From contig JACKQL020000167.1 of the NCBI GenBank assembly GCA_018296165.2, forward strand, positions 1 to 64,000: a stretch of DNA of 64,000 nt, given 5' to 3'. This DNA comes from Termitomyces sp. T153. Taxonomy: Eukaryota > Basidiomycota > Agaricomycetes > Agaricales > Lyophyllaceae. Positions 1 through 64,000 of the stretch are shown in pieces. The position numbers were made by a program, and so were the translations under genes. A model generated the notes under the pieces. The model worked only from the letters and a program-made list of their open reading frames with translations. It had not been told where the DNA came from and did not search any database. Every line of letters begins with the position of its first letter. Within the stretch, counting starts at the first letter, position 1.

Positions 1-36
1 ATCCAATCACTGTAATAGGAGGGGAAGCATGGGACT

Positions 37-1219
37 TGTCACGACCTGTCCCCTGGACCCCCGCACATCGTCCAGCAGCCCCCCGATTCCCCAATAACCC
101 CCGACGCTCTGCCGAACTGCCACCCATGCCCTGCACCTATTTTGGTTAGCCCTGACGCAACCCCGACTAACTCCGATGCCTCCCCGGCTAACTCTGACAG
201 CCCCCTGGCCAACTTCGACACCTTCCCCGCAGCCACTGACACTTACCCTGGATCTCCCGAACCCCAAGAACCATCCCTGCTGTTCCTGATCTTTGCCACC
301 CATCATCAACTCAACACCCTGGTTCCTCCGACCCATTCTGGAGTATCACAACAACCTCAGGGCGACCCGCATTCCCCAATGATCCCATCAAAGTATCAGC
401 GTGGCCTGATCCTCGATTGCAACCGACACCTGCCCACTCCACCAAGCCCCGCCGCCACAGCCAACGTACCCCAAAGTTCTCCGGTAGTCAGTATATAAGC
501 CGTCGAGTAGCTCTTCGTACTCTAGTCTTGATATTGCTTAACGTTACCTATGGTCTGATTGTTTCCTTCTCGTGTTTCGTGTTTCGTGCTTTGTGTTTCA
601 TGTCTCGTTTTCTTATCTCAGTCTCCCGGTCTTATCTCAGTCTCCCAGTCTTATCTCAGTCTCCCGGTCTTGTCTTGTCCCCATTTCGTTATCATTCTTG
701 TTATCGTTTTGTATCTCCACTCAAATCTACTCTTGTTCCATATCGACTCCATTCCATTTTGTCTGACGCTGTCTTGGTGACTCCATCCAGCCATTGTGCC
801 CAAGCCCTCATCAACCTAAATGACCTCACGAACTCCGCAATTACGATCACAAACCCCGACACTCTTTCACCAGGTCCGAACCTCGCTCTTTGCTCGGTCC
901 CGGACTCCATCAACTCCAATTGATCTCCCATCAAACCCCGGCTCCACTCCCATTGATCACACAGCCGCCTACCCCTTTGCTTCCACAAATCTCCCATACG
1001 GTCTTCTGCCTGAACCCCACCAAGACTGTCCTGTTTCCTCGCAATCCGACTTCTCCAGACCTCCCCGGATCTGTCCGGATCACATCCCACCAACTATCCG
1101 CACAAGCCATCCATGCCCGGAACATTTCGAGTGTTTGGTTACCAGTGCAAGGGGATCACGCCCGCCTAGTAAGGACTTGCCCAGTGCAGCTGAGCCCCTG
1201 AGGTCAGCGGAACCTGACA
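37..1219 (+). repeat. 5' LTR of copy 1
   Basis: This LTR has TG..CA ends. A TATA-like box (TATATAA, 492-498) lies in its middle. It is followed by three tandem 19-bp pyrimidine-rich units (about 610-668, consensus cttatctcagtctcccggt). The TATA box sits where an LTR promoter would be expected, so transcription probably starts a little downstream. The partner LTR at 5593-6785 differs mostly at CpG positions. Confidence 0.92.
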
Positions 1220-4200
1220 TAATATCAAGACTCTACCTTACCCTGTCTGTGATGCCCGCATTATCTCCGCACACATGATCAAATAACTCCAATGTCTATG
1301 GTCTACCCATGCCTGGAAACCCTTATGATTCATACGGCCCTGCCCAATTTGCCAAGGCACATTGAGTCGCAGATCTGACACCAAACGTCCCCTCCACTCT
1401 GGTTACATCCATACAACAGCTCCCCCCACGGACACCCTCCCCAACTCACACCCAACCCCCAACCCCTCGCGCAAACCGTCAAATCATCTCCCACCCCACC
1501 CTTACCCTCTCCACCAACTCCGTTCCCTCGCACAAAGTTGACCCCAACGTCACCCAAAGAACAGCATTCCAAAACCCAGCGACCACCCGACCAAATGAGC
1601 GACAATGTCTCCGGCACCGCGACAACCCTCCAACAAACAATAATGCCAACCTGCCATGAGACAGTCACCCATCGCACGAAGGATTGCCAGCCACAATGAG
1701 ACCACTGAGAACGCGCTTCCCCAAAGCCCACCTGTGGATCCACCGAACCACTAGCAACCCCGAAGACCGATGCGACTAATCACCAACAGAGCAAGAACCC
1801 CAGACCTAGGATACACTCCAACCCCAGAACCTGCTTCCGGACCTTGGTTGACTTGGCCGTCACCTCCACCCAACAAATAAAGGAGCCCCGACACCTCCGA
1901 CCCGACCTCGACGACCCCAGAACAAGACCAAGACATACCTGAGCCTCTAGACGGTCAGGAAAAGAACAGATACGCACCCCGCCACCTAAAAACACAACCC
2001 CAAGGTTAATGAGGAGAACCACGGCACCCCACTCTTGACAAGGGACAACTGCAGACTGCGCCGCTATTTCATCACCTTCCCCCACACAATCCAGAACCCC
2101 CGACAACGAGGACCCTGGATGCCAAACCTCCCCGCATGTCACCCCCAAACCTAAACCCCACTCCCAGACCCCGCCGCCTCCCACAAAGGAACCCCCAGCA
2201 TAGGAGCCACCCCGAACTAACTATAGGAAAAAGGACCCTATACGAAGTAATTCCCCCAAGTACTCTGAACTCGCTGACATGTTCATATAAGGGAGGGAGA
2301 AGCCCCACCACGATCCAGAACACGTTGACCAGCCACTCGAGCGACCTGACGACCCAAAGGGCACACGCTCCGGTATCCTTAAAGGACCCCCCCACCTGGC
2401 TTGATGACCCAAACAACCCCGTGCCAGCCCAAAACTGCCCGACCCACCCCTCTGACCCCCTCTGAACCCCTCAACACAGCTCCAGACCCTGGCGACATGA
2501 CTCCAGGGCCTCCGCTCCAACCACGACATTTGATCAAGAGAACTCATGGCGCCAGCCCAACAATGATGCCCTGGTAGCCCCCAACTCCGCAACATGAATC
2601 ACCACCCGCTCCAAATCCTGCCCCTACGCCGGAATATGTCCGTCAAACAGGAACCACATCATCGGAGCATCCAGAAGCAAGCCACATACAAAGTATCCTC
2701 TTTGGAGTACCCAGAAGCAGGCCACATGCGAAGTAATCTCTCGGAGTACCCTAAAGGTTGCTGATGCCTCCCCCAAGAAGCGAGCGGTGCCTCTCCCCAC
2801 TGCCACCCCCACACTTGCAACAATCTCTGGGCCACTCCGGAACACAAATGAAGAGTTGCCTCGACCCTGCTGCGACTCCCAGGGAGTCCCACTCCAGTGC
2901 CTCCCTGCGACCGACTTCCCCGCCACCCCCCAACAATTGTGAACAACCATCTTCCCCCATCCAAGCTCAGCTCCAGGAGCCACCGCCCCTCCTGTGCAAC
3001 AACTCCACTGCTCTGCAAAAAACCCCACTCCGGAGCTCCCCCTCCAATTCACGACACAACCCCACTCACAAGTTAAGGCCCAACCCCAACCCCCGCATCA
3101 GCTCCTGACCCCTGGTACTTGCGCTTGGAACTGCAGACCAACAAAGTGCGCCTCAGACCCCTTCCTCCACCTGCACCTCCCCCAAAACCAACCAACAAAC
3201 CCCCACCGAGTAACCCTTGAGTCAACTCCGGGACTGCCCACTTCTCCCCCAATGAAGGAACCACTGACCCCCAGGAAGGAACGACCCTCGGAATGAGCCC
3301 CGAAGCATCTCCACTGAGGCGAGCCATTCCCCAACCAACCCCCGCGCTGCCCAAAAGAAACATCCACCAGCACAACTCCAACAGACCTCCAAACTCGAGG
3401 GAGTATCAGAAATACGTAAGACCCCTCTGTTCATCTCGGGACTTACCTTTGGTCAGGAAAGCAATGTCACGTAGATGACCCGGAACCTCAAATTTTGGCT
3501 CCGGACCTGAAGGGACTGGTCAGGACTGATCACTCCACATCCTGCCCCCTCGGTCATCGACACTCCAGAGCACACCAAAGCACCACTCGAACATGCCCGC
3601 CCACAGATGCAATACTCCGGAACGTGACCCCGACCCAGACCAACTATGCCGCAAGGACGAACCTCGCCCCACCGACCCCCACCAATGAAGAGGGCCCCGC
3701 CACCTTTGCCACTAGCGCCGGCATAAGGGCCAGATCCCAGGAAGACCTCTGTCCTCCTCGCCAACCACACGGCCAAGAAGACCAAAGCCCCAAACCCGCT
3801 GGACACCCGTGAAAGATTTGAAGGTCCGCCCTCCAATACCAACACAGCACACGTCCCCGCTGCAGACCAAAGAAAACCCCTACACCCTGGGTCAGAAATT
3901 CCGAGAATTGAACTCAATACAACACTCCAAAACGCCACGGAGCTCCACCGGAGAACTCCCACCACCCCTGCCAGACCCCGGGAGCCCTCCCTGCAATGCC
4001 CTGCCCCGTCCTGACAAACCCCAGGACTAACCAGCACAGATGGCACTAGCGGGCGTAACCCCCGCCTCTGGATTCACTAGGGATTCAACTCCCTCTCACA
4101 CCCCTGCGTGTTTCGCTTACTTTGCCCTCATACAAACTAAAACCCCACTTCACATGCCCAGGGACCAAGAAAAGGACATGTTTGCGTACAAAAAATTATA

Positions 4201-4262
4201 TATACAATAGGCAAGGGAGGCAGCAAGTCCGAGAGCAGCAAGAAACGAGGCCCGCACCCATC
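1220..4262. other. Internal region of LTR element with extreme strand asymmetry
   Basis: About 3 kb with no frame that looks like a gene. The + strand is dominated by C and A and is very poor in G. Open frames on the minus strand are rich in Gly/Trp/Arg and on the plus strand in Pro/Thr/Ser, as expected from composition alone. A pair of about 40-bp tandem units lies near 2656-2750 (ggag..ccagaagcaagccacat). The sequence just after the LTR (1220-1245) should hold the primer binding site, but it does not start with the TGG that pairs with a tRNA 3' end, so the primer is unknown. Confidence 0.6.
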
Positions 4263-5380
4263 TCACTCCCTCCCCAGACCCACCAGCAACCCAACCCCCA
4301 GGTCGACTTCCGTCTGGGCCCGCACCACCGCTAAGACCTCCACCAACCCCGGCAATGCCTCCCCTGCGTCAGCCGCCACCTCCCACCATGACCCCGGGGC
4401 CACCACATTGCGTCGCCGATGCCCCACCAACAACCTCTCCAATTGCGCCATCCCCTGCTGCAACTCCAGAGGCTGAACCACAACCTGTCCTGAATCGACG
4501 CAAACGCCGTGGAGGCACTGTCCAGGAGGACCTGATGCTCCTGCACCCAGCCTAAACCCAGAAAATGAACCGTCAGTAACAAGCGGAGGAACAGGAGACA
4601 ACTCACAAAGGATTCCTGCATGCCCCGAAGCGGCCTTGTTGGCCAACCAATCCTCCCTCTGCCTCGCCGCCTCCAGCTCCACCCACAGTGCATCCCCCTC
4701 TGGAGCTTGCCCCCGCCCCTCTGCCTCCCCTGCGGGCTGCCCCTCCATCTGCGTCAGATGCTCCCGCAAGCCCCGCACCTCTAATGCTCGCTCCATTGCC
4801 ACGTGCACTGAAGTGTTCCTTTCCCACTCCATCGCCTCTTTCTCCGTCCGTGCCACATCCCGGTCCTCCCTCGCCCGTCAGAGCTCACCCTCCCATACTG
4901 CCAATAACGTCGTCAAAGCCTCCACCTGCTTGCGAAGGAAGACCTCTGTGATTGAAGGAATAGGCGCGGGGGGACTCAATGACCGTTCCGAGGGAATGCC
5001 TGGGGTAGGAGAAAAAAGGAAAGACTCTGGATGCCCTGCCGATGGCTCGCGCCCACGCAGCTTCTTGCTGGGTCCCACCCCCGAGGGCGGGGAGGCTCGA
5101 CGCTCCCCCCGAATCACCGCCAAGGATGCCCCCTTTCCCTTCGGCAATGTGGGACAAAACTTGGTCCACTTTGGAACCTCCGGAAAATCCACCACCACCA
5201 CCACAGATGGCTCTACAAAAGCCCCGTCAATCGTCCTGAAAGGACAAGTCGACACCACTTACGACTCCGGTCCCTGACGCTAGCGTGGCGCCGACACTCA
5301 AACTCCTCCCCCCCACTGTCGTACACCACCACCTCATCCAAATCGGCAGGAGAGACTACTGGATTGCTGGGGGAAGACAT
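4263..5380 (-). pseudogene. Antisense two-intron gene inside LTR element, copy 1 (broken)
   Basis: The gene reads against the element. Exon 1 is 5380-5263 (ATG at 5380). Intron 1 is 5262-5213 (GTAAGT..TAG). Exon 2 is 5212-4607. Intron 2 is 4606-4552 (GTGAGT..TAG). Exon 3 begins at 4551. Phases join cleanly at both junctions. The predicted product is about 340 residues: an acidic and Val-rich start, a basic Arg/Ser/Pro stretch, then a long Glu/Ala/Leu/Arg segment typical of a coiled coil. It shares the segments ELEAARQREDW and WVQEH with copy 2. Two lesions are visible: an in-frame TGA (4880-4878) shared with copy 2, and a 13-nt deletion in exon 3 near 4,485 that shifts the frame. No known domain is recognised. 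Similar coiled-coil hypothetical proteins seem widespread in Agaricomycete genomes, but that is from memory. Confidence 0.72.
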
Positions 5381-5577
5381 GACAAAATTTGGGAAGTTCC
5401 GGGGTATGTCCAAAGCTTTTAATTGATTGAGGAGAACCCTGACGAAGCGGCAGCTGCGCTTCAACTTTGTCTCCCACACCGCTATCACTCGCTGCAGATT
5501 GACCAATATTGCTCGGCTTTGACTCCCACGCCCCACCGACCCCCATCCGGCTCCCTGCGTCTCAAAGGGTCTCAACG

Positions 5578-5592
5578 CTGAAGGGGGGGTGA
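5578..5592 (+). other. Polypurine tract
   Basis: A run of purines (gaaggggggg followed by tga) ends directly at the start of the right LTR. The second copy has the same motif at 57,455-57,467. It fixes the direction of plus-strand priming and so the orientation of the element. Confidence 0.75.
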
Positions 5593-6785
5593 TGTCACGA
5601 CCTGTCCCCTGGACCCCCGCACATTGTCCAGCAACCCCCCGATTCCCCAATAACCCCCGACGCTCCGCCAAACTGCCACCCATGCCCTGTGCCTATTTCG
5701 GTTAGCCCCGATGCAACCCCGGCTAACTCCAACGCCTCCCTGGCTAACTCCGACAGCCCCCTGGCCAACTTCGACGCCTTCCCCGCAGCCACTGACACTT
5801 ACCCTGGATCTCCTGAACCCCAAGAACCATCCCTGCTGTTCCTGATCTTTGCCACCCATCATCAACTCAACACCCTGGTTCCTCCGACCCATTCCGGAGT
5901 ATCACGACAACCTCAGGGCGACCCGCATTCCCCAATGATCCCATCAAAGTATCAGTGCGGCCTGATCCTTGATTGCAACCGACACTCGCCCACTCTGCCA
6001 AGCTCTGCCAAGCCCCACCGCCGCAGCCAACGTACCCCAAAGTTCTCCGGTAGTCAGTATATAAGCCGTCGAGTAGCCCTTCGTACTCTAGTCTTGATAT
6101 TGCTTAACGTTACCTATGGTCTGATTGTTTCCTTCTTGTGTTTCATGTTTCGTGCTTTGTGTTTCATGTCTCGTTTTCTTATCTCAGTCTCCCGGTCTTA
6201 TCTCAGTCTCCCAGTCTTATCTCAGTCTCCCGGTCTTGTCTTGTCCCCATTTCATTATCATTCTTGTTATCGTTTTGTATCTCCACTCAAATCTACTCTT
6301 GTTCCATATTGACTCCATTCCATTTTGTCTGACGCTGTCTCAGTGACTCCATCCAGCCATTGTGCCCAAGCCCTCATCAACCTAAACGACCTCACGAACT
6401 CCGCAATTATGATCACGAACCCCGACACTCTTTCACCAGGTCCAAACCTTGCTCTTTGCTCGGTCCCGGACTCCATCAACTCCAATTGATCTCCCATCAA
6501 ACCCCGGCTCCACTCCCATTGATCACACAGCCGCCTACTCCTTTGCTTCCGCGAATCTCCCATATGGTCTTCTGCCTGAACCCTGCCAAGACTGTCCTGT
6601 TTCCTCGCAATCCAACTTCTCCAGACCTCCCCGGATCTGTCCGGATCACATCCCACCGACTATCCGCACAAGCCATCCATGCCCGGAACGTTTTGAGTGT
6701 TTGGTTACCAGTGCAAGGGGATCACGCCCGCCTAGTAAGGACTCACCCAGTGCAGCTGAGCCCCCGAGGTCAGCAGAACCTGACA
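5593..6785 (+). repeat. 3' LTR of copy 1
   Basis: This is a direct repeat of 37-1219 with the same ends, TATA box (6058-6064) and three 19-bp units. It is followed at once by the TSD ggact. Read on the minus strand, it lies only 212 bp upstream of the start codon of the antisense gene (5380). It is therefore the natural candidate for that gene's promoter. Confidence 0.92.
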
Positions 6786-6859
6786 GGACTGGCAAAAGCA
6801 CCTGAGTGGCATCAATTCTGGCAGGATCTAGATCTGATCTAAGAATAACCAGATTGGAA

Positions 6860-7215
6860 TGTTGACTGAAAGGAGGTAAAAGGGGAATGAATGAGAAAGA
6901 ATGGAATGAAGGGAAGGGAAAGGAAGATGAATGGAAGAATATGAAATGAATGGAATGAAGGAAAGGGAAAGGAAGATGAATGGAAGAACCTGAATGGGAA
7001 AGAACCTGAATGGGGAAAGAATATGAAATGAACAAAGGAAGATGAATGGAAGAACCTGAATGGGAAGAACCTGAATGGGGAAGAATATGAAATGTACAAA
7101 GGAAGATGAATGAAATGAATGGGAGGGAACAGATGAATGGAAGAACCTGAATGGGAAAGAACCTGAATGGGGAAGAATATGAATGGGAGAAATACAAAGG
7201 AGGGAGAGATAAATG
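6860..7215. repeat. Purine-rich minisatellite
   Basis: The + strand is almost entirely A and G. The motif gaacctgaatggg recurs at least six times, mostly in pairs (near 6986/7002, 7050/7066, 7144/7160), separated by gaatatgaaatg-type spacers. The larger period is roughly 80-95 bp. Long open frames on the minus strand are Phe/Ser/His/Pro rich and are products of the repeat, not genes. Confidence 0.85.
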
Positions 7216-7560
7216 GGGCAAATAGAAGCTAAGAATGCAAAGGAGGAATGATGGAACCAAGAACTGGCCTGTGGCACTGAAACAGGCATGCCAAAAGGGG
7301 GAATTAGAATAACAGTTATAAATAAGGGGTTGGAAAGTATGGAACTAAAAGTCACATGTAGGGGGTGGTCTGTGCACTGTAGAAAGAGGTATAAATAGCC
7401 CAAGTAGAGTAGCAAATGGACAGGCAATTAATAGGCAAAGGCTCGGTGGTTCCCAGGGAGTGAATCACTTAGGCTGGAGTTTGTTGAGACCCCTCTGCAT
7501 TCAGAATAGAAATATTTTGGAAGTAAACCCCTTCAACTTCAAGCATTCATCAAGACATCA

Positions 7561-8694
7561 GTGTGGAATTGGAGTAGACTGCCTGAGTCTTCAAGAAAGC
7601 CCCAGAACTATCAGTATTACTCTAACCCAGTACTACACCACCTCTGTCAGGTACACCAGACAACCAAAGTTCTCATCCTGCTGACAGTCACTATGCCAGC
7701 ACTCTTGTTTAGCAAGATATATGTTGACACCATGTTCATGCCATCCTCTAATAAGTTCAAATATATCATTCAAGGATGTTGTTTGCTAACTCATTACCCC
7801 AAGTTCTGTATGCTAGCTAGAGAGAACACTGAAGCTATTGCTAAATGGCTATATGAGGACATCATCTGTTGCTGGGGCACACTTGGCAAAATTGTTACCA
7901 ACAATGGACCTCCAATCCTGAAGGCAGTCACTTACTTGGCGAAGAAGTACAACTTGCACCATATTTGGATCTCTGGATACAATAAGTGTGCTAACAGAAT
8001 AGTCAAGTGGCCCCATTTCAATGTTTGCCAAGCCCTCTTTAAAGCAGTCAACAGTGATCAGTCCAGGTGGAGTACAGCTACATACTCTGTCTTTTGGTTA
8101 GAATGTGTTATGGTTCACAAGTGAATGAGTTGCTCTCCTTACTATGCGACAACTGGTACCCACCCACTCCTGCCAGCTGACATAATGGAAGCAACATATT
8201 TGCAACCACTGCCAAACTCTCTGTTGTTGACAACAGACCTCATAGCCCATCAAGCGATTGATCTTTAACGTTGCCAAGAAAACCTCGACCACCTTCATAG
8301 TGACACCCTTAGTGCTTGTTGCCTGGCCACTATTTGCTTCAAAGCAGAACATGCCACTATGATCTGTGATTACAATTTCCAAACCAGCGACCTCATACTG
8401 ATGAGGAACACTAGAATCAAGGTGACACATAACAAGAAATGAAGCCTTGTTACCTAGGCCCATTGGTGGTAATTTCTCATAACCATGGGGGTGCTTACAT
8501 TCTTTGCAAACTAGATGGTTCAGTACTGCATTGCCCTGTAGCTGCCTATCAATTGGTTCCCTACTTTGCTAGAGAACACATAGCAGTGCCTAGCGATGCT
8601 TTCAACATTGACACCTTGTGACTCAGAGAACTTGAACAAACAGACCTCATAGATGACAATGATACTGGCAATGCTGCTAGGGAAGAAGAAAACT
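7561..8694 (+). pseudogene. Decayed Ty3/gypsy integrase (pol C-terminus)
   Basis: The open frame 7561-8124 encodes a recognisable retroviral-type integrase core. A TGA at 8122 is followed by readable remnants (SCSPYY, GTHPLLPADIMEATYL) and then the C-terminal integrase tail up to about 8694, in more than one frame. The acid triad is gone. The TDNG signature reads TNNG (Asn codon 7900-7902), and the Glu expected after the ANG..V motif is Lys (8005-8007). Integrase normally inserts the element's cDNA; this copy cannot. A TATA-like box (TATAAATA, about 7390) upstream may belong to the element's 5' LTR, but I could not define its LTRs. CpG is scarce throughout. Confidence 0.85.
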
Positions 8695-8699
8695 AAAAC

Positions 8700-9220
8700 A
8701 TACCTCTTGCTAAGCCCTAGTGACTTTTCTGGATTTGGCTCAGTTTCTCACTGTTCTTGTCCTTATTATCCAGAAAGATGAAAAATACCTTACTAAAATG
8801 TTAAGTCCTTTCATTTTTGCTACTCTTTCTTCATATTACTTTCATTTAAGAAGCCTTTCACAGACACTCTACTTTACTATTCTCTTGTTTCTGAGGTTGC
8901 ACTTGGCCACTCTGTCACTAGTGTTTGGCATGCCTTTGGGGATATTTCACCATGATGACTTACTGAGTGTTTTCCTCCAAGCATTGCTAGCATCAAGTGA
9001 CAGTTGCTAGTGGGTACTGCCTTATTAATCTTGCTTTTCTTGGCTTTCTCTCAGTTTCTGAACTGTAAGATGCACTATACATTTTGGGGGCCCCTTAAGG
9101 GGGCCAGTCTAGGGAGTACAAAAACAAAAAAAAAACTAGGAAGCCCCTTAAGGGGGCTAGTCTGCATCCATACTACAAAAATCAAAACAAAAATTTATTT
9201 ACAGAGGGCAGTGGCTGTCA
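8700..9220. other. Spacer between convergent reading frames, with two CCCCTTAAGGGG palindromes
   Basis: No gene is seen. The gypsy pol relic ends at its left and the antisense gene ends at its right. Two near-perfect palindromes built on CCCCTTAAGGGGG occur at about 9089-9105 and 9143-9157, each followed by (c/t)agtct. Between them is an A-rich stretch. The position between two convergent 3' ends suggests a shared termination or polyadenylation region, which is inference. Confidence 0.5.
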
Positions 9221-11213
9221 CTAGGCATCAAGGTCAGCATCATCATCAGGAACATCCACCGAACCCTCCTCCTCCCAATCTCCCTCACTGATGTTGTTCT
9301 CCTCCTGCCAGGCCAGGAAGGCCTGACAGTCATGCCAATATCCCAACAATATCGCTAAGGTCCACTTGGCAACAGCATACCATGCCCTCATCACTACCAA
9401 CTCCTCTCTTGCTGCCTCCAGCTCCCTCTGGAACCATCATTCCACTTCTGCTACCCTCTTGTCAAAGTCTGCTAATGACGCCGCTGGCATTAGCAGCATT
9501 GGCCAAGCCAGATCCTTGCCCAGCCACTCCAGCTCATCATTGCCAACTTGCCATAGCGGTGTATCGCTCCAGGTCCCCTAGCAAAGTCATTAGCAATCAA
9601 GAAGAAAGCAAAAAGGGAGAGACTTACTTGTTGTTGGACCTTGACCTCCCCTGCCCCTTCATCCTCCTCCTTGTCCTCCTCCATGGCAACTGGAGTGGCC
9701 TTGAACTCTTCCTCACCCTCAACCTCCATATCACTTGCTTCTCACTCAACCTCAGTGACCATCACTAAGGGAGTCATCTCCCTCATCTCCACATCTCCCT
9801 TACACTCCTCACTAGTGACTGAGGCAGGACTTGCAGGTCATTTCCATGCCAGAGGCACATTGTCATCACTGTCGCTGTTGTTGTTGCTGCCATCATTGCC
9901 ATTGCCCTCCTTGTTGCTCTCCACCAGCTCCCTGCTCTTCCCTTTAGCGACTCTGCTACCTCCAATGGCTGCCTCCCCCTGCAATGTCAGCAGGTGCAAG
10001 CTAGAGGGCTTGACCTTGACGGGCTCCCCTCTTCTCTTCAGCTCCCTCTGTCACTCCACAAAAGCCCTTGCATCTCTTACTGACACCACCTTTGCCGCTA
10101 TCCTCTTAATGAACTTGCTGCCAGTGCTTCTCAATGATTGTCCACTGTGCAAACAGCTCTTCCTGGTGCTGTCGCAACAATAGCAGGGCTGGGCCCCCAT
10201 TGGGTACCAGCAGCCCTCTGGGTCATTGTCAGCCTAGCAGTTGTTGCACTAAGAAAAAGTTAGCAACTAATTAAGAAACAATTGCTAAGTGACTTACTGC
10301 TCCTTGCGTGTGCTTGAACTCTTGTCGCTTCTCTAGCAACACAGTCACCTTCCCTTTAGCCTTCTTCAACACCACCCCAGCCCCCAACCCAGGATCTACC
10401 ATGGTTGAGGTCTTTTGCCAGTGAAGAAGTGTCACCAAGTGCTTGTCAGAAAAAGTGTCTTCAATTTTTTCCTGTGAAGAAAACTTAGCAATCATTGCCA
10501 AAAGTTAGCAAAAATAAAAGAACTTACTTCAATGTCTTTGTTGTCCTCTTCTCGAGCCTTTCCCTTTCCCTTTCTTTTGCTCCTTGGGGTTGTTGCCAAA
10601 CCCCTAGTGACGCTGCCAGCTACAGCCTTGAGAGTAGAGGGGCCCTCTTGAATGTCCCCACGATCTGCCTTCTCCTTGCCATCATGGCCCTCACTCTGTT
10701 CCTCCCCCCTTACCACTGCTAATGCACCTACCGGGTGCTGGAAGAAGAACTGATCATTTGGCAACAAATCTTCAAAAAGCTAATATACCTTAGTGGTGTC
10801 ACTAGCGTTAGCAACTGCCAGGGCACTTACCATCATTCCTGCCATCAAATCATCCAGCAAAAACTCCAAGGAGAGATTGACTGCAGCCTAGCAACCTTGT
10901 TAGAACTGTTGCTAAAGAGGAAGAAGAAAAGAAAAGAATGTATGAAGTGCACATCAAAGGAGCAAACCCATTCTTCCCCCTTGTACTGCTCATAGAGCTG
11001 GCAACACTCCTTCTCAATGTTTGCCAGCTCCGGCCACTCAACTCCACTCCTCACAGTCTTGAACCACTGAAGCCATGTCTGGAAGATGGTGGTGACTACC
11101 AAGTGAGGATCCTTTGCCAAGGATGCATGAGCCAAGGAGAGCAGATGGTCCCTCAATTTGAGGAAGGCATGGGCCATGGTGATTTTCTCAAGTTGAGAGG
11201 CGAGGTCAGCCAT
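9221..11213 (-). pseudogene. Multi-exon gene antisense to the gypsy relic (broken by TGA stops)
   Basis: The start is the ATG at 11213 (MADLASQLEK). The first exon runs to near 10,970. A further exon ends at a GTAAGT near 10,838. Clear exons follow at 10779-10528 and 10471-10298, each bounded by GTAAGT donors and TAG/CAG acceptors. More coding runs from about 10,150 to 9,620. The last exon (about 9,580-9,221) ends in an acidic tail (VPDDDADLDA) and a TAG. The product is charged, with a Lys/Arg-rich patch (SKRKGKGKARE), acidic repeats and an ELEAAREE coiled-coil-like segment. Several in-frame TGA codons lie where surrounding context suggests Arg. The gene is convergent to pol. Its family is not recognised by name. 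It is not obviously homologous to the antisense gene at 5380-4263, but its position and features are alike. Confidence 0.68.
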
Positions 11214-11289
11214 AGCGATAAGATTGAGATAGAAGAAGAGATAAGATAAGAGGAATGGGAGGTTGACAAAGTTCAAGTGAAACTGCCAG

Positions 11290-11919
11290 CTCTTTTATTT
11301 GAATTTTTTTGGCACACAGACCAAGCGATCAAACATGTGACTTTGGGGTTGACTGAGGGCAGTCAAGATTTCAGTATAGGGGAGGATGATGAGTCCCAGT
11401 TGTTGCTGAGCACCATTTTTGGCATTTTGGACTTAGCAGCAGCTAACTCTTTTAAATTTTGACACAACTCATGACACTTAGCACACAGGGTCTAGCCCAA
11501 GGTCTGGACTGAGGTAGCCTTAGCATGGGACTTTAGCATGTGGAGCCTGGAACTTGGGCCTAGATCAGCAAGGCCTAGACTCTTCCTAGCAACTTTAGCG
11601 ATCCTAGCAACTATGGCAACAAAATGGCATTATCTTACTATATATGGACATATTGCCAGACGTGTACCTTTTTGCTATCATTCCCTTTGTTGAGTTGATC
11701 AACATACTTGAATGGCATCTACATGTCAAAGACTTCACTTATGGTTTTTTTTTTTCACTTGGTTACAGACTGATGCCTTGTACAGACCATAAACACATTG
11801 ACAGATGCCATTGCTAGTGGCAACTATTTGCTTACTTTCCCATACTATACTTTGGAACTGTATAAATACTGCCTGTACATAGACACTTGGACAAGAGAAT
11901 CAACTCAGATAGATCCTCC
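11290..11919. other. Probable 3' flank or LTR remnant of the gypsy relic
   Basis: No coding frame. The motif tagcaac and close variants recur here and again beyond the solo LTR (13,160-13,270), so the solo LTR probably landed inside this older repeat. A TATA-like box (tataaata) lies near 11,861. LTR ends could not be fixed. Confidence 0.35.
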
Positions 11920-13062
11920 TGTCAGGTTCCACTGACCTCGGGGGCTCAGCTGCACTGGGCGAGTCCTTACTAGGCGGGCGTGATCCCCTTGCACTGGTAA
12001 CCAAACACTCGAAACGTTCCGGGCATGGATGGCTTGTGTGGATAGTTGGTGGGATGTGATCTGGACGGATCCAGGGAGGTCCGGAGAAGTCAGATTGCGA
12101 GGAAACAAGACGGTCTTGGCGGGGTTCAGGCAGGAGACCGTATGGGAGATTCGTGGAAGCAAAGGAGTAGGCGGCTGTGTGATCAATGGGAACAGAGCCG
12201 GGGTTTGATGGGAGATCAATTGGAGTTGATGGAGTCCAGGACCGAGCGAAGAGTGAGGTTTGGACCTGGTAAAGGAGTGTCGGGGTTCGTAATCGTAATC
12301 GCGGAGTTCGTGAGGTCGTTAAGGTTGATGAGGACTTGGGCACAACGGTTGGACGGAGTCACCGAGACAGCGTCAGACGAGATGATATGGAACAAGATTA
12401 GATTCAAGTGGAGATACGAGACGATAACAAGAATAATAGCGAAATGGAGACAGGACAGGACCGGGAGACTGAGATAAGACCGGGAGACTGAGATAAGACT
12501 GGGAGACTGAGAGTAAGGAGAACGAAACACAAAACACGAAAAGGAAACAATCAGACCATAGGTAACGTTAAGCAATATCAAGACTAGAGTGCAAAGAGCT
12601 ACTCGACGGCTTATATACTGACTACCGGAGGACTTCGGGGTACGTCGGCTGCGGCGGCGGGGCTTGGCGGAGCTCAACAGAGTGGGTGGGTGTCGGTTGC
12701 AATCGAGGATCGGGCCGCGCTGATACGTTGATGGGATCATTGGGGAATGCGGGTTGCCCCGAGGTTGTCGTGATACTCCGGAATAGGTCAGAGGAACCAG
12801 GGTGTTTAGTTGATGATGGGTGGCGAAGATTGGGAACAGCGAGGGTGGTTCTCGGGGTTCGGGAGATCCAGGGTAAGTGTCAGTGGCTGCGGGGAAGGCA
12901 CTGAAGTTGGCCAGAGGGCCGTCGGAGTTAGCCGGGGAGGCGTCGGAGTTAGCCGAAATAGGTGTGGGGCATGGGCGGAAGTTCGGCGGAGCGTCGGGGG
13001 TTTTTTGGGGGTTCAGGGGGTTGATGGGCGATGTGCGGGGGTTCAGGGGATGGGTCGTGACA
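11920..13062 (-). mobile_element. Solo LTR of the non-autonomous family
   Basis: On the minus strand this 1,143-bp segment begins TGTCACGACCC and ends GGAACCTGACA. It matches the LTRs of the two full elements along its length, including the TATA box and the 19-bp repeat units. No internal sequence or second LTR follows, so it is the usual product of LTR-LTR recombination. Flanking pentamers are CCTCC (11915-11919) and CCCCC (13063-13067), a target duplication with one mismatch at best. Confidence 0.88.
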
Positions 13063-13547
13063 CCCCCTCAAACTGAATCCATCTATCTCTAAGCCTACCA
13101 GCTTGAGATTTCACTTTGCCTATACTTTTCCTCTATTCCTTACTCACTGTTGACTTTGACTTAGCAACAAGTCCTATCACCTTCAACTCGATCTAGTGTG
13201 GTACCAACTATGGGTGCCCTTTGCATTATTTTGACTTAGCAACGTTAGCAACTGTGGCTAGCAACTAGTTTACATTTGTCCCTTGATTTAGTTTCCCTAT
13301 TACCACCTTCCTTCTTCTACTCTACTCCCTAACCCCTCTACCTCCATCAAGATGACTCAGGGTATCAATAGCAATCCTTCCAACTTCACCATACAATACA
13401 ACTTTTGCTCTTGTTCTCTGGGACAGTTACTGACTTGCCCTCAACTATTAACTTCCTACTGACAGCTACCCTATCTAGTGACTAGTGTTAGGTTCTCTCT
13501 TTAGGTGTCCTGCATGGCACTAGGCAGCATAGAAGCACATCAGCGGC
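13063..13547. other. Non-coding TE-derived spacer
   Basis: No gene seen. The left part shares tagcaac motifs with 11.5 kb and probably continues the gypsy relic. The right part leads into the truncated copia pol, so the 5' half of that element (gag, protease, integrase core) is missing. Confidence 0.4.
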
Positions 13548-15925
13548 TTGAGGCTTCTTGCCCACTACTGGGGGGAAGCGACTTCCACAGCTATATACCT
13601 GATGGATTTCATCTCAATGAGCCACCACCCTGGCAAGACACCACATGAGGTCAGGACTGGAAAGAAACCAGATATAATGCACCAGAGACTGTTTGGATGC
13701 ACAGCATATGCAAAAACTCCCAAAGAAGACAACCCAAACAAGCTGAACATGAGATCTGTGAAGGCTGTCCTGATTGGTTACTTTGGGAAGGGTGATTATA
13801 AACTGCTAGATTGCACCACTGGAAAGATCTTCCAGTCACATGATGTGGTCTTTGAGGAGGGTCTGGGCCACCAGACTTTACCAGACAACCATGGGGACAA
13901 GTCAGCAGACCTCTTCACTATTTTTAGCATTGACAACAATGGACTAGTTGACCCTGCAACTAACATACAGACCACTGATAACACCAGAACACAGGTGGAG
14001 GGAAACACCATCAACAAGGGTACCACACAGGTGGACCAGCAAAGGGTTGGCAAGCAGGCTGAAGTCAACATGTCAGGCACAGCAAATACCCCCATGCAAG
14101 CTGTACCCCACCCAGAGGAAAATCAACCCAGGCACTCAGCCAGGATCTGGGGTGATGCTGCACCACCACTTCCACCATTGCCCCTTGCATGAGCAGTGCA
14201 ACCAAACCTGACAACCTCCACTCAACCCTCCTCAGACCCAGAACCCAACAATGAAGCAGGGTTGGAACCCATCACTGCAGTTGCACATAGTGAGGATGCC
14301 GAAAACATTTGGATCCCAAAGATGTTCAGTGAGGTGATGACCAGGCCAGACTTGCAGAAGGAGGCAGCAGATAAGGAGATAGCCCAGATGCATGAGAAGG
14401 GAGTGTGGAGGCTGGTATCCAGACCAGTTGGTGTGAGAACAATGAAAAACTGGTGGACTTTTGCATTGAAGTATGACAGTGATGGGAATGTTGTTGGGAG
14501 AAAGGCAAGGCTAGTTGCAAAAGGTTTCACTCAGATTCCAGGAGTGGACTTTCTTGTCACATACATATTGGTTGTCCACCATGATTTGCTATGCATGAAC
14601 CTAGCAATTTGAGCAGTATTAAACTATGAAATTTGGCAGATCAATCATGCTAGCGCATACCTGAATGCCCCAACACAAGCTCCTATCCTCATGAAGCAAC
14701 CTGAAGATTATGCAAAAAAGCCCAGCAAGGTCTTTGAGATTGACATAGAAGGAGGATGACAGGTTAGGGGGAGTAAGGATGTGGATGCAAGTGTGGTGGC
14801 AGATGATCTGGAGCATATCAAAGATGATGAGAAGGAACTAGTAGCAGCATTGGACAAGGCACTGTATGGGACTATGGATGCAGGAAATAACTGGCAAAGG
14901 ACATTAAATGAAGACATGATGAGGTTAGGGTACAAAAGGTTGGAGGCAGATTAGTCAGTGAGGTCAAGGGAAAAAATGGCAAAAAGATAGTTACAAGCAC
15001 ATATACAGATGACACAACTGGCATGTCATTGTTAAAAGAAGAGGCCAAACAAGCATGCCAAAAGCTGGGGGAGAAATTCAAGATAAAAGACCTAGGCAAC
15101 ATACATTTTGTACTGGGAATATGTATTACTTGCAACTGAAGCCAAAACCTCCTCATGCTTGATCAAGAAGAATATATCAGATGCATACTTGAATGGTACA
15201 GCATGAGTGACTGCAAGCCAAAGTACACCCCATTACCCCTTGGCATAGTCTTGAGCAGGTCCCAATGCATCACCATGCCAGAAGACCAAGAATTCATGGC
15301 AGACAAGCCATCCAATGAGGTCTTGGGGTCCATCATGTATGCACAGGTCAGGATGCAACCTGATATTGCATTTGCTGTGACATCACTCAGCTGTTTCATG
15401 AAGAATCCTGAAAAAGTGCATTGGGAGGCCCTCAAACACATATCGCAGTATCTGAAGACAATGGCCCATTATAAACTATGATACAGTGGCAAGGGCTACC
15501 AGAATTACACCCCCCATGGTTACTTCAACTTGGATTTTGCATCAGACATAGACACCTGGCACTCAGTGTCAGGAGGAGTCTTTATCCAAGTAGGGGGACC
15601 AATGTGCTGGAGCTCTAAATATCAATTGACTGTGTCAACATTGACAACAGAGGCAGAGTATATAGCCCTGGGGAAGATGGCAGAACACATACAGTGGATG
15701 TTTTCAGGCTTGAAGGAAATTGGTTTTGGGGTACCATTTCCATCCAAACTACAAGGCAACAACAATGGTTTGATTGCCATCACTAAAAACAAACAGGGAC
15801 ACAACTATGTTAAGCACATTGACATCAGACATCACTATGTATGCCAACTAGTTGAACAGGGAAAGGTTGATATCACCTATGTACTGAGCAAGGATAACTT
15901 GGCAGACCTCTTCACAAAGCCCTGA
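13548..15925 (+). pseudogene. Decayed Ty1/copia pol (integrase end, RT, RNase H)
   Basis: Frame 13548-14192 carries the copia integrase C-terminal region (KTPHEV, RLFGCTAY, GYFGKGDYKL). Frame 14196-14612 begins the RVT_2 reverse transcriptase (KARLVAKGFTQ). The next 540 bp are readable only across several stops and frame changes. They include the RT active-site box as YTDD near 15,000, where YVDD is usual. RT continues at 15155-15481 (PDIAFAVTSLS) and RNase H at 15530-15925 (TEAEYIAL, ending DLFTKP). Gag, protease and the integrase core are absent. The copy is truncated at 5' and dead. It is followed by a polypurine tract (15999-16006) and its 3' LTR. Confidence 0.9.
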
Positions 15926-16006
15926 CTTGACCATTGCACTCGAAGTTTTGCAGGGAACTATGGCTCTACAATGACAACATTGGTGCACCTGCTAGCTCAG
16001 GGGGAG

Positions 16007-16258
16007 TGTTGGAGAGGAGCCATGCATGATGCTAGACAGCACCATGTGCAATGACATATGGATTACAAAGTGAGGTGTAGATAAGGGCAGATCAGATACC
16101 AGACACACCTCAGTCTTTCATACACAGACTGAGGTGTGTTCCAAAGCCAATCACACAAATACCCTTACTGACTCATTATAGTTTATATTGTCTGCAATAG
16201 GTGCATATCTACATAATACAGTCTTTCATACACAGACTGAGTTTATATTGTCTGCAAT
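16007..16258 (+). repeat. 3' LTR of the copia element, with hairpin and short duplication
   Basis: The LTR starts TGTTGGAG directly after the purine tract cagggggag. A TG..CA reading would end it at 16196 (gtctgca). The 18-mer gtttatattgtctgcaat occurs at 16181-16198 and again at 16241-16258. Between them a second partial copy of the hairpin segment (16219-16242) is present. The end of the LTR seems to have been partly duplicated or joined to a sister copy before the Helitron sequence starts. Confidence 0.65.
16103..16139. other. Perfect 14-bp hairpin in copia LTR
   Basis: The arms ACACACCTCAGTCT (16103-16116) and AGACTGAGGTGTGT (16126-16139) are exactly complementary around a 9-nt loop. In the LTR transcript this would form a stable stem, possibly with a role in termination, packaging or reverse transcription. 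A shortened copy with 6-bp arms lies at 16219-16242. Confidence 0.8.
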
Positions 16259-16261
16259 GAG

Positions 16262-19230
16262 GTCTCTTTGGGAGCTGTGTGGCTTATGTTCATACCATTG
16301 AATTCCAAAAGAGAGGACTTCCACATATGCACATCTTGATCTGTTTCCATTGCCATCATAGGATCAAGGATGCACTTGATGTGGATTCCATTGTCTCTGC
16401 CCAAGTTCCAGATCCAGTTGCTCAGCCTCAATTGTATCAGGTATTGGCTTTGTTGGAATCCTAGATTCAGTTACTTATCTTTGTTGTCAGGTTGTTACTA
16501 CCAACATGGTCCATGGTCCATGTGGAGCTGCCAAACCCAATGCTAAGTGCATGGTAGATGGTAAATGTTTCAAGAAATACCCAAAGGAATTCCAAGAGGC
16601 TACTCAGCATGGAGATAATGGCTATCCTCAATATGCCAGACCTGACAATGAGCACTTCTTTGAAAAGAATGGTCACTGTTATGACAATCATGATGTTGTT
16701 CCATACAACCCTTATCTCTCAGCTAAGTACAAATGTCACATCAATGTGGAGGTCTGTGCTTCAGTGGAAGCCATCAAGTACATTCACAAGTACATCTACA
16801 AAGGCCATGATAGAACAACTTTGGAGATTGCTGGAGAGCAGATGGACCAGAGGGATGAAATCAAGAAACACCTAGATGCCAGATACATCTCTGCACCTGA
16901 GGCTTGCTGGCACATCTTTGAATTCAACGTACATGGAGAACATCCCCCTGTATATTGATTACCTGTGCATTTTGAGGGCCAACATGAAGTCTACTTTCAA
17001 GATAAGGAGCCTTTGGAGATGGTAGCTGCCAGGCCTAATGCAAACAAGACTGCACTCACTGCTTGGTTTGAAGCCAATGCCAGATTCCCTAATAACACCA
17101 CCTATCAGAGCTTTTCAACCAAGTTTGTCTATGAAGCTTCCAAAAGGACCTGGAAGGTGAGGCAGAGAGGAACAGCTATTGGGAAGATGTACTTTGCTTC
17201 ACCTCAACACAGACAAAGGTTCTACTTCAGGATGCTCCTGACAGTTGTGACCAATGCAACATCATGGGCTGATCTCAGGACAGTCAATGGCCACATACAT
17301 CCTACTGACAAGGAGGCATGCAAGGCCCTTGGCCTTCTAGAAGATGATGCAGGATGGTGGCAGTATCTTGCTGAAGCTGCTCCAATCCAATCAGGATCAG
17401 CTCTCAGACAGCTCTTTTGCACTATCCTATTCCACTGTGCTCCTACCACTCCAGAGGCTCTATGGGATGAATTCAAGCACTCCATTTGTGATGATCTTTG
17501 ACACAGATTGGAGAATATCTGGCAGTACAAGGACAGAGTCTTTACTGATGAAGATGTCTATGACTATGGCCTTCATCTGATCAATGATAACTTGAAGAAT
17601 TTTGGCAAGACTCTTCAAGACTTTCCCAACATGCCAGAACCTCAACAGGTTTGGAATGTGATTCCAAGTAAGTTGGACATTGTATAAAGAGTTTACATTG
17701 ATACTAATCAAATTATTTCAGGAAATAGGCTTTTGCAAGAAGAAACAGATTATGATGTTGAGGAGTTGAAGAGAAGAGTGGATGAAAACAAGGCCAGGTT
17801 TGATGGTGAACAACTAGGGGCCTTCAATGAAGTCATGGATTCTGTGGACAACAATTCAGGCAAGATGATATTCATTCACAGTGCAGGTGGATGTGGCAAA
17901 ACATTTGTCTGCAACACTTTGGCTTCTGCTGTTTGGTCCAATGGAGATGTGGCATTATGTGTAGCATCATCTGGGATTGCTGCCTTATTGCTGGAGGGTG
18001 GTAGAACTGCTCATTCAAGGTTCAAAATTCCCATTCCTGCTCTAGATACATCCATTATGAATTAATTTATTTGCATTGGGAGCTTGAGCTTTAATTTCTT
18101 TTGTTCTTATTACGATTGCTACACCAATATCAAAAGAGGAACTCAATTGTCTCAACTCTTACTCTGGACCAAAATTGTCATCTGGGATGAAGTCCCAATG
18201 CAACACAAGAATGCTATTGACTCTGTGAATCAAGGGTTCAGAGGCATCCTGGAAAATGATGTTCCTTTTGGTGGAGTGACTGTGGTGTTTGGAGGAGATT
18301 TTCTGCAAACTCTCCCAGTTATCCAACAAGGACTCAGGCAGCAGATGATTGCTGCTTCACTCAAAAGGGGAAGACTTTGGGATCAAATTCAAGTCCACTA
18401 CTTGGTTCAAAACATGAGATTGGATCAGACTCTTGATAACATTGCTCATGCAGCTTGGTTATTGGATGTTGGTGCTGGAAAAAATCTTGGGCCTGGAGAT
18501 ATAGTACAACTTCTAGAAACTATGATATGTGGTGACAATTCTGTCACTGAATTGATCTCTTCCACTTGTCCTCATATTGATCACCATTAAGATGATCAGT
18601 ATTACCTGGACCATACTATTCTTTCTGGCAAGAACTCTGATGTAGAGGATATCAACTCAGAGGTTCTGCAGAGATGTCCAGAAGAAGAGAAAGTTATGCA
18701 GAGTGTGGACTCTGTCATATTGGAATACCTCAACTCTCTCAGAGCCAGTAGTTTGCCTTTGGCTAAATTGGCTCTCAAGATTGGTGTTCCTGTCATGCTG
18801 CTCAAGAATCTGGATACAACTAAAGGACTTTGCAATGGGACAAAAATGATTGTCACCCACATCAGCAACAGAATTCTCAGATGTAGGATCATCAGCGGAG
18901 ATGCCAAGTTTGCAGGATCAATTGTTTTGATTCCAAGCTGAAGAGGATTTGCCAATTCAATTGCACAGGAGACAATTCCCAGTTCAATTGGCCTTTGCTA
19001 TGACAATCAACAAGTCTCAAGGTCAATCAGTCAAGCATGTTGGGTTGGACCTTTGATCAGGAGTTTTTGCACATGGCCAACTTTATGTTGCACTCTCTCA
19101 GTGCACATCAGGAGATTATATCAAAGTCATTTTGGACCCAGAAAACACATCAAGAAAGACTGCAAATATTGTCTATCAAGAAATACTGAATGGTTTACAA
19201 ATGTAAGTATAACTTTTGATGGATTCAAGC
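16262..19230 (+). pseudogene. Decayed Helitron Rep/helicase
   Basis: The domain order is that of a Helitron transposase. The HUH nickase motif appears as PHMHIL near 16,321. The two-tyrosine motif YIHKYIYKG is near 16,780. A long linker follows, then a PIF1-type helicase with Walker A AGGCGKT (about 17,883), motif II VIWDEVPM (about 18,176) and a C-terminal [17 protein letters not shown] box near 19,000. An intron seems present around 17,673-17,722. The frame is cut by TGA at 16956-16958 and 17499-17501, a stop near 18,062 and a TGA just after LDL. Several are where Arg (CGA) is normal in this family. The Rep start is missing or joined to the copia LTR. No hairpin-CTRR terminus was found. About three CpG dinucleotides remain in nearly 3 kb. 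Confidence 0.9.
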
Positions 19231-20129
19231 AACAAATTGCTAATTTCTATGAAGTGCAGCACCTCATGTATATAGCCTGACAATGTAGTATAGATATTCT
19301 TAATGGTTTACAAATGTAAGTGTGACAGTTCCAATAATTGCTTGGTTAGTACTAACTTTTATAATTTTCAGCATCTCTAATATATACCAGTGGACATTGT
19401 AGTATTTTGTTGATAACATAATATAGATACATGATTGGTTTATACATGCAATCTCAGTATATTGAATTGTAAGAGAGAGCAACGCTTAGTCAACACAATA
19501 CAAAGACCTAACTGAATGAAGTGAGGTTGGGTCTGGGACTTAGCAAGAGCTACAGGCCCATACCAAAGGCACAGACCATAGCTCGTAGATAGAAAAAGCA
19601 GTATTATCTTACATAATGTTTTATGCATATCCAGATCAAGAATTTACATCCTCAAGCAATTTATATAACAATATAGTATAGATATGGTAAAGCCTGGTAA
19701 GGTCAAGTCAGCCTGGGATTCTCCTGGAATTTCTTATACCAGGATGGCATTAAATTTGTTGCACAATACAGAATGTCCAAAGATAATAATAGTGTTGACC
19801 TTATGAATTTGTATTACATTTCCCACTAAATGTGACCTCTGAATTGTATCATTATCTAAGTCATCGGTCATATTTGGCCATATTTTCTGAGCGACCTTTT
19901 GCTGATGAGTGGCGTTGGGTAAAAGTGTTGATGTCGCTGTTATCGTCCATGGCAGAAAGGAAGATTTGAATCGCGTTGAGCCGTGTGGTTGTTGTTAGGT
20001 TGTTGTTAAGGAGTACCGATGTACAATGTACATATCGATGACTTCGTTACCGTAGAGAGCAGATCCTCCTGTCATGTTCAAAATGATCTAGTAAGTTAAC
20101 AACGGAAATTGGAGCATTTCATCAACTCA
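19231..20129. other. A/T-rich intergenic DNA, no gene seen
   Basis: No coding frame or repeat family recognised. The phrase aatggtttacaaatgtaagt occurs twice (about 19,188 and 19,303), a short direct repeat at the worn end of the Helitron. From about 19,860 CpG sites become normal again, marking the edge of the decayed transposon block. Confidence 0.5.
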
Positions 20130-20280
20130 GTGTATATAATAAACTCAGTCTTATGCTTTTGCGCCAACAGTACTCTTGGTAGTATCTATGAGCTATCGCT
20201 GATAATTGCCACAATTCATTCCTACTAAGTATTTGTCCCCTCTTAACTTTTCCTTCAAGTTCTGTATGAGCACCAGGAGA
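20130..20280 (-). pseudogene. Relic of a thiamine-diphosphate enzyme gene
   Basis: The minus strand here aligns by eye with the ThDP-binding region of the intact gene at 26065-23865. Shared stretches include gtggcaat near 20,206 and ggcgcaaaag near 20,162, in the same order and spacing. It has many substitutions, a deletion and stops. It covers only about 50 codons around the GDGS motif. It is probably what remains of a duplicated or older paralogue. Nothing similar was found immediately beyond it. Confidence 0.7.
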
Positions 20281-20616
20281 TGGGTGTCTTGAGGCTCTTT
20301 AGAGATGCGGTTGTGGAAAGTGTGAGTGGCCGTGTGCACACTGCAGAGGTGGACCTGTTGACTGACTATGCCGCTCGGGTTCATTTCACGTGAGTTATTT
20401 ACCATCTTCAGAATTTTCTTTTTAAAGCGATAAAGCTGTGCCAACTTCGGTGGGTGGTCACCCATAAGCGGGACGTCACAAGGCCTTGAAATCTTTTGAA
20501 AGCTGGCCGCAGGTAACAATACAAGATCCCATTCATTGACTGTCAATCTTTCTAGGGCGAAGTATCAAGTACTCGAATGAGGTTCTCATTACCTACATGA
20601 TAAGCAATACCAGGAA

Positions 20617-22986
20617 TCAAGTAATCATGCAACCAAGAAAATATGAGAGCCATGAGAATACAACCAATCTTATAAAACAAATCGACTCGAGTGTTTGAGA
20701 GTCCGGAACCATATTGATAGGCAAACACTTTTGAGGTGCTGACTCGGAGAGAGATGAGACGCCGCAACGAGCGTCAACGACGTAAGCAGTCAATTGTGAG
20801 ATAGAAGAGGTGTCGCGCTGGCAAGCGCCGAAGAAGTCGATGGTTCTTGATCTGAAGAAGATGGCAACGGTGTTAGGCGCGCAAGGGAAATGGATGATTG
20901 ATCCGGGCTGGCGCGGATATTTATCGGTCGAAAAGGTATCTCTGTCTCTATACTTTCTGGCAACACCCGCGAGAACAAGACGGCCCGCCATGTTTCTCCT
21001 CTTATCTCCCACACAGCAGATATGAGGGATACAGTTGAGAAAGCAGAGATAAGCAATGTGAATAGCTGTGGCAATCATGTTGATCAGAGCGTGCAACCAA
21101 TTTGTGAATAAAAAAATCTCAAACCTGGCCGAAAGTCATTTCTAACGACCTTGATGGGCTGGTAGCGACCGAACTTTGAATCCACAATGCATTGGGAGAT
21201 AAAACCAGTAAAACAAATTTGAGAATGTGAGCTCTTGTCATGGTTGCCCGCCTGACCCACGGCACGGTGAGCTATGATATGAAACACTGGTCGATGCCTA
21301 CCAGATCATTGGGACAGACGGGAACTGTTTGGTAGGCCTAACGGAGGTAGCTAACCATCCAAGGAACCAAATGGGGGCAGAATACATTCTAAGTATCAAA
21401 GGTTGAAATTCCATCGAATCCCACAAACGTATCGAACGGAGAATTTTTAGATTGATAATTGCTTCACTTGTTGAAGTAAGGGTAGGTAACGCAATAATGT
21501 TTAGGATTAAGGAGAACAAGATGAGGAAGAGGAAGCTGTCACATATGTCATCAGCAAAAAGGCAATCCGGAGTCCAGGAATTAAATGCGTACAGGATTCT
21601 CCGGATCGTCCGAATCATAGGATGGAGGCGGTATTTGTCAGGCTGTTCGGGCTGAGAAAGCCTTTTCCAAGTGATAACGACACACACGTAGGTCAATAAA
21701 GTGTCAAAAACTGTTGGAGTGTAAACTATGAAGATCTTGAAGAGAAACGCGACAACAGCAGGAACCAGTATGCTTTACATGGAGAGAAAGGTTACTGGTA
21801 TCAGGAGAGCTTATGAAAAATGTTCGGGAAAACGTACAACAGATGCTTGAGGTAAATCTCCCGCCGCCGATTGAGACTTTGATTATCTCTCAAGTCTCTC
21901 AAGGAGATCAGGTAACAAATAAAGAGACAAATGACAATAAATAAACCACAGAGGTCAAGACCGAGGAAGAGGGCGATATCGGGGAAGGCGAAAAGCTGGA
22001 GGATGGTCAAAATCGCAATGACGAGGCTACTATTGGGTCTTGAATTCAAAAAGCGCGCTACCGAAACTTCCGTCCAAGTCACGACGTCCCACTCTGTGGA
22101 CTTTTCCCATTCCAACCTCTCACTTGGAAGTCACGATAGAATTAGTGGGCAGATTGCAGTACTAATTAGAGACATCACTTACAAAGAAGAAGGATTTGGG
22201 GTATGACTTTTCCATGCAGGCGTGAAGGCACGACCGAAACCAAGAACAATCGCCGCCCAGATCATGGCGAAAATATAGGGTAGCTCCCAGAGCAGTTCAA
22301 TCCAAATCGAATTTTCGTAGTGACTGCACCCAGGCTGACTCCAGAGTTCCAATTTAGAGGGAACAAAACAGAAACAGATCATCCCGATTTCGGACAGAAG
22401 ACTACATAACGTGGCGATTTTTAGAAAGATGATTTCCTTGGATTGGCCATTTGGCACCGGGAAACGACTTGAATCCCGTAAGGACCACAAAAATCGAATC
22501 CAAAGCGTGAAGCTTGCTGGTGAAGCAATGGTGACAAGAACAAAAACAGCGTCATTTTTCGTGAGCTCTTTAAAGCAGATAGAGATCAATGTTGCAAGAA
22601 ACAAAGAATAAATCATCCCAAGATGTGCATAAAGCATTGGTCGGACAAGCGTCGGGATATATACAAGGGCTATGGCTATTGATAATCTCAATTTCAGCTT
22701 CATGGATGGCAGTGATTCGATTGCTGAAGTGGTAAACCTACCAAAGATGGTTGAAGTGATGTAGACTATTTACCGTGACATACATACTCATCAGTAATGG
22801 GCAAGTAGACAGAGAAATAAATATCTTACTTGAAACTTGTTGACCGATCCCCGTAACGTCAGGATTAGGGCACGGACGGCCAAATGTGCACGTGTCGTTG
22901 ATGGTAGTGTTCGGATTCAAGCAGTATATCTCGAATGGATCCACATGATTATTCAACACGAAGTTGGAGATATTGAACGAAGGCAT
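20617..22986 (-). CDS. Multi-pass membrane protein of unknown function
   Basis: Six exons are proposed: 22986-22830, 22765-22183, 22122-21838, 21772-21302, 21231-21125 and 21065-20617. Introns are 59-70 nt and all phases agree, giving 683 residues. The N-terminus carries a Cys-rich luminal-looking stretch (TCTFGRPCPNPDVTGIGQQV). Exons 2 to 6 contain about eight or nine hydrophobic segments, consistent with a polytopic membrane protein. One cytosolic-looking loop holds a WDVVTWTEV motif. Such proteins with the NPDVTGIG signature are common and uncharacterised in Agaricomycetes (from memory). The last exon is the weak point. A neighbouring frame (21074-20790) also encodes a hydrophobic stretch followed by a Ser-rich tail, so the true C-terminus may differ or a frameshift may exist. 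No function is assigned. Confidence 0.72.
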
Positions 22987-23864
22987 TGCGGGGAATACCA
23001 GAGGGCCAGAGGGGCAATTGTTCTCACATACGACGAGATGTTCAAGGGGACTGGGACTTTATACTTGCTTGACTATCCATCGCTACAGCTTTGGCGCACT
23101 GCCAGTATTTCATCAAGTTTCATCTGAAAGGGATGAGTATAGAGATGGTTACGGTACTACATCAGTCGGTAGGTATAAGAGTCCATAATGAGGCTGTAGT
23201 TTCCGCCGCCTTCAGTCGAACAAACTCTAATCATGACTCATACATACCTGGTAATGCTGAATGCCACTTCCAATTCTAGAACCATGTCAAAAAGAAGCAC
23301 TTGATGTAGATAACAAGTAAAACAACTTAGGTTTGATACCATCCATCAAGTTTAAGTTTATACCATCCATCAAATCCTGAGATTCAGGAGACTAACGTTC
23401 AAAAACAAAAATCAAATTCTCAAAAAAGTAGGCATGCAGTGACCAGCCGCCAACCAGCCGCACAGACTGAGAGCAAGCAGCGCCACGCACGCTGTGTCAC
23501 ACAGGACAGCCAAATTTCCGAAACAATCTTGCTTTCAACAGTGTCAACTTTGTGATCACTCTGCAATTTTGCGCCTGCTGTCTGTAGTTGGTGTTCCCTC
23601 TGTCATCAGTCGAAGATTTTGGAAGCCAAATCTAAGTGGAGTTCAAAAGCTGCCTGGGCTAACATTGATTAGTACAGTATAAGTATACAAGTGCTTTTAT
23701 CAACCTTTCAAAGTTCGTTGTGAATGACAAATCAATAATTGTAAATTACGCTTCGAAAATTCGACATGCTTCAAAACACGCTCAAATTGACTTAGACTGG
23801 GCGGTGAGCTATGGCTAACAGTCATTCTAGAAAGAGCATGCATTCACATTCAGGAACGCTCACT
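22987..23864. other. Intergenic, no gene seen
   Basis: This lies between the membrane-protein start and the 3' end of the ThDP enzyme gene. A short direct repeat (ataccatccatcaa) occurs twice near 23,335-23,375. Open frames here are short and lack coding character. Confidence 0.5.
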
Positions 23865-26065
23865 CTAGATAGATTGAATGACACAGTCAACAACAGCGCA
23901 TCGACGCTCCTCAAGGACAATCTTGACACCTTGCTCAATGACGCGATTCAACCCTTCCTTTCCACTGTCGGCGGTACCAGCGACACCAACCCTTTTGCCC
24001 CACGCCCAACCAGCGGATGACGCGACCGCAATTTGTGCATAGTCTGGGCAATCTGGACCAAAGCCTACAGTAAGCTTCTCGCCAGTCGCTCTACTTCCAT
24101 GACCATCGGGGTGAACCCCAAGCATCGAGAGTTTAGGAGACTACAGGGTTTGATGAGGAGTAATTACTTTAACACCGGAAAGAGCTGACCTTCCACCCGC
24201 CATTGTTTAGAATGATCGTGAGGAACGGCTGAAAGGAGGAACGATTTAATCCACTACATGTGGACTTGGACCGACTGAGCTTACTGTCTTATACTTTTGC
24301 GCCATCCAGTACGCCGAACTTGGCACGCCGAACATGTACGAGCCATCGCCGACGATTGCCACGATCAAATCATAACCTCTCCCCTCTTTCTTCTCCTTGA
24401 TTTCTCCCCCAATATGAGCGCCAACAGCAGCTGCGAGAGCCCATCCTAATGAGGACCCGCCAGAACTAATCACACTGCCAGGGACTTCAGGCCTCAGATG
24501 CATCCATGCCGTCTGATAGTTGCTGATACTCTCATTCAAGAACAACGTTCGAAGGGCATGACCATGACTTGATGTTGCATGCTGAATTACCTTCCGGAGT
24601 ACCCCAAGGATATTAGGAACAGTTATTGTTGCCCCCGACACACCACTCTCGCTGTGGACCTCAGGATACGCTGCCTCTGCCTCATTAAGCTCTCGTACCA
24701 TCTCCTCATGGCGAACTTTCAACGACCTCCCACGCGTCACCACGTCTTTGCTGATCGTGGGATCGTCCAAGTTCCTTCCCCGCTCATCACCCCTCTTCAC
24801 GACCTCTATGATCTGCTCGAGCGCCCGCTCTGCATCCGCACGACACAACATCTCCGCACTGACATGCCAGAACCCAGTACTAGTAGTGGTTTTGAGCGGG
24901 TCACCGCCATCGAGCACGAATACGCGCGCATCGGGGGATGGCGCGTTGTTCGCCGGAATCCAGGGAAGATCGCAGTCGATGATGAGGATAGTGTCTGCTG
25001 CTGGAAGATGTGGAGTATGTGCGCCTGGAGCGAGGAAGGACACGCCTGCGAAGAATGGGTGTGAGAAGGGGAAGTTGACGGCGCTTGGGCAGGTTGAGAC
25101 GACGGGAATGGAAAGGAGTGTGGAGAGGGCGATGAGCGCGGGGACAGCGTTTAAATTGCGTCCTAGGAAGGAGGTGATAATCAGAGGGTATTTAGAGGTG
25201 AGGAGGGCGGAGGCTATATGCAATGCGGCTTGGGAAGGGTGAGTTAGATATACAGTGGTTTGCTTGGAAGTCAACTGACCTGTTGGAGATAAGCCATTTG
25301 GTTCTATTGCAGGCCATCTTTGGAACTCAAGAGGCTTTAAAGGTTGGGAAACTTCTTCCTCCATGACCTCTCGGCGAGCCCATAGATATACAGGACCCTT
25401 TGGATCGCTGGTCGCACTGCCAGACAACGTGAGTGGAACATCACTTGGGACATTCTGAACAAACTTACACTTGTAAAGCTCTGCCGACATATTGCGACAC
25501 AGTTGAACTACTAGATATTTGTGCTGTGTACCGCATGTATTGTCGATTGATGGCAGACTGGTCGGGTACATCTTCTCTCATTGAGGGGCTAGAACTCACA
25601 TTGGCAGGAAATCAATACCTTGCATCCACATGATCCATTCATTCCTTGCTCCCTTCAGCTCTTTGTTGTCGGTGCTTGACGCTGAAGCTCCTGCATAGAT
25701 CAAAACAGGTGTCCTGCCGCGATCGACGTTATGAATTGCTCCTGCGAGCGCCTATATAGATAACATCTTATAAATGCCGAAATTGACCGAGATCAACTAG
25801 AACAACTCACTTGAGTACCAACATCGACATGCACAATCACCGCGGCAGGCTTCCCGGTGATCTGCGCGTATCCTTGCGCAGCGCTCAATGCAACCATCTC
25901 ATTGGGGCACGTCACAATTTCTGGTTTTGTTCTCCCATTATCTTCGATGCGCTGTCGCTCTAGGTCCTCCAGAAGTGCAGGGTGGTCAGAGCCCCAGTTC
26001 ACGAAAGCATGGGTGATCCCAGCGTCCGCCAAAGACTTCAAAAACACTGAGGAAGTGGTGTACAT
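23865..26065 (-). CDS. ThDP-dependent enzyme (acetolactate synthase / benzoylformate decarboxylase family)
   Basis: Exons: 26065-25811, 25751-25619, 25574-25469, 25416-24285, 24228-24190 and 24140-23865. All phases agree and give 646 residues. Residues 1-170 form the pyrimidine-binding domain, with the catalytic Glu in CPNEM. The central domain follows. The C-terminal domain has the metal/ThDP motif GDGSYMFG and, about 30 residues on after splicing, NNGGW. The 39-nt exon 5 encodes exactly the PFLTIILNNGGWK box. Family members decarboxylate 2-oxo acids or make acetolactate; the substrate cannot be read from sequence. No mitochondrial presequence is evident. In exon 4 a 51-nt stretch (about 25281-25231) begins GTCAGT and ends AAG with a length divisible by three, so it may be an intron that can be retained without harm to the frame. 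The gene is divergent from the hydrolase gene at 27,022. Confidence 0.88.
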
Positions 26066-27021
26066 TGTCCCAGTGAGAATGGGGGAGAAATCGTGTGATC
26101 ACATAGGGCCTTTATGCTGTAGTTATCGTGGACATTGTGGTCACCTGGTGAGCGGCAGTGAGTGAATCCGAAGCGATTCGTCAGGTCCAATCAACGTCCT
26201 GAGAATGATATTCTGAAACAAAAAGAGCTACACATGAGAATTGCTGAGAATTCTGAAAAGTTAGACTGAATAGAATGATGGAGGTAAGAAAAGGAAAAGT
26301 TCCCAAGATCGTACTCACATTTATATATAAGTGGATTTCCGTTTGATTTGAATAACAGTAGGCTGCCCACTCTACTTACTGGTCCATCATACTTTGCTAC
26401 TTAGATACTCCCGCTTCCGAGCCACCGTCATCAGACACATAGAAGTATATCTATCTCATTCATGTCGTCAAAAGAGTTGAGAATAATTGCCGTCTTGTCT
26501 TGTCTTGTCTTGCATCTAGGTGTCAATCGCGAGAATGTCTGCCCTAACGTCCACGTGACTCACAAAGCCTGCCCGTGACCATGATGGTCCTCTCACGTCG
26601 GCGCATATTTTAGTTTATTGGGCGCCATCTGAGGCTGTACATTAATCATTGATGAGATAATTTTGCCATGTGGTATGCTCACCCACATAGGCTGTATACA
26701 ATTGCTCGTAGACGTGGAGGATTTCGATTAAGGGGTGGAAAACATAATAGAACCAGGTGATGACGTAAGGCCTACAGCCAGGTCTACTTGACTCACAGCG
26801 GTTCGTTGTTAGCGAGCGGTTTCCAGTCACTGCCCCATTGATCATCTTATACTCGATCCCAGTTTCAAGCAAGTTTGTGTCTTGAGAAGCCTGATTTGCA
26901 TGGTTTCGGACTTATTATCGGACAGGTATGACGTGAAACACCGCCCACATCTCGGTTGAGCGTCATTTTGTGGCCATAAATCCCTCAAAACCATCGCTAG
27001 TTGATCCCCCTTATTCTTACG
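26066..27021. promoter_or_regulatory. Divergent intergenic region, ThDP enzyme / hydrolase
   Basis: 956 bp separate two divergent start codons, so promoters of both genes lie here. A pentanucleotide microsatellite (cttgt repeated, 26,493-26,512) is present. No other element was recognised. Confidence 0.5.
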
Positions 27022-28135
27022 ATGAGCTACTGCGCTGGTTGTGCAACCTCCAGTCTCCCCCAGAGTGAGCCCACGGGGTACATCAGCACACACGGCGCCT
27101 ACTATTCTCCGTCACCTAATATTGACGCCAAGGACGAACATTCCGAGCGAGCCATCTTACTTTTGACAGATGACCCCTTCGAGAATTCTCGGATCCTGGC
27201 CGACAATCTAGCCATACGACTTGATTGTGATGTTTGGGTACCAGATTACTTCCAAGGTATGCCATGCGTGGAGCTCAAGCTTGGATTTCAGCTGACGTAT
27301 GGTCACAGGACCGCCACTCAATGTATACCCGCATCATCGTCTGCGACGTGCAGCCGGCGCTAATATGGGCGCCTATGAGTGGATCAGAACAAAACTCCGC
27401 AGAATACCATTGTTGATCAAAAATCGACCAGCCGTAATTGACGCAAGATTGTCGAAAGTACAGCATAACGATTTGTATCATCTTTTGATTGCTTGTTGAG
27501 ACCTCTTCAGTTCATCAAAGCACTTCAGGATGAGAAAGATTACTTGAAGATTGGTGCTGTTGGGTATGTCGTTGAGCGAAATATTCCTTTTTTCGCGAAC
27601 ATCTTCCAACACAGAATAGGTATTGCTCAGGCGGCTCCACAGCTATACGGCTAGCGTCCACAGGTTGGATTCAAAGTGTGGTTGTTTGTCATCCTCGGAA
27701 TTTTAAGCTACCGGAAGTTCAAGCGATAAGAGTATGTTCATCCGGTTTCAGGTCCATGGTTTCTTAAACACTCAACAACACTGTTAGATCCCCTGTGCAT
27801 GGATATGTGCCGAAGGTATGCGTTAACTTTCAGATCAATCGCACCCAAGCTGGACGTCTCCCAGACGATAAGTTCTTCTCTCGGCCTCTTCGGAGAAAAA
27901 CCGAGGCAACAATACGATGTAGAAGAAATCTCGAACACGAATTCATGGAATACAAAGGTCGGAGATTTTGACTATTTTCTGGAACTGAGTTTCTGACATT
28001 GATGAGGCGGCACTTGTAGGCACTTCGCACGGATTTGCCTGTAGCCCAGACCTAAGTGTGACAGAAATAAAAGAAGCTTACGAAGCGGCATTCGAACAAA
28101 CAGTTCGATGGTTTTCAAAGACGCTGCCAGTCTAG
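27022..28135 (+). CDS. Dienelactone hydrolase family protein
   Basis: Seven exons: 27022-27256, 27309-27457, 27511-27563, 27620-27731, 27788-27815, 27865-27957 and 28020-28135. Introns are 49-62 nt, phases all agree, and the product is 261 residues, the usual size. It is an alpha/beta hydrolase of the DLH family. The nucleophile Cys is in GYCSGGS, with the codon just after intron 3. The Asp is in the DDKFFS box at the start of exon 6, and the His is in GTSHGFA. All three catalytic residues are therefore kept. The N-terminus has the CxxC seen in fungal DLH-like proteins. Bacterial relatives open dienelactone in chloroaromatic breakdown; fungal ones are mostly of unknown substrate. No signal peptide, probably cytosolic. 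Start chosen as the first ATG in frame with the conserved region. Confidence 0.92.
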
Positions 28136-29690
28136 CGCATACGGATGTCCCTAGATACTAAGAAAGATTACTGTAATATATCCCTCTGTAAGTGCTCTAT
28201 TTCAATTCGCCCAGTTTTAGGATACATTCATAACTCCGAATGTATCTGTCTTCCGCTGTTATACGAACCACCGACAGTATTATATATTCTTGTACATATA
28301 CGTGTGTCGTCGTGGGAAGCGGTAGAATGATAACGGCCACAACAGTGCTGTTTATGATAATGCCGGTGAAATTGACAAGAACTACCACCGCGAGTACTGC
28401 TTGAATATGGGCATGAGTGTGAATTTCGAGTTGTAATAATTTCCTATGAGACTTGAAGCTAAGAATGGTGGGACTTCCGGCCAAGGTGAAACACTCGCTG
28501 GCTCTGTCAGTGTAGCGCGCGTGCAGCCCGATATGATCTTCACCTGTATCTCAACACAATCGACGAATTTGTTAACGAATACTCACTGCCAGCGCGAGTA
28601 TCTTCGCCTATATCTCGCTTTACCACATATGGGACATCACGACCGACTTATACTCTACACTGGAGCGGCAATGCCTCGCTCGAAAACCAAGCCTTCTTGC
28701 TAGGAATACAAATTCCTTAGATACCACGCCGTTCCACGAGTTTTGGTCAAGTGAAAGCATAGGCTGCGTGGGGGAAGTGTGCTGCGATTGAGGAAGATAC
28801 CCTCTCCGATTGTTAGGCATAAAGAGGGACGGCATAGGGACGGCAATCTCCCATACTATTCGGAGACAAGCCTAGGTTGTTCAACGTTGATGAGGTATGG
28901 AAGAGGGATCCGTTACGTTTTGCAACTGTTGTTCACGGACGTGCTCTTCATACTCAGCTTAGCTCACATCATACTGAGAAACGATATGCTTCAAACTTCC
29001 TAGCTTTGAAGACTGTGTTGCCAGACATACTTCCTCTACGAGTCGACAGCTGCATTGATAGCCTCTCCCAGACATGCGCAGCCGTCCAATCATTATCGCG
29101 AAAAACCTATGCCGACATACACGTAAGTGAGACGAGAACAAAGAAATCAAACAGGACTTTGTCCTTCACGGACCTCCGGATACCATTACCGGCGATTGGA
29201 TGAACGCAATCACAACGCTTAGATACTTACGGCATGTAAACTTCAAAATGTTGAATCGATACTTCAGTCAGCCCCTCGAGCTCCTGAATCTTGATCCTCG
29301 TCATTGTGTTCGTTCGGTATCAAGGTTTCAGATACGCAATAATAGTAGTCCAGAGATGAGTCTGAATGTCAAGCCCTTCAGAGCAAGCTTACCAAGAGAA
29401 ATTAACGTTACTTGGTCCTCCTGAATTTAGCAAGTTCAGGAGTATACGCTGATCACACTAACGCTAGTTGTGCAATAGAAGAGGCACCTACCCAAAATAA
29501 AATGAGTATGGGCCATATAGGCGAATCTCAGCTGGAGCCGAGTAGGCAAAACTTGTTAAGATCGGCAGTAAAATCGTAATTGAAAGAGGAAATGTTGATG
29601 TGTGCCACATAAGAGCTCGCACTGTCAGTTCTAGAAGAATTCGCGGTAGGAAAAACATCGCGAAGAGTATCGTACATAGCGTTGCATGCC
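28136..29690. other. Long spacer with possible gene remnant
   Basis: On the + strand, frames near 28,520-28,710 (containing NTIDEFVNEYSLPARVSS), 28,877-29,203 (KRYASNFLALKTVLPDILPL) and 29,155-29,424 (FVLHGPPDTITGDW, LRYLRHVNFKMLNRYF) have protein-like composition. They are separated by stops and frame changes without convincing introns. They may be pieces of one decayed gene or of a gene whose introns I failed to place. No family is recognised. Confidence 0.3.
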
Positions 29691-32658
<2,968 letters not shown>

Positions 32659-32994
32659 ATTTCGCGATGATTATTTTATCGTGACGTATTTCAATCCTAT
32701 TCGAGCTTCAAAGCCTTTCACGTTCGCCGTTCAACTTGCCAAGGTATACCGTCGGCTTCGCGAGATTCAGAGACCCTGCAAGGATCCGGGATGAGAAACC
32801 AGTTTGACCTCTGGTTCGGAATTCACAGGAGTGTCTATATCGGTTATTCAGCGCAGAAAACGTTTCAAGCAAATATAACGTTGACGTATTGAATAGTCCG
32901 AGATCTAGAGTTGGCCTTTCAAAGTTCTCTAAAAAGGAATGTCACGCCGTGACTGGCGCATTGTGATCGCGCCGCTGCCTGTGTTAATCCAGGC
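32659..32994. promoter_or_regulatory. Shared divergent promoter region AFG2 / GPI16
   Basis: 336 bp between the two start codons contain both promoters. No TATA box or known factor site was recognised. Confidence 0.5.
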
Positions 32995-34922
32995 ATGCAA
33001 GCTGGCTGGCTGGTCAGGCTGCTCCTAGGCTCTTTTCTGCTTGTGCCAACGCTTGGATACTCTCAATTGGAACAGTTTGATGAGGAGCTTACCATAAAAT
33101 CCCTGCGTGATGGCAAAGTCTTTTCTAAATTCTCCTTCACAACTATATTGAAAGGAGCGTCACCACGGGACCCTCGAAACCTCGGAACAGATGATGTTTG
33201 TAAGTTTTATGTCGAGTCGGTACTTTGAAATGCTGATGTACCTTATCTACAGCTCAACATTACATTGTGTTTCCATTAGCTCTTGGTCAAATTCTTCGAG
33301 AATATGCTGTGACTGAATTACACCTTTCCTTGAACGCTGGGAAATGGAACTACGACCGCTGGGGCTATCCTGAAGAACCTGGAGTAGGAACTGGTGCAGA
33401 ACTATGGACGTGGATGGGAGATAGTACTCAATCAAGGTCTGCAAACAAATGTATTCGTTTATCTCCTCATAATTTATTCACGACTAATGAAGCATCAATG
33501 AACGATGGAGAGGCCTCCGGAATGCATTGGCTGGCTTATTCTGCGCTTCACTCGGTTCTCTCGATGAACAGAGGACTACCTCTCCAGCGCGATCATTTCT
33601 TCCAGAAGGACACTTGCCGGACTGGGGAATTCCACATCAGATTCGACATGCTTCTCTCCCTTCAGAAAACGTGTGCACAGAGAACCTGACGCCATTCCTC
33701 AAACTCCTTCCGTGCAAGTCTCTGTCGGGTATTGCAAGCCTGTTGAATCCTCATCGCCTTTTCGACGCCGACTGGCATGGAATGAGCGTGCATGTGTTAT
33801 GGCGCGAGAATCGGGGCGTCGAGATTCGATTAACTTTCCAAACTATCTCAGATCCTCTGCGCCTATCTTCTGGAAGGAAGCAAGGTGAAATTTCTTTCTG
33901 GATACTTTTTCAATTGTCGTCATTGATAGGCTACTAGATTGGTCTTTCCGGACTTTGTTTGATCGCACAATTGAGAAGACGTGCCCTGTTGCTCAGTCGA
34001 GCCGAGTTGTCGTTACTCTACCAACCTCTGTAGCGTATGCCATTGAGCCCGAACCTTCTTCGGTTGTATTGGGTCTTGCTAGTTTCGATATCTCGAATTG
34101 TAGGTCCCGATCACAAACCACTATCCATCGCCAACTTACCTAAGTCAATTTCAGCTATCAAACCTCTCGATATCGGGCTTCGCTTCGCAGGAGACTTTCA
34201 ATACCGTGAGTGATTCAAAGCCCTCATCAGATACACGAGCTTATATCTTGTAGCCGTTGATTTCGATGCTCCTCTCACATCCTTGTCTGTGCAACGGATC
34301 TTACACGGCTCGAGTCAGGCTTATGGCCAGCTCTCTGTTAAGTTGACCAATCATCAAGCTGAGCCGCTGCGTGTCGTGTATCTGGAGACCATGCCCTGGC
34401 TCATCCAATTTTACCTTCACACACTAAAGATTCACATTGACGGCATGCGGAATGGTAAGTACATTCGAGACATAGTCTATTCGATGCCTAATCACCTAAT
34501 GCCAATTGACAGATAACGCGATGTCGGAAGTGACCTATATTCCCGCAGTGCCACATGCCCGCCCTGCGACTTTCCAATGTGTTCTTTCGATCCCTTCTGG
34601 TGCTACTATGGACCTAAGTATGGATGTTGCCAAGTCCTTCCTTCGGTACACCGAACATCCTCCGGACGCACAGAGAGGATGGGACTTGCCTCCCGCGGTC
34701 TTCACCTTGATCGAAGCCAACCAAACTAGCCCTTTGAATACGAATCGTCGACTGTATACACCTACACTTCTCGTCGACCTTGCTACACCGGACTTCAGCA
34801 TGCCCTATAACGTAATCATCTTCACCTGTTCACTCATCGCTTTCCTTTTCGGTAGTGTATTCAATCTGTTGACGAGAAAGTTTGTGGTAGTCCGCATCGA
34901 TCCAGACAAAAAGAATGAATAA
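32995..34922 (+). CDS. GPI16: GPI transamidase subunit Gpi16 / PIG-T
   Basis: Seven exons: 32995-33199, 33253-33436, 33493-33884, 33938-34099, 34155-34205, 34254-34454 and 34513-34922. Phases agree throughout; 534 residues. A hydrophobic N-terminal signal sequence (from the ATG at 32995) is followed by the luminal region with family motifs: HYIVFPLALGQIL, GAELWTWM, NALAGLFCASL, CTENLTPFLKLLPC and PWLIQFYLHTL. A single membrane helix (about residues 497-520, SLIAFLFGSVFNLLTR) ends in a short basic tail. Gpi16 forms the disulfide-linked scaffold of the ER transamidase with Gpi8 and stabilises the complex that attaches GPI anchors. The Cys of CTENLTP is a good candidate for a conserved disulfide. 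Confidence 0.95.
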
Positions 34923-37900
34923 ATTGAATCACTCGTCGCCAACCTGTGGCGAACTTGTATCGTAATCGGAGTACCATACTTACCCTGTTGGAAGGATAAA
35001 CGGCACCCGGCTTATCTTTCTGATGGAACTTGTGACTTTGAGACGGGCAACAAGGGTCCGACCGTTGTCATCGAGTACGTCGGAGTACCCTTCCAGTCTT
35101 GATGATTCTATGGTCGACAGACGTTGGGCCGATGTCATTTTTTTAGTAAATTTCCAGGAACTTCGTAAGGAGAAATTGCTGGTGCCTCATTTTGTCCTGA
35201 CCATCATCTGAAGCCGTTGCGGTGTTTCCTGATGTTTCCTCCATGGTTACGCGAGCGATGCAAAGGATGGCCGCAACGGCTTCGGAATACTTTTGGCCCG
35301 GGATGGAGGGATCTCCACGTGATGTCAGGCTTGCGGGGCCATTGCCTCTGCAAGGCTGCGACCCGAAATCCTGTTCAGGGCTTAATCTTTGGATGTGAGG
35401 CCTTCCTGAAAGAGGCCCAAAATCTTGTGTTACAAACTTAGTCGTTATCATGTGGAGCTAGCTGTATTATTGTATTATGATCGGTGGAGAAGTCGAACCT
35501 TGTTCGGAAATATTCTATGGAAGATCTTTGTTTTCTCAAAAAAATAGGAACATTTATTAACCCTAAAACTCAAAGTTTTTTCGGTGTCCGGCAGTCTAGA
35601 CAACTACGAGGAGATAGGGACACAAGGATTCCCACTAACTCAATCGCCATTGGAGTTTTCGGAATTTCGGGAAGTAGCGCGCTTGCTCCCAGTCCAAGCC
35701 TGGGACTAATGTAAAACTCAATGGATATAAACTTAGATCACATGGTGTGATATACTATTGGATCGAAAGGAACCCGCTAATACATACCATGCGCTAAATC
35801 TCACGCAAGAAAAGCTCGTTACTCCAGAACGGATGTGGCTATACTGATGTATGATGGATCCCACTGCGACTTGATGCCGCGCGCTTAGACTCGGAGCAAA
35901 AACGATAAATAGATCACAGTCGAGTACCGGTTGGTGGTCCAACGATCGTCAACTTCCCCCCTCATTTCCATCTGCACCACAAGACTCGATTTCTTGCTAA
36001 TCATGTGCCGACGACTTGCGTGCGTACTTTGCGGCTTCGATGGTATCGGTGCTGACCATTCTCATTCTTGGCAGACAGGGAACACGTTGGAAACGCTGTG
36101 GGGTTCGTTGACCGACCTCTCGATTTCGAGATTCTCATTGAGCTCTGTCCCATGATATACAGCACTTCCAGCGACATATGATCGTCGCTATCATGGATTG
36201 CAACTCATATCGCTGCTCATTAAGCCACTTCCATCCCCCAGAATGCAGGCCGCCAAGCTGCCGTTGCTATAATGTTTGCCTTCTTACCTCGTCTGGAACC
36301 AATATCTGATCCTTGGGTCTGCGGCGCGTAGGTTTATGGTGAACAAATTGAACAAGACGTCGATACTGTCGATGAGTACTGCTTCCAATGTCGGTTAGCA
36401 CAGGAACACGCTGCTGGCCGCTTCGACCGCACATTCGGAACAAACAACACTTAAGAAAGCTTGAGTCTGGCTGCTTGTCCATCACTTGACATATTCCTTA
36501 TGTATATATCCTTGGACTTCATGTATGTATATCCCATGTAATGATCCGTGCCTTGCGATGACGCATGCGTACCTCTATGGCGAAACATAGATCAACGTTT
36601 GCCGACGAAATTATGTGCCTAAAACCAAGAAATCCGTAAGGAAGCTTGAGCTTGAGCTCAAATAAGAGGTTTTACGATATTATCTGGGCATGCGGGTCCA
36701 CAGAAGGTCACGTTCGCCAAATTGCCAACACAGGTGACCTGTCTGTGAAGGGCCTGCTCAGCCCTGGGTCAGATGGAAGCAGGACCAATTATGTACGTAC
36801 ATACATTTGGCGAATTTCAAATAATTCGCGATATGCTATCGGTCCTCAGTCTACTTCAGCTGTGGGTGTGGATTGGTCACGTAGGGGTGGTGAACATGTG
36901 CGGGATAAGTATACAAGATGCTTGGAATCTCAGCAAAGTTTGATAACGCATGTACCAGGCAGCCACAAAGCCGGGAAGACAAATATACGTATGACGAAAG
37001 AGAACCATTCTCCTGTAGACTCTTGAAGATCAGACAAAACGCACAAATGACTCTGTCCTATCTGGAAATCACAAATACTTGATGGTCGGAACACGCTGTA
37101 ACAACCCCTCACATCTGCAACGTAATACATAGTCATTTGAAGGTCCGTCAGAATGAGAATAAGCTCTATTGTTGGTCTGTTCAGACGTGGCATCCTCAGC
37201 GCGATTTGTCCAAAGAGGTTGACCAAGACATGCTAGCACCAAAAAGTCGTGGCTGTAGCGAAATACCCTCAAGCATTTTCAATCGCGACTGGATAATTAA
37301 GATGACCTTCTTGATGATACAGAGGCCATCGGTGATTTTGCAGACCGAGATGACCATCTTTCCCTGACAAAGACTAGCTTATGGCAGCTCTATAGGCGTC
37401 ATCGTCTGGATTCGGAACCAGTAAGCCCAATCATTTGATGAATCTAAATAGCTGCAAGAGCCTCGAGTCCTTCTTCCGAAAGAATTTTTCGTTCGGATTA
37501 CACAAAAGTCTCGTCGACAGTCCTCTTCCTTGGTATCTATATACCAAAAGCATAAGACATCTGGCTCAAGGCTTATAGAAGAAAAGAGACCTATCAAATA
37601 AACTGTTCTTTTGTGCCGTAATGCACAAACTTCAATTTTAACCTGTACTGAAGGAGGAAATAGTAGGATATTGATTGAAGTTGGCCCGTTCGTTGGTCCA
37701 TGCGAGATATATGGGATATAACTTTTCCTGATGATGAACCATACAAGAAATTTCTAGTAAGTAAAGCGGTCTTGACTAATCTTGGATTTCGTTCCTTTCT
37801 TCCCTTATAGAGTGCAGGGCCAATTTAACGCCGGGGAAATTTCAATAGTGGAGCAGTTGATAGGAGGTCGGGAAAGCCACGTGACAAACCAAAGCAGCGT

Positions 37901-37959
37901 CAATCCCGCCTTGCAAGTGTTAAGTCCGACCCACCCCGAATACCAAATCGTTCATCACG
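34923..37959. other. Three-kilobase intergenic stretch, no gene seen
   Basis: Open frames are short on both strands and none shows domain motifs, good intron borders in phase or biased codon use. No terminal repeats or transposon domains were recognised either. It could hold a lineage-specific gene with many introns or a non-coding RNA, but nothing in the sequence supports either. Confidence 0.45.
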
Positions 37960-38411
37960 ATGCACGCCTCCCTCGTCCGCCGCCAGCTCCAGGGGTTGAT
38001 TCCCCCTAAGATTGCCACTCCCAAGCTCGTTGTAAGTGTGTAATTGCAAATTTCCACGTCAGAGAATCTAACGAAATTTTTCTAGTCTGGTGAATCGGGC
38101 ACCGGACTTGGACCTCTAGTCGACTTCTACTCCAAGCTTCCAAAAGGCCAGGCTACCCCTCGTGTCGGTGGCATCAAGGCTCGTCTCTTTAGTGGAGCAA
38201 ACGCCTCGGGCAAGCCTATCGTCGCGTTGATTGTTGGACTCTTCGCTATTGGTTACACCCTAGACTATAACAGTGCGTCGTCATGCTTTTTGATCTTTGA
38301 ATTAGCGCTGAATACACGCCACAGTGCACCTGAGTACGTTGACCTCACCCTCATGGGGCACTTTCCCTGCTGACTCCGGCTTCAGAGCACCACAAGAACC
38401 ATGCTCACTGA
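37960..38411 (+). CDS. ATP17: Mitochondrial ATP synthase subunit f
   Basis: Exons 37960-38031, 38086-38272, 38325-38333 and 38386-38411 give 97 residues (yeast Atp17 about 101). The basic N-terminus (MHASLVRRQ) suits mitochondrial import. The body (GLGPLVDFYSKLPKG) leads to one membrane helix (PIVALIVGLFAIGYTLDYN) and a His-rich tail MHLKHHKNHAH. Subunit f sits in the membrane Fo part and helps dimerise the enzyme. The tail is assembled from a 9-nt exon (38325-38333) and a 26-nt exon, and only this splicing gives the conserved ending. Introns are 52-54 nt. Convergent with RCE1. Confidence 0.92.
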
Positions 38412-38897
38412 GCGTAGACATTGGTTATGGATGTTGGGTTGTGCATGCAATAGAATTTGGAAATCATGATGCTCGAGCTCTAGGGTGCCCTTCAGACGTC
38501 TCAATTGGATGTCTCAGCGATCAGCCTTGTGTGCCTTTGACTTTTCAAAGGGTCCGAGTGATGATATCACGGACGCTCCAGGACAATCAAGCGTGAACAC
38601 CTCAATCATCGTACTGAGAACCATATTGAATCCTTACGCTTACGGTTCTTCTTTTTCGATGATCCAGGAGATCATCTGAGAAGCACAAATGAACCTGTTT
38701 CAATCTAAAAACCATTGGTAATGACATTGATTGAATAGGATGATAGCTACCTGAGTGTCCGTGACTAAAAGAACTTCATGTACCTGTCCATTGAATTTGG
38801 AAGCTCCGAATTATATCCACAATGCTAATTGTACACTATTATACCCACTCCGCTGATGAAGCAAATCTAAGCAAATTCCTTCCATGACCTTGAGCTA
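38412..38897. other. Convergent intergenic region ATP17 / RCE1
   Basis: 486 bp between two 3' ends. No gene or repeat seen; presumably holds both 3' UTRs. Confidence 0.5.
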
Positions 38898-40241
38898 CTA
38901 ATACGACATATTGGCATAAGGACGGGCACTCCAAAACGTGTACATTCCGCCGAGCCTTGTCCACGGTCCAAGGACCAGCGCGAAACCCACGATTCCTAGT
39001 GTATACATCAATAAAATCGCTAAAGCCATGTCAGCCAACGTTCGTCATGTGTTCATGCACAAGAAAAGAATTAACCTATTCTGCGAGTCGAGTATGTTCT
39101 CAGCTCCCACGAGATCTCAGGGAGGCCCATGATATTGCAGAAGATGTGCGCCGTGATGGAAGGATACACGGATCCCGTGCGGAGGAACATGTAAGAGCAA
39201 TGAAACCCAAATAGTGTCGTGTACGCCAGCTGGAATACTATAAATCGAGAACAGTACATTAAAGGGAGAAGAAGGAAATCAGTAAGCATGTCCACGCACG
39301 GCTCATAGTAATCGCGCGTTTTGCGGCACTGACCGTTCGTCCAAACCGATTGTAAGTGTCCCATGCGTGGTGAACATGTGCTGATAGTTGAGTAAGGACA
39401 GATCACGACTCAAAGCCAATTAATGAAAAAGGTCTCGCATACCTAGACCAAAAGATAATGGGCCGAAAAAAATCATACGATTGGCAGATGCACCAGACAT
39501 GTGGTACACAGCTATTACACAAGAACGAAAGACGATCTCTTCCGTAATTGGAGCCTGTGAAGATACTACTCAGTAAGTGCGATGTAATTGGGACGGAAGC
39601 CATGAAATTTCGAACACAGATGTAGGCGTGCATCGTTTGACACCGGCTCAAGATCAAAATATAAACTTACCATGATATAGTTTCTGATTCCAACCCATGA
39701 CGTGAATTTGTTCACGACATCATTTTGGAAGTAGAACCGTGACTGAAAAGGCAAATGACCGCCTAGGTACATGCCGAACAGTGGCCCAGTGAACAAAACT
39801 GGTGTGACAAGATGCGGAAGTATCATGTCCATATCCAGATGGTAAATCTTGAAGCCAAGACGTGCAACAGTTGTCTCCAAGGTCACTTTAAAACGCTACG
39901 AACCTTTTGAATGGCAAATAACCTTGAATTATTGAGGAACTTACGTCTGATCTGTCATCGATCACAGACCACAAGATATAAAAGACAAGACCACAATTCA
40001 GAATTGTGGCAATGGTGCCCGCAAGGAAGCGCGCTCTGATGACACTCGGATCGTCCCTCCAGCGCTCATCCTGGAGCTTCCCATATGGGGTACCATTGGC
40101 ATTCTTCGCACGGTCCTGAGAGAACGAGAGCCGCCCATGTTTAGAGACATACAGAGACCCAACGTAAATAAAACCAAAAATGAATGTAAGCAGATGAGCT
40201 GTCGCTGTTGAGATAGGAGGAGAATCAAAGACAAGAGGCAT
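38898..40241 (-). CDS. RCE1: CAAX prenyl protease 2 (Rce1)
   Basis: Six exons: 40241-39945, 39895-39671, 39554-39443, 39380-39300, 39237-39076 and 39019-38898. Phases agree; 332 residues. Multiple membrane segments. The catalytic motif of the ABI/CPBP family is present: the Glu pair in APITEEIVFR opens exon 3. The first His is in AHVHHAW at the exon 3/4 junction, and a further conserved His and Asn lie in ITAHIFCN. Rce1 removes the -AAX tripeptide from prenylated proteins such as Ras and a-factor in the ER membrane. Intron 2 is unusually long for this gene (116 nt). The donor chosen for intron 4 (GTGCGT) restores the conserved FQLAYTTLFG segment. Confidence 0.94.
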
Positions 40242-40896
40242 ATCAAGGTCTTGAGGGGTCCTGCCGCTACCGGAGCTTTAAGCCCTTGCACAGACAATAA
40301 AAATGATTGCCACCGTGTTGTTCGTTATGGGTAGGAAACAATGTTGGCGTTGGCAAATCGGTCCGGGATCAAACGTGAGATACACGTGACTAGATCGCGC
40401 GCACGACGCGACGTTACATGTGACACTAACGATGGTGACGAACGGTGTCACACCTTTCACTTCTCTTTGCAAAGCGCCTTTGCGTCTAAAACAGTTACAA
40501 GAGTTTGTCGCCGCCTACAACCTGATTGCGCCACTAGGTGAAAGCAACAGCTCGAGTTTGAGAGGGTCAGTGCTTTCATCAATCTCGGAAATACTCGTTC
40601 GACCCTGGATCCGGTCCTTGCTTCTCGGAAAAACGCTCAGCTCAGGTTCTAGAGATAATATTCTGGAACTTTTCTGGCCTCCCTTCGAGAAGCGATGACA
40701 CCGGAGAATACGAATTTCTATCTTCGATCGGTTGACTCCGTAGAGCTTGCTGGATTAGTCCCCGTCATTCTCATGCTTTTCGAAGTTGTCTCTCTTCCTT
40801 TGATCACATCATTTACAAGAGTCCTTAGCTCGGCAACTGTTCTTCACATCCTGAAGACCAGCACTTGTTGCGCCACATTTCTTTTACATCCTCATC
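40242..40896. promoter_or_regulatory. Divergent intergenic region RCE1 / CxxC protein 1
   Basis: 655 bp between two divergent starts. CpG-rich near 40,385-40,420 (gatcgcgcgcacgacgcgacg), otherwise unremarkable. No gene seen. Confidence 0.45.
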
Positions 40897-41410
40897 ATGC
40901 ATAGCAATCTTCAGCGGGCCGTAGCCGACGTCCTTGCTGCCAACCAAGAGGTCAAGTTTTCCAACGTCTTGACGGCCTACATTCGTATTGCGGGATTCCA
41001 GAAGTCTAGTTTGGATGTCCTCACGACGTTTGAGCGTGCTATGGACAAACACCCAGATTGTAAAGACCAAGTCAACTCTGAATCCGCTAAGCTCGTTGCG
41101 AAGCTCAGACACGATTATTGGAAGACCATGTTTGACTGGGGTGGGAAGCAGCACTGCTGCCCTTGTTGTGTTAACCTCGTCGAGCAGTACATCGATGATC
41201 CGGATAAGTTCGAGGAAGCGTTTTCAAATCTTCATGAGGTAAAAGGTAGGTTTCCACAGTTCTCTTTCCATGAAGATTCAGTTCAACTATATGATAGTTC
41301 ACACAGTGCCCAAGAAGCTGAGGCGAAGACGGAAAAAGACTACAGAGCGCTCTCATAAAACAATCGCATTTGACCCCTTTGGCCCTTCAACAAGTGCTTC
41401 TTCTATGTGA
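40897..41410 (+). CDS. Small CxxC protein 1, unknown function
   Basis: Exons 40897-41245 and 41307-41410; 150 residues. The N-terminal 80 residues look helical (AYIRIAGF, FERAMDKHP, KLRHDYW). They are followed by a cysteine cluster CCPCC that may bind a metal as half of a site. The second exon codes a strongly basic stretch (KKLRRRRKK) that could be a nuclear localisation signal. A paralogue lies on the other strand at 45804-45389 with an exon 1 of exactly the same length (349 nt). The two flank the beta-mannosidase gene. I know no described family with this pattern. The ATG was chosen as the first in frame, at the same place as in the paralogue. Confidence 0.75.
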
Positions 41411-41900
41411 CAAGTATGAGCACTCGTCTTCATTTTTTCGTTTCTTCATGTCCTTTCTCTCTCTCACAAGTTTCCGTCGCCAATGCCTGCCTCATTTTAT
41501 GTACTAATATGGACTTCATCACCTATTTGTTTAGTACGCATGCACCTTCAATCCTGAGTTATTTCTTTCCCTTTACTTTTAATCTTTGCATTTGTATTTG
41601 ATGTATTTTTGTATGAAAAACCTGAAGTACGTTGTTCGTTTCTCTACTTTTTCTCAGCTGATCATTCTCTTAGACCATCGTAACATGTATATACTCTATA
41701 CTTTAATTATGAACCCATGATCCAAGAAACGAACTTTCTTCCTGTGACTGCAAAGCTTGGGCTGACTTGACCACAAGACCGTATCACGGCCCGTGATTCC
41801 GGAGGTTCTTCCCCACAAAGACTTTCAGGGCTGGATCGCATCTTTCGTCATACATATATCCATCCCTCCCTCTGGCCCTTGCCGTGGGTCTAGAATATCG
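41411..41900. promoter_or_regulatory. Intergenic / promoter region of beta-mannosidase
   Basis: 490 bp, T-rich and pyrimidine-rich, without coding character. Pyrimidine-rich tracts just upstream of the ATG (41,850-41,890) fit a fungal core promoter. Confidence 0.45.
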
Positions 41901-44900
41901 ATGGCCATGGCTCAAACCCTACAGCTCAACCAGGGCTGGTTCTGGAAGCAGCGCAATACCAGATTACCATCTGTCCAGGACGAAATCGACCTAGCTTCGC
42001 ACGGAAACATCGAGGGTTGGAGAACGGCTCACGCTTTCCCATCCGAGGTGCACGTTGAGCTCTTCAAAGAAGGGTTGATTCCTGATCCTTACGTCGCATT
42101 CAACGAGCACAAAGTTCAATGTGAGTATATCTCGATCTCGGCCTGGCCTCTGATCACCATTTTCCAGGGATTGGCGACGTTGAATGGATTTACAAGTGCT
42201 CCTTTCCTTTCGACAAGCCCGTGGTACACGAACATGCTGTTTTCTTATTCGAAGGGCTGGATACCATTTGCGATGTTTACTTGGTGAGCCCACATTGACG
42301 CGTCTTGTTGGCCGATATCAATGTGACCACTTCTCGTCTAGAACGGAAAGGAAATCTTCTCAGCGGACAATCAATTCCGAACCTATACTTACAAAATCAA
42401 TCTTTCCGACGACGCGAATCCATTGCAGGAGATTAATACTTTACTTCTCCACTTTAAGTCGGCGAAGGCACTGGCGAAGGAGGAAGAGGCGAAGTATGGC
42501 AAAGTACGCGCTGGGTCAGCGAATCTCGGAGACCCTAGCCGTGTATATGTGCGAAAGGCACAATATGATTGGCGGTGAGCCTTACCGAGTCTGTTTACTT
42601 CGATGCTCAGACTCGTTCATCTGAAGATGGGATTGGGTTCGGCATAGTCCTTATGGCGTCGTAAAAATGCTCACGTCTTCTTCCAGGGCCCGGAGCTCAT
42701 GACGGCCGGTCCATACCGCCCAATTACTCTGACAACATACTCTGCCCGACTGAATGACGTTCATACACGCGCTTCTGTTTCATTCAACAAGGTCACTGGC
42801 GCGCCTTTACCTTCCTTGAAAGTTGACATTACTCTTGAGGGGTCTCCTGTCTACGAAGGTTCGGAGATTGTCTTGAAAGACACCTCTGGGAAAGAACTTA
42901 AAAGGGAATACGTGAGACTCCAAGGCAGTATCGATTCATTCCGCGATCTAGTGCAATGGCACCTGTCACCTGAGGAAGTCAATCTCTGGTGGCCCGTTGG
43001 ATATGGAGAACAGAAGTTGTATGATGTGACAGTCACCCTCGTCGGCTCTGTCAGTCTTGTCTACCCTATCTGTTCACCTTGTTGACCTATCGGTAACTCA
43101 GAATAGGCAGTTCCTTGATGTAAAGACGAAACGGATTGGCTTCCGCTCCGTCGAGTTAATTCAGGAGCCTCTGGCCGAACCTGACCAATATGGGAGCGGG
43201 ACGACGTTCCTGTTTGAAATAAATGGCATTCGTATCTTCATAGGAGGTGTATCATCGTCTTGTTGTATCTGAAATACTGAAAGCTAACTCCTGATTCAGG
43301 ATCTAATTGGATTCCGGCAGACAATTTTTTGACCACAATTACAGAAGAGCGATATCGAGCATGGCTTACTCTTCTTCGTGACGGTAACCAAAACATGGTA
43401 CGCATCTGGGGCGGCGGCATCTATGAACCAGACATCTTCTTTGACATATGTGATGGTAAGTTATCTGAGAGCCCTGATCACTCCGTGAGCTGATTCAGAG
43501 TAGAACTTGGTATCCTCGTCTGGCAAGACTTTCAGTTTGCATGTGGTGTTTATCCAGCTCATCCTGCGTTTGTTGAGAGTGTTCGGAAGGAGGCAATGGA
43601 CAACGTGACGCGGCTACGACACCACCCCTCACTGACTCTGTTTTGTGGCAACAACGAAGATTACCAGATGATCCTTCAATGGGGAGGTTCGTTTTGATGA
43701 ATTCCTCTCCCAGCCTTTCCTCCCAGTAATCGTATCGATCAGACACCGAAGATCTTCCTGCAAGAGTACTCTACGAACATATCTTCCCCGAAATAGTAGC
43801 AAAATTGACCGATCCGCCCATCCCTTATCACCGTGGGTCTCCCTACGGTGGCAAAGGCTGGGATACTGCCGACCCCACCATTGGAGATGTTCACCAGTGG
43901 GACATATGGGGCGGAAAAGAGTACCCTTATCATGATTATGACAGGCGTGGTGGGCGTTTTGTGAGGTATGGACTCATCTTCTTATTATGAGTCGCATAGT
44001 CAACCGGGAGGATTCTCGGCAGTGAATTTGGGATCCCGTCCATGCCAGATATGCGAACGATTGCGCATTGGATGGACGGCGCGGATAAATCACAATGGTA
44101 TTCACAATCGACGTTGATGGCTCAACACACGAAGGCTGGTGCTTTTGAACGTCGGTTCGCCATCGTAATGAATGAGAATTTTAGGTTGACGAGTGACCTG
44201 GAGACGTGCGTATCCTTCCGTTGAGCGTCTTCCGATGCATCTTACCCGTGGTAATTATAGTCATGTCTACAATACCCAGCTCATGCAATCTGAGGCCGTG
44301 AGCTATGCTTATCGGTCTTGGAGACGTGCATGGCGCGGCAGAGGAAAAGAATATGTATGTCTTTATCCCATCAATCGATGTGATAGCTGATTTGTCGCCA
44401 ATTCAGACCTCTGGTGTCCTCGTTTGGCAGTTGAATGACTGCTGGCCTGGCACGTCATGGGCCATTGCTGATTATTTCGTGAGTGTTTACTCTTCCAATC
44501 ACGAACGAATCTTTCAACAATTCCTCCAGCTTCGACCCAAACCATCGTACTTCACCATTGCACGCCAACTTACTCCTATCGCCATTGGTATTCATAGAAC
44601 GGTGATTATAGCCTCCTACTTAGTGTCAATATCTGGCTAACTCTTTTTCAGGTAATCAAGAACCGGGCGAATGATCGTCCCCACCAGGTAAATCGAAATG
44701 AATTGACCAAGTCGAATTTTGTGTGATGCCTTCTTAGTTTTACGAATTCGGAGCCATGCAATCTCATGACGCGACGATCGACGTATGGGGAACTAATACC
44801 GCTAATCACTCTCGTCTAGTGAAGCTAGAGCTTACCTGCCATGATCTCAACTCCAGTTGGACGCATAGCGAGAGACACAACGTCACCCTGCTCCCAAATC

Positions 44901-45322
44901 AATCTATAGAGCTACTCTCGATACGCTGCCCTGGCCCACCCAAGGAGGGCGTCGAACCCCCATCTGGCGACCCCATCTGGACATCGTCCTACTCAGTCGT
45001 TGTGAATGCGCGCCTGATCGATTCCGACGGAAAGGTATTAGCACGTTTCGCAGACTGGCCGCAGCCATACAGATATCTTGCTGTTCCCGATCCTCAACTT
45101 TCGGTCGAGCTCATTGACGAGCAAGTCACCGTGTCTGTACAGCGCCCTGTCAAAGGCTTGTGGTTCAGTGTTGAGGGAGATGGGCCGGAAGTGTCATGGA
45201 ATGATAATTCGCTTGATGTTGTTCCGGGTGACTCCCAGGTCATCACGGCGAAGGGGTTGGGAGATAGGAAACTCAAAGTGGCTTATCTTGGGAAAGAGAA
45301 GGCTTCGCTGGTTCATGTTTGA
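41901..45322 (+). CDS. Beta-mannosidase, glycoside hydrolase family 2
   Basis: Fifteen exons: 41901-42120, 42168-42283, 42342-42574, 42627-42636, 42687-43049, 43102-43246, 43300-43455, 43504-43686, 43743-43965, 44023-44205, 44261-44354, 44407-44478, 44530-44601, 44652-44687 and 44738-45322. All phases agree; 896 residues. The GH2 order is seen: a sugar-binding jelly-roll domain, an immunoglobulin-like domain, then a TIM barrel. In the barrel the acid/base Glu lies in CGNNEDYQ (about 464) and the nucleophile Glu in SEFGIPSMP (about 550). Further motifs are the conserved WDWGPEL, IRIWGGGIYE and WQLNDCWPG. A 10-nt exon encodes most of the RWDW motif. No signal peptide, so it is probably the intracellular GH2B type that trims beta-mannosides from mannan breakdown or N-glycan turnover. 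Convergent with the CxxC gene 67 bp downstream. Confidence 0.95.
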
Positions 45323-45388
45323 GATAGTGTATGTCCAAGGTAAGTACTAGTGGGAGAAGCGTCATAAAATGCATAACGGTCGTAAACG

Positions 45389-45804
45389 TCACAATTTGTG
45401 TTTGCCTGATCAGAAAACTTGAGCGGAGTACAAATTGCTGAGATTAAGAACTTACCAGCCTTAGAAGTCACTCTCGTCTTTAAGGCACCTTTATGTTTGT
45501 GCTTTTGGTTTGGAAGGCTCAATGTCCCACAGTGTTCGCAGGTGTGACATACACCACCTCCTTCATCGGTGCCACCGAGCTTAGTGTACCAATAGTCGTT
45601 CCTGACTCTCGCAATCACGGGCTCCAACTCATCATCGCGTCGAGGGTGTTTATCCAAGGCACGTTCGAATGCCAGTACGGACCGATTGGCGTCTTCGTTA
45701 TCAAGCCCAGATATTCGTATGTAGGTGCCAAATACTGTGGCTACCGTGGGAGGTTGTTTTCCGTTGATGAGAGCGCGAACAGCAAGGTCAAGATTACTGG
45801 GCAT
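45389..45804 (-). CDS. Small CxxC protein 2, paralogue of 40,897 gene
   Basis: Exons 45804-45456 and 45405-45389 give 121 residues. The N-terminal part matches the 40,897 gene (TYIRISG, FERALDKHP, RVRNDYW). It is followed by CHTCEHC and a Lys/His-rich stretch, a better zinc-binding spacing than in its paralogue. Exon 1 has the same length (349 nt) as in the paralogue. The second exon is only 17 nt. A remnant of its 5' end is repeated at about 47,930-47,990, where the start codon reads ATA. No function assigned. Confidence 0.72.
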
Positions 45805-46162
45805 GGTTTGAAGACAGGGGTGATGACAAACCAGAAAAGGTAACCTTTATATGAGAGTGACTCCTGCCCAAAGCCGGGCCTCAGGAAGCATTGAGGACCC
45901 CATCAGTCACCGACTCGGAGGGTCAAAGCATGTCAGTGATGAAAACCTTTGAATGTCTGAACTCGATAGAAATAAAGTGTAGACCGCAAAAACGTATAAA
46001 GCTGTACAGGGCTTTCAAGATAAGAGGATGTACAAACAGGAAGATTATAGGAAGAGAAAAGTGTGAATTGGGGCAAATTCATCATTCATTGTGCCACTAT
46101 TAGATCACAAACCCCATAAACTCACGAAAACAGTTTGTTTCGTCCCCTCATCTCCTGCCACC

Positions 46163-47038
46163 ATGACAAAATCGCGAAAAGCACGCGTTGTGAAGGGTGG
46201 GTTCAGACTTGAACAATTGCCTGTAGAACTTTTGCAAGAGGTGCTAAGTTTCACAACGAGCTCGGCTGGTGTCTACAGATCTCTCCTTTTGGTTTCGAAA
46301 TCACTTAATTCGATAGTCAAGTTACACTGCCTCCAAGTAGTTCCAGTGGTTCTTCAAGGAATTGAAAAACTTCGTTCTTTTGACCGGCTTCTCGCATCTT
46401 CGCCGAAAAGCCCCAGTTACGTGCGTTACCTTTGGATCTATGGACAAGGGCTGAAGGAATGGGAGTTGATTGATTCGATCGTTGCAAGATGCTCCAATGT
46501 GGTAGCCTTATCATGCAATAGTAGGACACTCGCGTCTCTCTGTTCTTCTCCATCTTTTTTGCACACAAGATGCACCGAACTCACGCTCATCGAGAGCTGG
46601 CACGACTGGAAGCCGATCGTAGCTGCACGCCACGGAAGCCAATACTGTGCTCAAATCACCCATCTCCGCCTTTACCAAGGCTTAGATCCCGAATTTCCCA
46701 AACGCTACTTTACCAATCTCACGCACCTCGCCTTCTCATGTAGCCCCATAGGAGACTATTTGAAGCGCTACTCAGGGTACCTTTCCGGCCTTAGATCTTT
46801 GCTGCTCATCGTGGCAACGAATGCTGAATGGCATTACAATAGTTTCCCGGATGCGTCGGTATCTGAGCTGCTGGAGAACGACAGGAGATTTGCCATCCTA
46901 CAGTGTCGCGAGGATTGGACGGAAGTAGAGGCTTGGAAGGATCGCGTTAGAGGCGGGCGCAGCCTTTGGGAGCAAGCCAAAATTTCGCGAAAATCTATGC
47001 AGGTCTTCCGTGACGCATTCAGAATTTTACAAGGGTGA
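46163..47038 (+). CDS. F-box-like protein, intact copy
   Basis: Single open frame, 291 residues, no intron needed. The ATG at 46163 sits in a strong context (gccaccATGa) that is kept in the duplicate. An F-box-like N-terminal helix set (LEQLPVELLQEVLSF) is followed by a region with leucine-rich spacing (THLRLYQGLDPEFPKR, LTHLAFSCSP). This is the architecture of the very large, fast-evolving F-box families of Agaricomycetes. Such proteins usually recruit targets to SCF ubiquitin ligases; the target is unknown. An upstream in-frame extension to 46,091 has no ATG. Confidence 0.75.
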   Translation: MTKSRKARVVKGGFRLEQLPVELLQEVLSFTTSSAGVYRSLLLVSKSLNSIVKLHCLQVVPVVLQGIEKLRSFDRLLASSPKSPSYVRYLWIYGQGLKEWELIDSIVARCSNVVALSCNSRTLASLCSSPSFLHTRCTELTLIESWHDWKPIVAARHGSQYCAQITHLRLYQGLDPEFPKRYFTNLTHLAFSCSPIGDYLKRYSGYLSGLRSLLLIVATNAEWHYNSFPDASVSELLENDRRFAILQCREDWTEVEAWKDRVRGGRSLWEQAKISRKSMQVFRDAFRILQG

Positions 47039-47905
47039 CACGGGTTGGTGAGTTATTTTATGTGGTTATAGCCGTCATTCTACTCAACTACTATCTACAG
47101 GGAGAAAGAGGCTGACTTTACGTACATAGTCAGGATAGTACCTTTGTCACAGAGTGCTCGCGATACGTACACAGGATTGTGTCCGACTGTCGACCAAAGA
47201 CAAGTTCACTCACCTCTAGAGTCCAAGATTGAAACAATAGACAGCGAACATGATGATTTTTGGCGATGTAACAGCTGCAAAATTTGGGCCGAGAGGTGTT
47301 CTTTCCCCAAAAGAAGGGACGACACGGATCAATGAGACGCCGACTACGGCTTTCGGTTGTAATGCGAATCCTACCATTTCGACATTGCTGCCTTTGATAG
47401 TCTACAATAGCGCTCGGTTCACTGATTTTACGATATTTCACCCAGCGGAAATATGTTTACTGTGATGTTGAGTATAGCTTTTGTTCAGTCCACAACGAGC
47501 GCTTGGGTATAGGGCATTGTTGTCATTTCTCAACTGTCGACGTCTAGTGCGTTTAGACCCAGTTTGCGTACTTCCTGAGGATAGCAAGTCAATACTAGTA
47601 CCATTGAGGTTGAACATAATCTGTTCAAGGATTTTACAGATTTGCCTGATCCTCTATCTACACAACCTTACATTCTTCTCTAAGCTTCACAATTTTCTTC
47701 GCAACTTTTAGTTCCATTGTCCTGTCCATCAAATCCTGCCATTTCTCTTATATATCTTGACTTAACCCCATACAAATCCTCAGATAATCTGAGCAAAGGA
47801 GTGTATGTACGTTGAACCATTGAAAACCTCCAGTCCTCTCAAACGTGACGACGCAAAAAGAGGGTCGGTACAAACTCCGAGCATCGAGGACCAAGCTAAT
47901 TCAAA
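47039..47905. other. Downstream part of duplication unit A, no gene
   Basis: Non-coding. It matches 61,672-62,440 in unit B in blocks (gacagcgaacatgatgatttttgg, cgacgtctagtgc, cttcctgaggata). Short open frames here are not conserved between the copies, which argues against a gene. Confidence 0.6.
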
Positions 47906-47924
47906 ACGAGGTGTCGAATAATGT

Positions 47925-47990
47925 AGGAGTTTGTTTTACATTGATGAGAAAGTGGGAACAGCAAGGTCAAGATTGTTGGTTATGGTTTGA
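47925..47990 (-). pseudogene. 5' remnant of CxxC gene 2 in unit B
   Basis: A stretch around the start of the gene at 45,804 is repeated here (agcaaggtcaagatt, tggtttgaagacaggg). The start codon position reads ATA on the minus strand and the rest of the gene is absent. Confidence 0.65.
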
Positions 47991-48316
47991 AGACAGGGAT
48001 GGCGACAAATCAAGCAAGGTAAGCCTTTATATGAGATCGGTTCTTGCCAAAGCGCATAAGCCTCAGGAAACATTGATGGCCTATCAGTCACCGAGGCTCA
48101 AAAGCATGTCAGTGATGAGAAGATCAGGCCATGAAGCTTGAATGTCCAAACTCGATAAAAATACAGCTTGATCACAGACCACAAAAAAGGTACAAAATTC
48201 ATCTCAGAAGGAAAGGATTAGGGAATCATGTACCACAATGAGATAAGATTAGATCGTGAATTCTTAAACCTTGTGAAAACACTGGTAAGTCAAACTTGTT
48301 TCGCCCATTTCTGTCA

Positions 48317-48473
48317 CCATGACAAAATCGCGAAAAGCGCGCTTTGTGAAGGGTGGGTCCAGGCTTGAACAACTGCCTATTGAAATCTTGCAAGAAGCGT
48401 TAATTTTCACAGCGAGTTCGGCTGGTGTCTCTAGGTCTCTCCTTTTGGTTTCGAAAACACTTAACTCATGTTA
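48317..48473 (+). pseudogene. F-box-like gene copy B, 5' part
   Basis: The ATG at 48317 and about 50 codons are closely similar to the start of the intact gene (atgacaaaatcgcg, then EQLP and SAGVSRSLLLVSK). The frame is cut at 48,473, where the LINE begins. The 11 bases aactcatgtta at 48463-48473 recur at 60944-60954 and are the LINE's target-site duplication. The 3' part of the gene lies at 60,955-61,671. Confidence 0.9.
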
Positions 48474-48509
48474 GGACCGCTTTTGATCTTAAACCACCAC
48501 CTGCACACC

Positions 48510-50415
48510 ATGGGAACTCGAGCTCGAACAGCTCGGGAGAACACAGAAGCAGAAGGGGCAGGATTAGAAGTAGATAAACGCTCTTATCTTAACAATACTC
48601 TATCGAATACATCTCTCGTCGACAGACAGGACCAAATGCCGGCGGACAGCGGTGGGCCTGCGGCCGAAAACGGCAGCCAGACAGTGCGAAAGACACAAAG
48701 CACTGCCAACACGACGGAACCCCACATTCAGGGCCTGACTGTTCAATCAGAGAAAGACACGAGGAACTGGCTATACGACAACAGACACCTCGACAGCACG
48801 GAGGACACGATCGAGATCAACACGTTGAAGGGAGCGCTACTGCAATTGGCACGAAGACACGACTTGCTGACAGAGGTAAAGAACAGGATGAGGGCAGTGG
48901 CACATGGAATGGAGTCCATGAAGGCAGGGGAGACGGAGAGGATAGTGGTGGAAACAATGGAGAGAGCGATGGAGGAGTACAGGGGGGTGCTTGAGAGCAT
49001 GGCGGAGGCATTGGTGAGGACTGTGAAGGGGATGGCAGAGCAAGTGAGGGAGATGACAGAGAGGTTGAAGGAGGGGCAGATACAGGAGGATGTGAGGAGA
49101 TGAAGCGAGATGGGCTATGGCAAGGAAGGGGTCAGGGGGATGCAGAGGATGGGGTTGACTTTTGCAGAGGTGGCACAAAGGGTGGAGAGAGAAGACATTG
49201 TCCAGCGGGCAAACAACAAGACAAGACAGCTACTAATTGACAATGCAGAGGGAATGGGTGGGTGGAAGGAGCTCACAGAGAAGGAGCTGATAGAGAAGGC
49301 AAAGATTGCGAAGGACATGATGGGCATACAGGGGCTTGACAGCCCAAAGGTAGAATTCCTCTCTGTGAGGGAACTCAGGAATGGGGGGGTCTTGTACGAG
49401 CTAAGCTCAACAGATGCAACTGAGTGGCTAGCATGCAAAGACATACAGAAAGCATTCTTAGAGAAGTTTGGGGCAGGTGCAAAGGTAAAAAACAGGGTAT
49501 TCAACATCTTTGCAGAATTCATCCCAATCATGATGGGGGACGTACCAACCAATGGACTGGCAAGGATTGAAGAGGACAACCACCTCCAGCCAGGGGAACT
49601 GGTGACCGCCAGGTGGGCTCGTGCCCCACACACCAGACATGCTAACCAGAAGGTGGCACACCTTGTCATTTCATGTGCGATGGAAAATGGGGCCAACAAC
49701 CTCATCAGAAATGGCCTGGTCGTGGAGGGAAAGAGGGTGTCGGCATGAAAGCCAGACCAAGAACCACAATGCTGTCTAAAGTGCCAAAGGTATGGAAAAG
49801 GCCATGTCGCTAACAAGTGTAAACAGGGGTTTGTGTGCCAAAGAACACAGGACAAAGGACTGCAAGGAAATGGATCCAACAAAGTTTGCCTGCATCAGCT
49901 GCAAGGCGAAAGGGATTAGACATGACCACCCCTCATCAGCAAGGACCTGCCCAACCTTCATAGAGGCAAAGAACAGGCTAATCAGCAGGTCACCCGAAAT
50001 GAAATATAAGTATTACCCCACTGACCAGAAATGGACCTGGGCATGGGTCAATGAGGAACAAGCGACAACACCTGGACAACACAAAGGACGTATCAGCCTT
50101 ACAGCAGGAGGGGCATTGGGGGGCTTTATAGTAAGGGGAGTGAGACAGGGTAGACTGGCAGGTGGCAAGCTGGGACAAGGCAGGGGAGCAATTACAAACA
50201 AAGATGGAAAGGAGAATAGACAAGAGGCAAGGGGGGGGCCATCGCAGGCAAAGGGCATGCAGATGATGTTGGACACCTACCAATGGGCAGAAAGCATACT
50301 GAGCAGCCAAGTGGGAGGCAAGGAGCAATCCAAATGCCAAAGCACCCAAAGGTGGGATGAGGAGGAGTTTGGTGTGTTCATGGAATCACTGGACAAGCTC
50401 AGGAACAAAGCATGA
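48510..50415 (+). pseudogene. LINE ORF1 (nucleic-acid-binding, zinc knuckle), broken
   Basis: The ATG at 48510 opens a frame with an acidic helical region (EEYRGVLESMAEALVRTVK, coiled-coil-like) that meets a TGA at 49,101-49,103. Coding resumes at once in frame (49,110-49,748), meets another TGA, and then shifts frame into a Cys/His region (CLKCQRYGKGHVANKCK near 49,770; then KDCKEMDPTKFACISCK) typical of retroelement zinc knuckles. The last stretch ends at a TGA (50413-50415) that overlaps the candidate ORF2 start as ATGA. ORF1 proteins coat the LINE RNA. Confidence 0.85.
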
Positions 50416-52371
50416 CAGCTATCGCCCACATTGTCACAATGAGTGCAACAAGGGGAGAGGCAGGAGAGCAGGGGATGAGAAAGGGGAACAGACTAACTAT
50501 ATGGCAGCAGAACCTGAACAAATCGCTAACTGCACAACATGCCATGCTGAACACAATGGATGACACTATTGATATAATCTGTTTACAGGAACCATACTTT
50601 GATTTCAACAAGCAATCTAGAGCCACACAGAAATGGAGACCAGTGTACCCAAAATGACACGATGAGGTGAACCCCAGGGGAATGAGGGCAATCATGCTGG
50701 TAAACTACAAGATAGCAACAAACAAGTGGAGGAGGCTGAATGTCAAGAGCATGGACGTCGTAGGGGTAAGTGTCGAAACTGAGGGATGCACGCTGTGAAT
50801 CTTCAATGTCTACAATGATTGTGGGCACTCAGGTAGCATCAGAGTGCTGGACTTCTACCTAAGGAGCAGGGAGGGATGAGAACGAGGGGATGGAATGGGG
50901 CAGACATATGGGTGGGTGACTTCAATAGGCACCACCCAATGTGGGATCACTTGTGGAATGGTCACCTCTTCATGAAGCAGAACCTGGATGCGGCGGAGGA
51001 GCTCATCACAATCCTGACCTGGCACAGGATGGTCATGGCACTAAGACCAGCAGTGCCTACCCTCAAGGCAAAAAACACCAAGAACCTGACTAGACCTGAC
51101 AACGTATTCATGACTGACTCTTTAATTGAGCAGATAAACAGATGTAAAACCCTGCAGAGCAAACAACTGCCAAACACTGATCACTTCCCAATCACAATGA
51201 CAGTTGACATCACAGTAATGCGCATGGAGGGGGAGAAAACATGGGACTTCTGGAAGGTAGACTGGAAGGAATTTGAGGAGGAGTTGGGAAGGAGACTGGA
51301 GGGGGTTGGGACAACAAAGATAGAAAGGAAGGAGGAGGTGGAGGTGAGGTTGGAGAAGGTGATGGAAGCACTACAAGGAGCAGTGGAGGCAATGGTGCTG
51401 GCAAGGAGGGAGACATCGTACATGAAGAGGTGGTGGACGAGGGAGTTAACAGAAATGAGAGCAAGAGCAAGGGCGCTGGGCAGGGAGTTGGTGCAAGTGG
51501 AGGAGTTGCAGAACCATCCAGCACACAAGGCATACAGAAAGGCACACAACAACTACAGCCAGGCGATCAAGGACACCAAACAGAAACATTGGAGTGAATG
51601 GCTGGAGTCAGTGGATGCAAAGTCAGTATGGGACGCAAAGGACTTTGTGACTATGATGCCGTCAGATGGGGGGCAAGCAAGGACGCCAGCGTTAAAGGGG
51701 AACGTGAGTGGGGTGGAGAAAGTAGTGGAGGACAATGGAGAAAAGGCAAGGATCTTTCACAAAGCATTCTTCTATGACATGCCAGAGGAAGTGGGGATGG
51801 AGAACATGACAGACAGAGCAGAAGCGGCATTCAGGTGGATGCCCATTATGGACAGGGAGATACATGTGGCGATTGTGAAGCTGAACCATACAAAGCACCT
51901 GGACTGAGCAGCATCCCAAATGTGGTCTTGAAGCAAATGAGATATACCATTGTGCCATACCTGGGACCAATATTCTGGGTGACGTTTGAGTTGAAGGTGT
52001 ATCCAGAGAGGTGGAAGGTCTTCAAAATGGTAGTGCTGAGGAAGCCAGGGAATGATGACTACAGCAACCCCAACTTGTATTGACTGATAGCTCTGCTGGA
52101 CACCATCGCAAAAGTCCTGTCATCATGTGTAAAATCAAAGATGGCATACCTAGTCAAGAAAACAAACCTACTCCCGAAATGCCAGTTTGGCAGAAGGCCC
52201 GGCAGATTGACAACCAATTCAATCCACATGCTGATGGCCTTCATCAAAGGTGCATGGAGGAGAGGAAAGGAGGTGGTGGTTATATTCATGGATGTGAAGG
52301 GGGCCTTCCCAAACACAGTATCACGCGTAATGGTGAGCGACATGAGGAGGAGGGGCATTCCAGAGAAGGTG
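50412..52371 (+). pseudogene. LINE ORF2, 5' part (AP endonuclease and start of RT), broken
   Basis: Endonuclease motifs in order: WQQNLNKS (about 50,500), IICLQEPYFDF (about 50,575), VGDFNRHHPMWD (about 50,913) and TDHFPI (about 51,178). A Glu/Arg-rich linker follows. RT then starts with YKAPGLSSIPN near 51,890, continues with FGRRPGRLTTNS and the first catalytic Asp in FMDVKGAFPN near 52,290. Stops and a frame change lie near 50,655, 50,797, 50,876 and 51,905. The frame breaks after GIPEKVV at the insertion of the LTR element. Confidence 0.88.
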
Positions 52372-52376
52372 GTGAG

Positions 52377-53506
52377 TGTCATGACCCATCCCCTGAACCC
52401 CCGCACATTGTCCATCAACCCCCCGAACCCCCAAAAAACCCCCGACGCTCCGCCGAACTTCTGCCCATGCCCCGCGCCTATTTCGGCTAACTCTGACGCC
52501 TCCCCGGCTAACTCCGACAGCCCCCTGGCCAACTTTGGTGCCTTCCCCGCAGCCACTGACACTTACCCTGGATCTCCTGAACCCCGAGAACCACCCCCGC
52601 TGTTCCTGATCTTCGCCACCCATCATCAACTCAACACCCTGGTTCCTCCGACCTATTCCGGAGTATCACAACAACCTTAGGGCGACCCATGTTCCCCAAT
52701 GATCCCATCAACGTATCAGCACAGCCCAATCCTCGATCGCAACCAACACCCGCCCACTCCGTTGAGGTTCGCCAAGCCCCGCTGCCGCAGCCGACATACC
52801 CTGAAGTTCTCCGGTAGTCAGTATATAAGCTGTCGAGTAGCTCTTTGTACTCTAGTCTTGATATTGCTTAACATTACCTATGGTCTGATTGTTTCCTTCT
52901 CGTGTTTTGTGTTTTGTGTCTCGTTTTCTTATCTCAGTCTCCCAGTCTTATCTCAGTCTCCTGGTCTTGTCTTATCTCCATTCTGTTATTGTTCTCGTCA
53001 TCGTTTTGTACCTCCACTTGAATCTACTCTTGTTCCATATCATTTTGTCTGATGCTGTCTCAGTGACTCCATCCAACCATTGTGCCCAAGTCTTCATCAA
53101 CCTTAATGACCTTACGAACTCCGCAGTTACAATTACAAACCCCAACACTCCTTCACCAGGTCCGAACCTCGCTCTTCACTCGGTCCTGGACTCCATCAAC
53201 TCCAAATGATCTCCCATCAAACCCTGGCTCCGCTCCCATTGATCACACAGCCGCCTACTCCTTTGCTTCCACAAATCTCCCATACGGTCTTCTGCCTGAA
53301 CCCCACCAAGACCGTCTCGTTTCCTTGCAATCCGACTTCTCCGGATCTCCCCGGATCCGTCCGGATCACATCCCACCAACTATCTGCACAAGCCATCAGT
53401 GCCCGGAACGTCTTTGAGTGTCCGGTTACCAGTGCAAGGGGATCATGCCTGCCTAGTAAGGACTCGCCCAGTGCAGCTGAGCCCCCGAGGTCAGTGGAAC
53501 CTGACA
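52377..53506 (+). repeat. 5' LTR of copy 2
   Basis: Starts TGTCATGACCC, ends AACCTGACA. A TATA box lies near 52,822. Only two of the 19-bp pyrimidine units are present (three in copy 1). Confidence 0.92.
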
Positions 53507-56125
53507 TAATATCAAGACTCTACCTTACCCCATCCATGATGCCTGCATTATCTCCGCACACATGATCAAATAACTCCGATGTCTATGGTCTACCCATGCC
53601 TGGAAACCCTTATGATTCATATGGCCCTGCCCAATTTGCTGAGGCACATTGAGTCACGGATCTGACACCAAACGTCCCCTCCACTCCGGTTACATCCATA
53701 CAATGGCTCCCCCCACGGACACCCTCTCCAACTCACACCCAACCTCCAACCCCTCGCGCAAACCGTCAAATCATCTCCCACCCCACTCTTACCCTCTCTG
53801 CCAACTCCGTTCTCTCGCACAAAGTTGACCCTGACGTCACCCAAAGAACAGCATTCCAAAACCCAGCGACCACCCGACCAAATGAGCGACAATGTCTCTG
53901 GCACCGCAACAACCCTCCAACAAACAATAACGCCAACCCGCCGCAAAACAGTCGCCCATTGCACAAAGGATTGCCAGCCACAATGAGACCGCTGAGAACA
54001 CGCTTCCTCGAAGCCTGCCCTGTGGATCCACTGAACCACTAGCAACCCCGAAGGCCAATGCAACTAATCACCAACAACAGAGCAAGAACCCCAGACCCAG
54101 GCTATGCTCCAACCCCGGAACCTGCTTCTGGACCTTGGCCGACTTGACCGTCACCTCCACCCCACAAGTAAAGGGGCCCCAACACCGCCGACCTGACCCC
54201 AACAACCCCGGAACAAGACCAAGACATCCCCGAGCCTCTAGACGTTAATAAGGAGAACCACGGCACCCCACTCCCAACAAGGGACAACTCCAGACCACGC
54301 CGCTATTTCACCACCCTCCCCCACACAATCCAGAGCCCCCAACAATGAGGACCCTGGACGCCAAACCCCCCTCACATGCCACCCCTGAACCTAAACTCCA
54401 CCACCAGACTCCGCCACCTCCCACAAAGGAATCCCCAGCATAGGAGCCACCCCAAACTAACTATAGGAAAAAGGACCCTATACAAAGTAGTTCCCTAAGT
54501 ACTCTAAATTCACTGACATGTTCATATAAGGGAGGGAGAAGCCCCACCATCACTCAGAAAACGACGATCGGCCGTTTAAGCGACCTGACGACCCAAAGGG
54601 CACACGCTCCGATATCCTTAAAGGACCTCCCCCACCTGGCTCGACGACCCAAACAACCCCGTGCCAGCCCAAAACTGCCCGACCCAGACCCCCTCCGAAC
54701 CCCTTGACACAGCTCCGGACCCTGGCAACACAACTCCAGGGCCTCCGCTCCGACTACAACATTTGATCAAGGGGACTTACAACGCCAACAACGGTGCCCA
54801 GGTAGCCCCAACTCCGCAGCATAAATCACCACCCGCCCTGAATCCCACCCCTATGCCAGAATATGTCTGCCAAATGGGGACCACACCATCGGAGCACCCA
54901 GAAGCAAGCCACATACAAGTATCCTCTTTGGAGTACCCAGAAGCAGGCCACCTGCGAAGTAATCTCTCGGAGTACCCCAAAGGTTGCTGATGCCTCCCCC
55001 AAGGAGCAAGCGGTGCCTCTTCCCACTGCCACCCCCACACTTGCAACAATCTCCGGGCCACTCCGGAACACGAATGAAGAGTTGCCTCGACCCTGCCGCG
55101 ACTCCCGGGGAGCCCCACTCCAGTGCCTCCCCATGGCTGACCTCCCCGCCGCCCCAACAACCGTGAACAACCAACAAATCCCCACCGAGTGACCCTTGTG
55201 TCGACTCCGGGACCACCCACTTCTTCCCCGATGAAGGAACCACTGACCCCCAGACCTCCGAACTCGAGGAAGTATCAGAAATATGTAAGACCCCTCTATC
55301 CGTCTCAGGGCTTACCTTTGGCCAGGAAGGCAATATCACATAGATGATCCGGAATCTCAAATTTCGGCCCCGGACCTGAAGGAACTGGTCGGGACTGATC
55401 ACCCCGCACTCCACCCCCTCGGTCATCGACACTCTGGAGCACACCAAAGCACCACTTGAACATGCCCGCCCACAGACGCAATACTCCGGAACACGACCCC
55501 GACCCAGACCAACTATGCCACGAGGACGAACCTCGCCCCACCGACCCCCACCAATAAAGAGGGCCCCGCCACCCTTGCCACCAGCATCGACATAAGGGCC
55601 AGATCCTGGGAAGACCTCTGCCCCCCCCCCCGCCAACCACACAGCCAGGAAGACCAAAGCCCCGAACCGCTGGACACCTGTGAAAGATTCAAAGGCCCGC
55701 CCTCCGACACCAACATGGCGCACGTCCCCGCTGCAGACCAAAGAAAACCCCTACACCCCTGGTCAGAAATTCCGAGAATCAAATGCAATACAACACCCCG
55801 AAACACCACAGAACTCCACTGGAGAACTCCCACCACCCTTGCCAGACCCCAGGAGCCCTCCCTGCAATGCCCCGCCCCGTCCCGACAAACCTAGCCAGCA
55901 CAGTTGGCACTGACGGGCGTAACCCCCGCCTCTGGATTCACTAGGGATTCAACTCCCTCTCACACCCCTGCGTGTTTTGCTTACTTTGCCCTCATACAAA
56001 CTAAAACCTCACTTCACACGCCCAGGGACCAAGAAGAGGGCATGTTCGCATACAAAAAATTATATACAACAAGGCGAGGGAGGTGGCAAGTCCGAGAGCA
56101 ACAAGAAACGAGGCCCACACCCATC
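53507..56125. other. Internal region of copy 2, no gene recognised
   Basis: This is C/A-rich on the + strand and clearly homologous to 1220-4262. The open frames do not keep their reading between the two copies, unlike the antisense gene, which argues that this part is non-coding. Confidence 0.6.
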
Positions 56126-57255
56126 TCACTCCCTCCCCGGACCCCCCGGCAACCCAACCCCCAGGTCGACTTCCATCTGGGCCCGCACCACTGCTAAGAT
56201 CTCCGCCAACCCCGGCAATGCCTCCCCCGCGTCAGCCGCCACCTCCCACCATGACTCCAGGGCCACCGCGTTGTGTCGCCGATGCCCCGCCAACAACCTC
56301 TCCAATCGTGCCATCCCCTGCTGCAACTCCGGAGGCTGAACTGTGGACCCCTGTGTCAACCCGTCCTGAATCAATGCGAACGCCGTGGAGGCACCGTCCA
56401 AGAGGACCCAATGCTCCTGCACCCAGCCTAAACCCAGAAAATGAACTGTCAGTAACAAACGGAGGAACGGGAGACAACTCACGAAGGATCCCTGCGCGCC
56501 CTGAAGCGGCCTTGTTGGCCAACCAATCCTCCCTCCGCCTTGCCGCCTCCAGCTCCACCCACAACGCATCCCCTTCCAGAACTCGTCCCCACCCCTCCGC
56601 CTCCCCCGCGGGCTGCCCCTCCATCTGCGTCAGATGCTCCTGCAAGCCCCGCACCTCTAACGCTTGCTCCGTTGCCACACGCACCGAAGTGTTCCTCTCC
56701 TGCTCCATTGCTTCTTTCTCCGTCTGCGCTATGTCACAGTCCTCCCTCGCCCGTCAGAGCTCACCCTCCCATACTGCCAACGACGTCGTCAAAGCCTCCA
56801 CCTGCTTGTGAAGAAAGACCTCCGTGATCAAAGGAATCGGCGCGGGGGGACTCAACGACCGTTCCGAGAGGACGCCCGGGGCAGGAGAAAAAAGGGAGGA
56901 CTCCGGAGGCCCCGCCGATGACTCGTGCCCACGCGGCCTCTTGCTGGGTCCCACCCCCAAGGGCGGGGAGGCTCGACGCTTCCCCCGAATCACTGCCAAA
57001 GACGCCCCCTTTCCCTTCGGCAACGCGGGATGGAACTTGGTCCACTTCAGAACCCCTGGAAAATCCACCACCACCACCACGGACGATTCTACAAAGCCCC
57101 GTCAATCATCCCAAAAAGAAAAGTCGACACCACTTACGACTCCGGTCCCTGACGCTAGCATGGCACCAACGCTCAAACTCCTCCCCCCCACTGTCGTACA
57201 CCACCACCTCGTCTGAATCAGTGGGAGGGACTACTGGAACACTGGGGGAAGACAT
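56126..57255 (-). CDS. Antisense two-intron gene inside LTR element, copy 2
   Basis: Exons 57255-57138, 57088-56483 and 56427-56126. Introns are 49 nt (GTAAGT..TAG) and 55 nt (GTGAGT..TAG). Phases join at both borders and exons 1 and 2 have the same lengths as in copy 1 (118 and 606 nt). The spliced frame has 341 codons plus stop with one internal TGA (56756-56754) between EGEL and RARED, which is also present in copy 1. The product starts MSSPSVPVV, has an acidic patch, a Val run (VVVVVDF), a basic Ser/Pro stretch, then a long Glu/Arg/Leu/Ala coiled-coil-like region (VELEAARRREDWLA) and a C-terminal amphipathic region. Translation past the TGA, or start at a later Met, would be needed for a product. 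No domain is recognised. It starts 212 bp inside the 3' LTR, on the strand opposite to the element. Confidence 0.7.
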
Positions 57256-57467
57256 GACGAAATTTGAGAAATTCCGGGGTACGTCCAAAGCTTTTAATTG
57301 ATTGAGGAGAACCCTGACAAAGCGGCGGCCACGCTTCGACTTCGTCTCCCATGCCACTATCACTCGCTGCGGATTGATCAATATTGCTCGGCTTTGACTC
57401 CCACGCCCTGCCGATCCCCATCCTGCCCCCCGCATCTCGAAGGGTCTCGACGCTGAAGGAGGGGTGA

Positions 57468-58593
57468 TGTCACGACCCGTCCCCTGAACCCCCGCACATT
57501 GTCCATCAACCCCCTGAACCCCCAAAAAACCCCCGACGCTCCGCCGAACTTCCGCCCATGCCCCGCGCCTATTTTGGCTAACTCCGACGCCTCCCCAGCT
57601 AACTCTGACAGCCCCCTGGCCAACTTTGGTGCCTTCCCCGCAGCCACTGACACTTACCCTGGATCTCCTGAACCCCGAGAACCACCCCCGCTGTTCCTGA
57701 TCTTCGCCACCCATCATCAACTCAACACCCTGGTTCCTCCGACCTATTCCGGAGTATCACAACAACCTTAGGGCGACCCATGTTCCCCAATGATCCCATC
57801 AACGTATCAGCACAGCCCAATCCTCGATCGCAACCAACACCCGCCCACTCCGTTGAGCTCCGCCAAGCCCCGCTGCCGCAGCCGACATACCCCAAAGTTC
57901 TCTGGTAGTCAGTATATAAGCTGTCGAGTAGCTCTTTGTACTCTAGTCTTGATATTGCTTAACATTACCTATGGTCTGATTGTTTCCTTCTCGTGTTTTG
58001 TGTTTTGTGTCTCGTTTTCTTATCTCAGTCTCCCAGTCTTATCTCAGTCTCCTGGTCTTGTCTTATCTCCATTCTGTTATTGTTCTTGTCATCGTTTTGT
58101 ACCTCCACTTGAATCTACTCTTGTTCCATATCATTTTGTCTGATGCTGTCTCAGTGACTCCATCCAACCATTGTGCCCAAGTCTTCATCAACCTTAATGA
58201 CCTTACGAACTCCGCAGTTACAATTACAAACCCCAACACTCCTTCACCAGGTCCGAACCTCGCTCTTCGCTCAGTCCTGGACTCCATCAACTCCAAATGA
58301 TCTCCCATCAAACCCTGGCTCCGCTCCCATTGATCACACAGCCACCTACTCCTTTGCTTCCACGAATCTCCCATACGGTCTTCTGCCTGAACCCCACCAA
58401 GACCGTCTCGTTTCCTTGCAATCCGACTTCTCCGGATCTCCCCGGATCCGTCCGGATCACATCCCACCAACTATCCGCACAAGCCATCAGTGCCCGGAAC
58501 GTCTTCGAGTGTCTACCAGTGCAAGGGGATCATGCCTGCCTAGTAAGGACTCGCCCAGTGCAGCTGAGCCCCCGAGGTCAGCGGAACCTGACA
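57468..58593 (+). repeat. 3' LTR of copy 2
   Basis: Direct repeat of 52377-53506, preceded by the G-rich tract and followed by the TSD gtgag. It lacks a few bases near 58,513 (fgagtgt to taccag junction) relative to the left LTR. Confidence 0.92.
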
Positions 58594-58598
58594 GTGAG

Positions 58599-60606
58599 GT
58601 GGTTCGAGAGGAAGCTGGAGGGGAGGAGGACGGTGATTTCTTTTGATGACTACACCTCAGAAATGATCCCAGTGAACAGTGGGCTTGACCAAGGATGCAA
58701 TATGTCAGGCCTCTGCTACAACTTTTACAATGCGGGTCAGATCAAAGGGGCAAAAGAGGAGGATAGAGAGCTGGCGGGGTCATTCGCAGATGATGCATAT
58801 GTGGCAGCTGAGGGGAAGGACATGGAGGAGGCAGCAAGGAGAGTGGAGGACATGATGAAGAGGGACAAGGGAGCAAGCAGGTGGGCAAAGGAACACTTTT
58901 CCATCTATGAGATCAAGAAGTTTGTGAGGATGGGCTTCACAAGGAGGAGGAAGAAGGGCAGCTGAAACCAAAAGAAGACCCAGCCTGCAAGGAGACCACG
59001 AATCACTATAGACAGGACAGTGATCAAAGTGGAAGCCTTGCACAAATTCCTGGGAGTAATCCTTGACCAAGAACTACAGTTCAAAGAACACGCGGCATAC
59101 GCACATGGCAAGGGAACAGCAGTGGCAATGCAGATGAAATGACTGGCAAAGGTCAATGGGGGTGTAAGGAGTATGTTCATGAAGAAGCTGTACAAGGCCG
59201 TGGTAGCACCAAGCATGCTATATGCAGCAGACATGTGGTGCAGGCTGGATGTGGAGATTGGAGGGAAGCTGGCGAAGGGGATGAGGGGAGTCATGGAGAG
59301 GCTGGGAAGGGTCCAGAGGATGTGTGCACTACAGATGCTGGGGGTGCTATGAACAATGCCGAATGACATGCTGGAGGCACATGCAGGACTTGTACCAATG
59401 GGCATCAGGATCAAGAAAATGTGTGTTGGCATGGCAGCAAGGATAGCAGTCATGCCGGACACACATCCATTATACAAGCCAGCAAGGCAAGCAGTGCAGT
59501 CCATCAGGCAGCATCGAGCACCCCTTCATGAGATCATGGGAGTGCTAGGGGAGAAACCAGACAACATGGAGACCATAGCAATAGTGCGCCACCCACTGGA
59601 ATGGGAATGCCTGATAAAAGTCGACATTGACAGCTCGGTTGAGGAGGCGGAGGAGAGGGAGAGGCGCAACAAGGCAGACATCACAGTATACATGGATGGA
59701 TCAGGGCATAAAGGGAAAATAGGAGTGGTGGCCATGTTATACAGAGAGTTCAGGAAGGAGGTAAAGGTGATGAGGAAGTGTTTGGGATCAGAGGAGAAAC
59801 ACACAGTGTTTGAGGGAGAATGCATGGGACAAATGCTAGAGTTGGAGCTGTTGAGGCGAGAGGTGAGACGAGAAGTGAGGGCAAAGAGGAGGGTGAGGGA
59901 CGCGACAATAGGGACAGACAACCAGGCGGGAATGCGGGCACTGGAGGATCCAGGACCAGGGACAGCAAGGTACTTAGTGGACAGGGTGCTGGAGGGAATC
60001 CAGAAGGTTCGGAAGATCAACCCGTGGTTGAAGATCGGGATATACTGGACGCTGGGGCATACAGGCATACCAGGGAACAAAAGGGCAGACAGGGAAGCCA
60101 AACGGGCAGCGAGCGGAAATGAAACCGAGACCTCAGGGATTCCAATCTTGAGGAAACCGCTGAAAGCGTCCAGAACAGCAATCCTAGCAGTGCACAAAAA
60201 GCGATGGAGGCAGGAGACTTAGACAATCATACAAAACTCACCCAGGTTCGACAGGCTGAAAGCCATCGACCCAGAGATGCCCAGGACAAAGACCATAATA
60301 CAGACCCTGGCCAGCCTGCCGAGAAAACATGCATCGCTGCTCATCCAATTACACACAGGACACTGCCTGCTCAATCCATATCTGCACAGATTCAATGAGG
60401 TCAACTCACCAGTGTGCACCACATGCAACAGAGACGTGGAGACAGTAGACCACTACCTGGTTGCTTGCCAGGCATACGAGGCGCTGAGAAGGGAGCTCTA
60501 TGACACCATTGCCCCAGGACCAGACATCGTGCGCAGGCTACTGAGCGATCCCGAAGCAACGAAAGCCCTATTCAAGTATATCAACTGCACGAGGAGATTC
60601 GAATGA
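58599..60606 (+). pseudogene. LINE ORF2, 3' part (RT catalytic core, RNase H, zinc finger), broken
   Basis: It resumes the RT directly after the TSD. PVNSGLDQGCNMSGLCYN and the catalytic FADDAYVA box (58783-58794) are intact. Stops occur after 58,965 (TGA), near 59,140 and near 59,350. RNase H follows with its Asp in VYMDGSG (about 59,690), Glu in FEGECMGQ (about 59,815), and Asp in GTDNQAG (about 59,920). After a stop at 60,222 a C-terminal C-x2-C...H...C motif is seen (CTTCNRDVETVDHYLVAC, about 60,418-60,471). Confidence 0.9.
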
Positions 60607-60920
60607 CCATACGGAGACCTAACAGTCACTGAGAACGCCGAGAACACCAAGCCGAAGAAAAGGAAAAAACCGAGACGCTAGCGCCAACGCAGGAAGAGAG
60701 GGAAGACATCTTCTAGGACACCTACTAATACATCTACTTTACCTTAGGCACGCCTCCTAAAGGCATAATACGGACTGCAGCCCATCATCCGGGCACAAAC
60801 CGGCCACCGCATCAGCGGGAGCCAATGTTATTACAGAAGATTACAGTAGACAGGACGGATACGTAGGTAACGCGCGTACAGTAGAACCCGACATAGGGCA
60901 TAGCCCCAGCGGGTATAGGA

Positions 60921-60944
60921 TACAAAACAAAAAAACAAAAAAAA
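60921..60944 (+). other. A-rich 3' tail of the LINE
   Basis: A run of A with single C interruptions lies just before the right target-site duplication, as expected from target-primed reverse transcription. Confidence 0.85.
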
Positions 60945-60954
60945 ACTCATGTTA

Positions 60955-61671
60955 TGTTACACTGCCTGCAAGTGATTCCAGTGGTTCTTCGAGGAATTCA
61001 AAAGCTTTGTTCTTCTCACCGACTTCTGGCATCTTCGTTGAAATCCTCGGGTTACGTGCGTTACTTTGGATCTACGAAGAAGGGCTGGAGGAATGGGAGT
61101 TGATTGATTCAATCGTTGCAAGATGCTCCAAGGTGGTAGCTTTATCTTGCAATAGTAGAATACTCGCATCTCTTTGTTCTTCTCCATCTTTTTTGCACAC
61201 AAGGTGCACCGAACTCATGCTCATTGAGAGCTGGCACGACTGGAAGCCGATCGTAGCCGCACGCCATGGAAGCCAATACTGTGCTCAAATCACCCATCTC
61301 CGCCTTTACCAAGGCTTAGATCCCGAATTTCCCAAACGCTATTTACCAATCTCACGTACCTCGCCTTTTCACGTCGTCCCATAGGAGATTGTCTGAAACC
61401 CTATCTAGGGTACCTTTCCGGCCTTGGATCTTTGCTGCTTATCGTAGCAACGAATGCTCGATGGCCTTACAATATTTCCACAGATGCATCAGCATTTGAG
61501 TTGCTGGAGCATGACGAGAGATTTGCCATTCTACAGTATCGCGAAAATTGGACGGAAGTCGAGGCTTGGAGGGATCGCATCAGAGGCGGACGGAGCCTTT
61601 GGGAGCAAGTCGAAGTTTCGCGCAAATCTGTGCAATTCTTCCGTGACGCATTCAGAATTCCACAAGGGTGA
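60955..61671 (+). pseudogene. F-box-like gene copy B, 3' part
   Basis: It continues the gene cut at 48,473 and closely follows the intact copy (ELIDSIVARCSKVVALSCNSR, then LIESWHDWKPIVAARHGSQY). Two lesions exist besides the LINE: a net 2-nt loss beside the insertion site and a frame change near 61,340-61,395. The final segment (61,432-61,671) returns to the original frame. The gene would be dead even without the LINE. Confidence 0.88.
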
Positions 61672-62432
61672 CACAGGAAGCTCTAGCTGGTGAGTTATTC
61701 ATGATTATAGCCGTCATTATACCCAACTACTATCTACAGGACGGGAGAAAGAGAGTAACGATAGTACCTTTGTTACGCGGTGGCAGTAAGCACACAAGAA
61801 TATGTCCGACTGACGATCGAAAACCAGTTCAATAGTCTAGCCTAAAACAATAGACAGCGAACATGATGATTTTTGGAGATGTATAGGGGGTAAAACTTGG
61901 GGTCGAGGAGAGGCGTTCGTTTATAAAAGAAGGGACGACCACAAATCAATGAAATGAGACGACTCCAGCTGTTGGTTATAATTCAAATCCCACCATTTTT
62001 TCAACGACATCATTTACCAACTATCGACGTCTAGTGCTTTCAACCTGGTTCGCGCGCTTCCTGAGGATAGGAAGTTAATACCAGTACCACAGAAGCTGAA
62101 CATGTTTCACTCCTACTTCTCGTACAATGGAGACTCTACAGAGTTGTTTGATCCTGCCTGAGGATTTGTGGGGGTTAACGGCAGGATCAGGCAAATCTGT
62201 AAACTCTCCATTGTATGAGAAGGAATTCGATAGACAGGTCAATGAAACTCAAAGTTCTGATGGGGATTGTGAAGCTTAGGGAAGAGTATGATATTGTCCT
62301 ATTGAATACTTAAATATAATCTGACTAAAGGAATGTAGGTACGTTGAACGATCGAAAGACACTGTGGCCACCAAGTACTCACGACGAAAAAAAAAAGGTT
62401 AGTATGAACTCAGAGCATCGAGCTTCAAAGTT
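61672..62432. other. Downstream part of duplication unit B, no gene
   Basis: Non-coding DNA homologous in blocks to 47,039-47,890. It carries an inverted repeat (62,111-62,226) that unit A lacks in full. The 3' UTR of the PUL-protein gene must lie at its right end. Confidence 0.6.
62111..62226. repeat. Imperfect inverted repeat (about 45-bp arms)
   Basis: The left arm (62,111-62,158, containing acaatggaga and gatcctgcc) and the right arm (62,180-62,226, ggcaggatc and tctccattgt) are complementary apart from several mismatches, around a loop of about 21 nt. Unit A keeps only a match to one arm (ttacagatttgcctgatcct, about 47,636-47,655). The palindrome therefore arose in unit B by local inverted duplication. 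Confidence 0.75.
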
Positions 62433-64000
62433 TCAAGGACAAAGCTTATTTGCAACCTCCTCTATCAACTTCCGCACATCCTTCTTTGTAACACCTTCTT
62501 CTCCACACCCACCCTTCGCCAGTTTCCGCTTAAGCACATCGCGAGCCTGCAAGACTTCCAACAAAGGTGAAAGTTGATTCCCATACGCAGGCGAGACCCG
62601 AAGGAGGCAGGCCAGCGATGCCGTCAGCCGATGTACTAGAAGCAATCTCAGAAGACGCTGGATTGAGATGGGCGAATGAACTTACCGACTTCCTCACTCG
62701 TAACCTCTCTATCTAGTGCCTCCACAACGGCGCTAACCATCTCAACTTCCCAATCCTCATCCTCTTGCACGTTCTCCGCACCACCTCTCACCTTTTCAAC
62801 TCTTCCCTTCTGCAGATACGCGGAAACATTGAATGTAAGACTTGCTGCTGCAGTCCGTACCAACCCGTCGGTGTGCAGTAGACTCGGAATCACAACAGCC
62901 GCTACAGCCGCACGCGCAGACGTGAAAAGAGTCTGCGCTAGAACAGGCGTAGCGAATGCGTTGGAGAGGAGTCGTAAGGTTGTAAGAAGGAAGTTGCGTG
63001 GGTTTGAAGATGGGTCAGATTGTTGGAGTGTCGTAGTGGCCTTGTTGACGAAGATGGATAGGGGATTGGATGCTACTGAGGAGGAAGCAACCCATGTACC
63101 GACGGCAGGATCAAGTAAGGCGAGGCGCCAGAGATCGACGAGAGGGAAGAGAGACGCAACGGGGAGCGTGGAGGAAAGGGCTAATGTAACGTGGCTCCAT
63201 GATATCAAGATGGCTGTTGTGGCTGAAGGGAGTTTTGCTGAAGGAGAGGCTGGGGACCGTGCTTTGAGGTATGGTGCGACGGTTCCTGTCAGGATTTGTT
63301 TTACCTGAGTGGGCGTGTGGGGAGTTGAGGATGGCCATGTAGTCGAGTCGATAAAGGAGGAAAGTTTGGCCAGGACGGTGTCTATCGCAGGGACCTGGGT
63401 AAATAGTATGGGGTTCAAGGAGAGGGCTTGGACTGCGGGGAGGGATAATGAGGTATGAGGATGTGCTACGCGCGAGATGAGCTCAGATCGAAGCTGCAGA
63501 GATGAATTGGAACCTACGTGGGAAAGCCTGGAAGAGGAGTAAATCGACCTGCGTTCGCAGTTCATTGGCATCGGCACCTTTCAGTTCGTCTAGCTGATGA
63601 GACACATCAGTAATAAGTATGGTAGATTGACAGCTAATGAGTGATCTGCACCTTTTCTCCGTCTAAGAAGAACATGAACGTTGGCGTCGCGCGAACATTC
63701 CACTGACTCGCCAGACTATTCCCCAACCCAACATCGATATCGATTTTCGCAAACCCAGCACCACGGCCATCAGCCTTGATTCCCTTCTCCTCTGCGAGTC
63801 TCTCAAAGACAGGTTCAATCATCCGACACGGTCCACAAGTAGCGCTCGTGAAGAAGGCCACGGAAGCGCGATGATTCTTCAGGAAGGTATTGAACGAGGC
63901 TGGATTGGTGATGGCATGGATAGGCGCAGTGAGTGACTGGGTTGCAGTGTTGGGGGCAGCTGTCGACGCTGTCGATGCAGCAGCTCGAGAGGCAACAGCT
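62433..64000 (-). CDS. Thioredoxin-PUL domain protein, C-terminal part (runs off window)
   Basis: Exons on the minus strand: (64000)-63652, 63593-63549, 63493-62686 and 62635-62433. Phases agree and introns are 50-58 nt. The first visible segment is a low-complexity Ala/Thr/Ser linker. It is followed by a thioredoxin fold with the redox site ATCGPCRMIEP, a conserved cis-Pro (RATPTFMFF) and the usual spacing. The remaining 350 residues are helical and fit a PUL domain (the armadillo-like module of PLAA/Ufd3 that binds Cdc48/p97). In fungi these two modules commonly follow an N-terminal PPPDE (DeSI-type isopeptidase) domain, which would lie beyond the right edge; this is from memory and not visible. 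Probable role: ubiquitin/SUMO-linked redox or Cdc48 partner function. Confidence 0.85.

Follow-up and report, generated by a model that had tools for sequence, protein, structure and literature searches.

An LTR retrotransposon family of Termitomyces sp. T153 without detectable gag or pol carries a predicted spliced gene on its antisense strand, and comparison of the copies showed a signature of purifying selection on the antisense protein within this gag-pol-less lineage, strong when the copies were contrasted with the intact reference copy L030 and weaker with other references. The gene is probably an old accessory gene of a self-priming chromovirus (Ty3/gypsy with a chromodomain) that was kept by the lineage, here called the satellite. 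We have fairly good confidence in this structural and evolutionary account, and the specific role proposed below for the antisense protein is put forward tentatively.

The window is a stretch of 64,000 nucleotides on contig C167 of the 72.4-Mb, 307-contig host genome. A sequence-only reading had proposed that two LTR elements in it share an antisense gene with equal lengths of exons 1 and 2, canonical splice borders and perfect phase. The same three-exon layout was found on the minus strand of both elements, at 57255-56126 (copy A) and 5380-4263 (copy B), with an exon 1 of 118 nt and an exon 2 of 606 nt in each, and with GT..AG introns of 49/50 nt (intron 1) and 55 nt (intron 2) in both (Table 1). 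The phase did not hold: an in-frame TGA interrupts codon 151 of the spliced frame in both window copies (56756-56754 in copy A, 4880-4878 in copy B), and in copy B a 13-nt deletion shortens exon 3 from 302 to 289 nt and leaves the remainder out of frame. The antisense gene is real, with its predicted introns, but both window copies are pseudogenes and the evidence for it comes from the genome-wide family. Copies A and B differ at 24, 41 and 54 sites at codon positions 1, 2 and 3 (14, 17 and 22 without CpG-type changes), and a selection test on these two copies alone was dropped because the codon signal was too weak.

Table 1. Features of the two LTR elements of the window and of their antisense gene copies
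Feature	Position	Strand	Details
Element A	52377-58593	+	TSD GTGAG at 52372-52376 and 58594-58598
Element A 5' LTR (1130 bp)	52377..53506	+	97.8% BLAST identity to 3' LTR
TATATAA in element A 5' LTR	52822-52828	+	
Primer-like AGTCTTGATATT in element A 5' LTR	52854-52865	+	12-nt complement to PBS
Self-priming PBS TAATATCAAGACT	53507..53519	+	immediately 3' of element A 5' LTR
Element A interior	53507..56125	+	no gag/pol detected
Copy A exon 3 (302 nt)	56126..56427	-	C-terminal part, most conserved
Copy A intron 2 (55 nt)	56428..56482	-	GTGAGT..TTTAG
Copy A exon 2 (606 nt)	56483..57088	-	NLS-like basic stretch and coiled-coil region; in-frame TGA
Copy A intron 1 (49 nt)	57089..57137	-	GTAAGT..TGTAG
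Copy A exon 1 (118 nt)	57138..57255	-	
Antisense ATG to 3' LTR stretch	57256..57467	-	probable antisense promoter, and sense PPT
Polypurine tract GAAGGAGGGGTGA	57455..57467	+	near-identical tract precedes the L051 3' LTR
Element A 3' LTR (1126 bp)	57468..58593	+	
Element B	37-6785	+	TSD GGACT
Element B 5' LTR	37..1219	+	
Copy B exon 3 (289 nt)	4263..4551	-	after 13-nt deletion
Copy B exon 2 and intron 2	4552..5212	-	exon 2 5212-4607, intron 2 4606-4552
Copy B exon 1 and intron 1	5213..5380	-	exon 1 5380-5263, intron 1 5262-5213
Element B 3' LTR	5593..6785	+	

The sense strand of the elements is the plus strand, because the PBS is complementary to a self-priming site in the LTR below the TATA box and a PPT precedes the 3' LTR; the minus-strand gene is therefore antisense, as had been claimed. 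The reversed orientation, in which the gene would be sense, is excluded by the same PBS complementarity, TATA box and PPT. In 13 of the 14 LTRs or elements tested, a spacing of 32 nt separates the first base of TATATAA from that of the 12-nt PBS complement (for element A the distance was measured in the 3' LTR, and the 5' LTR positions were read from the sequence). The longest PBS complement in shuffled LTRs (200 each) was only 9-11 nt. The sole exception to the 12-nt complement was L031, whose PBS is changed. L031 also has a second PBS (TAATATCA) directly 3' of its 3' LTR, suggesting a tandem array with a common LTR.

Fifteen LTR pairs could be assembled, with identities of 88.5-99.1%. Exact 5-bp TSDs flanked 11 of them and were lacking in 3, and 1 pair could not be scored; PBS and PPT were present in all 15 elements, as is characteristic of LTR retrotransposons. 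These pairs include both L044 and L045 (C286 and C66), which are apparently one insertion; the 14-LTR PBS test took in L045 only, and the set of 14 interiors L044 only. The shared LTR lengths and differences of L044 and L045 suggest the same insertion held twice, perhaps as a second haplotype or a duplicated segment.

The proposed lack of gag-pol was confirmed, none being detectable in the ORFs tested or in the 14 interiors. Among further ORFs of the two window elements, the four tested had no Pfam match at E <= 1. A tblastn search with the pol of the autonomous relative described below (L051) gave no match at E <= 0.01 in the 14 satellite interiors, and its upstream (gag) frames gave one reverse-strand match (E 0.008). 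The carrier is a non-autonomous, LARD-like LTR element with a self-priming PBS.

Two genome searches that took the gene as query yielded 572 and 554 first-look candidates, of which the best 40 were scored each time, and exact sites joining the LTR end to the PBS numbered 660, a count that takes in autonomous relatives. We aligned 31 copies, namely 30 loci (copy A among them) and copy B; L016 and L017, the gene copies corresponding to L044 and L045, are both within this set. Exon 1 was 118 nt in 31/31 copies and exon 2 was 606 nt in 29/31, whilst intron 2 was 55 nt in 31/31 and intron 1 was 49 or 50 nt. Splice donors were GT in 27/31 copies for each intron, and acceptors AG in 31/31 and 30/31. 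An open frame arising by chance is excluded by this exon conservation together with the six-frame control below.

Four further copies (L062-L065), for which only the openness of the frame, the splice borders and the differences from L030 were checked, brought the set to 35 non-autonomous copies. An internal stop or broken frame was present in 25 of the 35. The frame was open to the terminal stop in 10, a proportion that is no genome-wide estimate, the first 30 copies having been chosen by similarity to a broken copy. Four of these 10 had lost a splice dinucleotide, leaving 6/35 with an open frame and all four dinucleotides. Five gene copies of the L030 lineage (on C221, C159, C105, C171 and C208) were 99-100% identical; the two LTRs of the copy on C221 are about 2% apart, and the five copies may have spread by segmental duplication. 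The L030 copy was considered as a young insertion in view of these near-identical genes, but this was rejected, as its LTRs have 16 mismatches in the approximately 690 bp compared.

The gene is not confined to the non-autonomous element: a gag-pol-bearing chromovirus in this genome carries it as well, in the interval between pol and the 3' LTR. In an integrase search, the best 150 of 2236 candidates were scored and set against the PBS sites listed for contigs C1-C6. Of the 23 scored matches on these contigs, 17 were preceded on their own strand, at 5.37-5.63 kb, by a PBS identical to that of the satellite, and none by one on the opposite strand. One such element, L051, encodes a gag of 836 aa and a pol of 1394 aa with protease, RT, RNase H, integrase, a Tf2-1-type SH3 domain and a chromodomain (Pfam PF00078, PF17917, PF17921, PF00665, PF24626 and PF00385). 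The frames of its gag (79-2589) and pol (2556-6740) differ and overlap, which would fit a -1 shift. Its PBS has a 13-nt complement below a TATA box and its PPT is of the satellite kind; self-priming is predicted from the complementarity. PBS complementarity, RT, RNase H, integrase and chromodomain are all present, and on these features L051 is a candidate member of the Tf1/sushi branch.

The L051 antisense gene encodes 514 aa in four exons (124/239/871/311 nt, with introns of 51/49/51 nt), and its protein shares 49% identity over 300 aa with the satellite protein; at the DNA level the two genes are 64-68% identical. Intron 3 of L051 aligns with satellite intron 2 in the protein alignment. Intron 1 of the two genes has the same phase and the same GTC|GT border, behind a first exon of 124 against 118 nt, and is probably the same intron in both, within a stretch of unalignable protein. 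Between the two genes dN/dS was 0.34 over 325 codons, at a high dS (1.3). Outside the gene, sequence common to satellite and L051 comprises the LTR end together with roughly 43 nt at the start of the interior, some 110 bp that surround and follow the pol stop, and the region adjoining the 3' LTR. Satellite and L051 are far apart, most of the LTR pieces that align having about 66-71% identity, and the L051 family may not be the actual helper of the satellite.

Seven loci were fetched for comparison of the autonomous gene. The six aligned copies kept the layout, except for a 9-nt difference in exon 3 of one; two had internal stops and two mutated donors, and three were intact in these respects. 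Within the family, the ratio of non-synonymous to synonymous changes relative to expectation was 0.20 (changes in 2-5 of 5 copies). In L053 the antisense gene is interrupted by unrelated sequence, and L054, a different gypsy element, had no antisense gene in the 2.2 kb read. The extra part of the L051 antisense protein contains CX2CX6CX15CX2CX6C, a Zn2Cys6-like pattern whose cysteines were retained in 3/3 aligned copies and which is without counterpart in the satellite protein; Pfam Zn_clus matched at E 0.0065 with 17.0 bits, below the cut-off of 21. A PDB sequence search with the autonomous antisense protein gave no match at E <= 1. A scan of viral contigs confirmed 0/33 pattern matches.

For the selection analysis of the satellite gene, 30 copies were contrasted with the intact copy L030, and CpG and non-CpG changes were separated. 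The non-CpG differences from L030 present in at least 20 of the 30 copies comprised 35 synonymous changes (13.3 expected) and 8 non-synonymous changes (28.6 expected), and so low a non-synonymous count was reached in 0/1000 simulations. CpG changes in at least 4 copies were as expected for synonymous (68, expected 66.8), non-synonymous (122, expected 124.0) and stop changes (5, expected 4.2), and being random over these classes they indicate that dead copies are decaying. Purifying selection on the antisense protein is indicated because the non-CpG changes are mostly synonymous and the CpG decay is neutral. Non-CpG singletons showed a milder skew, with 51 synonymous (35.9 expected) and 56 non-synonymous changes (69.7 expected). 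CpG decay was near-equal in LTR, gene, introns and interior of 30 satellite loci (0.20-0.24 per CpG site and copy), as expected of methylated dead copies.

In a six-frame control the antisense frame alone was stop-free in L030 and had the lowest ratio (0.11). The other antisense frames had no such skew in this control, and ratios were 1.6-5.4 over both thresholds in all frames other than the antisense frame and the sense frame with which it has third positions in common. Per 100 sites, the density of non-CpG changes common to at least 60% of 29 loci was 2.3, 1.2 and 9.4 at codon positions 1, 2 and 3 and 8.7 in introns, with 4.1 in the 300 bp after the gene and 6.8 in the next approximately 1.06 kb of interior. 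Change density, codon-position bias and six-frame control together bear out constraint on the exons as against introns and interior. By part of the gene (changes in at least 10 copies), constraint was strongest in the C-terminal part (0.06) and weakest in the basic stretch (0.29).

With other reference copies the ratios were weaker. For changes in 20-30 copies, where counts are small (11-19), they were 0.24 for L009 (6/1000 simulations), 0.36 for L001 (59/1000), 0.42 for L025 (144/1000) and 0.98 for L014 (632/1000; n 11), so that one of these four was clearly below chance. In our reading, decay in the reference copy itself enters such counts. Changes in 8-19 copies gave ratios of 0.33-0.68, with 2/5 references under 5%, and changes in 4-7 copies gave 0.39-0.59, with 4/5 references under 5%, L009, L001, L025 and L014 all among them. 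These values weaken the result of purifying selection and do not cancel it.

The gene could instead be a passenger, with a selection signature that arose in autonomous relatives and reached the satellites time and again through template switches of the reverse transcriptase. The majority of satellite copies are broken, the gene is about as similar in DNA to that of L051 as the alignable LTR pieces of satellite and L051 are to each other, and a closer helper may hide, the best 40 of about 550 candidates having been scored. In the tree, however, the 31 satellite genes formed one clade with none of the 6 autonomous genes inside it and a long branch between the two groups; L053 (cut gene), L059 and L060 were excluded from the tree and from the selection test. 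The gag-pol-less interiors of L030 and L007 match that of element A at 86-88%. A search with the autonomous gene gave 480 candidates, a list that may overlap with the 554-572 of the satellite, and its best 40 matches were all full-length genes of the autonomous type at 93-100% identity, 24/40 of them at 98-100%. A closer autonomous partner was also sought at two integrase matches with outlying PBS distances, and both proved to be of the L051 family. We consider repeated entry into satellites rather unlikely.

It is very improbable that the constraint lies on the sense RNA or the DNA, as with packaging signals or a regulatory antisense RNA, and not on the protein. The approximately 213 bp by the 3' LTR, PPT included, are conserved, and non-coding antisense transcripts are known in other elements (PMC7264820). 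Within the gene, however, conservation tracks codon positions and is missing from introns, the protein has 49% amino acid identity to the autonomous one with a dN/dS of 0.34, and the one of the five other frames that seems constrained is so via third positions and has stops in L030. Selection on a host gene or a domesticated copy, for which one might cite the several open copies and the NLS-like stretch of the product, has still less to recommend it, as the 15 copies with pairable LTRs are complete elements with PBS and PPT, and the gene occupies a fixed place both in the autonomous element and in the satellite copies read. Least credible of all is a sense-strand ORF over the gene as the real product: long ones do overlie it (up to 448 aa open in one copy, L040) and the sense frame with common third positions has a ratio of 0.19, but it has 3 stops in L030, the antisense frame being stop-free there and lower in ratio, the one such ORF tested over the gene (56005-56808) had no Pfam match, the conserved splice sites are those of the antisense strand, and a C-rich strand would be expected to hold few stops.

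For an antisense accessory gene kept by the satellite, expression from the 3' LTR had been suggested. This is not the best reading, as the approximately 213 bp between gene and LTR are more conserved than the LTR (change density 2.3, non-CpG, against 4.9) and the interior (6.8) and contain a TATA-like box; this conserved stretch is more likely to be the antisense promoter than the LTR itself. It has 77.8% identity to the autonomous element. The TATA-like ATTAAAA lies at 57298-57292 in the satellite, about 37 nt before the antisense ATG; the 4 aligned autonomous copies have a comparable box, and a AATATTGATCAA block (about 57374-57385) is common to both stretches. The antisense protein has a bipartite basic stretch (KRR..SKR) resembling an NLS. 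The predicted coiled coil gained support from a structure model of the exon-3 part of the autonomous relative, in which residues 158-247 form a long helix suitable for one (pLDDT 83-96 over residues 161-240); the model was otherwise poor, as was that of the C-terminal part. That C-terminal part is conserved and under the strongest constraint of the parts scored. From these features we infer a nuclear, dimeric coiled-coil accessory protein.

A gag-pol-less condition is known from LARD-type non-autonomous LTR elements and from pairs such as Dasheng/RIRE2 of rice, in which an autonomous partner has a common PBS and PPT. Such elements are not known to carry a selected gene of their own; the satellite follows the same pattern but kept one antisense gene. 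HBZ of HTLV-1 is encoded antisense near the 3' LTR, and is a spliced, nuclear, coiled-coil product. It resembles the satellite gene, by description, in placement near the 3' LTR and in a nuclear product, whereas the promoter here seems to be internal and not in the LTR. Tf1 is not known to have an antisense gene. HBZ is mentioned also in PMC11963269, and a self-priming PBS that pairs with the 5' region of the element's own transcript is described for Tj1 and Tf1 in PMC4600332. Likeness to Tf1/sushi extends to the self-priming PBS and, in L051, to the Tf2-1-type SH3 and chromodomain; the PBS match of 12-13 nt in satellite and L051 is unlike Tf1/sushi.

Antisense genes as such are already known in LTR elements. 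In most copies of the plant Ty3/gypsy aORF-3R elements, including Grande (gene23), RIRE2, Retand (TRP28) and PvRetro13 (PMC7264820, PMC11963269), the interval from pol to the 3' LTR contains a conserved gene on the strand opposite to gag-pol, and the products are suspected to be nuclear or DNA-binding, as we suppose for the Termitomyces gene. Grande gene23 has its own upstream promoter. The L051 gene occupies this same place, and the satellite gene has the same position relative to the 3' LTR as in L051. The plant elements differ in host kingdom, Retand belongs to a non-chromovirus lineage, and TRP28 (PF04195) gave no match at E <= 1 in the satellite ORFs or L051 proteins tested. Of 63 Retand clusters, 10 lack gag or other domains; every cluster in Table 1 of PMC11963269 keeps some gag-pol domain, whereas none was detected in the satellite lineage. 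The word 'intron' was absent in a word search of PMC7264820 and PMC11963269. Among fungi, the Boty LTR elements of Botrytis cinerea likewise carry an extra gene in antisense, brtn (described by Zhao et al., 2011, according to PMC7264820 and PMC8365987). Boty differs in being from an ascomycete, and the citing descriptions, by which it was compared, mention no gag-pol-less retention. The function of antisense genes of LTR elements is called unknown in PMC7264820 and PMC11963269. With limited terms in the open literature, we came across neither an element lacking gag-pol and described as having an antisense gene under selection, nor any antisense gene in an Agaricomycete LTR element. As antisense genes such as those of Retand and Grande and brtn are on record, what appears new here is the conserved introns and the selected retention without gag-pol.

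We propose that the gene was ancestrally antisense between pol and the 3' LTR of a self-priming chromovirus, and that an old, abundant derivative lineage would have lost gag and pol and retained the LTRs, PBS, PPT and the antisense gene with its upstream stretch. For its copying the satellite would presumably depend in trans on a relative that has gag-pol and whose PBS and PPT are the same as its own. The introns of an antisense gene stay in the sense genomic RNA and hence survive retrotransposition; the gene can be copied intact because the sense RNA made from the LTR retains them. Expression would come from the internal antisense promoter adjoining the 3' LTR. The nuclear, dimeric coiled-coil product would then aid the element that encodes it, a cis preference that is suggested by the retention of the gene under selection in a gag-pol-less lineage. 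In the autonomous form, DNA would probably be bound via the Zn2Cys6-like cluster, and the satellite form, without the cluster, may pair with the helper protein through its coiled coil and C-terminal part.

The gene had also been offered as the reason why the element persists. Selection indicates that it mattered to the lineage, but a helper with an identical PBS could suffice for persistence. If selected retention without gag-pol is true, the protein works at least partly for the element encoding it, because a parasite of the machinery would not be expected to retain a product that acts purely in trans. A bolder reading, to which we give little weight, is that the one spliced antisense gene left to the satellite encodes a cis-acting hijack factor that has lost the Zn-cluster part of the helper protein and retained its dimerisation and C-terminal parts, and which would pair with the antisense regulator of the helper and divert the helper's machinery to satellite RNA or DNA, much as satellite viruses exploit their helpers. 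With a satellite and a gag-pol-bearing relative in one genome, each in many copies, and a protein part unique to one of them, the function is directly testable.

Several other features were observed in the window. The insertion of element A interrupts a non-LTR retrotransposon (50837-60222), of which an endonuclease-like ORF (PF14529) lies upstream and an RNase H match below threshold downstream. Another LTR of the satellite family, apparently solo and in the opposite orientation, lies at about 11917-13067 on the minus strand. A PIF1-like helicase piece (PF05970) at 18066-18590, together with 16380-17501, is presumably a Helitron remnant; the ORF at 16380 had no Pfam match. Duplicated pieces of an F-box gene, 84-94% alike, flank the retroelement nest at 46155-47008, 48311-48467 and 61064-61641, with PF00646 (F-box) in the ORF 46067-47035. 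Likely host genes encode a TPP-dependent enzyme (24249-25577), an AAA ATPase (30520-31561), a mannosidase Ig domain (44738-45319) and a PUL domain (62651-63580).
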